The notes under the pieces are model-generated. The model searched no databases. It was not told where the DNA came from and was given only the letters and a program-made list of their open reading frames with translations. Of a DNA stretch of 64,000 nucleotides, positions 1 through 64,000 are shown one piece after another. The position numbers were made by a program, and so were the translations under genes. Source of the DNA: Lytechinus variegatus (taxonomy: Eukaryota; Echinodermata; Echinoidea; Temnopleuroida; Toxopneustidae); assembly GCF_018143015.1 (NCBI RefSeq), contig NC_054751.1:28068783-28132782 (forward strand), in the 5' to 3' direction. Each line of letters starts with the position of its first letter. Position 1 is the first letter of the stretch.

Positions 1-6
1 GTATTA

Positions 7-54
7 GGCGTGATTAAATAGGGGAAGTGGGAGTTTCCCTGATTAAATCACGCC
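7..54. repeat. imperfect inverted repeat upstream of the aminopeptidase gene
   Basis: Two 20-base arms (7-26 and 35-54) pair at 17 of 20 positions around an 8-base loop. The element lies about 180 bases upstream of the proposed start codon. It may be the end of a MITE or a cruciform in the promoter; nothing in the sequence decides between these. Confidence 0.6.
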
Positions 55-232
55 CCTGGTAAGTCCGTCCTGGGATACCGCATCACGTGCAACCTAGGCG
101 ATCGGTCAGGTGACCGATAAACACAAGTTACATCAGGCTTCGGTCACTTCGGTGTGTCTCTTGAAGTTGAAGTACGAAAAGTGTGAAGTTATTACGCTGT
201 TTGAAGTTTTAGTTGACCACTCCAGCAGCAAA
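55..232 (+). promoter_or_regulatory. probable promoter and 5' UTR of the aminopeptidase gene
   Basis: This stretch leads directly into the first ATG of the spliced gene. I see no convincing TATA box, and the transcription start cannot be placed. The assignment rests on position only; a further non-coding 5' exon beyond the window edge is possible. Confidence 0.35.
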
Positions 233-243
233 ATGGATAAATT
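233..243 (+). CDS. aminopeptidase exon 1 (start codon, residues 1-4)
   Basis: ATG GAT AAA TT followed by a strong donor GTAAGT at 244. The two leftover bases join the single base before codon ATA of exon 2 and give MDKLIPCEVNV. The phase fits exactly, which is the main reason for choosing this start; transcript evidence is absent. Confidence 0.72.
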
Positions 244-3200
244 GTAAGTTGGCACACTTCTGTATTCTGGTATTTGACCCTATTTTCGGAGGATTCTTCT
301 GAATCACATCACGACTTAGCTTCGTTTTCCTTTCTCGGGAGCGCCGCGCCTGTTAATGTCAATGCTTCCGCTAGCCGCTCGGCCAGCGCTCCGGGCATGC
401 CGGGCCGGATCGCGTCACAGCGGCGATGGCGACAAACAGCTGGCTGTCTACCGTATTCTAGTAGTACTACTAGTCTAGGCCAGCTAGAGGCTCAGGAGTT
501 AAAGCCTTCTGTTCTGTCGCAACAGCGGACTTTCAGCTTTGTTTTTGCGGCGGAACATTCATTGGCAAGAGTTGGATTGTGTGTGTGTGGGGGGTAGCAT
601 GTATGCGAGGTTAGCTATGTCAAAGTCCTAACTAAGTTAGACTAGCCAGGAGGCAGGAGGCTTCTACCGTTCTAGAGAGTAAAAATCATTTACTAACGTA
701 AGGTTACTCTCATACGAAGCCAGGGATGGTATTCTGAAAACGTTCTTATCTTTGTTCTTATCTTTTATCTTATCTCACTGAGATAAGAAGATGCTAAAAT
801 CATTGCAAATCGGTATTCTGAAAATCTTCTTAACGCGTTCTTATCTCTGTAAGGACTGCCTCCTTATCTTCAACACGCCCATTTTTAGGATATTACCAAT
901 CAGAATGCGCTTTATATTGTCAGTTTAACCAATAGAAGCGTTCCTTATGTCAAGAGAATCAAGGGCGCTGCGCGTATACTGTTTCTGGCCCATTGCGCGA
1001 AATAGGCATTTTATACGCAATGACTGATTGAAATTTCGAGACACGTGCACAAAATAAAGAAAGAGAGTAAAGACAAAAAGTATATAAGCAGGTATGAATA
1101 ATTAGAATAAAGCAGGAAGAAAGATCTAAGTAAAAAGACAGAAAAGGGTCAGAATGAAGCAGAAATGAAAATAATGAAAGAAAGCAAGCAAAAACAAATT
1201 AAAAGAAAATAGAAAAATTAAAAGAAGGAAAAAAAAGAATCAATAAAAGAAAGAAAAAGCAGAAAGAAATAGAACGATTATCAATGATAAAGTGAGGAAG
1301 AAAAAAATGAAGGAAAAATAAAGAAAGAAAAGAAATGAAATAAACTTACAGGTAAACTAAAAAAGGACGAAATATAAAGATTTAAAAGGATGAAATGAAG
1401 GAATAAAGAACCGAAAATAACGGGAAAAAAAGTATGAAAGAAAGAGAAAAGGAAGGAATGAAAAATTAAAAAAGTAAAGGAAGAGAGAACAAAGGTAAAT
1501 GGAACAAAGAAATAAAGAAAGAAAGAAAGAAGGATAAGAGAGAAAATATGAAAGGAAAATAAAAGCAAAAAATAAAGACTAAAGAAAGATATTAGAAAGT
1601 TAAAAAAAAATAGAAAAAGAACGAAAAGGAAAAATAAAAAGGCAGGAAAAATGAAGAATGAATGAAAAAACAAACAAAATATTAATGGAAAGAATAAGAA
1701 TGAGTGAAAGAAAGAAAAATAAGGATGAATAAAAAGATTACAAACAATAAAGTGAAAATGAAAGAAGAAAGAAATGGAAAACAATGAAAGAAAGAGAGAA
1801 AAGGGAAATAAAATGAAATAAAGACATAGTAAAGAAAAAAAAAGGAAAAAACGAAAAGGGAAAATAAAAATGAAAGATAAATTAAACAAAGAAAAAAAAA
1901 GCTAAAAGGGGAAATAAAAAAGAAAGATGAAGAATAAATGAAACAAAGGAAAAGAAAAAGTAGAAATTAAAAAGATTCAAAACAATAAAACAAAAAATAT
2001 AAATGGAGAAGAAAGAAAGGAAAAAAGACAGACAGAAAGAAAGGAAGAGAAAGAAAGAAAGAAAGGAAAGAAAGAAAGGAAAAAGGAATAGAAAAAGAGA
2101 CGGGCAACAGAAAGGATGAAGGAAGAAAAAGGGAGGGAGAAATATTACAACCAGCTAGTGGCCACCGCTTTTGAGCCAGAAAGAGATGTGATAACCCTCT
2201 AGCTATCTTAAATATTATCATAAATATCGTGAAAGAAAAGAAAGATGAAAAATAAGAACGTTTTCAGAATACCACTTATCTTCATTTTGTCATCTTTTTA
2301 GTGCACTTTTGTATTACATGCGCGAGTGATGAATTTACGCGCTCAGCATAGGATGGAAAGCAAGATAAGAAAAAGATAAGAACAAAAGATAAGAAAAAGA
2401 TAACGTTTTCAGAATACCAATTTGAGATCGTGATGTAGATAAGAACAAAATTAAGATAAAAACGTTTTCAGAATACCGCCCCAGGGCTTCTTTTCTATAC
2501 ATGTGTGTGTACCACCAAAAAACCTGAAACTTTCACCCCCAAGATTTCTACTTCTCTCTAAAAGATCTAGCCCTAAATCATGTACATGGGATACAACTTC
2601 ATCTTATTAACTTAATTTTACAAATATAGTTGAAATTATATGTAAAATAATTTTTAAGGCTCACCTCCAAATCTCGGCCAAGATACCGTAAGTAATAATA
2701 AATAAACCGCACCCCCAACTTTGGACTTCAAAAAAAAAAAAAAAATCCTTCTCACATTTACATGCATATTTGAGGAACAAAGAAACAAAAACTAAGTTAC
2801 AGATTTCAAAGTATCCAAAGAGATTAACAGTATGCGGAAGTCTGCTGTTCTTGATCAATTCATCTACAAATGTTAGCAAGAAATTAAGTTCCCGACAATA
2901 TTGGCCACTTACACACTCACCTCACAGTCACAGTGTACACACACACAGCACTGCCGTTTTTGTACATTGCAAACTACGATACGGTACAAGTACATCTTAT
3001 CAAATTATGATTTGTGTCTTTCCCAGCGTAGGAGGAAGAAACATTCACATTCCTTTCATCAAAACCTCACAATCACTTTCAGAAATTTGATGTCTTAGCA
3101 TGAATTTTGGATATGGGATTACAGGAAGGTTCAAGAAACAAAGAAATTAGCATTTTTTCCAGTTGTTTTTTACGGCTTAGTGCCGTCTCTCTCGTGCGCG

Positions 3201-6200
3201 GTTTACATGGTATCTTATGAAAAGCAAACGGGAAAGAAAAAATAAGCTGGCGTGAAATGGACTTTGGAGGGGAGGGGTTAAAATGAATAGCGCCAGCTTA
3301 AGTCGCACTATAACCACAATACAACGCAAGCGCAGCTCGATCAGCTCACTCAATAGTCAACTCTCGCACAGTGGTGACAAAATATTACCGAGTATGCTTG
3401 GCGTCTCTTTTAACTTAGCCAGGGAACTTCACTACTTTGAATCGAGAATAAAGTCAAAATTAGTGTCATGAAGGTGGGTGCGGTTGTTATGGACAATATT
3501 TAATTAAGATCGTAACAATGGCTTCCCATTACCCGCGGCTCATACCCCTCTAAACGACATTGCCAAGGCAGCTACACCCGGCCACTCGATGTGTTGTGAA
3601 CTGGCAGACATCGTACATGTACGGGAGGGGTTACGGCGGGCTGGCTCAGACCCGTCACCGTGTTTAAACCGCACCCCCGACTTTTGCTTCTATCCGCCGA
3701 GAAAAAGGTGCGGTTAATACACCTTTACTTACGGTACTCTGTCTGATCCATCCCAAGATCCTTAATACTGCGTTGGAAATTACGCAAATAACAAGCGAAA
3801 TGCAAATTTTTCTTATCGAACAGTCTCGATTCAAGTCGTCGGCGCATAATAGGAAACTGTACAAAAAAAATCAACAGGTTGCATCTCGTGTATATACTTA
3901 CAGGTAAAGTATGCCATCTTTTGATGATATGTGACTTTTTTCTTTCAGAATACCATGTGAAGTGAATGTGACTGGGACTATTAAACCAGATGCTGATATA
4001 GATGGCTGCATCTTGGTAACTGAGAGTATTGATGTCATACCTAATGCCCTACAGGAGATGAAGGATGCCATTGCCAAGCAGAAGACGGTAGGTCATGATT
4101 ATTTCCACACAGAGAGGCCATTACCTTTGATATCCAATGGGGTTATCACATTGATGTGATACAGTATAATTCGTATTGCACCAGAATGATAAAATCTCTG
4201 AGTACAGCACATTGTTTATGCAAGGCACATGTAGTAAAGCCACTATTGCATTGGTGTGAGCAGATAAACTACCTTAATCTATTTCCTGGCTCTGATTTTT
4301 TATTTGTACTATCTTTGTTTGTAAATTTATGAGTTATTTGTTTCATAAAGATTTGTATGTAATTTCTTACTGGCACAATAGCTCGAGTCGGTAGGAGGCG
4401 CAATAGCTCAGTCGGTAGAGCGGGGGATTCGTATTCTGGTGACCCGGGTTCGATTCCCATTTGGTGCGCTAGCGCCCTTTGGTAAGGCATTAATCCTCAG
4501 TACCACGTCCTTCGGAGAGGACCTTAAGCTGTCGGTCCTCTGGTTGCTTGCTTACAAGCATTCATGCTTTCTTAGCAGTCAGGTAATAAATCACCACCAC
4601 CAATACTAAAGCAGGGGTTTCAGATTCCGGTGACCCTGGTTGGATTCCCACTTGCTGCGGGAGTGCCTTATAAGGCATAAATCCTCATTACCAGGTCCCT
4701 CAGAGAGGACCTTAAGATGTCAGTCCTCTGGTTGCTTGCTTACAAGCATTCATGCTTTCTTAGCAGTCGGATAAAAAAATCACCACCAATTGCATTTACA
4801 TTGATTGGTAATGTACTTACTGATGAAATATATTTAATTTTCATTTGTTTTCATGTTATCTGCAATGTTCCAGTAGCACTTGTGGCTTTGAAAGTGGTTA
4901 AAACCCCATGATCTTTGGATGTCTTTCATTTTGCAATCATAACTATGTATTATGAAGAAAAAACACTTTGGACAAATGAAACTACATCAATTGGATAAAG
5001 CTTATGAATAGATCAGTGCCTTATTACATTATAGTTGCAGTTATGTGAATATAGTTGGGAGTTGGGCAATATAAATTCAAGATTAACAAAAATTGTTTTG
5101 TTTCATTTTATATTTATTCCAAGTTCAACAGAAATTTTGTTGTCAGTATTCTTCTTCCAAAGGACAACAGCATTATTTACAAGCAGTCTTACAAAAAATA
5201 ACCTCTTTCGTGAAGTTTACCAAACCCAATCTGTCCCTTTCTTAAGTACTATGAATGTACTTTTCATTTTTTTTTTGGTTTCCTCTCATTCTCTCTGTCA
5301 TCTAATATAACCAATTTGAACTCCAAACCCTTTCACTGTTTCTTCATTTTAGCATCAGTTTCTGTTTGTTTGATATTGCCTTCTGTGTATTCTTGTGCTT
5401 GGTCTTGCTACGAGCAGGACGGAAATTTCAGGATACATTTTTGCAGTGTGAGGTTTCCTAATAATAGTTTTCGATTTTTGTGTGTCTCTTTTAGTTTGAT
5501 GCTGCGGTAGGGAAGGAGGTGACATTCATAGCTGTGCCCAGTGCATCATCAGGATACAGTAAAGTAGTCTTCTCACCCACCGGTCCTACAAATAGGGATT
5601 ATGATGATCATAGGAACTTTGCCGATGCTGCAGGAGCAGGAATTAAAAGGTTCGGTCAACTTTGAAAAAAATAAAAGATTTGATTCTTGATCTTACTTTT
5701 TGAAAAAGAACAGAGGATAAGGGCACTTTCTTTTTATCTTTCCAGAAAAAATCATACTTTTCTGTTGGTGATAAGAGTTTACATGATGGATTTTTAAAAT
5801 AGCTGATCTGCTGGGCACTACACAATGCTATTGAAGTAGTCTTATTTCGAGTCTTTTTGAGTGTGGTACAATATTACAAGCTTTGCACATTCAATCTTCA
5901 ATGGTTGGAAACATGAAAATTGGTCAAAATTTTGTCTTTGTAGAAGTTTTTTGGATCGCAGCTGCCAAATAATGTTGGCAGGGATGAAAAACTAATATTT
6001 TTTTTGCTTGGCCTGAGATTTTATTTTCATGGATGTGAAGTAATCTCTCTTGTGTATTAAAAAGTTAGATATTGATAATGCAGGATTAAAATTCATATTA
6101 ATACATTCTCAATTGTCAATTACTGTACAAACAATTTGCTTTGCTTTTTATGCATGTTTGATGATACTTTAAAATGTTAATGACTTTTGGGGGGATGCAT

Positions 6201-9200
6201 GGGGCTTGTTTTGACATAATGTTAAGTTGAAGCCTGAAGAATATTTGAAGATTTGTGGTTACATGATGTTTTGCTTTTTGTTGTAATGATCTGAATCTTG
6301 TTCTTGACAGAGCGATAGTGGCTGGAATGAAAAAGCCTCTTCTGATTGTATGTCCAAGCCCAGACTATCCTAATGCTATGCTTGCAGCAGCACTGGGGGC
6401 TCTCCATGCTGCATATGTGGTGAGTTAACATCTCTCTAGCTGTCTGCCTTATGTGGTGTCAATGGTGGTGGTAAGGGCGTATATACGTATAGGATTTCCC
6501 GGGGGGGGGTGCCTACTAAAAAAAATCAATTACTCCTAGCCTTGTTTGCTAAATCCAATGAAAGTTTACAAGTATCTTCTGAAAAACTTATTTACGTGGC
6601 TGTACTAGTAGTCAGGTGTTTTCAGGAACTTAATCAAAGTTAAGAGAATATTGGAGGGGAATTTGTTAGATATTCCAGGAAATTCATTTTATTTTAAAAT
6701 TGTAAGTATTTGATAATAATAGCCATTTACCATTTATCTAGGTACACTCGTGTAATCAATTTGAGGCGCATGATTTATTATTAACACTTCTTTAGCCCGT
6801 ACTGCTGTTTCTATCATTTTCCTCTTTTTTTTTGTTTGAGGGGGATGATGTGGGAACCCTTGCCCCTTCCTTATTGGTGTCTTATGTTATACATATACCT
6901 TTAACAATATACCATGTTGTTGTCTTTTCTAGCCTTATGAAATTCGTGAAGATGTTCCATCAAGGAGGAACAAGCTGTCTTCGTTGACCATCTACTCCGA
7001 TGGTGCATTGAGTGACCTCGCCTTATATATCAAAGGAATTGAAAGTGGAAGGTAATTATCTCTTCTTTAACCCTTAGAGGTGTACAGCTTTCATGAGAAT
7101 TAGATTGATCTGCCTTTCTTCCTCAAATTGGCAACATTATTTTCTAGTAATATTCACACTTTGAATATTGTGTGTGAACGTCTCCCATGTTTCATAGATG
7201 CAGGCTATGTTACAATGGAAAACAATCTATCCCTCGGATAGGATGTTAAATGGAGACCCGTGTAGAGGAGAGTCACCACCTTAGCATGTTAAGAACCCAC
7301 TGCACTATTCGTATAAGAGTAGGGGGAAACCCTGGTGTAGTGGTCCACCTGCATTCCCCCAATCAGTTATATCGGGAGAAGAGACCTGCGGGTCATAGTG
7401 ATTCAGTTCACTTTTTGCCTCCCAGGCACAGGTGACGCCAAACAAATAATAATAATAAAATATTGATATGAATATAGCAGTTGAGTGAGGAATTACAAAT
7501 TTACATGTTTAAACAGTAAATGTTTTATGCGATTCCACTATGCGTCGATTATCGATCTCCGCGGTGCAGTGAGGGAATGCTGAGTTGCTTCCCCTTGACT
7601 TGAATTTGACCAGCGGCTGACCAGTATCTCCCGGGAAGTTTCGGGTCTGTTCCGGCCAGTACTATTAGTAGTAGTAATACCACTACTTGTAGCATTTTGC
7701 TGGTTTTTAGTGTCCCGCAATTAAATGAATCCCCTGCAGAATAGTGGAATACCGTAGTATTCCGAACCCCAGACGAAAACAGCTTTGACATTTCATTGGT
7801 TTACTAGGTGACCGGTAATATCATGACTCATGGATATTCATTAGGAAGACGTTCCATATGAATATATAATTCAGCTCAGATGTCAAAAGGCCCTGGCTCA
7901 TGCCAGGCCTAATTCGCTTCGCGAATTACGAAATCCCTCGCTTCGCTCGGAAAGCAGCCGCCAGGGCCTCGACAAGAGGCTATCTCTTCCCTGACCCCTC
8001 CATCCCTCCCCATTTTCTCCTCACTCACCCCTGTATCATTGTCTTCTTGTCATCAGGCTTGTTGCTAGGGATATTGGAGGATCAGATCCTGAGAGGATGG
8101 CGGCCCCTAAGGTTGCTGCGTACATGGAAGAGCTCTTCGCTGGATCATCATCTATCAAGGTGAATATCACACCACAAATGATCATGCAGTTGCATCAAAC
8201 AATCTTTTCATGAAAAAAATATTCAAAATTAATGTTGATTGTCAAAAATATCATTGTAAATGTAGATCTATCTGATCTAATACATAAAAGGTGTAGATCT
8301 ATCTGATCTAATACATAAAACCTGTTAAAGAGAAATTCCAGTAGTTGCAGTAAACACTGATTTCATGAGAAAGTCTGTAAAACAAGGCTTAATTGTCAGT
8401 ATATCATAGAGGATCTAGATCTGGTACAGTTACATTAACTGAACTTTGTGAATCTTGAAATCTACGCTGAAAAATGTTCACACCTAAGATCCCCAACACA
8501 GATAAGCGCACGTGGGACAATGTATAATTATTGCTTAAAGCGTCGGGCCCGACACTCTACCCGAATCCTGTGCTTATTTGCTGATTTCTCAGCAATTACA
8601 CAATTTCTTCCAGAATCCTTTGGCACATGCGTTTTATTTATACAAAACAGACACTTTGGTGGTCATTTCATTGGTTTCTGTACGAACTCATTTTAATATC
8701 GTTACCAAAACTAGCATTTACCTTTAAGTCATGAAATCTGTAAAGATGAAAACAAATGACCACACTGAACATTACTAACACAGAAAATCATATGTGGGAC
8801 AGTGTATTTCTATTGCTTCGAACAATACAAAAAAACATGGCTGGAATACCATGCTTATTTTTTTGTCAATTTCTGGGTAATTACATATTTCTGCCATAAT
8901 CCACAAATTTTTTTTTATAGTTATTTATACCTACAAAACTACTAACTTTATTGGATTTCTGTTTGGACTAATCGTTAGGTCATTACAACAGCTGTAGTTC
9001 ACGTTTAAGGCACTTGATTCAATGCACTATATATACATGTATCAAGCATTCAGAGTAATATTTTTTAATCCAAGAATCCTATTTGATTTAATCAATTCAT
9101 GTAATGCATTCAAGTAAACTGATCCTCTGGGATCATATCTTGAATTTATAATGATAAAGATTTTAAGTTTTTAATTACAATCAATTAAAGTCGAATATTA

Positions 9201-12200
9201 AGTTTTAGTGGAGTTTTCAAAGGTTTCAAGGTTCATACTTGCACATGATAAAAAGTAGTTTATTTACAAACAGGGCTTCTGAAGTGATGATTATTCTCTG
9301 AAATGGTATTAAAAATCATGATAAGAGTCAGTTAACTGTTCAGAACGAGTTTAATAGTCTCGCAATCTCTTTTTTTATCATTTTTTTCACAGTTTAATGA
9401 CTCTGATTTATTAACAGTCTCCTGTAGATGATATTATTTGTGTAATCTATAAAATGCTAATAAAGAGGTCAGTGATCGATTGTGAAATTTATCGACAGGA
9501 ACTTATCTTTTTTTCATGTTTGATCAAGTTAAAAAAAAAGTAATTGCAGCATACAATTATTTCATGAGAAAGTCTTGAAAATGGAGGATAATTGCCACCC
9601 TATTATCATAGATCTAGATCTGGTATATTGAAATAAATTTAACTTTGGAAAATCATGAAATCTAAATTGAAAACAGATAATTCTGATTATCACTAACGTA
9701 AAAAGGCGTATGTGAGACAGTGTATTACTTTGGGGAAATACCACACATTTTATTGAGTTCTGTGCTTATTTTGCTAATTTCTCAGCAATTATCCATTTTT
9801 CCAGAGTCATTTCAGGCATGGGTCCGGGGGGGGGTCTAAAGATGCGCTAGACCCCCCCCATAAGATTTTTTTAAAAAAGACGAATTGACCTTAGATATAG
9901 GCGAAAACTTTTTTTTTGGGGGGGGGGGGCTTAATATTTTTGCGGCAAATCATTGACTTTAAATTTAGGTGACAACCTTTTTTTGTGTGTGCTCCCCCTT
10001 TAAAAAAAACTCCTGTAGCACCCTCTAAAATTTCAACTCTAGGTCCGCTCCTGCATTTGGCCCATACATGCAATAAATTTGGTGGCCTCTTTATTGGATT
10101 CTGTTTGAACTCATTTTGAGGTCGTTACCAAAACTAGTATTTGTCTTTAGTTATATGGGTATTGGGTATATAGCTTGATATTTTGATTTTATGAGTAATA
10201 TTTCTATCATGATTTTTTATATATCTTCTCTGAACTGGTACATAAAATCATCATCAAACAAATTTATAACTGATACTGACTGATAAGGACTACAGTTACC
10301 TCCCTCTCATAATTGAAAGCCAAAATACAGTGTTAGTACAAAATCAAGAACAAACAAATCCTGATACTTGTTTTAAGCCAGTGAGTAGCAAGAACCTATT
10401 TTAAAGTACATAGACAATTTGAATACATCAACAAATACCTGAGGGTTTTTGACAAAGATTAAAGTATGATTTAGAGTCACACTTAAATTGCGATGCGTTC
10501 ATGATATGCAATGCGCAATCTTATCGATCAATACGCAGTAGTGCACAAATTAGGTAACCCATGATATCACCCACTCAATATTTCATTTTGTATGAGTATA
10601 TGAAATATTTTGAAATATATTTTATTTTCTCGTTACAATAAGAAACAAAGTTTTGTTTCTCTCTGAACATGAAGAATCACCATTGGTATAACCTAATAGA
10701 TTTTGATTTGATGAAGAGTGTCATCCTCGTCAAATCAGCAATAAATGAAATATTGTATAATTCAAACAATTTAATACAAAATAAATAGTGAGTGATGAGA
10801 GACATCAATGACACGCTAGTTTGCATATAATCTGTTGTGAATAATTTTATTGAGAAAAATAAGTGAAACTTTTTACTGTCATAACTTTCTTATTTGACAT
10901 CCAATTCTTCTTTAAAAAAAATCTCTACCCCTCCACAGGGATTTTATTGGCAATCAAAAATCAATAGATACAGAGTACAATGAATAATATAATCACTGAT
11001 ATTAACAATGAACTGACAAATGTAACAAAATAATTTTACATGTAGAAGTCAATTTTTTTTAAAGAGGTTTTTTTATGGAAACCAAATCTGCCTTGTTTGA
11101 AATTTAGTTGGGCAATGTATATCTCATTTTGGTATTATTGATTATTGAGGATTTCATGATACCGAAAAGAGGAATTGTATTTATTTTACAATCATATACA
11201 GTTTTTCTTACTATAATGGAAATACAATTAAGTGCACAATTGTATGTATTCTTGATTGCTTATTTTCTTTTTCTTGAAATCAACTTTCTGTTTGGATGGA
11301 TGTTTAAAAACTCTATCGTGTCCGGTGTCGCATTTCATTGCATTGGCCATGCTGAAGGTCATGTGTTTCAAAACTTACATTTTCGCCATTAAAATTTACC
11401 TCTGCAATGACATCTGAAAGACATTCATTTTTTAGGAACATTTAACAGACATTTTGTTTCTCATTATATCTGTGATTTTTTAATTGCGTTTGAATCATGA
11501 TTCATATTGGTATTTAAGTTGGCATTGAACACACCACAATATCCACAATGTCAATTCTCCCAAGGTCCAAAACAACAGGCCTATTAAAAGTTATTCAATT
11601 ATATGAATGTTTCTTTCCTGGGCACCTGACAACATGTTATTCCTTTAACCTGTTGATGATATTAAAGTATATTACTTTTGGATACGTTTCACTAGCCTCT
11701 GGCCACTTTTCATATTGTCAAGAACAAGCTTTTCTGACATATATGAATTGTTGGTTGACTGATTGGTGCTTCGACTGGTGATCCTTTTCTGTTTTTATAT
11801 ACACACCAGGGGCCCGTCTTACAAAGAGTTGCAATTGATCCAATCAATCGCAACTATGGAAAGCAAGCAAATTCAACATATAAAGTGCAAGTTTGTTTTT
11901 AAAAAATTCTAGGTATTAATGTTTTTCCATAAATCCATTGATTTCTTGAAAATTTGATGTGTTCATCTTTGTTAACAAAGGACATTTTACAAATTTCCTG
12001 TAGAAAAAATTATGACACTGATGGATTTTTATAGAGTTACGATTGATTGGATCAATCGCAACTCTTTGTAAGATGGGGCCCAGATTTCCATTGGTGTTGA
12101 TGTAGCTCCCAAGAAAATATCACCAGTCATTTGTAGAGTCACTCATAAATTATGAACAGCTCTATGAAACATCTACTTGGTCCACTGTTTCCCTATGCAT

Positions 12201-15200
12201 TGTAGTTTAAGTCAGTTTTATTCTTCTTCTTTCATTCAATTTTTTTTGCTTTGAAATGAACAGCTTGAAGTTATTTCGGGCGATGAGAAGAAGTATCCAC
12301 TCTTTGCTGCTGTTGACCGATGTGCTAATCTGGTTGAACGTCACCGAGGGCGTATCATCAAACTGGAGTATGTGGGCAGCGGGGAGATCACAAAGACTCT
12401 TATGCTGGTGGGCAAGGTAATAATAAAGATAATGATAATAATACCACCAACATGCTTATATAGCGCATGTCACTGCCAAATGCATCCCTATGCGCTTAAT
12501 TGGATATTATTTCCCTGGCTTTAGCCCTGCAGCCCAGAGCGTTGGGATTTCAAGGAAAAAAAGCCAGGTACCCATTCACTTCACCTGGGTTGAGTGTAGC
12601 ACAATGCACATAAATTTCTTGCTGAAACAAAATACGCCATGGCTGGGATTTGAACCCATGATCTTCTGTTTTAAAGTCTGAAGACTAATCCTCTAGGCCA
12701 CAATGCTCCACACTGAGGCATTCATAATACGCCAACTACCTAGAAATAATCTATAACAAGGCGCACTATTATTATTACCCCGGCTTTAGCTCGAGCTGCC
12801 TTCTAGGGTTCATTGCATTCAAGGAATTCATCCTGCTGGGTACCCAATAACGTCACATAGGTTGATTTCAGCACAATATGTGGGTAAATTCTTTGTTGAA
12901 ATAAAATATGCCATGGCTAGGAATTGAACCCACGACTCTGAAAGAAGAGAGTCAGAACTAATTGACCCCCATGCCCCAATTCTGTTTTAAAATTTTATTC
13001 AAAATGAATTGAAAAGATGAACTGGATTTATGATAACGATAGTAATCTGATAGATGCCGTTGGTGATGTTAATGATGATGTTGATATTGATGATAATAAG
13101 GATCATAAAAATAATAATGATTTTGGTAATGACTGCAGTCTGTATCTAATTATTTCACAATGAAAATAGTTGCAAGAATCTTGAATAAAATACTTTATTG
13201 TATGGTGTAGATGAAAAAAATGTATCATCCTTGGTAGATGTATACTATACTCTTTTATACAGATATTGCCTACCGAGAGTTTGAATATAACATTTTGTTT
13301 CCCCGATAAAGTTATATTTTTTCCAAGGGATGATATTTTGCCCAAAGCGCAGCGCTGAGGGAAAATATTCTCTTGAGGGAATGATATAGCTCCGGAGGGG
13401 AGTTGAAATGTTATTTATTAAAAAGATATTTAAAGCATTATCTGTTATATTATATAGTCCATCAGAGACTGCATTTATCACTCTGACTTTATGATTAACT
13501 CAAAATTCTTGCTGAAGCTTTGATCCATCTACGTCATAATATAATTCTTTAGGAATTAAGCACATTCTTAATGCAATCGATGCGTAAACACTAGCGCATA
13601 CACCAAGAAACCACTTAATTACGCAACTTGTAAGCAGCCATTGACATCACCTTAGTGAATACAACGCCCCAGTTTACAATACAACGCAGTTATGTTCACT
13701 GAGGTGATGTAAAAAGTAGAATATAACAAATGCGATCCTTGCAGCTATGGTCACATGATGACGTATTGACTGATAACTGATCATATCTACATAAACTATG
13801 TAATATTTACAATTATTTATCATAGTATTGATTATTATATATATATTGCATGGCTCAGAATGGAATACCAGAAATATTCCAGGAGTTTGGGCAAATATTC
13901 CACAACTCACAGATGAGTGGAATATTGGCTGTGCAGTGCATCGCTTTTATTGTTCTACGCATTGTATATTTCATGCATTCGAGCATGCGCACTGTACTGT
14001 TGAATACGATCTCATATTCAATGGCAAGTTTTGTACAGGAGCTTATGGGATATTTTCATCGGATTTCATCGGACGCTGTGGTATTGAGCGGGCAGTTGAT
14101 GCAGACCAAAATATGTGTTATAATGTATCCCTAAAACACTCTACATAGATGGTAATTATTGATATTGTATATATTACTAATAGGGAGTGACCTACGACAC
14201 CGGTGGAGCAGATATTAAAGCGGGCGGAGTCATGGCAGGAATGCATCGGTAGGTTGTTTTGTATCATTTTTTTCAGCAATTGCCCTTTTTGTATGTCACA
14301 TATTTTGCCAGGAAATGTGAGTTAAAACTTAACTGGCTGGTTGAGATCTACCTCTTTTTGCATAATACTGTTTCACTTGTAGCTCCAAAAATTAAGAAAA
14401 GTCTTTCATCATCATTATCAACAACATCAACATTTTGATCATCATAAGTTTGATACATTTTTTTTACCACATAATTTGATATCATTGTCATCATCACCTC
14501 TGTCATTAGATTGAAACTATTATTTTATATTTGAAACTATCATTGTAGCTATTGCTTTGACCAGTATCATCATCAACATAGTTACCATCTACAGTCATCC
14601 TCATTGTCAACATCAAAACAGTTATCATCATTATCATCTTCACTATCATCGTCATCATTATTAACATCATCATTATCAACATAATCACCATCAACAGCTG
14701 TCCTCATCAATAACATCAAAATTGTCATTGTTATTAAAATCATTAATATCATTTTCATCATCATCAACATTATATTCATCAATAAGATTATCATCAACAT
14801 CAACCACATTGTCATTGTCATTATCATAGACATCATCAACATAGTCATCAACAGTCATCATCATAATCAACATCATCATTATCATCAATATCAGCATCAT
14901 CATCATTGTCACCATCACCATCTTTATCATCCGATCATCATCATCATCATCTCATCACCATCGCTACCACAACCACCATCATCATTATCATCATCATCAT
15001 ATCATTATCATCATCATATCATTATCACCACCATCATCATAATCATCATCATCATCGTCATCATCATCACCATCATCAACATCATCATCATAATCAACAT
15101 CATTATCATAAATATCAGCATCATCATCATTGTCACCATCATTACATTGTCATCAACATCATCATTGAAAAAAAACTTTAATTATTATATTTTTCTAGGG

Positions 15201-18200
15201 ATAAATGTGGTGCAGCGGCAGTGGCAGGATTCTTCCGTGCTTTGGAAATCATCAAGCCAGCGGGGTTAAAGGTCGTCGGAACGATGGCTATGGTTCGGAA
15301 CAGTGTTGGCGTAGGTAAGTCTAATTAATCACCTTGTCAAAAGTCTCCGCTGCATCTCTTAGCAGCAACTCCGTTATGAAGGCATATTTTTTCATCATGA
15401 CCTTCCCTGACTCGTGTTTATCTACATATATGATGAAATGTGATAATTTGTTGCAAAAAGCTGGCTGCAGGTTCCTTGCTTGAAAGATGCAACTCTTGAC
15501 TTTTGACAAGTTGCCTTACTTTTCTCAATCAAGCAAAATTTATGCCATAACTTGAAGCCTGGGTGACCATATTTCACAAAATGGAATATGGGACAAAGCG
15601 GATCGACCAAGCCACGTATCGACCGAGCCAGGTCTTGATAAAAAAAAGGCCCCCTCTATGAATCGCGCGATATTTTCGCCGCGAAATTTTTGACAGCGCC
15701 ACTCGCTGACTTTTTACTTTCAAGTCTTGCATGCATATCAGACTTGCGTGCGCTTCTGCGGTCTACTGCATGTGACATGTGTGCGAGATACTGTCAATGC
15801 TGGCTACCTGCCACCAAAAATAGTTACCTGCAAGTCACTTGCAACACTTGCAAGGAAAGATGTGTCAGGGCCTTTAGGAACCGAATAAACACCAATAAAA
15901 ATCTAATATATATATATGTATATTTCATTCACAACAACATAGGGTCACCAGTGGCTAATATTGTTGCTCGTAACGTACAAACAGCTTGAAGAAAACCCCA
16001 CCTGTTATGAAACTCCCGGTGCTCCATTTTATGTGCTTTGTGTTGAATTTTGGTTACAGAGAGCTATGTTTCGGATGAGATCATTACTTCAAGAGCAGGA
16101 GTGAGGATCCGCATTGGCAACACCGACGCCGAAGGCAGGATGGCGATGGGTGACTGCCTGTGTGAAATGAAGGAAAGGGTATGACCATGGTCATTGAACT
16201 TAACAAAATCTCAGTATAAAATAATAGTTTCAATCTTAAATTACCGCAAAACGATCACAAATTACTGTGTAGCAAGCTATAATACCCAGACTTCCCTAAT
16301 CACTCCCACAAAGCAAAAGATAATTAGAGTGTCATCTCTCATCAACGTGTTTCCGTCACTCAAGTGAATTCCCGATTCCTATTAGCAATTTTACAGCATA
16401 CAGCACAAAAAATATGGTATCTGAGCGATTATCCGTGGTAGACAATATGTTAATATGTAAACAACAATGTAAATGTACAACAAAGAGGACGTTGATAAGA
16501 ATTATCCACATGATGTACCTTTGGAACAGTTTTATCACATGCACATAGTTATTCAAATGCCCAATCAGAATGCCATGTATTATATATTTCATGAGATAGA
16601 AATATGGATCCTTGTTTATTTGAGAACCATCCTCAAATCAATGTCATGACTGGTTATACCTAGCCATTAGTACCAGTCATTAACAAATTGCTTGATAGCT
16701 AAGATAAAAAAATTAAAAAAAAAAACAGGTCATGTGATAGATTTTAGCCAATCATGTGAACATGATCCATATCAGCATGATATAAATCATCTTATCCTTG
16801 TATTAATCTGGTGATGATCAAATACCAAATTGCACCATATTATACAGACATACCAGTCACATATGAATTGTATATACATATTTGTCTCTCTTTGTCATCA
16901 ATACCAGGCATTGAAGGAGATCAACCCTCATCTGATGACTATAGCTACTCTGACCGGACATGCTGTCAGAGCTATGGGACCAAACTACTCGGTAAGATAT
17001 ACCCATCCGCGGCGGAAGCCCAAAAATTTAGGGGGGTCCACACAGGGAAAAAATTTAGGGGGAGACGGACTCCCCTGCTTCCTCCGCCTAAGGACATACC
17101 TAGTAAAGATGGTTTATTATCATATGGCACGACAGAGCACAAGAGCATGGAACCTGTAGTAGGGATTGTTGGTGTTGTCATATATAACTCATCGCTTATT
17201 GCAATTGTCTATCGCCCAAATATACAATGATTTTATGGAACGGTCATTAAAACCAGATTCATTGTAAATAAAAAACACAAATGATGAAAAGTTTGTGTAA
17301 CCAGTTGTCAAGAAGTGTAAAATATAAATGCAAAGAATTGTCATTATTCCCCCTGAAAAAAATTTTGTATGTGCAAAGCTAATGACTACACATATGAAAA
17401 GTTGGGGAAAAGGTGTAATGTTAATTTTTATCCAAGGAACGGTACCCTTACATTGATCTATTAAGTTATTAATTCTATATCATATTTATTACATGCTACT
17501 TATGCCAAACCATTGCTGAAATTATGTAGTAATGATCGAAGCTGATTTATATCTGTTTCCTGCAGAAGATTAAGGATGAGGTAGTAGAAGTTGAGTAGAA
17601 GAAGTAAATGTAAAGTTTTGGCATTCTTGTCATTGGTGTAACATATTATTTGGTTCTTATTAACTGCCCAACCTTTTATAATTTTCTTTTGATAATAGAT
17701 CATTATGGACAATGGACCTGCAAGAAAGGTTGATCATGCAAGACAGATGCAGAGGGGTGAGAATCGATACCTTTTGCATCAAGTTTAGATATTTCTTTGA
17801 ACATGAGTAAAATGTATTGATTGTAACAGATATTGACATCTTATGCTAGGAGTCCACTGGGCCAGCACCGGTTGGTGCCAGTTTGCACCAATGCACGCAA
17901 AGCGGCTGTAGCACCTTGTGTCGCCAATAAGATGCCTAGTGGCATGCTCAAACTTTCTTCCCAACCGGCACGTGGTGGCACGTAACAGCGGCAAAATTTC
18001 TATCATGCCAAATTCAAGTTTTACGCCATTACGCACCACTTTGAGCTGGTTGGGAGGCAATTTTAGCTACTGCACGCCACTAGGCACCGTATTGGCGACA
18101 CAAGGCGCCACAGCCACTTTACATTGGCACCAACTGGCGCCAGCCCAGTGGACTCCTAGCATAAGATTCTCTGAATACGTCTTTCTTATATTATTTCTTT

Positions 18201-18493
18201 TAACTGGACCATATTCTAATTAGAGATCAGCTATGAAGAATAGATTCCTCATTAATGAAATATTACTATAGATGATCAATAAACACAATAATTACCATTG
18301 AAATAAACCCAATACTAAGCAGGACAGTGAGAGGAAGTAGAAGAAGAAAGAGAAGATGGAGAAGGAAAAAGGAGAGGAAGAAGGAGAAGGAAGTAGATTA
18401 AGAGGGAAAGAAGGAAGAAGCAAAGAAGGAAGAAGAAGAAGGAGGAGGAGGAAAAGCAGGAGGAGAAGAAGAAGCAGGAAGAGGAGACGAGAG

Positions 18494-18549
<56 letters not shown>

Positions 18550-21500
18550 GAAAGAAAGAAAGAAAGAAAGGGAGGAGAAGAAGGAAGAAGAAAGAAGTTT
18601 TATCTTATGAATTTCATATCTACTATAGATATGAATTTCAGAAAAAATAGGAGTAGAAAAAAAGTGAATGTTTCCTTTAACCGGTATATTCACCTTACCA
18701 TCTTATATTATACATCGCTCTAGTATTACAACTCTTCATGAGCCATTATCACCCTAAAGTATCATGACTGCCTTAGCTGGATTATGGTTGTACTATGTTT
18801 GTAAATTAAATTATTTTTATGTTTTATCGTATGTGTTTTTTTTCTAGCTGGTGATCTGATTGCAGACCCTTTTGAAATATCCACCATTAGGAGAGAGGTA
18901 TGATATCAAAATTCACTTTCAATTGATAAAACAATTTACAGTACAAAACCGTGCATTTCCATTGAGCCTGTTATGAGTTAATTTGGGGCATATGGCTGAA
19001 TGTTTTATAATCTCTTTTTCGTTTATTCAGCGGTTTGAGAGTTGAACTTTTTGGGTGATTTCAGCTGTGTTTGTGTTTCTTCTAGCTCTGTGTGTACTTT
19101 GTCTGTACAGGTGATTTTTTCTGTACAGTCTGAATAGGGGATTTTGCTATTCCTGATTTCCTGTAGATTTGGAAAATTGTATTTTTTTTACATATAAAAA
19201 AATACTCAATAGGTCTGTCCACCTAAGATTTCAAAAGTGGTAGTGTCCGCCTCATTTACGGGAGGTTGTGGGTTCGATCCCTGGCCGAGTCATACCAAAG
19301 ACTTATAAAAATGGAACCTTCTGCCTTCTTGCTTGGCGCTCAGCATTTAGATTGGAGAAGGTTAATACTAACATATGTTATGCAGGGCCCGCTGGAAGAG
19401 CAGTCTTATGATTGAAGTGGCTACCCTGGGTAAATAAATAGCTGAATTTCATGTTATTCTTGGACCATTTAAGTGATTCTCATGTCTTTTAACTAGGCAA
19501 GTCTTCCAATGTAATCTCTACTTTGGTAATGTTTGAAAAGGTCTAAAATGAATATTTCATTAATTGTTTAGGACTATGCATTCCACAAGGGCAAGTCTGA
19601 GTACGAGGATGTTCTTCAGTCCAACAGCCAACCATCTTCCATGACAGCGAGAGGTCATCAGAGCCCAGCAGCTTTCCTCATGATGGCATCAGGACTTGAT
19701 AAAGTAAGTAGGATGTTAAAGGACAAGTCCACTTCAACAAAAATTTGATTTTAAGAAATAGAAATAAATCCAACAAGCATAACACTGAAAATTTAATCAA
19801 AATCGGATGTAAAATGAGAAAGTTATGAAATTCTAAAGTTTTGCTTAATTTCACAAAACAGTTGAAAGTACACTGTACATCTTGGTCAGTATGCGAATGA
19901 GGAGACTGATGACATCATCCACTCACTATTTCTTTTGTATTTGTGAAATATTGAATATTCTAATTTTCTCCTCATTGTCAAGTGAAACAATGATTTATTC
20001 CTCCCTGAACATGTGGAATTAGCATTGTGTAATACTATATGGTTCAGTCAAGTTGGTCCTTACTATGAAATCTGTAAAAAATGAAATATTGTATACTTCA
20101 AACAATAAAAAACAAAAGAAGTAGTGAGTGATGGACATCATCAACTGTCTCTCTTTCATATCACTGTTTTGTAAAAAATAAGCAAAATTCTAAAATGTCA
20201 TAACTTTTTTTATTTTACATCCAATTTTGATGAAATTTACAGCATTATGCTAGTTTGATTTTCTCTATTCATTGGAATCAAAACTTTTCTGGGGTGGACT
20301 TGAACTTTGAAGGGTAAGTTCACCCTGACAAAAAGTTTAATGTAAAAATAGCAGAAAAAATGATCTAAAAATATTGGTTAAAAAATCCTTGAAATGTCAT
20401 TTTCTCAGAAAATTTAAAATGGTTTATACTCTACCTTTTCTATATCAATAGACAATTAATTTGACACCTGATCATGAAAAGAAAACAAAAATAAGTCAAC
20501 ATTAACAAATGGAAAATATGCATTTCATATAACATAATTCTATGTGGGGCAGCTGCTCGTTAACGATGTCACAAATCCCGAACTTAAAATTCTAGTAACT
20601 TTCTTAATCTTTAATGGATTTTCCTCAAACCTTCACCAATATTTTTTAGTAGTTTTCTGCTATTTTGGCAATCTTTTCTTCAGGGTGAACTTCCCCTTTG
20701 ATTTGCTACTTGGTCTTATCCTTGGTTTACAGCCAGTTCTTCTAGTCACAAATAGAGAATAGGCATGAGTGCGATGGTGTGAAATCTTGCACCATTAAGA
20801 ATATTCGCCATTTGTGTTGTACAACGCCTCGGAATTTAGCGAAAATATTTAATAAAAAAACAAGTTTTTCCCTGCAGTAATCGATGAAAAGGGAGCAAAA
20901 ATATTGAAAGCAAAAAGCGAAATCCCACAAGCGCACATGACCTTGGGCAGCATTGCGCATTTAGCCAGCAGGCTTATACACGCGTATTGCACCTTCATTT
21001 TTACTGAGTGGAATGAATTAAATCGTATTGTGACGTCATCTCCTAAAGCCGTGCAATGGTACATTTTGGATGGTATGTCTTTTGTGCAATGGTACAAATG
21101 TTTGACAGTCAGCCTCCCATTTGCTCACGTACAACAAACTAAGTATGCGTTGTACAATAACCATTTGATCTAATTGCCATTTAACCAATTTACGTATTTG
21201 TCTTATTTCCTGTTAGACTTGTTTCTTGTTTCTTGTATTTTCCACCTGATGTGTGTTTCATAAAGCTGTTTGTAAGAGACAAGCGACTTTATGAATGACT
21301 GGTGATCCTTTCTTGTGGTTAATGATACACACCACTTTTTTTGTTCTTGCAATAACACAAGAATCGTTGGACGTACTAGTAGTGACTTATCATTTTGATG
21401 GGAGTTACAATGAATTGATGAGTTTTGGGGGTATGGAGGTCAAAGGTTGGAAGGTCACAGAGGTCGTATATCTTAAATGGATTAGTTCATATCTGCAGTA

Positions 21501-22121
21501 GATGTGAAGTTCATAAGATCACTTCTTGTTTTATATTTTTTATTATTTCTTTCTTTCCACTTTTCCTTCTTCCTCTCCCAGTTTTAAAATTTTTCTATTT
21601 CCTATCCTCCTTTATTCTTATATTTCCTTACATTCATATATTTCTTCCTTTTTTCTCCCTTGTCATCGTCTGATTTTCCTTTTTTTTTCTTCATGTGGCT
21701 CTCTTCTTTCTCTGTTTTCTTTTTTTTTTCTTCTTTCTCTTCCTTCCCCTTCTTCATCTACCACCTCCTTCTTCTCCTTCCTCTCCTCTTCTTCCCTTTT
21801 ATCATTCTTCTTTCTTTTTCTTTTCCTCCTTCCTTTTTTATGGAGTAGTAAATGCGACTTCAAACCTTTAATGTCTTGGAAAAGGGTGAATGAATAATAA
21901 CGATATGTAACAATTATATAGCTCTTAATACAAGGTTTCTAAACACTGCATACTCATTAGAGATTATCCAATTTTTTTTTTCCTATTAGCATGGCAAAGA
22001 TTCCTCTGCTCCACTACCCTACTCTCACATCGACATTGCTGGATCTTCAGGACCTTTCCCTGGTGTACCAACGGGGGCGCCCATTGCAGCCATAACCGCA
22101 CTGTACATGATGGGCTTCTAA
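233..22121 (+). CDS. M17 leucyl aminopeptidase family protein, W07G4.4-like (15 coding exons, 514 aa)
   Basis: Spliced gene with coding exons 233-243, 3949-4087, 5495-5649, 6311-6419, 6933-7051, 8057-8159, 12264-12416, 14184-14248, 15199-15314, 16060-16178, 16908-16991, 17699-17756, 18848-18897, 19572-19703 and 21990-22121. They sum to 1545 nt, 514 codons plus TAA. Every intron starts GT and ends AG and every junction keeps frame. M17 enzymes are two-metal exopeptidases that remove N-terminal residues; most are cytosolic hexamers. The catalytic domain runs from about residue 255 to the end. Counterparts of the bovine enzyme residues are all present at nearly canonical spacing: K263, D268, K275, D286, D346, E348 and R350, the last three in the signature NTDAEGRM. 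About 510 to 525 residues is usual for this subfamily. I see no signal peptide or membrane segment. The W07G4.4 assignment is from recalled family resemblance; substrate is unknown. Exon 1 contributes only 11 coding bases and is the least certain part. Confidence 0.93.
728..2477. mobile_element. nested DNA-transposon copies with GGTATTCTGAAAACGTT ends (intron 1)
   Basis: Left-type ends GGTATTCTGAAAA start at 728 and 812. Right-type inverted ends (…TTTTCAGAATACC) finish at 2273, 2418 and 2477, so at least two copies are nested. Subterminal TTCTTATCTT motifs repeat on both sides. The centre is a purine-rich filler of about 1.2 kb with no transposase, so the element is non-autonomous. No clear target duplication is seen, and I cannot name the superfamily. 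Confidence 0.75.
1040..2250. repeat. about 1.2-kb A/G-rich (GAAA-type) tract
   Basis: The plus strand is almost all purine, dominated by GAAA and AAAG with few pyrimidines. It fills the middle of the nested element of intron 1. The open frame of about 200 residues on the minus strand here is phenylalanine/serine-only and is not a gene. Confidence 0.9.
2478..3948. other. rest of intron 1, with short CCGCACCCCC-ended inverted repeats
   Basis: No coding signal. AAACCGCACCCCCGACTTTT at 3666 faces AAGGTGCGGTTAATA at about 3708, a 55-base hairpin; a related end lies at 2705 and an inverted one at 3476. These look like termini of a small palindromic element, but boundaries are uncertain. Confidence 0.4.
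3949..4087 (+). CDS. aminopeptidase exon 2 (residues 4-50)
   Basis: The acceptor is TTTCTTTCAG ending at 3948 and the donor GTAGGT starts at 4088, phase 0. It encodes the start of the N-terminal domain (VNVTGTIKPDADIDG). A 3.7-kb intron separates it from exon 1. Confidence 0.9.
4372..4606 (+). mobile_element. tRNA-derived SINE (intron 2)
   Basis: The head from 4397 has tRNA-like A and B boxes (TAGCTCAGTCGGTAGAG and GGGTTCGATTCCC). A body with GGACCTTAAGCTGTCGGTCC and a tail with ACCACCACCAATA follow. A 24-base partial copy of the head at 4372-4396 stands directly before the full head. The cloverleaf has no good anticodon arm, so this is a SINE and not a tRNA gene. Confidence 0.85.
4607..4795 (+). 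mobile_element. second, diverged copy of the same SINE
   Basis: It repeats the preceding SINE from the B box (GACCCTGGTTGGATTCCCAC) through the GGACCTTAAGATGTCAGTCC hairpin to a CACCACCAAT tail, but lacks the A-box half. The pair is head to tail, either a dimeric insertion or a tandem duplication. Confidence 0.75.
5495..5649 (+). CDS. aminopeptidase exon 3 (residues 51-102)
   Basis: The acceptor is CTCTTTTAG and the donor GTTCGG at 5650 is weak but in phase. It encodes the segment from FDAAVGKEVTFIAVPSASSG to AGAGIKR, and its last codon is split with exon 4. Confidence 0.92.
6311..6419 (+). CDS. aminopeptidase exon 4 (residues 102-138)
   Basis: The acceptor is TTCTTGACAG and the donor GTGAGT at 6420, phase 0. 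It encodes AIVAGMKKPLLIVCPSPDYP and an alanine-rich helix that fits the N-terminal alpha/beta domain of M17 proteins. Confidence 0.93.
6933..7051 (+). CDS. aminopeptidase exon 5 (residues 139-178)
   Basis: The acceptor is TGTCTTTTCTAG and the donor GTAATT starts at 7052. It encodes PYEIREDVPSRRNKLSSLTI onward and ends in a split arginine codon. Confidence 0.93.
7190..7455 (+). mobile_element. 5'-truncated SINE-like retroposon (intron 5)
   Basis: The body (CTCGGATAGGATGTTAAATG and on) has the look of a sea urchin SINE 3' body. It ends in an AATAATAATAATAAA tail at about 7445-7458, oriented with the gene. The tRNA-like head is missing. Confidence 0.55.
7531..7750. repeat. possible small inverted-repeat element (intron 5)
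   Basis: GATTCCACTAT at 7531 faces ATAGTGGAAT at 7741. Only about 10 bases match and no target duplication is visible, so this is a weak call. Confidence 0.35.
8057..8159 (+). CDS. aminopeptidase exon 6 (residues 178-212)
   Basis: The acceptor is TTGTCATCAG and the donor GTGAAT at 8160, phase 0. It encodes RLVARDIGGSDPERMAAPKV, the linker helix that precedes the catalytic domain in M17 enzymes. Confidence 0.93.
8261..8320. repeat. 31-bp tandem duplication (intron 6)
   Basis: TGTAGATCTATCTGATCTAA and the following nine bases occur at 8261 and again at 8292 with almost no change, so the duplication is recent. Confidence 0.85.
8331..10165. repeat. three diverged copies of a non-coding segment (intron 6)
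   Basis: Segments near 8331-8700, 8730-8990 and 9540-10165 share landmarks in the same order: TTTCATGAGAAAGTCT, GATCTAGATCTGGTA, GTGGGACAATGTAT-like, GCTTATTTTGC, CTCAGCAATTA, then GGATTCTGTTTGAACTCATT and CGTTACCAAAACTAG. No open frame runs through them. They are either local duplications of intron DNA or copies of an unnamed repeat. The third copy is split by the element at 9813-10053. Confidence 0.7.
9813..10053. mobile_element. 241-bp hAT-like non-autonomous element, 5-bp TSD CATTT
   Basis: The left end is CAGGCATGGGTCC and the right end GGTCCGCTCCTG. CATTT directly flanks both sides (9808-9812 and 10054-10058). The related segment at about 8615 reads straight through this point and acts as an empty site. 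The inside is G/C-homopolymer-rich with no ORF. Confidence 0.75.
10540..10915. mobile_element. diverged fragment of the TTAA palindromic MITE family (intron 6)
   Basis: The stretch with ATCACCCACTCAATATTTCA, CTCTGAACATGAAGAATCAC and AAATAGTGAGTGATGAGAGA matches the middles of the copies at 19720-20310 and 47974-48585. The ends are worn away. Confidence 0.6.
11809..12081. mobile_element. 273-bp MITE with long inverted ends (intron 6)
   Basis: The arms of about 45 bases begin GGGGCCCGTCTTACAAAGAG and end with its near-complement …CTTTGTAAGATGGGGCCC. The centre is AT-rich and non-coding. The target duplication is unclear. Confidence 0.8.
12264..12416 (+). CDS. aminopeptidase exon 7 (residues 213-263, first catalytic lysine)
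   Basis: The acceptor is GAAATGAACAG and the donor GTAATA at 12417. It ends with LMLVGK; K263 corresponds to the metal-site lysine K250 of bovine leucine aminopeptidase. It follows the 4.1-kb intron 6. Confidence 0.94.
12417..12716 (-). mobile_element. tRNA-derived SINE, antisense to the gene (intron 7)
   Basis: On the minus strand a tRNA-like head (about 12716-12640, with GGCCTAGAGGATTAGT and GGGTTCAAATCCC) is followed by a body and an ATTATTATC-type tail that ends beside the exon 7 donor. Confidence 0.75.
12770..12985 (-). mobile_element. second, diverged SINE of the same type (intron 7)
   Basis: It has the same body landmarks (CCCCGGCTTTAGC, GGTACCCAATAACGTCAC, CCATGGCTAGGAATTGAACC) as the neighbouring SINE in the same orientation, more diverged, with an ATTATTATTA tail at 12770. 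Confidence 0.7.
12986..14183. other. remainder of intron 7
   Basis: AT-rich and non-coding. Two stretches repeat the motif GGAATATT/GAAAATATTC in inverted form (about 13360 and 13850-13925). No element boundary can be supported. Confidence 0.4.
14184..14248 (+). CDS. aminopeptidase exon 8 (residues 264-285, metal site)
   Basis: The acceptor is TACTAATAG and the donor GTAGGT at 14249. It encodes GVTYDTGGADIKAGGVMAG, with D268 (metal ligand) and K275 (catalytic lysine), seven residues apart as in the bovine enzyme. Confidence 0.95.
14395..15172. repeat. about 0.8-kb (ATC/TCA)n microsatellite in intron 8
   Basis: Imperfect TCATCA/TTATCA/CACCATCA runs fill nearly all of intron 8 and stop about 25 bases before the exon 9 acceptor. 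Histidine-, aspartate- and methionine-rich frames read from it are repeat artefacts. Confidence 0.95.
15199..15314 (+). CDS. aminopeptidase exon 9 (residues 285-324, metal ligand D286)
   Basis: The acceptor TATTTTTCTAG lies directly after the ATC microsatellite of intron 8. It encodes RDKCGAAAVAGFFRALEIIK, with D286 in the place of bovine D273. The donor is GTAAGT at 15315. Confidence 0.95.
15315..16059. other. intron 9, nothing recognised
   Basis: Non-coding. It includes a C/G-richer block (15600-15850) with no gene signature. Confidence 0.4.
16060..16178 (+). CDS. aminopeptidase exon 10 (residues 324-363, NTDAEGR signature)
   Basis: The acceptor is TTGGTTACAG and the donor GTATGA at 16179. 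It contains NTDAEGRM, the M17 signature: D346 and E348 are metal ligands and R350 is the catalytic arginine. Confidence 0.96.
16908..16991 (+). CDS. aminopeptidase exon 11 (residues 364-391)
   Basis: The acceptor is TCAATACCAG and the donor GTAAGA at 16992, phase 0. It encodes ALKEINPHLMTIATLTGHAV; the TLTG motif lines the active site in M17 enzymes. Confidence 0.95.
17699..17756 (+). CDS. aminopeptidase exon 12 (residues 392-411)
   Basis: The acceptor is TTTGATAATAG and the donor GTGAGA at 17757. It encodes IIMDNGPARKVDHARQMQR and one base of the next codon. Confidence 0.9.
17838..18167. mobile_element. about 330-bp palindromic MITE (intron 12)
   Basis: The arms begin ATCTTATGCTAGGAGTCCAC and end with the complement …GGACTCCTAGCATAAGAT; they pair for well over 100 bases per side through GCCACTAGGCACC/GCCTAGTGGCA segments. 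No direct target duplication is seen outside the arms, and there is no ORF. Confidence 0.8.
18320..18660 (-). repeat. polypurine tract joined to a short hairpin module (intron 12)
   Basis: About 270 bases of GAA/GGA purine sequence run into TTATGAATTTCATATCTACT and its inverted partner (18606-18650). The same module, inverted and joined to a polypyrimidine tract, occurs at 21480-21850, so hairpin plus tract travel together as one repeat family. Confidence 0.7.
18848..18897 (+). CDS. aminopeptidase exon 13 (residues 411-427)
   Basis: The acceptor is a pyrimidine tract ending TTTTTTTCTAG and the donor GTATGA at 18898. It encodes AGDLIADPFEISTIRRE. Confidence 0.92.
19236..19442 (+). mobile_element. 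tRNA-derived SINE (intron 13)
   Basis: The head carries TGGTAGTGTCCGCCTCATTT and the B box GGGTTCGATCCCTGG. A body follows and ends at TAAATAAATA near 19442, a typical SINE tail. It is oriented with the gene. Confidence 0.75.
19572..19703 (+). CDS. aminopeptidase exon 14 (residues 428-471)
   Basis: The acceptor is TAATTGTTTAG and the donor GTAAGT at 19704. It encodes the segment from DYAFHKGKSEYEDVLQSNSQ to FLMMASGLDK. Confidence 0.94.
19720..20308. mobile_element. TTAA-flanked palindromic MITE, about 0.6 kb (intron 14)
   Basis: It starts after TTAA (19716-19719) with AGGACAAGTCCAC and ends with the complement GTGGACTTGAACT. The inner arms carry ATCGGATGTAAAATGAGAAA and its inverted partner. 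It is the same family as the copy at 47974-48585. The right-hand TTAA has become TTGA. Confidence 0.8.
20309..20699. mobile_element. second palindromic MITE abutting the first (intron 14)
   Basis: The ends AAGGGTAAGTTCACCCTGA and TCAGGGTGAACTTCCCCTTT pair, with a further AGCAGAAAA/TTTTCTGCT arm. TTGA stands on each side, consistent with a TTAA-type target. It begins exactly where the previous MITE stops. Confidence 0.7.
21480..21850 (+). repeat. hairpin module plus polypyrimidine tract (intron 14)
   Basis: TTCATATCTGCAGTAGATGT and GAAGTTCATAAGATCACTTC lead into about 310 bases of CT-rich sequence. It is the inverted counterpart of 18320-18660. Confidence 0.7.
21990..22121 (+). CDS. aminopeptidase exon 15 (residues 472-514 and stop)
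   Basis: The acceptor is TTTTTTCCTATTAG. It encodes the C-terminus, including the segment HIDIAGSSGPFPGVPTGAPI, which matches the conserved C-terminal M17 region, and ends MMGF then TAA. Confidence 0.95.
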   Translation, partial: HGKDSSAPLPYSHIDIAGSSGPFPGVPTGAPIAAITALYMMGF

Positions 22122-23625
22122 TCTTGATTGCCCCGTCCGTTACATTCAATTCACTCGTCCAGAAACAAACAAAAAAATCACATGTATATTACTTTATTTG
22201 AAGTCCTAGGTAAGTCTTGTTGGATTCATGACACAATAGATGCCTACAGTATGTCACCACACAATGGATGGCAAAGAGAAGAATGTTGTGAAATTTATGT
22301 TGTTGAATTGTAAACCAAAAGCTTCACATTTATCTTAAAAAGACATTTATTCAACCCTCTGCCAATGAACTGAGTGTCTGATATTGAATTGTTTGTAAAT
22401 ATACTTTTCTGCTTCCAAGCTATTTTACATTTAATGTATACTTTTCGTACATCTTTAACACATAAGGACATGCAAAGTGCCATGTGCAATGTGCTATAAA
22501 AGATCCAAGTAGTAGTATTCCTATTCTCACCACAGGTTAAACATTCATGAACACACCAGTAGCAATTATATTTTCCTACCAAGAACATTTTTATGTGTAT
22601 GGAGCCAGGAGAAAAGTACTGCCAATTTATTATAAATTGTACTCTATTTTATCTAACATGTTGCTGTAATTCACTTTAAATGTGTTACTATTTGTTTTGC
22701 CAAGATCATGGTCCATGTCAATATGGAAGAATTGGTAGTGAAATCAAACAATCAAAGACTATTCCTAAAGGAACAGATGATTTTTCACCAGTGTTATGTG
22801 TTCAGTCAAACCTGTATATAGGAAATTAGCATAAACAACCGAACACACTGAAGTTTTTCAAAAATGCCCTCATCAGAGTAAAATTACATCAAATCAACAG
22901 AATGAAACCACAAACCACGCTATTTTTATGTTTTATAACTTATGTGAGTAAATCTTTGAACCATTTGAGTATGGAAAGTATTAATGCAATAGTATGACTC
23001 ATTGCAAATTTTGAACAAGATGTTCTTGACATGATTTCTTTATCAAGAAATTAGTCCACATTAAGCTGCACTCAACCCAGGTCAGGTTGGTCCTAAATGG
23101 ATGTCAGGCAGGATCAATTCCTTGAACGTACCAAGTGCCAGGGTCAGTGTGTCTTTGAATAGGTATCGAGATAAATTACGCTTTATAAACACAATATTGC
23201 ATTTTGACTTGCTATTGACTATAATATAAACAGTTGATTTTTTTTTTTAAGTAGTAGCTGTTAGCTTTTCTCCACATTCCTGTTTTATACATGCACTTTT
23301 CTTCCAAAGGATATATTTTTATGTGAGTAGTTTAACTGAACTGCCAGTCATTTCCAATGTGGAGGAAATGTTTAGAATTTTGACCTTTCATGTGCCCTTA
23401 TATCGGCATGATTTCTATCATTTTCTTAATTATCATAACTTACTTGTGGAAAAATGCATGATCTTCCTATTTTGTAACAAAAGTATCCTTATTTTTCATG
23501 CTAAAAAGGTTTGGTAGTCTTCTTTCAGAATCAAGATCAAAAGGTATGTGTTGAAAGCCAATTATTTACCTTTTACAGGAATTTGTTTTTCTTTGTTTAT
23601 GAAATAAAAAGAAAGTTTGAGCGTG
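22122..23625 (+). other. probable 3' UTR of the aminopeptidase gene
   Basis: Non-coding, AT-rich, directly after the stop codon. The first good AATAAA is at 23602-23607, which would give a 3' UTR of about 1.5 kb. Extent is inferred; transcripts may end earlier through a variant signal. Confidence 0.45.
23602..23607 (+). promoter_or_regulatory. candidate polyadenylation signal AATAAA
   Basis: Canonical hexamer, the first downstream of the stop codon that I find on the plus strand. Confidence 0.5.
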
Positions 23626-23771
23626 ATTATATTATACTCAGGATAAATCAATGCTTGAAAATTGTGAATTGAATTATGATTGAATTTGATATAGAAAAAA
23701 AATGTGAGTGATTGGGAATGGCCTTGTGTTTATTCCCATTAGGGCTGAAGGAATATAATGGGAGCGAACTG

Positions 23772-23978
23772 TAACACTTAAAGTGTCATATATGTAACAT
23801 TTAAAGTGTCATTTATGTAACACTGAAAGTGTCATTTATGTAACACTGAAAGTGTCATTTATGTTACACTTAAAGTGTCATTTATGTAACACTTAAAGTG
23901 TCATTTATGTAACACTGAAAGTGTCATTTATGTAACACTTTAAGTGTCATTTATGTAACACTGAAAGTGTTATTTATG
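23772..23978. repeat. nine-copy tandem repeat of a 23-bp hairpin unit
   Basis: The unit TAACACTTAAAGTGTCATTT plus ATG repeats about nine times without gaps. Each unit holds the palindrome ACACTT(T)AAAGTGT; alternate units carry ACTGAAAGT instead, which weakens the hairpin. It lies about 170 bases after the candidate polyA signal. Confidence 0.92.
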
Positions 23979-25825
23979 TGTTTGTTTAAAGTGATATCAA
24001 ATGGTAATTCCAGATGACATGGATCTAATCCATTATGTACCAGAATACAGGAAAATATATATATATTGTTTGTAATCCTACAATGTGTTTCCATCTTTGG
24101 TCATTATTTGTTTATCCATTAAGTTGTTAAGATATTTATGATATTTCAGAAAAAGTATATTCCTATTTAAAAACAGATAAGAAAGAGTAAAGATGGTTAA
24201 AGAACGAGGTTTGCATACCTTCATGAGAGTATATAAAAAGGGAAGTTTGTCAAGAAGGATGATTTAGATCTAAATGGGGATTTGTATTTATCTATTTTTT
24301 TTCCGGGGCAGCAAACCTAGCACAATTTATATTTTCAGACTGCAAGAACAAGTTTTTCTCACTTAAGACTTGTGTGTGACATGGCCTATACTTTGTATAT
24401 CCATCCTCCTTTCTATCTCTCTGGCCTGTATTGGGTTGGCCATGTTGTACGGTAGTCTCTTGCCTGAACAAATGCGGCTGGAGACGGGAGTTTGATTGAT
24501 GGAAGTGAAGATCGAGAAAAGGAGAGGATCAAGAAGACAGGAAAGTTGCGAGACATCAGCAAGGGACAGAGACACAGGAGAGAAAATAAAGAAGAGGTTT
24601 TTAGGACAAAGGGAGATACAAAAAGACACACCTCCATCACACACACTCATGATCAACAGTTAAATGTAAAAATCACAAATGACTGAGAGTTATTTTTTTA
24701 AAGTTGCCTTTTTTTTTAAATTACATATTTGTTAGATATATCATAATAATTTCACAATTCAGTTCAAAAGAGAAAGTTAAAAACAAATATTTTTCAAACT
24801 ATTGGGTGTTTTTTTATGACCAAGATCTGAGATATTTCATGAAGCTGTACATTGTTACTTTCCAAAAGAATGACTGGAACATGTATTTTTGTATTATCAT
24901 TCACATTCACACTAATAACTTTGATTTCTATCAAGTAAGTAGATCTAGGCCCCTATGCCTATTATATGCTAGATCTCAAAATTAAGATCTAGATTACACC
25001 ACACTGCACAGCAATCTTTCGAAAATGTGGAGCAAATTGCGATGCAATACCAGGGAAATTATTCCCTGCAAGGTGCATTTTAATTAGATTTAGGCTATTT
25101 GTATAGGGCTAGGAATATACGGTATACGTTTAGCCTTAGGCCCTAGCCTTACATTAACCCCGCCCAATTGGGTACCGGTACGGTACACATGCAGAAATGA
25201 ATGCGATTGATTAAATCAAATTTACAAAACAATGATTGAATGACTTAAAAATTTGACAATATTGCAGGATTGGGAAAATGACGAAACGTCACAATTTCTC
25301 TACTTGTAGACCTTCAGATAATTGAAATATTCTGGTACTTACCGAAAGGTTGGATGATCCATATTCGCTGATAAAAGACAATTTTCTCGGAAAATATTCA
25401 AAGTTCAATCAATTCAGCAAAAGTTGAAGGAGAGAATTTGGTTTGTTTACGTATAAAAATAAATAAACCAACGAGAAAGAAATTGGGCTATTGCGCAGCG
25501 CTGCGCGTATAACTTTGCACATCATGCACACCAAACAATGGTATTCAGACCATTGCGCGTCAGATGCAACGTTGAAGGAGTATATTTTTTTTATATAATC
25601 CCGGAATAGTTCTGAGATGATTGAGAATTAAGAGTAGACAAATTCATTGATCATTGCAAGTAATCTAAAATAAAAAGAGAAAAGGATCATGGTTTTACTA
25701 GAATGATCTTTCTTTCTTTTTTGTTTCTTCCTTCCTTCCTCCCTTCCTTCCTTCCTTCATTTTTCCTTCATTTCTTCGTCTTCTTCTAGCTATCTATCTA
25801 TCCATCTGTATATTGTATCTCTTCA
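23979..25825. other. intergenic DNA, nothing recognised
   Basis: AT-rich with short CTTC microsatellite runs near 25725-25800. No coding frame with protein-like composition is seen on either strand. Confidence 0.5.
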
Positions 25826-25964
25826 CAGGGGCCGCGGAACGGTTATCAAAGTGTGTGTGTGTGGGGGGGGCTGACCATGCAAAAATTACAATCATATGGT
25901 AATTCTTAAGTTTTGGAAAAAGTGGGGGGGGGGGGGGCTCCCCCCCCAGCTTCTGTGGCCCCTG
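25826..25964. mobile_element. CAGGGGCCGCGG element, copy 1
   Basis: It starts CAGGGGCCGCGGAACGGTT and ends TGTGGCCCCTG. The inside matches copies 2 and 3 (CTGACCATGC, ACAATCATATGGT, GTTTTGGAAAAAGTGGGG). Flanks CTTCA and CTTAT may be a worn 5-bp duplication. Confidence 0.8.
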
Positions 25965-26026
25965 CTTATTATGTTATAATTTCGGGGGCACTATGCATAA
26001 TAACGGTGTTTACGATTTTAAAGATG

Positions 26027-26174
26027 TTGTTTAAGCCCGTCACTCTAACCGTATTGCTTAAACTTTTTAAACGTTTTACACAAATGTTAAACATTTTTAA
26101 ATAAGTTCTTTAGAAGTTTAAGCAATTACAAAAAAATAAAACAAATTTGCTATTAGAGTGACAGGCTTAAACAA
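26027..26174. mobile_element. 148-bp MITE with TTGTTTAAGCC ends
   Basis: TTGTTTAAGCCCGTCACTCT at the left faces AGAGTGACAGGCTTAAACAA at the right, with a second inner pair GCTTAAAC/GTTTAAGC. It sits between copies 1 and 2 of the CAGGGGCC element. No ORF and no clear target duplication. Confidence 0.75.
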
Positions 26175-26288
26175 TTTTTTTCATTTTTTTTTACTGTGCA
26201 TCTGAATTTTATAAATTTGTTATTGATGTTTATTATATAAACATAATTTTATGCTTGATATTAAAACAATATCTTATCTCGTCAGTAA

Positions 26289-26432
26289 CAGGGGCCGCGG
26301 AACGGTTTTCAAAGTGGGGGGGCTGACCATGCTAAAAATCACAATCATATGGTCATTTTTACGTTTCGCACACAGTTTTGGAAAAAAGTGGGGGGCTGAA
26401 GCCCCCCCCCCCCCCCGGTTCCGCGGCCCCTG
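26289..26432. mobile_element. CAGGGGCCGCGG element, copy 2, TSD AGTAA
   Basis: 144 bp from CAGGGGCCGCGGAAC to GTTCCGCGGCCCCTG, perfect 15-base inverted ends. AGTAA directly flanks both sides (26284-26288 and 26433-26437). Confidence 0.9.
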
Positions 26433-28120
26433 AGTAAGGATGTTGAACTGATATTCTTGAGCAAAATTTCATTTTATATCTGTTTGAATAAAGTGTTTTT
26501 CTGAGTGCGTAATGTTTTGTTTACTATTATGGCACTCAATCTCAGACAAGGATTCGTTTTCAAGAAGATCTGATGTTGAAACATCTATATTAGGCTCTAC
26601 CCAGCGGCGGGGTAAGGGGGGGGGGGCACATTCGACACAATGCCCACTTTTCCTTTCCAAATTCTGTAACTAAGCAAAAGTTATCACTCCATACACGTGA
26701 CCCTTCCCGCTCCTTCAGCATCACACACATTTCTCTAGTCTTTTTCCACATGGGGGGGGTGCCCCTGCATGTATCTGCCATTTTCCCTTTGCTGCATGTC
26801 TTTCTAAGAAGCATGCATGGTCTCGAAGTTGACCACCGTTTCGCATGATAGCAACCTTAATAAGAAGGGATTCGCTTCGGTGATCATCGAGCTCGTGTTT
26901 CGACACCATCGGTAATTCATCCTCTATTGGGTCCTTGAACTCATCATATCATTACAAGACGGAGGATTATAACCGGATGAAACCAAGCCCTGAAAATTAA
27001 TGCCTATTTGTCAACATTGTGTGGGATTGAGAGTACTGTGCCAACATGAGTTGGTTCAATGATCGAATGTTGGAGAATAGATTTATCCAAAGGTCCAGGG
27101 CAATGACATTTCATGTTGTGGCAGAACCAGGGAAGGCGTCAGGGTATTTGATAAAATATAGGGTTGGGGACGACCTAATATAATTGACTGTCATTACTTA
27201 ATAAAGGGCGTGAGGTTTTAATGCCCCCAAACTGCGCATCGATCAAGATAAAGAAGGAGGAAAATTATGGGAAAAGGGTGAAATTTCATTTCTTGAATAT
27301 TATACTTCAAAACCTATCAATGCAAATTTCCACCATCTCGCTTCGGTCGCTCACGGTTTTTTGTATTTTTCCCATATTCTCCCACGTTATGTCCCATCAA
27401 AATTATTACGCCACCCCGTTCTTAATAATCGGTGAAAAGAATCCTTAACCCCTTTGCATTGCTACCATTTCATTAGATTTATACGTTTCACTAATTTCTG
27501 TTCTCGCCCGAGGTGTATATTAGGCTCTGTTTCGGAGTATAAGATTGATTAATCGAATTCTTGAATTGATCTTTCTGAAATAGTTTATATTGTATCGGAG
27601 AGGAATGATAAAGCTTTTCAATAATTTTTGCTCCAGCCGCCACAAAGTGACAGGTATGGTGAATAAATGTTAGAGGTCTAAATACATGAGAGAAGCATCA
27701 CATGTTTTGAGAAAAATTAAGATACACCATTATTCTTAAATCAGATTTAAAAAAACAAATTAAACCATGCCATGAAAGCTTGACCTTTTGGGGGAGAGGG
27801 GATCATTTCATGAAAAGCCATGCAGCTCTCGATCACATGCATTTTCTTTCACAAAATCTGACAAACTAAACACAACTGAAAAAGGGGAAAAGGGGGTATC
27901 ACTCGAGGGGGCAGGGGCAGGAGGTAAGAAGGGGGTTCACGCCTTCACGGCCTGATCCCTACCCATTCGGTCGGCCCTGAGATCAGTACTCCCCCTTTAT
28001 ATTTTCGTACATGTAAGCCGCACTTGGAGAGGAGAATTTGCCTTTTTGGGGTTATTTTATTGTAAAGCGCTGTGAGCATTTTAATGGAACAGCGCATTAA
28101 GAGCTAAATGTATGAAGGCA
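26433..28120. other. intergenic DNA with repeat scraps
   Basis: No gene. A G-run-ended fragment (26602-26770) resembles worn hAT-like ends. 28055-28110 (AAGCGCTGTGAGCATTTTAA and on) resembles a SINE 3' body. Neither can be bounded. Confidence 0.4.
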
Positions 28121-28279
28121 CAGGCGCGGATCCAGGATTTCGTAGGGAGGGGGGCCCAAATTCGACCTGATTTTGGCGCCCCTGTGTACTTTTCGGAAAA
28201 ATGGCGGCCCCTCCCTCCCCAGGCAATCATAAGTGCCTTAAATGCATGTTAAATTATCTTATTTCATAGGCACATGAAT

Positions 28280-30925
28280 CAGGGGCGGATCCAGCTTTCG
28301 CCAATAAAGGGGCCCAATTTTTTTTTTCAGCCATATTTTCCCCGATCGGCCGCTCGAAGATTTTTTTTGGGTTTGTTTCTTTGAAGGGGGTAGTCTTACA
28401 AGTCACATCTTAGCTTTATTCTTTAAATCAACATAAATGTATAATATCATAATCCTTATTTTATAATGCCTGTGCGAAGCGCGTGCAATTTTTTTTTAAA
28501 TTGCATGAATTTTTTCCTAAAATTTGAACTTTTTGAAAAAAAGATGTGCCTGCAATAATTACTGCGAACGCGAAGCGCGAGTAGAAATTTGTGATAAACG
28601 TTTTGAACTGATCGGAAAGGTAGGCCTACCAGTCCTGTTAAAGACTGCATACAGTTAGCCACGAAAACGTGATATATTTCAACAATCAAATAATGCGAGC
28701 GCGAAACGCGAGCTGAAAATTTTTGACATTTCTACATAAAAAATTTTAATTATTTTTTTGTAATCATGAACAGGATAGCTATACAGTATTACTTAACAAT
28801 TGATGCGAGAGCGAAGTCCGGGCGGAAAAATTCTAGATTTGAGATCTCGAATTCTAGAATGCGAGCGCAAAGCGCGAGCAGAAAATGTTTGTATACGTTT
28901 TGAACTGATCGAAAGGTGCCTTTTAAGGACTGCTTGCATTTAGCCCTGAAGACATTACATATTTCAACAATCAAATAATGCGAGCGCGAAGCGCGAGCTG
29001 AAAATTTTTGACATTTCTACATAAAGAATGGAAAACTTTAATACAATATACTTATTACAGAAAAAAGCAATTCGAATCTGTACTGATTCCCAATATTTAT
29101 CACACACAAATCCATTATCCCATAAACTAAAGACTCTAACAGTATTTGACATAATACACTTCAAAGTTTACTACTTATGTTTAAGTACGTAAATAACATG
29201 CTCCCACCTTCATTTCACAATTTTTATACTCTTAATACATCTATTCATTCATACCCTACCCGTTACACTTCAAATTTCCATTTAATCAACCCCAAACTGC
29301 TTATTGCGCAGAGATCCAGACACCATGGTCCAGATATGTGGAACTCTCTACCAGCAGAGTCTGTAAAACAATCTTCGTCTCTTCACTCATTTAAGGCTAA
29401 CGTTAAATCTATGTTATCATCAGAATATTTGAAGTAAAATTTCTGTGTCGTATCCTTTTTATCGTGAATTTATTCCTCCTTCGATTTAGTCATCACCAAT
29501 ATCTTCATCATGACCACCATCATCTCCATGGCCTTCATTATCATCATCATCATCATCATAATCATCATCATCATCAACAACAACAACATCATCATATCAC
29601 CGTCACCCTCAGCTTTATCATCTTCATCTTCACACTATGATATTGCATGAATTCATGTTTCGTATTTGAAAATATATGCCCATTCTGCTTTATAAATGTA
29701 TTAATTCAATTAGTATAAGTTTGGGATTGTCATTTTTTCAAGCAATCTGCTTATGATGACAATCCTTCTCCTGCAAATTGTGAATATCATATAGTTAATA
29801 ATTTTGTCTGGAATTATTTTTTTAGTACTCTTTATTTATGATTCATGCCAAAAATGCTAATATTATGTTTATTATGTTATGAAAAATGTATTATACGAAT
29901 GTTATGGATGCAGAAGAAAACAATAAATCAAATCAAATCAATTGATGCGAGCGCGAAGTGCGAGCGGAAAAATTCTAGATTTGTTTCCTAAATCATGAAA
30001 AAGATGAATAAAATGGAATCTTCCTATATTAATAATGCGAGCGCAAAGTGCGAGCGTAAAAAAAAATCGTGATTTCGACCTTGAACGGGATACTCTATTC
30101 ATGTTTAAATCATGAAAGGGATGAGAAAGGGGATCTTCCTACATTAATAATTCGAGCACAAAGGGCGAGCGGAATTTTTTTATATTGTGATCTAAAACTG
30201 GATAAGTGAATGAAAATGCGCGCGCGTGTTTCAGATTTAGACCTATAATCTAGGCATTCTACATAATCTTTTATCATGAATATAAAAGCGAGCTTAAAAT
30301 ATTTGATATTCCGATCTGATATTTCAAACACTTTATAGGAAACTTGTAAGGTGGATATAAATCGCACTTGATAAAGAGCGGATATGTTTCATTATTACTT
30401 TAATTTTGAGACATAGGACCTTGACATCCTTAGGACATGTTATCATATGAATATGATGACTATATATCTTCCTATTCATCTTGCTAAGCGCGAGATTAAA
30501 AAAAAGGGACAATTTAATTATTAAATTGATATCTTAGTATACATGCATAATGAGGGCGCGGAATCTGATGATATTATGGCCTGAACACTGTACATTCAAG
30601 CACCTTTTTATTATGAATAGGATGCATCATTAATTAGTTGATATATTTTTAACCATAAATGCGAGCGCAAATCGAGAGCCGAAATTTTTGATAAACTGTC
30701 ATGAAAAGGGGATTTTAGGTAGTTTGTTATACAATCAATATTGAGACATACATAACCCGCCAATCAAAAATGCAAGCATAGCGGCGCTAGCTGATGCGTT
30801 TTGATAATCAGACCTGAAAAGGGATATTTAGAAAACTTTATGGAATACATGAAAATAATAGGTACCTGATAAATCAAATTCGCGAACGCACAGCGCAATT
30901 GGAAAATGTTAATGGATCCGCCTAT
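28280..30925. mobile_element. possible inner hAT-like element
   Basis: CAGGGGCGGATCC starts at 28280 and GGATCCGCCTAT ends at 30925. Flanks ACATGAAT and GCATGAAG agree at six of eight positions. It would enclose most of the GCGAGC tandem repeats and the truncated LINE. Ends and duplication are imperfect. Confidence 0.45.
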
Positions 30926-31030
30926 GCATGAAGAAGAGGCAAATGAATAATGGATTTATAATGATGTGTTCATGAATAAATGTAATATCACTTATAAAAA
31001 TAATCAATGCGAGCGGGAAACTCGAGCGAT
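28465..31030. repeat. tandem repeat with GCGAGCGCGAAGCGCGAGC core (first array)
   Basis: About 13 units spaced roughly 90 to 150 bases carry the core, usually as ATAATGCGAGCGCGAAGCGC followed by GAGCTGAAAATTTTTGA. Units drift by point changes. A LINE insertion (29030-29940) interrupts the array and the repeats resume on the far side. Confidence 0.9.
29030..29940 (+). mobile_element. 5'-truncated CR1/L2-group LINE fragment
   Basis: The plus strand encodes the tail of a reverse-transcriptase ORF; 29177-29437 is open and includes HSYPTRYTSNFHL and RHHGPDMWNSLPAES, the C-terminal motif seen in the LINE at 51545. A 3' UTR with ATC repeats and a tail AATAAATCAAATCAAATCA follow. It sits cleanly inside the GCGAGC tandem array. 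The upstream reading frame is broken, so it is dead. Confidence 0.85.
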
Positions 31031-31988
31031 TTGTATTTTAATCATTTGATGCTTTCAATTTCGTTTAATTTCTCATCAGAGTAGGCCCTGCTAGAATTAT
31101 GTGAGCGGGAGCCAGGCGCGGATCCAGGATTTCTTAGGGGGCCCTAATTTCAAGTCAAGTAATAATCGTGCCGAAATATTGACTCCCATTGCCGAATGGG
31201 TAATGTCTAGTTCAGTTAATTCTAACAGAAACCTCTCTTGCATTGTAGGCATTCTTCGTTCCTGTGGGTACTCCCATTTTTTTTCTACTTTTTGTTTCAG
31301 GGTTGAAAAATCTTAGGGGATGACACCCCTGTATCGCCACGTATGAAAACTGGTTGTGCAATAACTAAATTGCATATTCTGCATGAAAGAAAATTAATAT
31401 TTTATTTTGGGTAAGATATTCTTCAAAAGATATAAATTAACATGCTTTTTATTATATAGTTGAGGTAGACTCCGTAGTCAGCACTCAGCATTTACTAATT
31501 GGGAGTGCACTGCCTACTTAGATCTGTGTTTGGATTTATTATATAATCGTTTGTTATTCGCTTGAAATCCATTCAAAACAGTGAGTTGTCTTGTCAATCC
31601 TAATCAACAAACATTGGCTCTTCCGCTCTTGCAAAAATCGTATAAAGTATCAAAAGGTTATGTATCTTATAATCTTGCTCAAATTTTATATACTCCAAAT
31701 AGATTTTCAAAAGAAACAGAATGCGTGTAAACGGTGTATATAAATAGAAAATAAGATACTAAAGATAAATATACTGTAAAAATATTCTTTATTATCAGTG
31801 TCTTTATAAATATGAAAACAATGCTCTTAAGTTCGCATCATTTTGGACGATAAGTTCTAATCTCTCTCTTTCATACGATACTAGCGAAACATGAATTCCA
31901 AGGTCCCATGTATCTTGTATACATCAACTAGTTCAAGATGTAACAATAAATGTAAATGATAGCAATGCAGTTTAGGCCTGAGTAAATA

Positions 31989-34053
31989 CACAACAAAAAA
32001 AGTAAGTCCCCCTAAATCAAATTGCTGTAACTTTTGAACAGAATTATTTTGAGATATGATATTTCGTAGGTGGTTTTCTACACTCATTAAGCAACTCCTG
32101 GTGAAAAATGAGATTGATCGGTTGTGTCATGCATGAGTGATTAAAGATTGAATTGAAAATGACTATTTTTGAAAGTCACAAGAATCGATTTTCAGATTGT
32201 GCATATGCAAAGTTGGGCAAAAATTGTTTTTAGGTGAATTTCATGGTGTTATGCTGTTTTACTATCCATTTAGCCACTCCACACACAATTTTGATATTGT
32301 ATGTTCATGGTTGAGTGAGCACAGTGTATTGCAGGGGCCGCGGGGGGGGGTTGCTGGGGGCTTCAGCCCCTCACTTTTTTCCAAAAGCATGTACACAAAT
32401 GTAAAAATGATCATACGATTGTGATTTTCTGGATGGTCAGCCCCCTTCCCACTTTCAAAACCGTTCCGCGGCCCCTGTATTGTGACGTATCATCATAGGG
32501 GTTTATGGTAGTATCCTCTAAAACTTGTTAGATCATGTTAAAATTTGGAAATGTTGATGTCTTCCCCGATTATAGGCCCCTCCCCCATTTCGAAATTCTG
32601 GATCCACCACTGACAGACTGATTTGTCCATAAATTAAACTGATCATGAGAAATTGTTAGGGAAGTATGCATTTATGCAGTATAAAGAGTATTCATACCTA
32701 AGTTTTCGAATGTGCTCGCTCAACCATGAAAATATTTAAAGTTCGGAACGTGTGTAGTGATAGAAATGATGGATGATAAGACAACAGCAATTAAAGTCAC
32801 ATTTGAAACCGAATTTGCCCCCAATATTCACTTTATTACCCTTTAAAATGAGTCTTTGACATTGAAAATACAAATTTTCCCACTTTGATGCGTGCTCGCT
32901 CATCCATGAATATACAAATCGATTTCATTTTTGCACAGAAAGACTGCCCATAGGTTGATAAACATTACTGCCAAGTGACATTGCTAAAGACAGCCGTGAA
33001 AAAAGTTCCACCATATTGAATAAGGGCTTACTTATTCTTAAATATATGCACCTTTAATGTACACAAGTCTATGAGAGAGGAAGTCAAAATTTTAACAAAT
33101 ATGAAATGAGGGTTTGTGTCATGGACGGTTTTTGTTACTTCTGCCAACAAATATTTCATGAAACTTCGCACATGGCTTCAAGGTAACACTATCTAAAAGC
33201 CGCGCACACCAAAAGAATCATTCGATACGGCACAGAGTGGGGCTAAGGCCTAGAACTTTCTTCTCATTTGCATAATTTTCGAATATTGTGTGCTCACTGA
33301 TGCATTAAACATCGGGATTTTCATAAGAATCAAATCAAATGAACTATGCAAGGAGGTTTGTGAAAGATATACAGAGTTACAAATTGCATTTTTCTAATAA
33401 CGTAAAAACGAGCTGATCACATTCCACATGTTCATTCAAGCGTGAATGTGTAATTAAACGCCTTTGAATCATTGAAGCATGTTAATTGGTCATGAACATA
33501 ACGAAAAAGTTGAGAAAAGATAATTTTCAGTTACCAAAATGAAACAATACATGCCTATGATATTTATAAAATCGTATTTTTGTTTTCAATTAATATTCAT
33601 TGAACCGTGAAACGATGGTTATTGTTGAAGATGCTCTCCCCAAAATAACTGTCATCATATTCTATCATTTTTATTGATAGAAATGTGTACAAAATTCAAT
33701 TATAGTAATTTTGGACTTGTGTTTATTCAACCGTAAAATTTAGTCAAAAAGTTGTATCATCTTTTAGAAAGTACCTTTTACAAGCCTTCTGACCATTTTT
33801 CATGATGAGAATGTGGAATTAGCTCCAATAAAATGGAATCAAAGTAATGATATTTGGCTTGTGACTTTTGAAAAGTGACATTTTTGCCTTCTGACGGTGC
33901 TCACTAAAGCATGACGTAAAATACGTCCATAACATTTACTCAGAGGAAAGCTTATAAAATTACTTATACGCTTATGTAAAAATATATTACAAACTCGCAT
34001 TGGTTCGGAAATTATTGATGTTTGTTTAAGGGGGGACTTACTTTTTTGTTGTG
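31989..34053. mobile_element. 2.1-kb Tc1/mariner-like non-autonomous element, TA target site
   Basis: The inverted ends are CACAACAAAAAAAGTAAGTC with CCCC following, and the matching complement at the right. TA stands on both sides (31987-31988 and 34054-34055). No transposase frame exists. The inside has many diverged copies of a motif like GTGCTCACTCAACCATGAAA. The CAGGGGCC element copy 3 is inserted in it. Confidence 0.75.
32332..32477. mobile_element. CAGGGGCCGCGG element, copy 3 (inverted), TSD TATTG
   Basis: 146 bp, opposite orientation to copies 1 and 2, with internal ATCATACGATTGTGATTTTC. TATTG directly flanks both sides (32327-32331 and 32478-32482). Confidence 0.9.
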
Positions 34054-34307
34054 TATAGTTTCAGTGGAATTCGTTAAAAAATAATAAAACGTGATTTCCC
34101 ACTGTAGGTTGGAAACGAAAAGGTATCGTATCATGAACTGTATATAGCTGTCTTTTACGCATTACTACATGAAACAACAATATAGGAACGATAAAAACCA
34201 TACAGTTATTTCAGTTATTTGAGTATTTGACGATTCGTCAAAAAATAAAACACGCATCCGAAACTTTCACCTTTACAATGAATGTTTCATTTATTCTTTT
34301 ACATATT

Positions 34308-34645
34308 GCACACCAAGAAATAAAGGTTCAAAATTGAACCCCGAAAGGTTGATGCAAAATCAGCACCCTATGGGTTAAAAATTTGAACCCCTGATTTGGG
34401 GTTAAAAAATTGAACCCTGCGGTTGGGTTCATTTTTGCACCCTGCGGGTTCAAAACTGCACCCCTAAATTTCAAATTGAAACCCTAGGGTGCAGTTTTGA
34501 ACCCGCAGGGTGCAAAAATGAACCCCAACCGCAGGGTTCAATTTTTGAACCCCAAATCAGGGGTTCAATTTTTGAACCCATAGGGTGCTGATTTTGCATC
34601 AGCCTTTTGGGGTTCAATTCTAAACCTTTATTTCTTAGTGTGTGC
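34308..34645. mobile_element. 335-bp fold-back element
   Basis: The two arms of about 160 bases are near-complete inverted copies, starting CACACCAAGAAATAAAGGTT. Inside, phrases like GGGTTCAAAA and TGAACCCC repeat many times, so the arms themselves consist of short GGGTTC/GAACCC repeats. Confidence 0.88.
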
Positions 34646-34689
34646 AAATAAACTTCAAAATTTCTGTAAATATCTATCAATATATCCAT

Positions 34690-34865
34690 CAGTGTTGTAG
34701 ACAAGGCTCAAACCTCCAAGGCCAAGGCTTTAATACCCAAGACCAAGGCTTCAATCCCCAAGGCCAAGGCCAAGGCATGGAACCCCAAGGCCTAAAAACC
34801 TCAAGGCCAAGGCATTTAAAAACTTTCAATATATGGAACAATGAGCCAACAACAAGGCGGCAGTT
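34690..34865 (+). repeat. CAAGGC-rich repeat, copy A
   Basis: It begins CAGTGTTGTAGACAAGGCTC and continues as irregular CCAAGG/CAAGGC hexamer repeats. It shares its order of landmarks with copy B at 43041. No right-hand partner end is seen here. Confidence 0.75.
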
Positions 34866-34889
34866 CAAATATCAGTACGGCGCGGCGCC

Positions 34890-36690
34890 CCTACATGTAA
34901 GTCGATCATCAATTTGCCCCCCCCCCGTTCGAACATCAATTCGGCCCCCAGTTCGAACATCATTTTGGCATCCCTTCGAACTCAATTTACCTTCCCTAGT
35001 TCGAATATCATTTCGCCCCCCCCCCCTAGCTCGAGTATCAATTTTGCGCCCCCCTAGTTTGAACATCGATTCGGCGCCCCCTAGTTTGAGTATCAATTTG
35101 GCGCCCCCACTTCGAACATCATTTCGGCGCCCTCCTAGTTCGAATATCAGTTCGGCGCCCCTACATGTAGGTCGATCATCAATGTGCCCCCCCCCGTTCG
35201 AACATTAATTCGGCGCCCAGTTCGAACATCATTTTGACATCCCTTCGAACTCAATTTACCTTCCCTAGTTCGAATATCATTTCGCCCCCCCCCCCCTAGC
35301 TCGAGTATCAATTTTGCGCCCCCCCCCCCTAGTTTGAACATCAATTCGGCGTCCCCTAGTTTGAGTATCAATTTGGCGCCCCCACTTCGAACATCATTTC
35401 GGCGTCCCCCTAGTTCGAACATCAATTCGGTGCTCCCCTAGCATGCCTAGTTTGAGTATCAATTGGCGCCCCCCTAGCTCGAACATCGATTCGGCCCCCC
35501 TCCCCAGTTCGAGTATTATTTTTGCGCCCCCAGTTCGAACATTATTTTAACATCCCTTCGAACTTTATTTCGGCGCCCTCCTAGTTCGAATATCAATTCG
35601 GCGCCCCTACATGTAGGTCGATCATCACTTCGCCCCCCCCCCCCCCGTTCGAACATCAATTTGGCCCCCAGTTCGAACATCATTTTGGCCGCATCCCTTC
35701 GAACATCATTTCGGCGCCCTCCTAGTTCGAATATCGATTCGGCGCCCCTACATGTAGGTCCAACATCAATTTGGCGCCCTTAGTTCGAATACCATTTCGC
35801 CACCCCCCCCCCCTAGCTCGAGTATCAATTTGGCGCCCCCTACATCAACTTGGCGCCCCTACGTCGAACATCAATTCGGCCCCCTCCCTAGTTCGAGTAT
35901 CAATTTGGCGTCCCCACTTCGAACATCATTTCGGCGCCCTCCTAGTTCGAATATCAATTCGGCGCCCCAAAATATAGGTCGATCATCAATTCGCCCCCCC
36001 CCCCCGTTCGAACATAAATTAGGCCCCCAGTTCGAACATCATTTTGGCATCCCTTCGAACTCAATTTGCCTTCCCTAGTTCGAATATCATACCCCCCCTA
36101 GCTCGAGTATCAATTATGCGCCCCCCTAGTTCGAACATCAATTCGGCGACCCCCTAGTTTGAGTATCAATTGGCGCTCCCCTAGCTCGAACATCGATTCG
36201 GCCCCCCTCCCCAGTTCGAGTATTATTTTTGCGCCCCCAGTTCGAACATTATTTTAACATCCCTTCGAACTTTATTTCGGCGCCCTCCTAGTTCGAATAT
36301 CAATTCGGCGCCCCTACATGTAGGTCGATCATCACTTCGCCCCCCCCCCCGTTCGAACATCAATTTGGCCCCCAGTTCGAACATCATTTTGGCCGCATCC
36401 CTTCGAACATCATTTCGGCGCCCTCCTAGTTCGAATATCGATTCGGCGCCCCTACATGTAGGTCCAACATCAATTTGGCGCCCCTAGTTCGAATACCATT
36501 TCGCCACCCCCCCTAGCTCGAGTATCAATCTGGCGCCCCTAGTTCCAACATCAATTTGGCGCCCCTACGTCGAACATCAATTCGCCCCCCCCCCCCCGTT
36601 CAAACATCAATTCTGCCCCCAGTTCGAACAGCATTTTGACATTTCTTCGAACATTATTTCAGCACCCTTTTGGTTCGAACATCATTTTCT
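34890..36690. repeat. 1.8-kb minisatellite of TTCGAA-bearing units with higher-order structure
   Basis: The basic unit of about 28-32 bases is like TAGTTCGAACATCAATTCGG plus CGCCCCC. Blocks of many units recur: about 265-bp spacing (34900/35165) and about 710-bp spacing (35448/36158), so block duplication followed unit amplification. C-runs vary in length. The frames read through it are repeat artefacts. Confidence 0.92.
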
Positions 36691-37665
36691 TTCCCCGTCT
36701 TCCTCTCCCCTTTTCTTCTCTTCTTTCCCCTTTCTCTCTTTCTTTTTTCATCCCTTTTTCTTCCCTCTTCCTCTTTCTTCATTTTTCTCCTTTTCCCCCT
36801 CTTCCTCTCTCTTCCCCCCCCCCCCCCCCCCCCTCTTCCTCTTTTTTTCTCCCCCTCCCCTCCCTTTTCTTCTCTTCCTTCCCCTCTTCCTCTTTCTTTC
36901 CCCTCTTCTTTTTCCCTTTTTTCTTCTTTTCTTTCCCCTCTCTTTTTTTTCTTTCCTCCCTCTTCCCCTTTCTCCTTTTCTTTCCCCTCTTCCTCTTTTT
37001 TCTTCCCCCTCTCCCCCTCCCTTTTCTTCTCTTTCTTTCCCCTTTTCTTCTTTTCCTTTCCCCTTTTCTTCTCTTCCTTTCCCCCTTTTTTCCCTTCTCT
37101 CTCTTTTTTCCTCTTTTTTCTTCCCTCTTCCTCTCTTTCCTTTTTTCTCCTTTTCCTTTCCCCCTCTTCCTCTTTTTTCTTCTCCCTCCCCTCCCTTTTT
37201 CTTCTCTTCCTTCCCCCTCTTCCTCTTTTTTCTCTTTCTTTCCCCTCTTCTTCTCCTTTTTTCTTTCCCTTCTTCTTTTCCCTCTCTTTTTTCTTCTCTT
37301 CTTTCCTCCCTCTCCCTTTCTTTTCTTCTCTTCCTCCTTTTCTTTCCTCTTTTTCCTCTCTCTTTTTTTTCTCCTTTTCCTTTCCCTCTCTTTTTCCTTC
37401 TCTTTCTTTCCCCTTTTTCTCTCCTTCCCTTCCTTCCCCCTCTTTCCTTTTTCTTCTTTTCTTCCCCCTTTCCTCTCTTTTTTTCCCCTCTTCCTCCTTC
37501 CCCTCTTCCTCTCTCTTTTCCCCTCTTCTTTTCCCCTCTCCTCTCTCTCCTTTCCTCTTTTCTTTCCCCCTTTTCCTCTCTTTTTTTTCTTCCCTTCTTC
37601 CTTTCTTCTTTTCTTTCCCCTCTTCCCCTCTTTTTCTCTTTCTTTCCTTCTCTCTTTTTTTTAGC
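36690..37665. repeat. about 1-kb polypyrimidine tract
   Basis: The plus strand is nearly all C and T (TCTTCCTCTTTTCTTTCCCC-type phrases). It links the minisatellite to the right end of the 9.6-kb composite. The 340-365-residue frames here are Phe/Ser/Pro- or Lys/Arg/Glu-only and not genes. Confidence 0.95.
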
Positions 37666-37727
37666 CGAAGGGGGGGGGGGGCCGAGGCCCCCTCGGCCCC
37701 CCCCATGGATCCGCGCCTGTGAAGGCA

Positions 37728-38388
37728 TGCATATCGTGTAATATTGTACAAAGTGTCAGTTCTATAAAAATGACTTTACCCATGCATTCATTATGTAATC
37801 AGATACATTTTTTCATATATTTTTCTATAAAGAAAACATATTCATATCAGGGAATTTATGTGAAATGTGGATCCGCCTAGTGGCGTCATGAAATAAAAAC
37901 TTTGAAAATCCATAAAACTCTCTTGTTCGCAAAATAACCTTCATCAGAATGTTTTAGAACTTTCTTTCGCTTGTTTTTTAAACGACTTGTCGTCAGGGGG
38001 AATGTCTTCAAAAATACTATCAAATCATTTAATATAAAAATTCAAGTTATCAATATTTAAAAAAATCACTATTTTGTCATAGAGCTAAGAATGATAAGAA
38101 TCATAAGAGTGAGTGTATTTCTCTTTTATAAGTTGCAGACTCAACATACGTCACTCTAGAAGTCGGGTTGTTTACATGCTCTGAAACATGAAGCTTCCGA
38201 GAAACTTTACGTCAAGATGATTTCGCGAGGATGGACAAGGTCCTGCGGGGTGTGTGCTGGTTGATAAAGACCATGAAATTCCATTCCTTAGCCATGGTCT
38301 ATATCACTTCAACAACTTATTTTTTTTTATAGACGCTTGTTGATATACCTGAGAGGCGACATGATATATATATATACAATTATATATA

Positions 38389-38448
<60 letters not shown>

Positions 38449-39835
38449 GGGAAGTACAAGGCGACTTGAAAGTAACGTTTTTTCCTCTTAAGAGATATAT
38501 ATTAGAGATATAAAATACATGAATAATAATTGGTAAATGTTCATTTTTTTGTATTTACCTTATTTCAAAACTTTATCAATGCAAACTATCATCCCAGCAA
38601 CAGTTTTATGTGTTCGACGCGTCATCTCCCTATAGCTTCACTCACTTCATTCCCCCATTTTCACTGGTATGCTAAGTACATTGCTTGCATTCTTTCGAAG
38701 TGTGAATTGATTCAAAAACAGTTTAAGTAGATCCTTAATTGACACAACATGGGATAGTACAAAATAAAATATTAACCAGCCACCGACACCGAGACGGTTC
38801 ATGCGTACTTCCATTTTCGTTAACGCCGCGAGATCCGTCACGGCGTGTGCACGCTCTCCGATTTCATTGCGCCGTGCTCGCCGCGATAATTCCAAGCACG
38901 AAAGTCGACTCGACAGGGGGCCGGGGGCGAAGCTCCTCTAACATGTCCAAGTTACACGAATGTCTTACAAAACCTCAGAATCGTATCGAGATGTTTACCA
39001 AGAAAGCTGATATCTCCTTCTGATCGTGCTACTTTCATTTTATCACGACAAGCTGTGTTGATTTCAGTGACCTATTTTCTGTGTAAAGAGTGCATTTGCA
39101 ACACAGGGAAAGTCGAAAAGGATGCACCAATCGAATAGAGAGACACAACTTTGATGACATTCATTCGTGTGAGCTGTGACTTTTCATCAACGGCGATAAA
39201 AACAAGATAGGACCAATTGGTAAGAAAATGCCCTAATTCATGTTATTGTGTTTGTTGATTTCTTTTTCGTATTCTGGTAAACAATTAATTGACAGATAGG
39301 TCGTCCAACAAACATAAATAACCTCTTCTTTAAATTCATTAGTCATCTAGAATTTACGAAAACTCAACCGTGCCCTGTACGATTTTTAAAAGTTTTGTTA
39401 TCTTTAAGGTTAATCGTTCATTCGTTCGCATTCGTGAATCATTGTGACGTGAGGATTGATACCACTTTTGTATTATTCCACGATCTCTGAAGAGCAGGCG
39501 TGGTTCTATATGGGGTTGGAGGGATAAGTTGTTTGGGCTCAAGCTTCTCCGATTATAAAAAAAATGATAAGCAAATGGTATAGTAATAGTCAATCGGAAT
39601 AATTATGTCAGTATAGCAAGTACCTGATTACTAGTACACGTTTACAGATTGGTTCAAAAATAGCTCACTATACGCTCACTCGTAAAGTCTATATTCAATG
39701 TGGTATCGGGCAGCGGCCACTCTTTTTCCCGCAAAAGGTGTCTGAAAGATGTTGGGAGGAAGATAGGGCCTCCATTATGTACGTAGGCTTATACCATTTT
39801 ATATGATTTTTTTAGGCCTGTATATATCTAAGGAA
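37728..39835. other. intergenic DNA with (TA)n at 38376-38440
   Basis: No gene seen. It holds a (TA)n run of about 60 bases and a worn transposon end (GTGGATCCGCCTAGTGGCG at about 37867). Confidence 0.5.
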
Positions 39836-40049
39836 GTGTTGCAAGAAAATAGTTGCAATCAATTGCAAATTTCAGAAGCAAAATTACTTTTGATAGATCA
39901 AATTTAACTAACAGTAAATCGATTGTTATTCGTGTTGATTCAAGAAGCAGGCCATCAATCAATTGCAAATGTGCAATGAAATGCGTGACTTTAAATTGAT
40001 TTGGGGACCTTAAATTGACTTGCGATCTATTGCAAGTTTCTTGCAACAC
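39836..40049. mobile_element. 214-bp MITE with GTGTTGCAAGAAA ends
   Basis: GTGTTGCAAGAAA at the left faces TTTCTTGCAACAC at the right, with inner TTGCAATCAATTGCAA-type repeats. Target duplication not evident. Confidence 0.7.
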
Positions 40050-41299
40050 CCCAGTGACTGATGCTACTTGGAAGAAAAATTCGAAAACAGTCACCTTTTG
40101 ATGGTCCGTAGAACTATATATAGGACTACAAGCAGAATAGAATCAGATTCGGCAGATATGGTCGAAATTACATCTTTTTAGATTATGTTAGGCCTACTTT
40201 GAATGATAGAACACGCAGTAAAGTACTTTTGATTGTTTGCAAAGCAAATATTATTGTAAAGCAAAATATTTTCTCACACGATCCATCAGTTACGTTTTTG
40301 TAAATTGTACAAAAATTGTAGTTTTTAAACCAAAATTCTTTATATTATTACGACCCGATATTTATTTATTGTAATTTTGTAATGAAACTAAGTTTGCACA
40401 AGCCATGGTTTTTTTTTCGGCAAGACACTCCGTGTGATTAACTGCATGGACTTCAGGAGGCTACCGAATTTTGATTCTCAAAGAAAGCATTCATGAAATT
40501 CCTTCTTATACCAGGTATCCATACATCTGTATAGTTACTCAGAAAGTGGCAAACATAATTCAGCATGATTCCACGCTGGGTATGGAACCTTTGACCTTCC
40601 TCAGAATCCTCACTGAGCAGACATGTTGGTCGGAAAAATTCCAATTTTTGAACAACTGTGGGACTCTTAAAGATTCGAAACAGATGGTCATTTTGACCAA
40701 CAAGACATTTGGGCAACAATTATACTAACTGATCTGTTGTTGGTCGATATTTTGACCAGCTAAAGGCCTGGTTGGCTGGTTCCAGTGGCCGATGACACAA
40801 AACATGACACATAAAGGACACAGCGGACGAGCAAAATTTCGGGAGTAGCTCCATCCGTTTTCATCCGCTCCAGATATTGATAAAATGAGCGAAGAATTTG
40901 CGAAAACGTAACGGAATAGTACGGACGTGGCTAGTATTAATTAGCGGGGATATATAAACGGATGTCCATCAGAAACCTAGCGCATGGAAGTGGATGACAG
41001 CTCCGAAGGGGTTACCAGAGGTTTGGAATACTTTATAATATACGAGATGCATATATATGCATAAGACCTGGTCACACCACCAGAATTTTGTGTGAGCGTT
41101 CCTAGAGAGTTAAAAAAAAACCCGCCAAGCCAACACCCGCATGCGCAGAACGTCTCTCTATCAACGCTCACGTCACCGCTAAACCAACGTTCGCTAACGT
41201 TAAACCAACGCTAAAGCAACGCCGTATTGCTTTAGCGTTGGTTAAACGGTGCAAATACGATGTAAATCCGCAACATATACGAGCAACAAACGTCCCATG

Positions 41300-42524
41300 C
41301 AGGGCGTCAAATTATTTTTTCTTCCTCAGGAGCAAGTTTTGAAGCTCAAAGTTTCCTCAATCAGCTGGTAAAAAAAAACCACTTGTGGTTGATTTTTCAT
41401 AATCAACATTATTCTGAAATGTCTACATTTTTGCGCATTGTGGAGAAAGATACAACATGAGTCACATATTCACATGGTTGTACTGTTACAAAGTCACCCC
41501 AATAATACTTGATAAGTTATGTATAGACTTTCAGTACTCACTTTGGCTTTGTACTGTTACAGGTAGTGCATATAATTGAGCATCTAAATGGATGAAAGAT
41601 CCATTCCCAATCAGAAACTATAAGTTTAATGATGGAGTTGGGTCGTTTAGACCTAGAGGTACAATACACATTTCCAGCCTGGACGTTAGGACTTCTTACT
41701 GATACAAACTGACAGTATTTATTCTGTACTGCTTTATGCTTAAATAGACCTTGCAATTTTGTACAGTTGTAATCGTATGTATTGTGTACTGCTTTTTTTT
41801 CAAAATATGAAAAATGAAATTCATGATGATACATGTAATAAATCTCAGCTTTTCAAACACAAATTAGCTTACATGATACATTTGTACATGTCATATAAAC
41901 TAGCTTATGCTTATTATTACATGATACATAATATCGGATATATATATCAGAATCTCAAGTATCAATTGATAGATAAATAACATTGTTTTGCGCCTTTACT
42001 CAATTTCCTCACTCAGACCTGTCCTCACCTCACTGGCACTGTGCAAGTGCAAGGTAAAATATGTATAAAAATTCCAGAATAAGTGTGCTCAGTATTACTG
42101 AATTACTCTGCTACGTTTTGCAAGCTAGTCTAGACGTAACTAAATGAATGAAAATATGGCACTTTTTTCTAAGTCTCACTGGCACTGTGCCAGTGCAAGG
42201 TAAAATATGTATAAAAAAATCCAGATTAAGTGTGCTCAGTATTACTGAATTACTCTGCTACGTTTTGCAAGCTAGTCTAGATGTAACTAAATGAATGAAA
42301 ATATGGCACTTTTTTCTCTTTTCTTCTTTTTTCCTCCTCCTCCTCTTCCCCTTTCTTGCCTTCCTCTTTTCTTTCTTTTCCTCTTCCTCTCCTTCCTTTT
42401 CCTCTTCTTTTTTTCTTCTCCTTTTTCCCATTTTTATTTTTTCTCATGAAGGCACAATTTCCTCAATTTCTTCTGTTGCTTCCTGGGAGCGGTGCTCCCC
42501 GCTCCCGCACAATTTGACATCCTG
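41300..42524. mobile_element. 1.2-kb hAT-like element, exact 8-bp TSD GTCCCATG
   Basis: The ends are CAGGGCGTCAAATT and AATTTGACATCCTG. GTCCCATG flanks both sides (41292-41299 and 42525-42532). It interrupts the left arm of the composite, and joining the flanks restores homology with the right arm at about 46040. Inside is a duplication of about 150 bp (42020/42170) and a CT tract; no ORF. Confidence 0.88.
42020..42315. repeat. two-copy tandem repeat of about 150 bp
   Basis: CTCACTGGCACTGTGC, AAGTGTGCTCAGTATTACTG and GCAAGCTAGTCTAGA appear twice in order, about 150 bases apart and nearly identical. Confidence 0.85.
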
Positions 42525-43699
42525 GTCCCATGTCCGGCCATTATCATCCGTTAAACGTCCGCACTGGCTGTATCCTCTCTGCATCCTGTGGGCATGCACC
42601 GTTTAAATTTACATTAACGTTGTCCTTTACCAAAATAGCAAAGGGTAGGTTCCTAAAACCTAGTCAGAAAATGACGTTGCCCCTGTCAGATTCTAAATAT
42701 ACACATTTTTAACATAACTATCAGCCAAAAATACATTTAATGCTCAACTTGTTTGCATATTCCAAACATGAGAAAGTCCGCATTATATGTTGCATATTGC
42801 TTTTGAAGTTTTGCAGTTAGTCATTACGAAAAAAAAGGTGCACCGCTAAAGCAACGCCTGTGTTTTCGATTTTTTCCCCAGTTTGTGCGTGGTGACGAGC
42901 GTTGTCGAAATTCGGCCCCCTTCTCACTACCGTTCAAGAAACGCTCCAACAAAGTTTTGGCCTTTACATCCTTTCTTTTTCCGTGCTACCAACGATGTGT
43001 ACACGTTCCCTGTACCTTTATTATCTTTCTCCCCCTTTCCGTGTTGTAGTCAAGGCTCAAACCTCCAAGGCCAAGGCCAAGGCCAAGGCTTTAATACCCA
43101 AGGCCAAGGCTTCAATAACCAAGGCTGAGGCCAAGGCATGGAAACCCAAGGCCAAGGCCAAGGCCTGAAAACCTCAAGGCCAAGGCCAAGGCATTTCAAT
43201 TGTACAATACATGGAAAAAAAATTAGACAACAATGCTTAGGCGGCATACATGACACACAGGACCAATGTATAAAAGGTGTGAGCGAGATTCACATTGCAA
43301 TAATTATTATTACCAAGGTGATCTGATCCTGGCATGCCCATTCTCAACATATGTCTTTCTCCTCTACCTGGTACAGGGGAGGCAGAATGTAATTTTTTTT
43401 TTTTGGGGGGGAGGTCAAAGCCAAAAATGCACTTACAATATAAGTCAAAATGAGAATTTTGGTGCAGTTCAGCAAAGCTTTTATAAGGGATTTCTAATTG
43501 ATAAGACAGATATTTTGATTTAGGCTTTAATTTCCCGCTATAGAAAGCATAGCGAGCAAGTGGTTTTGAAAAAAAAAATCAATTTTGAAGTTGTAAAACT
43601 TGATTTTGGGTCAATTATGGTGCTAATCACTGTTAAAAGGGCATCCTTGCGAGATGTTGTAATAAGATGTAATAAGAAATGAAATTTAAATATTTTGAG

Positions 43700-44000
43700 C
43701 TGTTTTTGTAATCATGAAAAAGGTGTGCATCTTACTAAACAAATTAACGCGAGCACAAAACACAAGCTGAAATTTTTACTGACCAGAAAAGGAAGCTGTT
43801 CTGGACTGCATTTAGTGACTCATAAATAGGATACATAACTTACCAATCAAATAATGCGAGCGCAAAGTGCGAGCTCAAAATTTGTACTATTTCGACATAA
43901 AAACTAGACATTCTAAGCATTTTTTTTTGTGTAAATTGAATGCGAACCTTACTTAACAATAATTTATGCAAGCACAATCCAAAATTTGTTGGTTTTGAAA
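43700..44000. repeat. GCGAGC-type tandem repeat, worn array
   Basis: At least two or three units (43745, 43855, about 43965) carry the core in degraded form with the AGCTCAAAATTT continuation. Confidence 0.7.
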
Positions 44001-44308
44001 CCTACAATTTTGCTCTGTATGCCATGCTTGGCCCCTCAAATTTTTGGCTCATCATGCCATTGATGCCATAGAGCATTTGGAAATGACGAAATTGAAGTTT
44101 GTGTTCAAGTTTACCGAATCTTTTCAGAATATCATTAAGACTTAAAACATTCTTGTTGGTCAAAGAAAATAATACAAGGAAAACCTAATGGAATAGAAAT
44201 CAACCTTGTTATCATTCTTTAGAGTAAACTATTTTTAAAGTATGAAAATTGTTGTCAAAATTGCAGTCAGATCTGTCAGAATTATTCCTGTCATAAAATC
44301 AGTATAAT

Positions 44309-45495
44309 CAGTGGCGTACCGTGGGTCACGGCATTGGGGGGCACCAGCAAAAACTTGGAACTGCCTAGTGAGCTCGCAAAGCGCGCCCAGTTGCCAGGTA
44401 TACTGACCTAATAGAGATATTTTTATAAGGACAGTGCCAATAAACGGACATGTATCTCACTAGTCAAATAATGCGAGCGCGAAGCGCGAGCTTAAAATTT
44501 TTGATATTCAAACCTAAAAAGGGACATTACAATCAATCTTTTGTAATCATGATACGTACCTGTCTCGCTAAATAATGCGAGCGCGAAGCGCGAACTGAAA
44601 TTTTTGTAAATATTGACCCCAAACAGGAAGATTTTAAGGACTATATTTTAGGAATCTTTTATCTATTAAGATTATACACATCTCACCATAGTCATTTAAT
44701 GGGAGTGCCAATAAGCGCTTGCTGATTTTGTTAGAATTACATCTAAACATGCACATAATGCACTTGTAATCATGAGTAACATACCCATCTCACTAATCAA
44801 ATCTTGCGAGCGCAAAGCGCGAGCTGAAAATTTAGGAAATTCAGACCTGAAGAGTGGCATTTTAAGGCTTGTTTGTAGGAATTCAAGAACACCTTACGTA
44901 GTTCACTAACCAAATGATGCAAGCGCGAAGCGCGAGCTGAAAATTTTTGATATTCAGATCAGAAAACAGAAAAAGAGACATTTTAAGGACTCATTCTAGG
45001 AATTGATGGAGAGCAGACATCTTTCACCAATCCACTACTGCGAACGTAAGCACGGACAGGAAATGTTTTATATTAAGACCTTAAAATGGGACAATCACTT
45101 AAAGTATTCATGAAAAAGAAGCATACTATTGTTCATGTAAAAGAATAACTCAAAGTGCGAGGAAATATATTTGGTAGTTTGGTGTATATTGACTTGAAAA
45201 CGGGAGGTTTTAGTATAACAAGATTATATATCTCGGTAAACAGACAATGGGAGCACCAGGAACAATGAAGACATATATGCCCTGAGCCAATTATGTTTCA
45301 TTTATATGAAAAAAATGTTTCTTATGTAATGTAACATAACATAATTATGACATTATAATGAACAATAACATTAATGTCTTCTTTCCCACTACGTTTCTCT
45401 TCCTTTCTCCCTCTTTTCCTCCTTTTTTTAGTCAGCCGATAGGGGGGGGCATGGGGGCATGTGCCCCCATGCCCCCCCCTGTAATTACGCCACTG
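44309..45495. mobile_element. 1.2-kb hAT-like element, 8-bp TSD (7/8)
   Basis: The ends are CAGTGGCGTACC and TTACGCCACTG. Flanks AGTATAAT (44301-44308) and ACTATAAT (45496-45503) differ at one base. The inside is mostly the GCGAGC tandem repeat (44370-45060), with a GGGGGGGCATGGGGGCATG inverted stretch near the right end. No transposase. Confidence 0.85.
44360..45070. repeat. GCGAGCGCGAAGCGCGAGC tandem repeat (second array)
   Basis: Units at about 44365, 44470, 44577, 44808, 44918 and 45047 are spaced roughly 105-230 bases and share ATCTCACTAATCAAATAATG before the core and GAGCTGAAAATTT after it. Confidence 0.88.
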
Positions 45496-46398
45496 ACTAT
45501 AATCCTAATCATAATTCTTATCATTATTATTGATATTATCATTATCCTTATTAGTCATGATTACATCATATTACCAATAAATAATATTAATTTTCATCAT
45601 TTCTCTTTGTTACATAATTATGTGATGATAATTGCAATTGATGGCACTGCTAAGTACACTTACTGCTTCTGCTGCGGCTGACTGGTAGTATTTAGTGTCA
45701 TTAGATGTACAGAACAATTGAAACATTCATAATTACTTTTATAAAACAAATGAAAGTACAAAAATACAAAATGCCTTGAAAAAGCCTTGAAAATGCCTTG
45801 AAATTTCAAGGCTCAAAATCCTCAAGGCCCTCTCAAGGCCAAGGCTTGAATGTTCAAGGCCAAGGCTTTGAAAAAATAGGCCTTAAGGCGCCTTAAGGCC
45901 AAGGCCGAGCATCAAGGCACTACAACACTGCGGGCCCCTTTCCGCTCGATCTTCAGCTGCTGTGGATGTGAGTTGCGAGGATGCCCACAGGATGCAGAGA
46001 GTATACAGCCTGTTTAACGAATGATGACGGCCGGACATGGGACGTTTGATGCTCGTATATGTTGCGGATTTACATCGTACACGGCGGAAAGTTCGTCCGT
46101 TCTAAAATTTTGTGCAGCTTAAAAAAAATTTTGCGAGGGTGAAATCACAGTGGATGAATGCTCGATGGATAGAGCGTATGAAACACGCATGTAATGAGTA
46201 CACAACGGATGCATAGAATTTTCCAACCGATGGCAAGATTTTTTTCTACGTTTACATCCCATTTGCATCCGCAAGTGCAGTGGGACCGGGCCTTAACTAG
46301 ATTGTCAAAATTTCGACGAGTACTTTGTAAAAATTAAGAGTTTACCCATTTTGTAGCTAAATTTGATCAGCAAATTCATCAAACAGTCCCCCCCCCCC

Positions 46399-47278
46399 CC
46401 GGGGCGTCGATCCATTTTTCAGATTAGGGGGCATATCATGAATAAACGTTCCAAAGGCGCTCGATCACACAAAACAAACAAACTCACCCACCCCACACAC
46501 ACATAGGCCTACATATATATACATATGTGGGTGTGTGTGTGTGTATATGACTCATGAGAAAGAGACACATATCTCATGGAAAAAATTAATGCGAGCGCGA
46601 AGCACGAGCTGAAATTTTTTAGTATACTCACCTGAAAACAGTACCTGTTTAGGACTGTTTGTAGTAACTCATGAGGAGAATACATATCTCACTAAACAGA
46701 TAATGCGAGTGCCGAGAGCGAGCTGAAACTTCTTTATATTCTGACCTGAAATCTTGATATTCTAAGCTTTTTTGGTACCAATTATGATTAAGATGGGTAT
46801 CTAAAAGAACAATAGATCGAGCGCAAAGTGCGAGCTCAAAATTTTGATATTTCGATCTGAAAAAAACCTGACAGTTTAGTATGGACGTTTTTAATAAAGA
46901 ACAAGATATGTATCCAACAAGAGATTATTGCAAATGGAAGCGGGAGTTCTCTTGAGGTTTAGAACTGAAAACGAGACATTCTATTCACCTATTTAATCAT
47001 GAAAAGTATGGGTTTTTGCTACAGAAATGATGCGAGCGCGAAGCGCGAGCTGAAACTTTTTATATTCCAATCTGAAAAGCGGACATTTTGAGCACGATTT
47101 GAAAAAGAACGAGTTGTGAATCTCAATCTCGCTAGCCGATTTCTGTGTGACATTATACAATCTTATTTTATTTTCGCACATGCGGAATCATGGGGGGCCA
47201 AAATAATATGTTTGCCTCCACAATATTTTCATTGGTGGGGCGATCGCCCCCCTGCCCCCCCCCGGATTGACGCCTCTG
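46399..47278. mobile_element. 0.9-kb hAT-like element inserted in a C run
   Basis: The ends CCGGGGCGTCGATCC and GGATTGACGCCTCTG pair with a few mismatches. At least eight C on each side could be the target duplication, though a C run cannot prove it. Inside are four units of the GCGAGC repeat (about 46590, 46702, 46817, 47030). Confidence 0.65.
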
Positions 47279-47973
47279 CCCCCCCCCCGAGAAGTAGAAG
47301 AACTTGCCATTTTTGTTTACCATTCAACAGCAGTTATTTTAATTTGATTGACAGATATTTGTAATTGTCCTTCAAGTTAGAGACTGGTATAGTTTGATAA
47401 GTCTTTACTCTTCGCCATCTATTGTTCCTTTTCCCGTTCTTCTTTTTTCTTCTGCTCTTTTTGTCACTACTTGAAAAGTTATGAGATGGTATATAGCTCT
47501 TACCTTCTGCAGCGCCGCTCTTATAAAATCAACGAAAGAATATCACCAGTTTATCTCTTACCCACGCTACAAATTATAGCAAATAATGATCCTTTCATTG
47601 TCATTAAAAAAAATCAATTAAACTGTTCTTATGACATGGCGTCGTTTGCATCGATTAGGAAATGCTGATGAAGGAAATATGAAATGCAAAATGATACATT
47701 TGCGTCTTGTTAAAGATACTATATAGAGCATTCATCATCAACTATAGTTTGCCGTCTTATTGATTTCTCCATGTGGGGTTTTTGGGTTGTATGCCTAGTC
47801 GAAAGGAACGTTTTTTTTTAAAGCATTTTACTTTTAAGCATTTTTGTTTCCTTAAAAGCACTTTTATAAAAGCATTTTTTCCTTAAAAGCTTTTTTCTTA
47901 AAAGCTCTTTTCTTAAAAGCATAAAAAAACATTGTATACAATCACCATGAAAATGAACACGGTGTCTATTTAA

Positions 47974-48585
47974 AGGTCAAAGTCACCCAATAAAAATGCT
48001 CACTTGAATGAATAAAGAAAAATCAAACTAACATAATGCTGAAAATTTCATCAAAATCGGATGTAAAATAAGAAAAGCATGACATTCTAAAGTTTCGCTT
48101 ATTTTTCACAAAATAGTGATATGAACAACTAGGTGAGTCAGTCGATGATGTCCATCACTCACTATTCCTTTTGTTTTTTATTGTTTGAAATATACAATAT
48201 ATCATTTGTTATATATTTGAAAATATATATCATTTGTTATATATTTGAAAATATATAGGACCAATTTGACTGAACCATATAGTATTAAACAATGCTAATT
48301 CCACATGTTCAGGGAGGAGTTTATCGTATACCACTTGACAATGAGGAGAAAATTAGAATATTTCATATAATAAAACACAAAAGAAATAGTGGGTGTATGA
48401 CGTCATAGTTTCCCCATTTGCATACCAGGCAGGATATGCATATATAACTGTTTTGTGAAATTAAGCGAAACTTTAAAATGTCATATCTTATTTTACATCC
48501 GATTTTGATGAATTTTTCAGTGTTAAGCGTGTTTGATTTTTCTCTCTTTATTCAAATCAACTTTTTGTTGGGGTAGACTTGTCCT
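47974..48585. mobile_element. 612-bp TTAA-flanked palindromic MITE
   Basis: TTAA lies at 47970-47973 and 48586-48589. The ends AGGTCAAAGTC and GACTTGTCCT pair. Inner arms carry ATCGGATGTAAAATAAGAAA and its inverted partner. It is the same family as 19720-20308. Confidence 0.88.
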
Positions 48586-48886
48586 TTAAACAAAGGAGGG
48601 AAATATCGACGCGTGAGTATCAATATTTCTTGTATTCTGACTTGAAAGTGAGTTCAGCATTATTGATTCATCGAAAAGGACATGCTTCTATAGTAAGTTA
48701 AACTGGAAATGCGAGCCTGAAGCGCTATCATAATTGATTTAATGGTAACCACAAAGTTTATCTCTTTTCAGATGGAGATGGTGTAGCTTCGTGTATGACT
48801 GCGGATATTCATGTCAACCCCAAAAGAAATTGATGCCTGAAGTGAATGGGACTCTGGTGTATTTTCTTCGCATCAGAATCAGGTGA

Positions 48887-48958
48887 GGTTTGTTGGTCTA
48901 GTGGCATGATTCTTGCTTTGGGTGCGAGAGGCCCCGAGTTCGGTTCCCGGACAAGCCC
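48887..48958 (+). tRNA. tRNA-Pro (anticodon TGG)
   Basis: 72 nt. The acceptor arms GGTTTGT and ACAAGCC pair with one G-T. The anticodon stem CTTGC/GCGAG holds loop TTTGGGT, anticodon TGG. The T arm has one A-C mismatch; the T loop is TTCGGTT. TGGTCTAGTGG (A box) and GAGTTCGGTTCCC (B box) are in place, and TTTT follows at 48959. It carries no encoded CCA, as expected for an animal nuclear gene. Confidence 0.9.
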
Positions 48959-49303
48959 TTTTGAATCATTTTCCTTCTCAGTCTAATCGACTGAGAACTC
49001 CGGAAAAATGCCAACAGTAGATGCTATTTGTCTTTCCAAATATTTTGGAAATGTGATTGTAAACTTTGAAATGTCTTTTTTTTATTGGGGCCTATCATTT
49101 TCATGCTTATTCTGTTCAATACTTTATCCCGTACCATATCAAGTACTATAGTAACACGATCGCCATTGAAGACTGAAGTATGGGCCGGGGGCATTGTATG
49201 GCGGCAGTGGTCTAGGCTCGGGGTCTCGTCACCTCGGTTCTATATCTTTCGGTATGTTTATGTATAGTAAGACCAACAATCACCCCTCTAAAAATTCATC
49301 TGA

Positions 49304-49376
49304 TGGTCTATATGAGGCTCGAACTCATGACCCTCTCGTTATTAACATGATGCTCTGCCGACTGAGCTAACAGACC
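49304..49376 (-). tRNA. tRNA-Ile (AAT), array copy 1
   Basis: 73 nt on the minus strand. The acceptor GGTCTGT/ATAGACC pairs with one G-T. The D arm is GCTCAGTCGGCAGAGC and the loop TTAATAA gives anticodon AAT. One A-A mismatch in the anticodon stem (TCATG/CGAGA). A TTTTT run lies about ten bases past the 3' end. Confidence 0.8.
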
Positions 49377-50180
49377 GTTCGCTATTGTTAAAAGAAGTAC
49401 TTTGATTCTAAAAGATAAAGCCGGTAGGCGTGGTAAGAAGTGAATTCAATAAAATAAAATAGTAGTGACAGTTGAGGCTTTTTACCAATAAATGCTTTAT
49501 TGAACTCAAATTCTTACAGTCCTCCATCTCCAGAAGTTTATGGCAATGAACGCCTGAATAACATTGCAACAAACTCGAAAATTTGAGTTCAGCAAAGTAG
49601 CAGCATTTATTGGTTATAAAATGCGTTAACGGTCACTTCTACTTATCATGTATTTTTAATTTGGTATTATTGAAAATACATGGATGTAACTAATTGTACG
49701 ACTCAAGCTTCAAGAATATGGTGCAAGTTATTTTGTGTGTTACATTAGAGGCAATTGTATGTAATTTTGTGCATGCATAATGCAAATTATTATGACTGAT
49801 GTACAACTCCATTTTCATGAAAGTGGTGTGAACATACATGAAACATAATTAATAATAAAAACAAATATAATGAAATAGATAAACAGCACTTTAAAAAAAA
49901 ATGGTTGGTAAAACTGTCCAATCTGTTGGTGAATATTTTGTCTGACCGATAAAATTGGTTTGGTCAATGTCATCCAACATTCTAACAAAAAAATGGTTGA
50001 TATTTTTACCATTTTTTGTGTCGGTAGGACGCAATCATAAAAATTAAGTATGGGCGGCGGGCATTGAATGGCGGCAGCGGTCTAGGCTCGGGGTCTCATC
50101 GACCCGGTTCTATATCTTTCGGTTTGTTTATGTATAGTTAGACCAACAATGACTTGCCTAAAGAAAAAAAATACAGCTGA

Positions 50181-50253
50181 TGGTCTATATGAGGCTCGAA
50201 CTCATGACCCTCGCGTTATTAGCACGATGCTCTGCCGACTGAGCTAACAGACC
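50181..50253 (-). tRNA. tRNA-Ile (AAT), array copy 2
   Basis: 73 nt. The anticodon stem TCGTG/CGCGA holds loop CTAATAA, anticodon AAT. The T arm ATGAG-TTCGAGC-CTCAT is perfect. The acceptor has one G-T. A T-rich Pol III stop follows about ten bases downstream on the minus strand. Confidence 0.92.
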
Positions 50254-51060
50254 GTTCGCTATTGTCAAAAGAAGTATTTTGACTGTAAAAGATAAACCGG
50301 TGTGCGTGGGAAGGAGTGAATTCAATGAAATAAAATATCAGTGACAGTTGAGGCTTTTTATCAATAAATGCTTTATTGAACTCAAATTCTTACAGTCCTC
50401 CATCTCCAGAAGTTTATGGCAATGAACGCCTGAATAACATTGCAACAAACTCGAAAATTTGAGTTCAGCAAAGTAGCAGCATTTATTGATTAAAAAATGC
50501 GTTAACGGTCACTTCTATTCATCATTTATTTTTAATTTGGTATTATTGAAAATACATGGATGTAACTAATTGCATCGACTCAAGCTTCAAGAATATGGTG
50601 CAAGTTATTTTGTGTATTACATTAGAGGCAATTGTATGTAATTTTGTGCATGCATAATGCAAATTATTATGGCTGATGTACAACTCAATTTTCATGAAAG
50701 TGATGTGAACATACATGAAACATAATTAATAATAAAAACAAATAGAATGAAATAAATAAACAGCACTTTAAAAAAATGGTTGGTAAAACTATCAGATCTG
50801 TTGGTGGATATTTCGTCTGACCGATAAAATTGGTCAATGTCATCCAACATTCTAACAAAAAAATGGTTGATAATTTTTACCATTTTTTTTTCTGTCGGTA
50901 GGACGCAAATATAAAAATTTAGTATGGGCGTCGGGCATTGAATGGCGGCAGCGGTCTTTGTCGAGGTTCGGAGTCTCGTCACCCCGGTTCTATATCTTTC
51001 GGTTTGTTTATGTATAGTTAGACCAACAATGACTTGCCTAAAGAAAAAAAATACAGCTGA

Positions 51061-51133
51061 TGGTCTGTATGAGGCTCGAACTCATGACCCTCGCGTTATT
51101 AGCACGATGCTCTGCCGACTGAGCTAACAGACC
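51061..51133 (-). tRNA. tRNA-Ile (AAT), array copy 3
   Basis: Same as copy 2 but with a compensating base, so the acceptor stem GGTCTGT/ACAGACC is fully Watson-Crick. The best-folding copy. A T8 run follows on the minus strand. Confidence 0.93.
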
Positions 51134-51544
51134 GATCGCTATTGTCAAAAGAAGATCTTTGATTTTAAAAGATAAAGCCGGTATGCGTGGTAAGGAGTGA
51201 ATTAAATAAAACAAAATATCAGTGACAGTTGAGGCTTTTTATTCAATTCAATTTATTCAAATTCCATTCAATAAAAAACACAAGATACAATGTCAGAAAA
51301 TACATAATTGATAAGAAAGCAATTAAACATACATGAATACAAAATGAAATTTGGGAGACTGCAAAAGACCGAAAGGTCTTGACGAGGCAGACCCCGAGTG
51401 CCATCATGGCGATACAAATATTGACATATTAGAAATGAGGACATGAAGGGAAAAAAGTACAGATGTCCTACCCCCCCCCCCATCGGGAACTGGAAACCAG
51501 TGTAACAATTATAAATTATCTAAATACACTTTAAGAAAAAAAAT

Positions 51545-54505
51545 TCATGAGTCATATGATGATATGATATGTTTTTTTAGCTTACGTTTAAAAGAACAAA
51601 GCGAAGAACATTCTTTTATTTTACGAGGCAGTGAGTGCCAAACATCGGGTCCTCTATGTCTGATGGATTTATAAGCAAGTACTGTTTTGGGATTACTAAG
51701 ATGAAAATTGTTGGAACTTCTGGTATTGTGTTCATGAACCTGGGTATTACGTATAAACATTGAATTAAAATTGCTTGGAACCAAGTGATTAGCATAATTG
51801 AACATAAAGTTTGCAGTTTGTAAGATATTGATATCAGATATTTTTAATATGTTCAGTTTTTTGAAAATTGGATCAGTATGGGCTAAGTAAGGAGAACTTG
51901 TGCAAATTCTTATGGCTCTTTTCTGCAATAACAGTAAGGAGTTAACGTTTCTTTTGGTTCCACAACCCCAAGCAATATTAGCATAAGATAAATAAGATAA
52001 TATGAAAGAATTGTACAATAGTATAATAGACTTTGGCATTAACGTATCTTTTAGTTTGAACATAATACCAATAATTCTAGAAATATGAGTTCTTAGATGC
52101 TGAAAATGCAAATTCCAGTTTAAATGTTGATCAAGAATAACACCAAGAAATTTAACATTAGTTTTCCTTTCAATTATGGTATTGTCTATTAAGATTTGGC
52201 TCTGGTCTTCCATAATGTTTTTGTTTGTGTTGTGAAATATAACATAATTTGTTTTACTGAGGTTGAGAGATAACTTATTACATTGTAGCCAGTTAGTTAA
52301 TTTACGTAATTCTACATTGATGGTGTTTATCATTTTGTTAAAATCATAATGAGAATATAGCAGTGTCGTATCATCTGCAAATAACACATAACTAAGCTTT
52401 TCAGAAGACTTTACAATGTCGTTCATATATATTATAAAGAGAAGCGGCCCAAGTATGGATCCTTGTGGGACGCCACACTGGAGCTCTAAAATTTGTGATT
52501 TATGAACATCGACCTCAGTGTATTGAATTCTATTTTTTAAATAATCTCTAAACCATGCCAGAGGCGTACCCCTTATGCCATAACATTCAAGTTTATGTAT
52601 TAAAATTGAGTGATCGAGCGTGTCGAACGCTTTTGAAAGGTCCAAAAATAATCCGGTTATATATTGTTTTTTTGCAAGGGAGTTAGTTATTCTATCATAT
52701 AAGTCCAAAACTGCTAATTCCGTTGAATGATGTCTCCTAAAACCATATTGGGCGGTGCAAAGTAAATTGTTTTTGTCTAAAAAATTATATACCTGGTTAT
52801 GGATTATTCTTTCTAAGATTTTAGATAAAGAGGGTAAAATAGATATGGGTCGGTAATTTTCACATTGGATCCGATTTCCCTTTTTAAATATTGGTACGAC
52901 GCGTGCTAATTTAAAAGAATTCGGATAGCACCCAAGAGACAATGATAAATTGAAAATATGACAAAGTGGATCTGCTATAAAGAAAATTATTTGTTTTAAG
53001 ATAAATGAGTTGATATCGTCATGCCCACAAGTTTTGGTATTTTTAAGGGATTTTACTATGGATATAACTTCGTGTGGTCTTACGGGTTTGAAAAATATCG
53101 AGTTTTCAGCTCGTTCAGGTAAAAAATCTTTAAAAGAGTGCTCATTGGTTGTAAAAGTTTTTGATAAAGTTGGACCTATGTTTACAAAATATTTATTTAA
53201 GATGTTTACAATTTTCTGTGGGTCACGAGTCTTTTCTTTTTCAGAGTACATTTCTTTTGTGAATTCTGTTCTATTACCCCTGCCTAAGATATTGTTTAAG
53301 ATGGACCAGGTAGCAGACATATTTCCCGACACTCTTTTAAGTTTATTTGTATAATACATTTTGCGTGATGCTCTAATAATGGCTGTTAGTTTGTTACGAT
53401 AAGCCTTAAATTTATTATGTTGGACGGTATTGCTAGGATTGCGTATATACAACTTATATAATCGATTCTTTTTTCGAATAGAATTCATTATTGCATTGGT
53501 AATCCAAGGATTATGAATATTATTTTTTCTTTTCTTTTTGAGCAAACAAGGTATATTTTTATCATAATATTCCTTAAATTTTTGAAGAAAAAGTTCATAT
53601 GCTATGTTCACATCATGTGTTACTTGAAATACATCTGACCAGGTTTCTTTTATAAGATCGATTTTAAGGGAGTTTATATTTTCGACTGAATAATTTCTAT
53701 TAAAGTATTCATTAGATTCATATCGTTTCCCTTGTGTTTTTCTTGATATTGTAAAAATAGGAAGGTGATCTGATACATCATAGTATAAAATACCACTTTG
53801 AAAATCTTCTACAATATTTGTGAAAATGTTATCTAAAAGCGTTGCGGATGTCGGGGATACTCTGGTAGGTTTGTCTATTAATGGATAGAGGGCGTAACTA
53901 TTCAATAACGATATGAAAGTATTATAAGACTTGTCATTTTTTGAAAGTAAGTTTATATTAAAGTCGCCCATTAGATATATATGTTTGCCACCTTTCGAAA
54001 AATTACTGATACATGATTCTAATTGATGAGTAAATGAATCAATATTCGTACCGGGTGGACGATATGCTACGCCTACAATTACATTTTTACATTTAACATT
54101 GGAAATTTCCACAAAAAGCATCTCAAAGTCTGGTGATTCGGACAGAGGGGTCATTAATTGAAAGGAAATATTTTCTTTTACATATAATACTACACCTCCT
54201 CCACGTCCATGTAATCTGTCAGAACGTAACATCTGATAACCTTCCATGTTAAATAAAGTAGGAGAATTAGGGTTTAACCATGATTCACTTACTCCAATAA
54301 TGGACAATGAATTGTTTAGGGATTTAAGTAGATTAGATACATTGTCAAAGTTGCGACTTAAACTCCGGGCATTTAAGTGTAGTAAGCTGAAATAAGACTT
54401 GTCGTTACAATTATGAAGGGAGTTAAGCTCGTCGGGTAAATAATAGTGGCATTCATTGGATTTCAGTTCTTCGTCAGATAAAGACATGTTTAAAGACTCA
54501 GTCAT
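51545..54505 (-). CDS. LINE ORF2: AP endonuclease plus reverse transcriptase, 986 aa
   Basis: Uninterrupted frame. Residues about 40-255 are an AP-type endonuclease: NAR 45-47, E74 in GVSESWL, RGGGVVLYV at 101-109, GDFNIN 180-185 and SDH 245-247. Residues about 470-770 are the reverse transcriptase: NYRPIS 550-555, LDLSKAFDTLDH 621-632, GVPQGSILGP 678-687 and the catalytic FADD 709-712. A C-terminal region with RHRGPDVWHSLP follows. It copies element RNA at a nicked chromosomal target. All key residues are present, so ORF2 may still be functional, or its host copy was until recently. Assigned to the CR1/L2 group from motif style; the exact clade needs a tree. Confidence 0.95.
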   Translation of the reverse strand: MTESLNMSLSDEELKSNECHYYLPDELNSLHNCNDKSYFSLLHLNARSLSRNFDNVSNLLKSLNNSLSIIGVSESWLNPNSPTLFNMEGYQMLRSDRLHGRGGGVVLYVKENISFQLMTPLSESPDFEMLFVEISNVKCKNVIVGVAYRPPGTNIDSFTHQLESCISNFSKGGKHIYLMGDFNINLLSKNDKSYNTFISLLNSYALYPLIDKPTRVSPTSATLLDNIFTNIVEDFQSGILYYDVSDHLPIFTISRKTQGKRYESNEYFNRNYSVENINSLKIDLIKETWSDVFQVTHDVNIAYELFLQKFKEYYDKNIPCLLKKKRKNNIHNPWITNAIMNSIRKKNRLYKLYIRNPSNTVQHNKFKAYRNKLTAIIRASRKMYYTNKLKRVSGNMSATWSILNNILGRGNRTEFTKEMYSEKEKTRDPQKIVNILNKYFVNIGPTLSKTFTTNEHSFKDFLPERAENSIFFKPVRPHEVISIVKSLKNTKTCGHDDINSFILKQIIFFIADPLCHIFNLSLSLGCYPNSFKLARVVPIFKKGNRIQCENYRPISILPSLSKILERIIHNQVYNFLDKNNLLCTAQYGFRRHHSTELAVLDLYDRITNSLAKKQYITGLFLDLSKAFDTLDHSILIHKLECYGIRGTPLAWFRDYLKNRIQYTEVDVHKSQILELQCGVPQGSILGPLLFIIYMNDIVKSSEKLSYVLFADDTTLLYSHYDFNKMINTINVELRKLTNWLQCNKLSLNLSKTNYVIFHNTNKNIMEDQSQILIDNTIIERKTNVKFLGVILDQHLNWNLHFQHLRTHISRIIGIMFKLKDTLMPKSIILLYNSFILSYLSYANIAWGCGTKRNVNSLLLLQKRAIRICTSSPYLAHTDPIFKKLNILKISDINILQTANFMFNYANHLVPSNFNSMFIRNTQVHEHNTRSSNNFHLSNPKTVLAYKSIRHRGPDVWHSLPRKIKECSSLCSFKRKLKKHIISSYDS

Positions 54506-54735
54506 TTAATGATTTACGTTGCTCGTTCATGCAATATACTACTATAGTTAAGTCACTGGCATTGATATCTAACGACATGTTCTTAAAGTGGTAATGGCAA
54601 TTGTTACAATGTGAATTTGAAAGAGTAAATACATGGGAAAAACATCTACAGAAGCCCATTAAAGATCTAGTACGGAATATGTACACACAAGGCAAAAATA
54701 GAAACAAATATAATTGTTGAAAAATAAAATAGAAT
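54498..54735 (-). CDS. C-terminal end of LINE ORF1 (5' truncated)
   Basis: The frame ends …MNEQRKSLND and its TGA stop overlaps the ORF2 start (AAATGACTGA), so ORF2 was probably translated by re-initiation. About 78 codons remain inside the LINE. It holds a Cys/His cluster (CRCFSHVFTLSNSHCNNCHY), possibly a zinc-binding motif. Confidence 0.6.
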
Positions 54736-55392
54736 ATATTCTGACGGTCCTCCACCTTTAGAAGTTTTTGGCAATGACTGCCTGAATAACATTGCAACAA
54801 ACTCGAAAATTTCAGCAAAACAGCACCATTTATTACTTTAAAAATGCGTTAACGGTCCTAACTATTTATCAAACATTTTTGATTTGGTGTTCTTAAAAAT
54901 ACACGGATGTATCTTACTGCATCGACTCAAGCTTCAAGAATATGGTGCAAGACATTTTGTGTATATTGCAATATAGGCAATTGTACTTAATTTTGTGCAT
55001 GCATGATGCTATTATGATGTACCACTCCATTTTCATTTGTAAATGATGTGAACACACATGAAACATAAGTCATGATAAAAAAAATAGAATAAAAGAGATA
55101 AACAGCACTTTAAAAAAATGGGTGGTAAAACATTCAAATCTGTTGGTGAATATTTTGTCTGACCGATAAAATTGGTTTGGTCAATGTCATCCAACATTCT
55201 AACAAAAAAATGTTATTTTTTTACCATTTTTTGTCGGTTGCACGCAATCATAAAAAGTAAGTATGGGTACCGGGCATTGTAGTGGTCTTTGTCGAGGCTC
55301 GGGGTCTCGTCACCCCGGTTCTATACCTTTTGGTATGTTTATGTATAGTTAGACCAACAATCACTTGCCTTAAGACAAAAAAATCCAGTTGA

Positions 55393-55465
55393 TGGTCTAT
55401 ATGAGGCTCGAACTCATGACCTTCGCGTTATTATATCGATGCTCTGCCGACTGAGCTAACAGACC
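55393..55465 (-). pseudogene. tRNA-Ile (AAT)-like copy 4, probably decayed
   Basis: 73 nt, same acceptor, D and T arms, but the anticodon stem reads TCGAT/CGCGA, with two unpaired positions next to loop ATAATAA. The anticodon would still be AAT. Likely a dying copy in the most diverged unit, though low-level function cannot be excluded. Confidence 0.75.
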
Positions 55466-56099
55466 GTTCGCTATTGTCGAAAGAAGTACATTGATTTTAA
55501 AAGATAAGCCGGTAGACGTGGAAAGGAGTGAATTCTATAAAATAGCAGTGACAGTTGAGGCTCTTGACCAATAAGTGCTTTATTGAACTCAAATTCTGAC
55601 GGCCCTCCATCTCCAGGAGTTTATGGCAATGAACGCCTGAATAACATTGCAACAAACTCGAAAATTTCAGCAAAGCAGTACCATTTATTGGTTTAAAAAT
55701 AAGCGTTAACGGTTCTTACTATTTATCAAACATTTTTAATTTCGTGTTCTTAAAAATACACGAATGTATATTACATCGACTCAAGCTTCATGGTGCAAGA
55801 CCTTCGTGTATTATATTAAAAGGCATTTGCATGTAATTTTGTGGTAACATAATGTAATTAAGATGTACCACTCTATTTTCATGAATCTGGTTGTGAATTT
55901 AATGAACACACATGAAACATAAATAAGAAAAACAAAATGAAATAGATAAACAGCACTTTAATGAAAATTGTTCAAAGTATGCTATCTGTTGGTAAATATT
56001 ATGTGTCCGATCGATAAAATTGGTCAATGTCAACTAATATTCTAACAAACATTCGTTGATTTTTCACTTTTTTTTGTCGCCGGACGCAATCATAATTAA

Positions 56100-56635
56100 A
56101 CAAGAGTGTATTGGTTAATTTAAGCAGGTGCATTAGCTTGATTAGTGTATCAAACACTTCTGAAAAGTATTGTATTGGGTCCGAAATTTTTAGCTAAATT
56201 AATAAAAGAAATATATCTCCTCTGTCTTAATGTACTGTTATTGCTTGGACTTATTGAAATAAATCATTGACGGACCAATTGCAACTGCATGCCCAAGGAC
56301 TCCAATCACTAAAGAAAGAAATTAATGTTTTTTTCTAATTAGCTCGTTGATAATATGCTCATGGTTCAATGGGTTTTAGGTTTATTGAGTATCGATATCA
56401 TAATAATTTATTATTATTTGTTGGCAGAGTGCGAGTAGAATGATGGACATATACCATGAAGACGTCTGTGAAAGCAAATGCCAATTACTCTCCGAAATGT
56501 TATTAATGATTGTTCTCATTATTATCAACATATTTTATTAATATTTTCATTATAATCACTATCATCATCATCATCATCATCATAAGTTTTATTATTATCA
56601 TTATCATAATCAGTTTTAGTAGTAGTAGCAGCAGC

Positions 56636-56666
<31 letters not shown>

Positions 56667-59030
56667 TAGTATTGAAGTATATAGTATGAGTACAAAGCCA
56701 TCGTCATTATCATATTTTATCTTTATTGCATATATCTTCCAAAGTAATACATGTATAATAATTTTTATTTTTAATGCACATTAATTAGCAGTCTCATCAT
56801 GATTTCTTCCAATGGGTCCAAAGTATGTAAAAAAATACATGCAAACACACAGCTGGAAAGAAAACAAACCCATATTTAAGTTAAGAGAGTGACTGTGTGT
56901 ATATTATATTACGACAAAAAAAAAATCTGTGTGAGTATAATTCAATGAATAATTTACATTATGCGATGGCGGCGACCTAAGCAATAATTTACTAGATTAA
57001 GAATATTCAAGATTCGTGATTTATTCATTGAGTTTATATTCTTATAGCTTTTACAGATAGATTGTTTCTACTGTTTCGTATTGAAGCAAATTCATCATCT
57101 GCTGATTACAAACGGAATGAGCATGACCGCAATTAATTAAAAAAATATACTTGAGAGTAAGGGAGAAAAATCAAATTTAGCATCAAAACTGAACTAAATT
57201 ATTGCAATACATTCGTCCTCTTAAATCAACCCAAAAATGGAAGAGAATAAGGTAATATTTATTTTAAGCAAAATTGTCTTTTTGGACAATATATATCTTA
57301 AGAATGTCGCCTACATGTTTAATCATTCGTTTAATCATTTCACTATTATTACTATCGTTATTATTATTATATCATTATCATTGTCATCATCATCATCAAC
57401 ATCACCACCATCATCATCAACATCATCACCATCATCATCATTATTATTGTTATTATTATTATTAGTATTAGTAGTAGTAGTATTGCTAATATCAGTAGTG
57501 ATGTTCTTCCTCTTATTATTGTTATTGTAGTCGTCGCGGTGACGTCGTTGTATTATTGGCAGTTATAGCGTATAATAGAAGTGTGAGTGGCAGTTAACTT
57601 TAATGTTTGGCTTGATAAAATCACAAGTTTTTTTTGCACTTCGACAAAAACATATCGCTGCGGCAAATATTTTGAGAAGCAAAGAACAACGACAAATAAA
57701 AAACGGAAATTCTTCCCGGAAATGCCTATTTGTTTGGTTTTACAGGACTATCTTGGAATGTTTTGAAAAACGCCACAATTAAAGGGTGTCCCTTAAAACC
57801 AAAACATGTATCCACGTATTTCAATTTTAACGAACTTGGGATCTTGTTTTGATACCATTATTGGATTGCTGATGGATACAGCCCATTCACAGTTTACCTC
57901 GGAAATAATGGATACTCAATTAGTAGATATGTTTACACAGTATACCTACGATTTAGGCAGGGACACCATTGTTGAGGGCACTTAATTATGTTTACTTTAT
58001 TTTTTTACGAACTCGTAATTTATCGGATTTTGGAATGCATCGGAGACCGTCAGGGCTTTAGGAAATTGGCATAATGCTTAGACAGAATGTAGATCAAACA
58101 CCTGTTTCAATACCCCAAATCAGTTATAATGTAGTGGCTCCTTGTTCCAATTCGAATATATTTTTGACCTACGCATTTTGTGTTGGTCAAACACATTATT
58201 TTAGTTCAAATCGACAAAAAAACTCACAAAGTGGAATATTGATTTTCAAATTTTGAAAAACGAAATAATATCTCGTTTCTCGTGTTTTTATTTTGTGGGG
58301 AGGGGGGGGGGTAGTTAAATGGTTATGTTTGTTTTGAAAAGCCGCCTCATCATTGGCTTTGATTTTTCTTCAGTTTAGAAATACAGGATTGAGTGCGTGT
58401 GTGTACCTGCAAAATGATGAATAAGATATTCAAATTTCGTACGTTTCCTCTGCCATTCCCCCCTCTCTCTATATATATGTTCTTGTTTATAACCAGTGCA
58501 GGATAACATGTTCAGTGTAGCAAGGTTAACCTTTAAAAAAATCACCAATTTTATATAGTTCTTTACAGTATATAGTTTTAGATAATTTATCACTTTGATT
58601 ATTATAGGAACTTTTTCTTCATTGAGCTGTCGCTTCTTTAAAGAAATGGTTTAACATAATCACGAATCTTAAATTCTCAATCCCCTAAATTAAAGCAATT
58701 ACTCTCCCATCGTCTTGATTAATTCGTAATTAATGACGTCATCAACTTCTTTTGCTCACACGTGCGGATGAAGGCTGCAAGTGAGGCGTTTCCGTATGCT
58801 TGGTTTGAGTGTGCGTATGTGCGTGTGTGTATTTGAAGCTGGCTTGATAACGTGCGGTGATTACCCGGCGGTATACCATCGGTGAATTCGCCGAATTCGT
58901 AACTTTAAGATAGGGTATAACCACAATATACTTTAAAAACACCTTCAAATCAAGGTATTAGAATATGTACTTGTATTTGGATAGCCAGTTACCCATTATA
59001 TTATGGCCGTACGAAGCTCGTAAATATTTG
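56100..59030. other. intergenic DNA with microsatellites
   Basis: (ATC)n and (AGT)n runs lie at about 56555-56665 and 57340-57530. No gene, RNA or bounded element is supported elsewhere in this stretch. Confidence 0.5.
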
Positions 59031-59033
59031 ATT

Positions 59034-59260
59034 TTTATTTGATTTGATTTTATTTTTTTCTGCATTCACGTCAGTATCAGAATTACAAATATACAATATA
59101 CAAAGGTAAAAACAAAATAATAATAGTCGCATAGTATAAATATTGTAAATAAATATCAACAAAATGTGTTATACAGTTTTCAAAACAAGATTATTTAAAT
59201 GAATGCAGGAGACCGCCATCGTGATCGATATGAACCGGTCCGATACAACATTAATGTTTA
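59034..59260 (-). mobile_element. 3' scrap of a CR1/L2-group LINE
   Basis: The tail ATTTGATTTGATTTTATTTT and a block like GGAGACCGCCATCGTGATCG resemble the 3' UTR of the LINE at 51242 (GGCAGACCCCGAGTGCCATCATGGC region) and the tail of the one at 29940. No coding part remains. Confidence 0.55.
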
Positions 59261-62200
59261 ATGCTTATCTTGTTTCCCGATATTTAATTTTGTTCATGTT
59301 AATACCCTTTCTGAGTTTTTATTGTAGAAAACTTGTTATGATTGCAAAATTACTATAGAAAGCTAATATAATACCAATAAATCATGCAATTTTACCTATG
59401 TATTTTGCGCTATACAAAAACGTTTCACCATTGTTATTATTATTATCATAATCATCATCATCATCATTATTATAAGTTGTTTATTTAATTGGCTTATCGT
59501 AAAGTTGTCATAGCAATTGTCTGGAATCTATAAAATCTTTGAGAAACTGGATCCAGCGGATCGGTTGGTTGACGCCGTCAAGTAGACTCCGTCTAATACA
59601 TGGGGGAAGGGGATAGAGAAGACAACAAATATTAAAGAAAGAAAATCTTTATATATAACATACGTGACTTTCGTAATTACCATTGATTATAGAATACAAT
59701 TAAATTTCTGTGTATTTTGGGATCATAATGAGAGGAGTAGACAAAGGGCACAGGAAACGGAATGATGCTATTCTAAGGGAAGTATATTTTAAGGAGCTCC
59801 AGTAATTAATGGAATACAATAGGAACTGTCGCTGGTAAGGGTTCTTTTGGAACAAAACATCAAGCAAAAGACGGTACCTTTTTCGGGGACGGGCGGATTT
59901 AAAAAGAGATCATTAGTACCACATAATAAAATAATAGTTCTGGACAAAAAGAGCATGAAGCGAGACGAAAACCTAGTTAATGATATGGAAAGTCCTATTT
60001 TGTACTGAAGACTTCGAGAAGCCAATCTTCAATGAAGTTCTATCAACAGAGATGTGATAAATGCGAAAACGTAAGGATAAATCATCGACGAGGGACTAAC
60101 TTCATCAAAGCATGATCTTTAAGATTACGGGTCAGAGTGCACTTTCCAATCCATTACTTATCATTAAGGTAAAACCCCGCCAAATTGAATTCCCGCGGCA
60201 GACTATAATGACAATGCTATTTGAGACCTATTTGAAATAACAATAAAAACCCTCCAGAGAATGTCATTCTGTGACCTCACATCAAAAGAAGATGTCTCGC
60301 AGCCGGCCTGCCGCTCTTTTATTGACAACAGGGATTTGTTTAGTGGTGTGTGTTTTCGTGTTGTCTGTATTGGTATTTCATTGTGTTTATTGTGTTTATG
60401 GGATGCGCTCAATCGGTTTTCTTAGCCCTTACACAAAATCTTCACTTATTGTTATGTGAGGGATACCTTCTAATATAATAGATCCCCGCAGTTGGGAAGG
60501 CAAGGGTCGGGATGGGCTTTGGATGAAAACATGAAAAGATCCCCAATTGGTGCCATAGGGCAAAATGCTTTTCTCTTCGTCTTGGGCATGATTGGAGTTG
60601 GGTGAAACATAAACTGATATTTACAGTAGGCCTATTTGAAAATTCTCTGTCTCCCCCTTTTTTTGTTCGTATGTCTTACTAAACATTTAGCCTAAGTTTG
60701 TGCTGAGTAAAATAAGACTTTTATTTCAATAAAATATAGGATCACTCTCAGCTTGTGAAGTTATGTACAATCCCTAATGAAACATCCATGAAATTTTCGA
60801 AACATATATATATTATTTTTTAATCATTATTTTATACATCACATGCATGGTTGGTATAGACTCTTGAGGAATTGCAGACTAAAAACCATATACTGAATTA
60901 GGATTTTTTTTACCAAAATACAATTCATTCATTAAATTCCTTCCCTTTTTCGAATGACATTTCACAGGAGGAGATTAAAGAAGTTTTGGATTAAGAGTAC
61001 CGGATAGTATCAGGAATAGAGAATTTTGCATTATTTTTTTTGGCGCAGAAACAAATGAATAAAATGCAATTATGTAAATGAGACCCAGAGGGAAGTTGAT
61101 AAGCCAACTTTCTGTCGTATTCTATAAGATTTGACATATTCTTATTCCTGGATTTGAATCAAGTTACTTATTTTTCAACAGCAACGTATAGATGTCAGAC
61201 ATTCACGAGTAAGGGATAGTTATTTCGGGGTAATGTACTTTGGTACTCAAATGAGAGCCTCTTAGCTGCCCATGCAAACCCTAATCCTAAAGGTGCTGCT
61301 GTCCGCTAAGAGCCGAACCATTCAAGTTTTTCACTCTTTGGGCAGAAAATAGCGAATATAATTCTTAATATAATCATGAAAAATATAACACCTCCACTCA
61401 CCCGGGCCCATTTATTCAGTTTCCTTTCCTGTTTGTTGCAAGAATATAACGTTTTCCTCTTTTTTTGGACTTATTCGTAATTATGATCATATTGTTCGTT
61501 TTACATGCATTATCCTATTGTTATCAGTATGGGGCCAATTTATACAAGTAGTTGTGCTCTTTTTGACCCCTCCACATGTGAAATATCTCTTAATGTCAAT
61601 GTTTTGTATGTATGTATATATTTAACTGGGGAAATGAAGTTGAATTTTAATTTAAAAAAATATTTAAAAAATTATTCGATACTATTTTGACGGAATTGTG
61701 GCTGTTCTGCATGGACGGAGAATACCGCCTTAAATCAATTATCAGTTATCTATGGAAGACATCAACGAGTTTTCTTTTTCGTTCTTCATGGGTTTTCTTT
61801 TCTATTATACTGTGTGTGTGTATCATATCATCTTGCTCAGATACAATTTGCATTCATGGTGATATTAAAAGCGTTTTGGGGTTTCAAATTTCCTTGAAAT
61901 ATTAGTATTTTGATATTGAGTGTTTTAGGGCATCAACGGAATATGCGAGACTGTTGCATATATCCAAGGCCTACAGATGATGTGGGCAAAACCGTATGTC
62001 TGTATATGGGGCGTCACAAGTTACTCATTTTGGCGCCTTAACTTCAATTATAATCGCAATACACACATATCTTATGGGATTTTATTCACGATAAAAAACT
62101 TCCGTCTACTAGTAGTATACCATCATGACCACGGACGCCGTGATTTGATCTGGTTATGTGACCCTTTTAACATGCAAGTTATACATTCCACAATGGTGAA

Positions 62201-62708
62201 ATTAACATTATAAACGTTCTTGTTCGCTCATTCTCTTGTTCTTTCATCTTAAAATATTGATTTGAAATGAAGTGAATTAAATCTCAATGTCAAATATATA
62301 TATATTCTTAAAACAGTACATTAAATTTGAAGAAAAAAATGGTACTTGGAACTAACATAATAGCCAAATGCTGATCGAGGTTAACCCCAAATAATGTCAT
62401 TTAAAGATTAAACTGTAATTTAGTGCACTAAATCACAACCTTTATACATCAAAGTCAGTATCAATTATACTTATCGCTGATTCATATTGCCCTGTGTAAT
62501 GATTTCATTTAGTTTATGATTCAATATTTATTCATGTACACCTATGTATTTATAAATTGTATTAATTGTATTTATCATAACATTTATTAATTCGAATTAA
62601 TTTCGCTTTGTGTTTGGCATGTTGGGAATGGCGGTATTCACTTCTCGGCTCCGCCACAACCAACACTAATACTACAATCCTGCCACGGAAACCGACTCCA
62701 AACCTATA
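59261..62708. other. intergenic DNA, nothing recognised
   Basis: AT-rich with a short ATC run at 59430-59475. I checked the open frames on both strands and none looks like a protein. Confidence 0.5.
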
Positions 62709-64000
62709 GATTTTTTTTTTTTGTTTTAAATCATATTTATTTCTTCCTCATATCACATGTAAAAAAAAAAAATATATATATATATAACATGACATTAAAA
62801 CTTAATTGTTTCAAGTTAACACATTAACATTTCAACATGGTGAGAAAAGGAATATATATAAATTTCAAATGGATACTTAAAATTAATCTGCTCAAATTTT
62901 TTTAACAACTTATAATCACGAAGGGATAAATACAGAACAGAATCCGGGTACAATAGCAAAAATCTAAATTACGGAAATAAACTTATAATCTGTATATAAA
63001 ACTCAAAATTCTCCATACTCTTCAATCAAACTGATTAATGAGGAAGTTATATTAATAAAAAAACATACACACAACTTAAAACCAGACCCTTAGCTACACT
63101 TAACCCCCCTACCCCCATAAACTACAAATAAAGAATAATAATAATGGTAATAAAAAAAAAAAAAAAAAAAAAACCTAAGTGGTGGAAGACTGTGAGGCTG
63201 ATTCGTCAAAGTGCTCCCATTTTCTTAAATGAAATGCCAAGGTTCCCCTTTCCGTTGCAAGCCGTTTCTCTTCTTTTCTATTTTCAATTAATTTATCTCT
63301 AATTTCCTTTACATTTGGAGGTAACCCCTTTTCCCTACCATGGAAGATCATGAATTTTATCAAAATCATAATGTGGTTTAATAATTGTTCTGTTTTTACA
63401 TTAGTCCCATTTATTCCAATATGAATTTGTTTCCAAGATATTCTCCTAAGAAACGGTAAGTTTAATTTATCAGCACATTTCTCCCACAGTCTTTTAATTA
63501 TATTACATTCAAAAAATACATGTTGGTATGTTTCTTCTGAAGTATTACAATATGAACACAACCCATTTATCCGAAGTTTGAATCTGTGTAGATGATGGTT
63601 CGTATAGACTATTCTATACAATAATTTAAACTGAAACTCTCTCAATTTGCAAACTAATGTGCACAACCTTGGTCGAACAAAAATCTTTTCCACTTCCTTA
63701 ACTGTTATATTATAAACTTCCATTAAGTTATAAAAAGCAGAGCTAATTTCTACATTATTGCTAATTTGACTTCTATAAACCATTTTTGCATTTATTTCTT
63801 CAAATTTATAAACTTTCTTTGTAAATACTATTTCTAGGCTGAGGCCACAGTGGATAGACTTCCTTTCCGGCTGAACGTTTCTTTTCCATTCATGAGGAAT
63901 TATTGAATATATTTTTCCAATTTTTGTAATTTCTTCTTTACTTAAACCCTTTAAAATAAAATAAGCATCCTTTTTCAATAACCCTTTTTCATCACAAATA
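62709..64000 (-). mobile_element. 3' part of an L1/Tx1-like LINE, running off the window
   Basis: On the minus strand an ORF2 C-terminus is followed by an A-rich 3' UTR and ends in a poly(A) seen as T13 at 62709-62721. Poly(A) tails fit the L1 group, unlike the short-repeat tails of the other LINEs here. The 5' part and any target duplication lie outside. Confidence 0.8.
63175..64000 (-). CDS. LINE ORF2 C-terminus with zinc-binding (zf-RVT) motif, partial
   Basis: The frame is open to the window edge (it reads ICDEKGLLKKDAYF and on). The segment FKLLYRIVYTNHHLHRFKLR followed by CSYCNTSEETYQHVFFEC is the Cys-Cys-His-Cys zinc motif found after the reverse transcriptase in L1/Tx1-type LINEs. 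The frame stops at TAG/TAA-type codon at 63175-63177. The reverse-transcriptase core would lie beyond the window. Confidence 0.85.
   Translation of the reverse strand, partial: ICDEKGLLKKDAYFILKGLSKEEITKIGKIYSIIPHEWKRNVQPERKSIHCGLSLEIVFTKKVYKFEEINAKMVYRSQISNNVEISSAFYNLMEVYNITVKEVEKIFVRPRLCTLVCKLREFQFKLLYRIVYTNHHLHRFKLRINGLCSYCNTSEETYQHVFFECNIIKRLWEKCADKLNLPFLRRISWKQIHIGINGTNVKTEQLLNHIMILIKFMIFHGREKGLPPNVKEIRDKLIENRKEEKRLATERGTLAFHLRKWEHFDESASQSSTT

What the first reader, a model, noticed from the sequence alone, without database searches (positions are those of the whole stretch)
28121..47278. One internal tandem repeat shared by transposons with different ends
The core GCGAGCGCGAAGCGCGAGC with its AATCAAATAATG and GAGCTGAAAATTTTTGA surroundings forms arrays in at least three elements (28121-37719, 44309-45495, 46399-47278), plus a worn array at 43700-44000. 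Their terminal sequences differ (CAGGCGCGGATCC, CAGTGGCGTACC, CCGGGGCGTCGATCC). Either the array is a transposase- or host-protein-binding module swapped between hAT families, or a satellite that elements capture and spread.
Basis: partly seen in the sequence, partly recalled or inferred. Interest (0 to 1): 0.75.

Follow-up and report, generated by a model that had tools for sequence, protein, structure and literature searches.

The report
Repeat module shared across transposon families
One short repeated DNA block lies inside several kinds of small jumping gene that have different ends, and in at least two cases the inside of one kind has ended up between the ends of another, so these parasites seem to trade an internal part.

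Summary
The 19-bp core occurs 16 times in the window (0 in 100 shuffles) and 31,052 times genome-wide at <=1 mismatch; a composition-matched scramble gives 0. Cores sit in ~110-bp units inside non-autonomous, hAT-like elements with short TIRs and target duplications. The window needs re-reading: the array of 28121-37719 belongs to a nested guest (28280-30926), and the "worn" array at 43.7-44.0 kb to an outer element (43039-45930) invaded by 44309-45495.

Seven end-types carry the array. Two are chimeras. F6b (ends like F6/F7; 5-bp duplications in 9 of 11 copies) has an interior 79-87% identical to F3 (other ends, 8 bp). F1 (ends closest to F2, 8 bp) has the interior of F7 (5-6 bp). Composites that amplified as units, and one guest that lost its right flank, suggest the route: nesting, then loss of the guest's ends. 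The core consensus is identical in the six types with enough units while spacers diverge, so the core is probably a protein-binding site kept in source copies; that function is inferred. No hAT domain was found among 30 of 116 frames scanned, and autonomous partners could not be read. Verdict: new variant of a known kind.

The parts
28121..37719 (+). Outer element F5, ends CAGGCGCGGATCCA / TGGATCCGCGCCTG, 8-bp target duplication TGAAGGCA (28113-28120 and 37720-37727)
28280..30926 (+). Guest element F7 nested in F5; holds the array. About 360 bp next to its right end are missing relative to L009 and L035, leaving the last ~14 bp
28468..30679 (+). Core array of the guest F7 (10 cores with <=4 mismatches), interrupted between 28998 and 29947 by other sequence that reads like a LINE tail (reading only)
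31009..31027 (+). Worn core unit of the host F5, between the guest's right end and a second F5-type left end at 31113
43039..45930 (+). Outer element F8, CCGTGTTGTAGTC...GCACTACAACACTG, 94-96% identical to L022 3246-6223, which has duplication GTAGATTA; no duplication is left around the window copy
43740..43960 (+). Worn core array belonging to F8; best core 43856-43874
44309..45495 (+). Element F2 nested in F8, ends CAGTGGCGTACCG / ...TTACGCCACTG, duplication AGTATAAT/ACTATAAT; in the top 40 of 5,333 candidates, 36 of 40 are full length (itself included), 94-100% identical
44473..44937 (+). Core array of F2: 44473, 44577, 44806, 44919
46399..47278 (+). Element F3, ends C(C/A)GGGGCGTCGATCC / GGATTGACGCCTCTG; in the top 40 of 4,325 candidates, 23 of 40 are full length to within a few bases (itself included); the 39 others are 80-88% identical to this copy
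46591..47050 (+). Core array of F3: 46591, 46705 (worn), 46817, 47032

Best explanation
A tandem array built on one 19-bp CpG-rich core is an interior part carried by at least seven end-types of non-autonomous, hAT-like MITE-sized elements. The array-bearing interior has moved between end-types at least twice. Most likely route: an array element inserts into another element (shown), the composite amplifies as a unit under the host's ends (shown), then internal deletions remove the guest's own ends (one one-sided case shown in the window, the rest inferred), leaving host ends around a guest interior, which then spreads as a new family (that F6b and F1 are multi-copy families is shown; how they arose is inferred). 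The core most likely binds a transposase or host protein that helps amplification (inferred), because the core consensus stays the same between lineages while spacers diverge.
For: Ends versus interiors (15 of the 25 library elements plus F8; cores masked, 60 bp trimmed at each end): interior similarity is 690-729 bits for F1-F7 and 564 for F3-F6b; every other pair is 114 or less. End similarity (matches in the first 22 / last 22 bp): F1-F2 15/21 against F1-F7 13/14; F6b-F6 18/17 and F6b-F7 17/19 against F6b-F3 10/13. F6b is a mobile family: 38 of 40 scored copies (the query included) run end to end to within one base at 91-100%. Its duplication is 5 bp in 8 of 10 further copies plus L033. F3 copies are more diverged (39 others 80-88% to the window copy), so F6b probably received its interior from F3. 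No F3 end was seen in F6b on reading the alignment; the left break lies in a CA/TA microsatellite. Nesting is frequent: F2 in F4 (own duplication TATGTCCA), F2 in F8, F7 in F5 and F7 in an F4-like element, F3 in another element. Composites amplified: in the two top-40 lists seven F8 copies end exactly where an F2 copy begins and an eighth lies 14 bases off; both junctions of F7 in F5 recur in the window, L009, L011 and L035, and one junction in L015, L019 and L036; all 16 further F7 copies whose flanks were read lie at one site. The window guest F7 lost ~360 bp next to its right end. The core consensus is 19 of 19 identical in all seven labels tested; between families core 0.80-0.94 versus outside 0.65-0.80.
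Against: Within families the core is not consistently better kept: 0.904 versus 0.889 overall, higher in F2 (0.921/0.861) and F3+F6b (0.943/0.865), lower in F1 (0.956/0.970), F6 (0.902/0.909) and F7 (0.850/0.878), so inserted copies do not look protected. Units were admitted only with <=5 core mismatches, which favours the core, and cores help to seed the alignments. The labels are not independent: F4's units are the nested F2, and F1/F7 and F3/F6b share interiors, leaving about four interior lineages; F8 was not in that test and F5's one worn unit differs at three positions. F1's left end is almost as close to F3 (14 of 22) as to F2 (15 of 22), so its grouping with F2 rests on the right end. 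F7's duplication length rests on three sites (GGGGG, GGGACA, CATGAA). One F6b copy has a perfect 8-bp duplication and one has none, and two F6 copies in L020 have none. F5 (8 bp) and the right end of F6 (5 bp) are identical over 17 bp, which weakens the idea of unrelated end-types. Copy lists show only the best 40 of thousands of candidates, so ages are rough. No autonomous element was read.
Confidence: 0.6

Rival explanations
1. Common descent only: all these elements come from one ancestral array-bearing element, and its ends drifted apart; the array was never exchanged.
For: Most ends share a CA..GGCG-like start. Interiors share a polarity: with the core on +, the right side is richer in pyrimidines than the left in 23 of 25 library elements. 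F6 and F7 share both ends and array and probably do descend together. The near one-way orientation of matches is no evidence, since elements were turned by their cores.
Against: Interiors and ends group differently for F1/F2/F7 and F3/F6b/F6, and both conflicts cross the 8-bp and 5-bp classes.
Confidence: 0.15
2. Pure passenger: the array is a recombination-prone minisatellite with no function; it spreads by nesting and gap-repair template switching, and the core looks conserved only because of shared ancestry and selection of units by core.
For: No consistent extra core conservation within families. Arrays expand locally: one F7 copy holds three extra 160-bp blocks at 100% identity, and L009 shows a 332-bp higher-order spacing. 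Single-strand folding of four sequences is not unusual (z -1.21 to 0.86).
Against: The core has five CpGs, and about half of the core changes seen (152 of 307) are CpG transitions, yet the core consensus is unchanged in about four interior lineages while spacers have diverged.
Confidence: 0.25
3. A free genomic satellite captured repeatedly by elements.
For: 107 of 272 cores (<=4 mismatches) in the window and 28 loci lay outside the 25 library elements; some of these lie in other delimited elements (F5 of L028, F8).
Against: 22 of 25 such stretches still match a library element with cores masked (some matches short and weak, 3 had none), and no array larger than an element was seen. Only 28 loci from one end of one contig were read, all chosen for an exact core.
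Confidence: 0.05

Closest known systems
Tetris foldback elements of Drosophila virilis and DAIBAM (PMC4079207; abstract and passages seen)
   Same: Non-autonomous, modular DNA transposon with internal ~220-bp tandem repeats; shares end portions with another element; many rearranged forms.
   Different: Tetris repeats lie within the TIRs; here the array is internal, in one orientation, between short TIRs. Tetris and DAIBAM share ends; here interiors are shared under different ends.
Galileo with internal tandem repeats holding extra THAP transposase-binding sites (seen only as described in a passage of PMC4079207)
   Same: Offers the working model: tandem internal repeats as extra binding sites that may raise transposition.
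   Different: Galileo repeats lie in its TIRs and bind its own transposase; here the same core occurs in elements of two duplication lengths and no binding protein is known.
MITEs and Helitron-like DINEs with internal satellite repeats, such as miDNA4 and DINE central tandem repeats (PMC9659126; passages and part of its table seen)
   Same: Tandem repeats born inside, or riding on, a non-autonomous element.
   Different: The passages seen describe repeats within one element or family; here one repeat is shared by several end-types with evidence of exchange.
TU elements of sea urchin, modular transposons with 8-bp duplications (recalled; a passage of PMC4079207 cites a 1983 report for sea urchin foldbacks)
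   Same: Heterogeneous, modular elements with tandem repeats and 8-bp duplications, as recalled.
   Different: As recalled their tandem repeats form the inverted ends; no TU sequence was compared here.

Membership tests
hAT superfamily (F1, F2, F3, F5, F8) | 8-bp target site duplication | tested here: met
   15 rows of these types: 8 of 8 in 10 (L013, L014, L030, L021, L022, L024, L027, window F5, L028, F8 of L022); 7 of 8 in 3 (L018, window F2, L017); window F3 is a C-run; window F8 has none. Nested F2 of L026 TATGTCCA.
hAT superfamily (F6, F6b, F7) | 8-bp target site duplication | tested here: not met
   F6 5 bp in 4 of 6 copies, none in 2; F6b 5 bp in 9 of 11, 8 bp in 1, none in 1; F7 5-6 bp at three sites. 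That some hAT groups make 5-bp duplications is recalled only.
hAT superfamily | Short TIRs beginning CA and ending TG | tested here: met
   Representatives of all seven array end-types and F5; the window copies of F3 and F8 begin CC.
hAT superfamily | Mobilised by a hAT transposase with matching ends | tested here: inconclusive
No hAT domain among 30 of the 116 open frames.
MITE | Short, non-coding, high copy number, with TIRs and target duplications | tested here: met
   About 0.8-1.8 kb for F1, F2, F3, F6, F6b (one F1 copy, L018, 3.6 kb). Full-length in the top lists: F6b 38 of 40, F2 36 of 40, F6 37 of 40, F3 23 of 40, F1 30 of 49 listed matches.
Satellite DNA | Long head-to-tail arrays independent of transposons | tested here: not met
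   None seen in the window and 28 loci; a small, biased sample.
Foldback elements | Long inverted ends built of tandem repeats | tested here: not met
   TIRs are short; cores inside each delimited element are on one strand only.
Helitron with central tandem repeats | No target duplication, no TIRs | tested here: not met
   TIRs and exact duplications present.

The most novel reading that the evidence does not exclude
The core array is a selfish, tradeable amplification module: a host-factor or shared-transposase binding array that raises the success of any short-TIR element that acquires it. It would have passed between elements mobilised by different transposases (8-bp and 5-bp duplications) by nesting followed by loss of the guest's ends.
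Probability: 0.3. Interest if true: 0.8.

Novelty: new variant of a known kind. Interest (0 to 1): 0.55.

Why it matters
If the module is functional, the unit of selection among small DNA transposons would be an internal part that changes partners and not a whole element. That would help explain why unrelated-looking MITE families in one genome amplify in parallel, and it gives natural chimeras (F3/F6b, F1/F7) in which ends and interior can be tested apart. Even if neutral, the nested composites show a concrete way in which ends and interiors of transposons become reshuffled, which matters for classifying families by their ends alone.

Tried and rejected
F4 (L026) first looked like a chimera with F2 (about 1 kb at 77-80%); closer reading showed a complete nested F2 with its own ends and duplication TATGTCCA, so it was dropped as evidence for exchange.

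A special single-strand structure (stable GCGAAGC mini-hairpin, recalled) was considered: folding of four sequences is no better than shuffles, and the two most changed core positions (G to A at position 9, 47 of 234 units; C to T at position 13, 28 of 234) fall in that hairpin. Rejected.

Consistent core conservation within families was expected and not found. F7 flanks were meant to give independent duplication sites, but all 16 further copies read lie at one site. A THAP or BED site fit was not tested; I recall no match to a THAP1 motif. A search of the held library for the core and three sub-words found one paper, by title unrelated, holding one sub-word (listing only). Searches for TU elements and for hAT/MITE arrays or sea urchin transposons (listings, of which two papers were opened for passages) showed nothing on this repeat; subscription papers and Repbase are not covered. 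The host species was not identified; assembly size and recall suggest a sea urchin, untested.
Full report
Observation. The core GCGAGCGCGAAGCGCGAGC is in the window 16 times with at most three mismatches, all on the + strand, against none in 100 shuffles. The genome (869.6 Mb, 33 contigs, unnamed) has 31,052 matches with at most one mismatch; a scramble with the same letters and CpG number has none. The tool's backwards control gave 18,614 and cannot be used, because the core is nearly a mirror repeat.

Sample. All were chosen for an exact core, so proportions below apply to this sample. Scripts located cores and searched for inverted ends with target duplications. I label end-types F1 to F8; these labels are mine. 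The element library used for comparisons holds 25 elements.

End-types (duplications). F1 CAGTGGCGTAGCTA (L013, L014, L030 exact 8 bp; L018 7 of 8). F2 CAGTGGCGTACCG / CAGTGGCGTAACTA (L021, L022, L024 exact; window 44309-45495 7 of 8). F3 CAGGGGCGTCGATCC / CAGAGGCGTCGATCC (L027 exact, L017 7 of 8, window 46399-47278 in a C-run). F5 CAGGCGCGGATCCA (window 28121-37719 and L028, exact 8). F6 CAGGGGCGGATCCAGCTT / CAGGCGCGGATCCAGGAG: exact 5 bp in L023, L025, L029, L031, none in the two adjacent copies of L020. F6b CATAGGCGGATCCAGCTT (L033, 5 bp). F7 CAGGGGCGGATCCAGYCT / CATAGGCGGATCC, duplication 5-6 bp at three sites. F8 CAGTGTTGTAGTC (L022, exact 8; none around the window copy). F4 CACTGGCGTAAATCC has the array only through guests.

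The window re-read. 28121-37719 is F5 with F7 nested at 28280-30926. Both junctions of this insertion recur in L009, L011 and L035, and one junction in L015, L019 and L036, so the composite multiplied after one insertion. In the window, about 360 bp next to the guest's right end are missing relative to L009 and L035. 43039-45930 is F8, with its own worn array and F2 nested at 44309-45495; L022 has the same arrangement at 94-96% identity. In the two top-40 lists, seven F8 copies end exactly where an F2 copy begins and an eighth lies 14 bases off.

Exchange. With cores masked and 60 bp trimmed from each end, interiors match strongly only for F1-F7 (690-729 bits) and F3-F6b (564); all other pairs score 114 or less. 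The ends group otherwise: F6b with F6 and F7 (18/17 and 17/19 of 22, against 10/13 with F3), and F1 with F2 (15/21, against 13/14 with F7), though F1's left end is almost as close to F3's (14). F6b's interior (about element 175-840) is 79-87% identical to F3 over 654-674 bp, and I saw no F3 end in it. F6b is mobile: 38 of 40 scored copies, of 4,590 candidates, cover it end to end to within one base at 91-100%, the query included. Of ten further copies whose flanks I read, eight have an exact 5-bp duplication, one an exact 8-bp duplication and one none. F3 copies are more diverged (39 others at 80-88% to the window copy) than F6b copies, so F3 is the likely donor; both lists are only the best 40. 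F1 and F7 share pre-array, array, post-array and pyrimidine tract at 63-72% but not ends. F1 is a multi-copy family (30 of 49 listed matches cover it to within three bases; apart from the query 89-95%), as is F6 (37 of 40 full length; apart from the query 89-94%).

Core. The majority letters of the core are the same 19 in all seven labels tested. These are not seven independent cases: F4's units are nested F2, and F1/F7 and F3/F6b share interiors, which leaves about four lineages. F8 was not in that test, and F5's single worn unit differs at three positions. Between families the core is 0.80-0.94 identical and the rest 0.65-0.80 in alignments of at least 150 bp. Within families the result is mixed: 0.904 versus 0.889 overall, higher in F2 and F3+F6b, lower in F1, F6 and F7. 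About half of the core changes (152 of 307) are CpG transitions (counted). I read this as constraint on source copies, not on inserted copies; both measures lean towards the core, because units were chosen by it. Nearest units in other elements are in the same family, except that all 4 F6b and 4 of 9 F3 units pair with each other's family, all 4 F4 units with F2, 2 of 87 F7 units with F1 and 1 of 20 F2 units with F6b. So exchange is occasional, and most arrays have evolved with their own family.

Mechanism. Shown: nesting, amplification of composites, loss of one guest flank, two families whose ends and interiors conflict. Inferred: that chimeras arose by nesting followed by loss of the guest's ends (the left break of F6b in a CA/TA microsatellite would also fit template switching during gap repair); that the core binds a protein; that the array helps amplification. 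A passage of PMC4079207 describes internal repeats of Galileo as extra THAP transposase-binding sites that may raise transposition, which is the closest working model.

Limits. No hAT domain was found among 30 of 116 open frames scanned; the genome has at least 63 hAT dimerisation-domain matches whose surroundings could not be read. Membership in hAT therefore rests on ends and duplications only, and the 5-bp families fail the 8-bp criterion.

Noticed in passing
L033 5049-5973: The right half of F6b carries a second, unrelated tandem array with GGCGCCGAT-type units (self-matches at 71-76%).
   Followed up: no
window 34883-37660: F5 also holds a ~28-bp array (GTTCGAACATCAATTCGGCGCCCC type, 34.9-36.6 kb) and then about 950 bp of pyrimidine-rich DNA.
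   Followed up: no
C11:7470767-7472547 (flanks L049, L050): One F6b copy is flanked by a perfect 8-bp duplication, GATGAGTA, where most of its sisters have 5 bp.
   Followed up: no
C1:88215769-88216248: Three extra 160-bp blocks at 100% identity inside an F7 array: a recent local expansion.
   Followed up: no
window 51548-54505 (-): Open frame of 986 aa with endonuclease and reverse transcriptase domains, probably a LINE.
   Followed up: partly
window 34371-34640: Imperfect inverted repeat made of TTGAACCC-type motifs (reading; two short tandem arrays).
   Followed up: no
L031 7260-8279 (+): 340-aa frame with a DDE_Tnp_4 transposase domain, about 2.4 kb from an F6 element.
   Followed up: no
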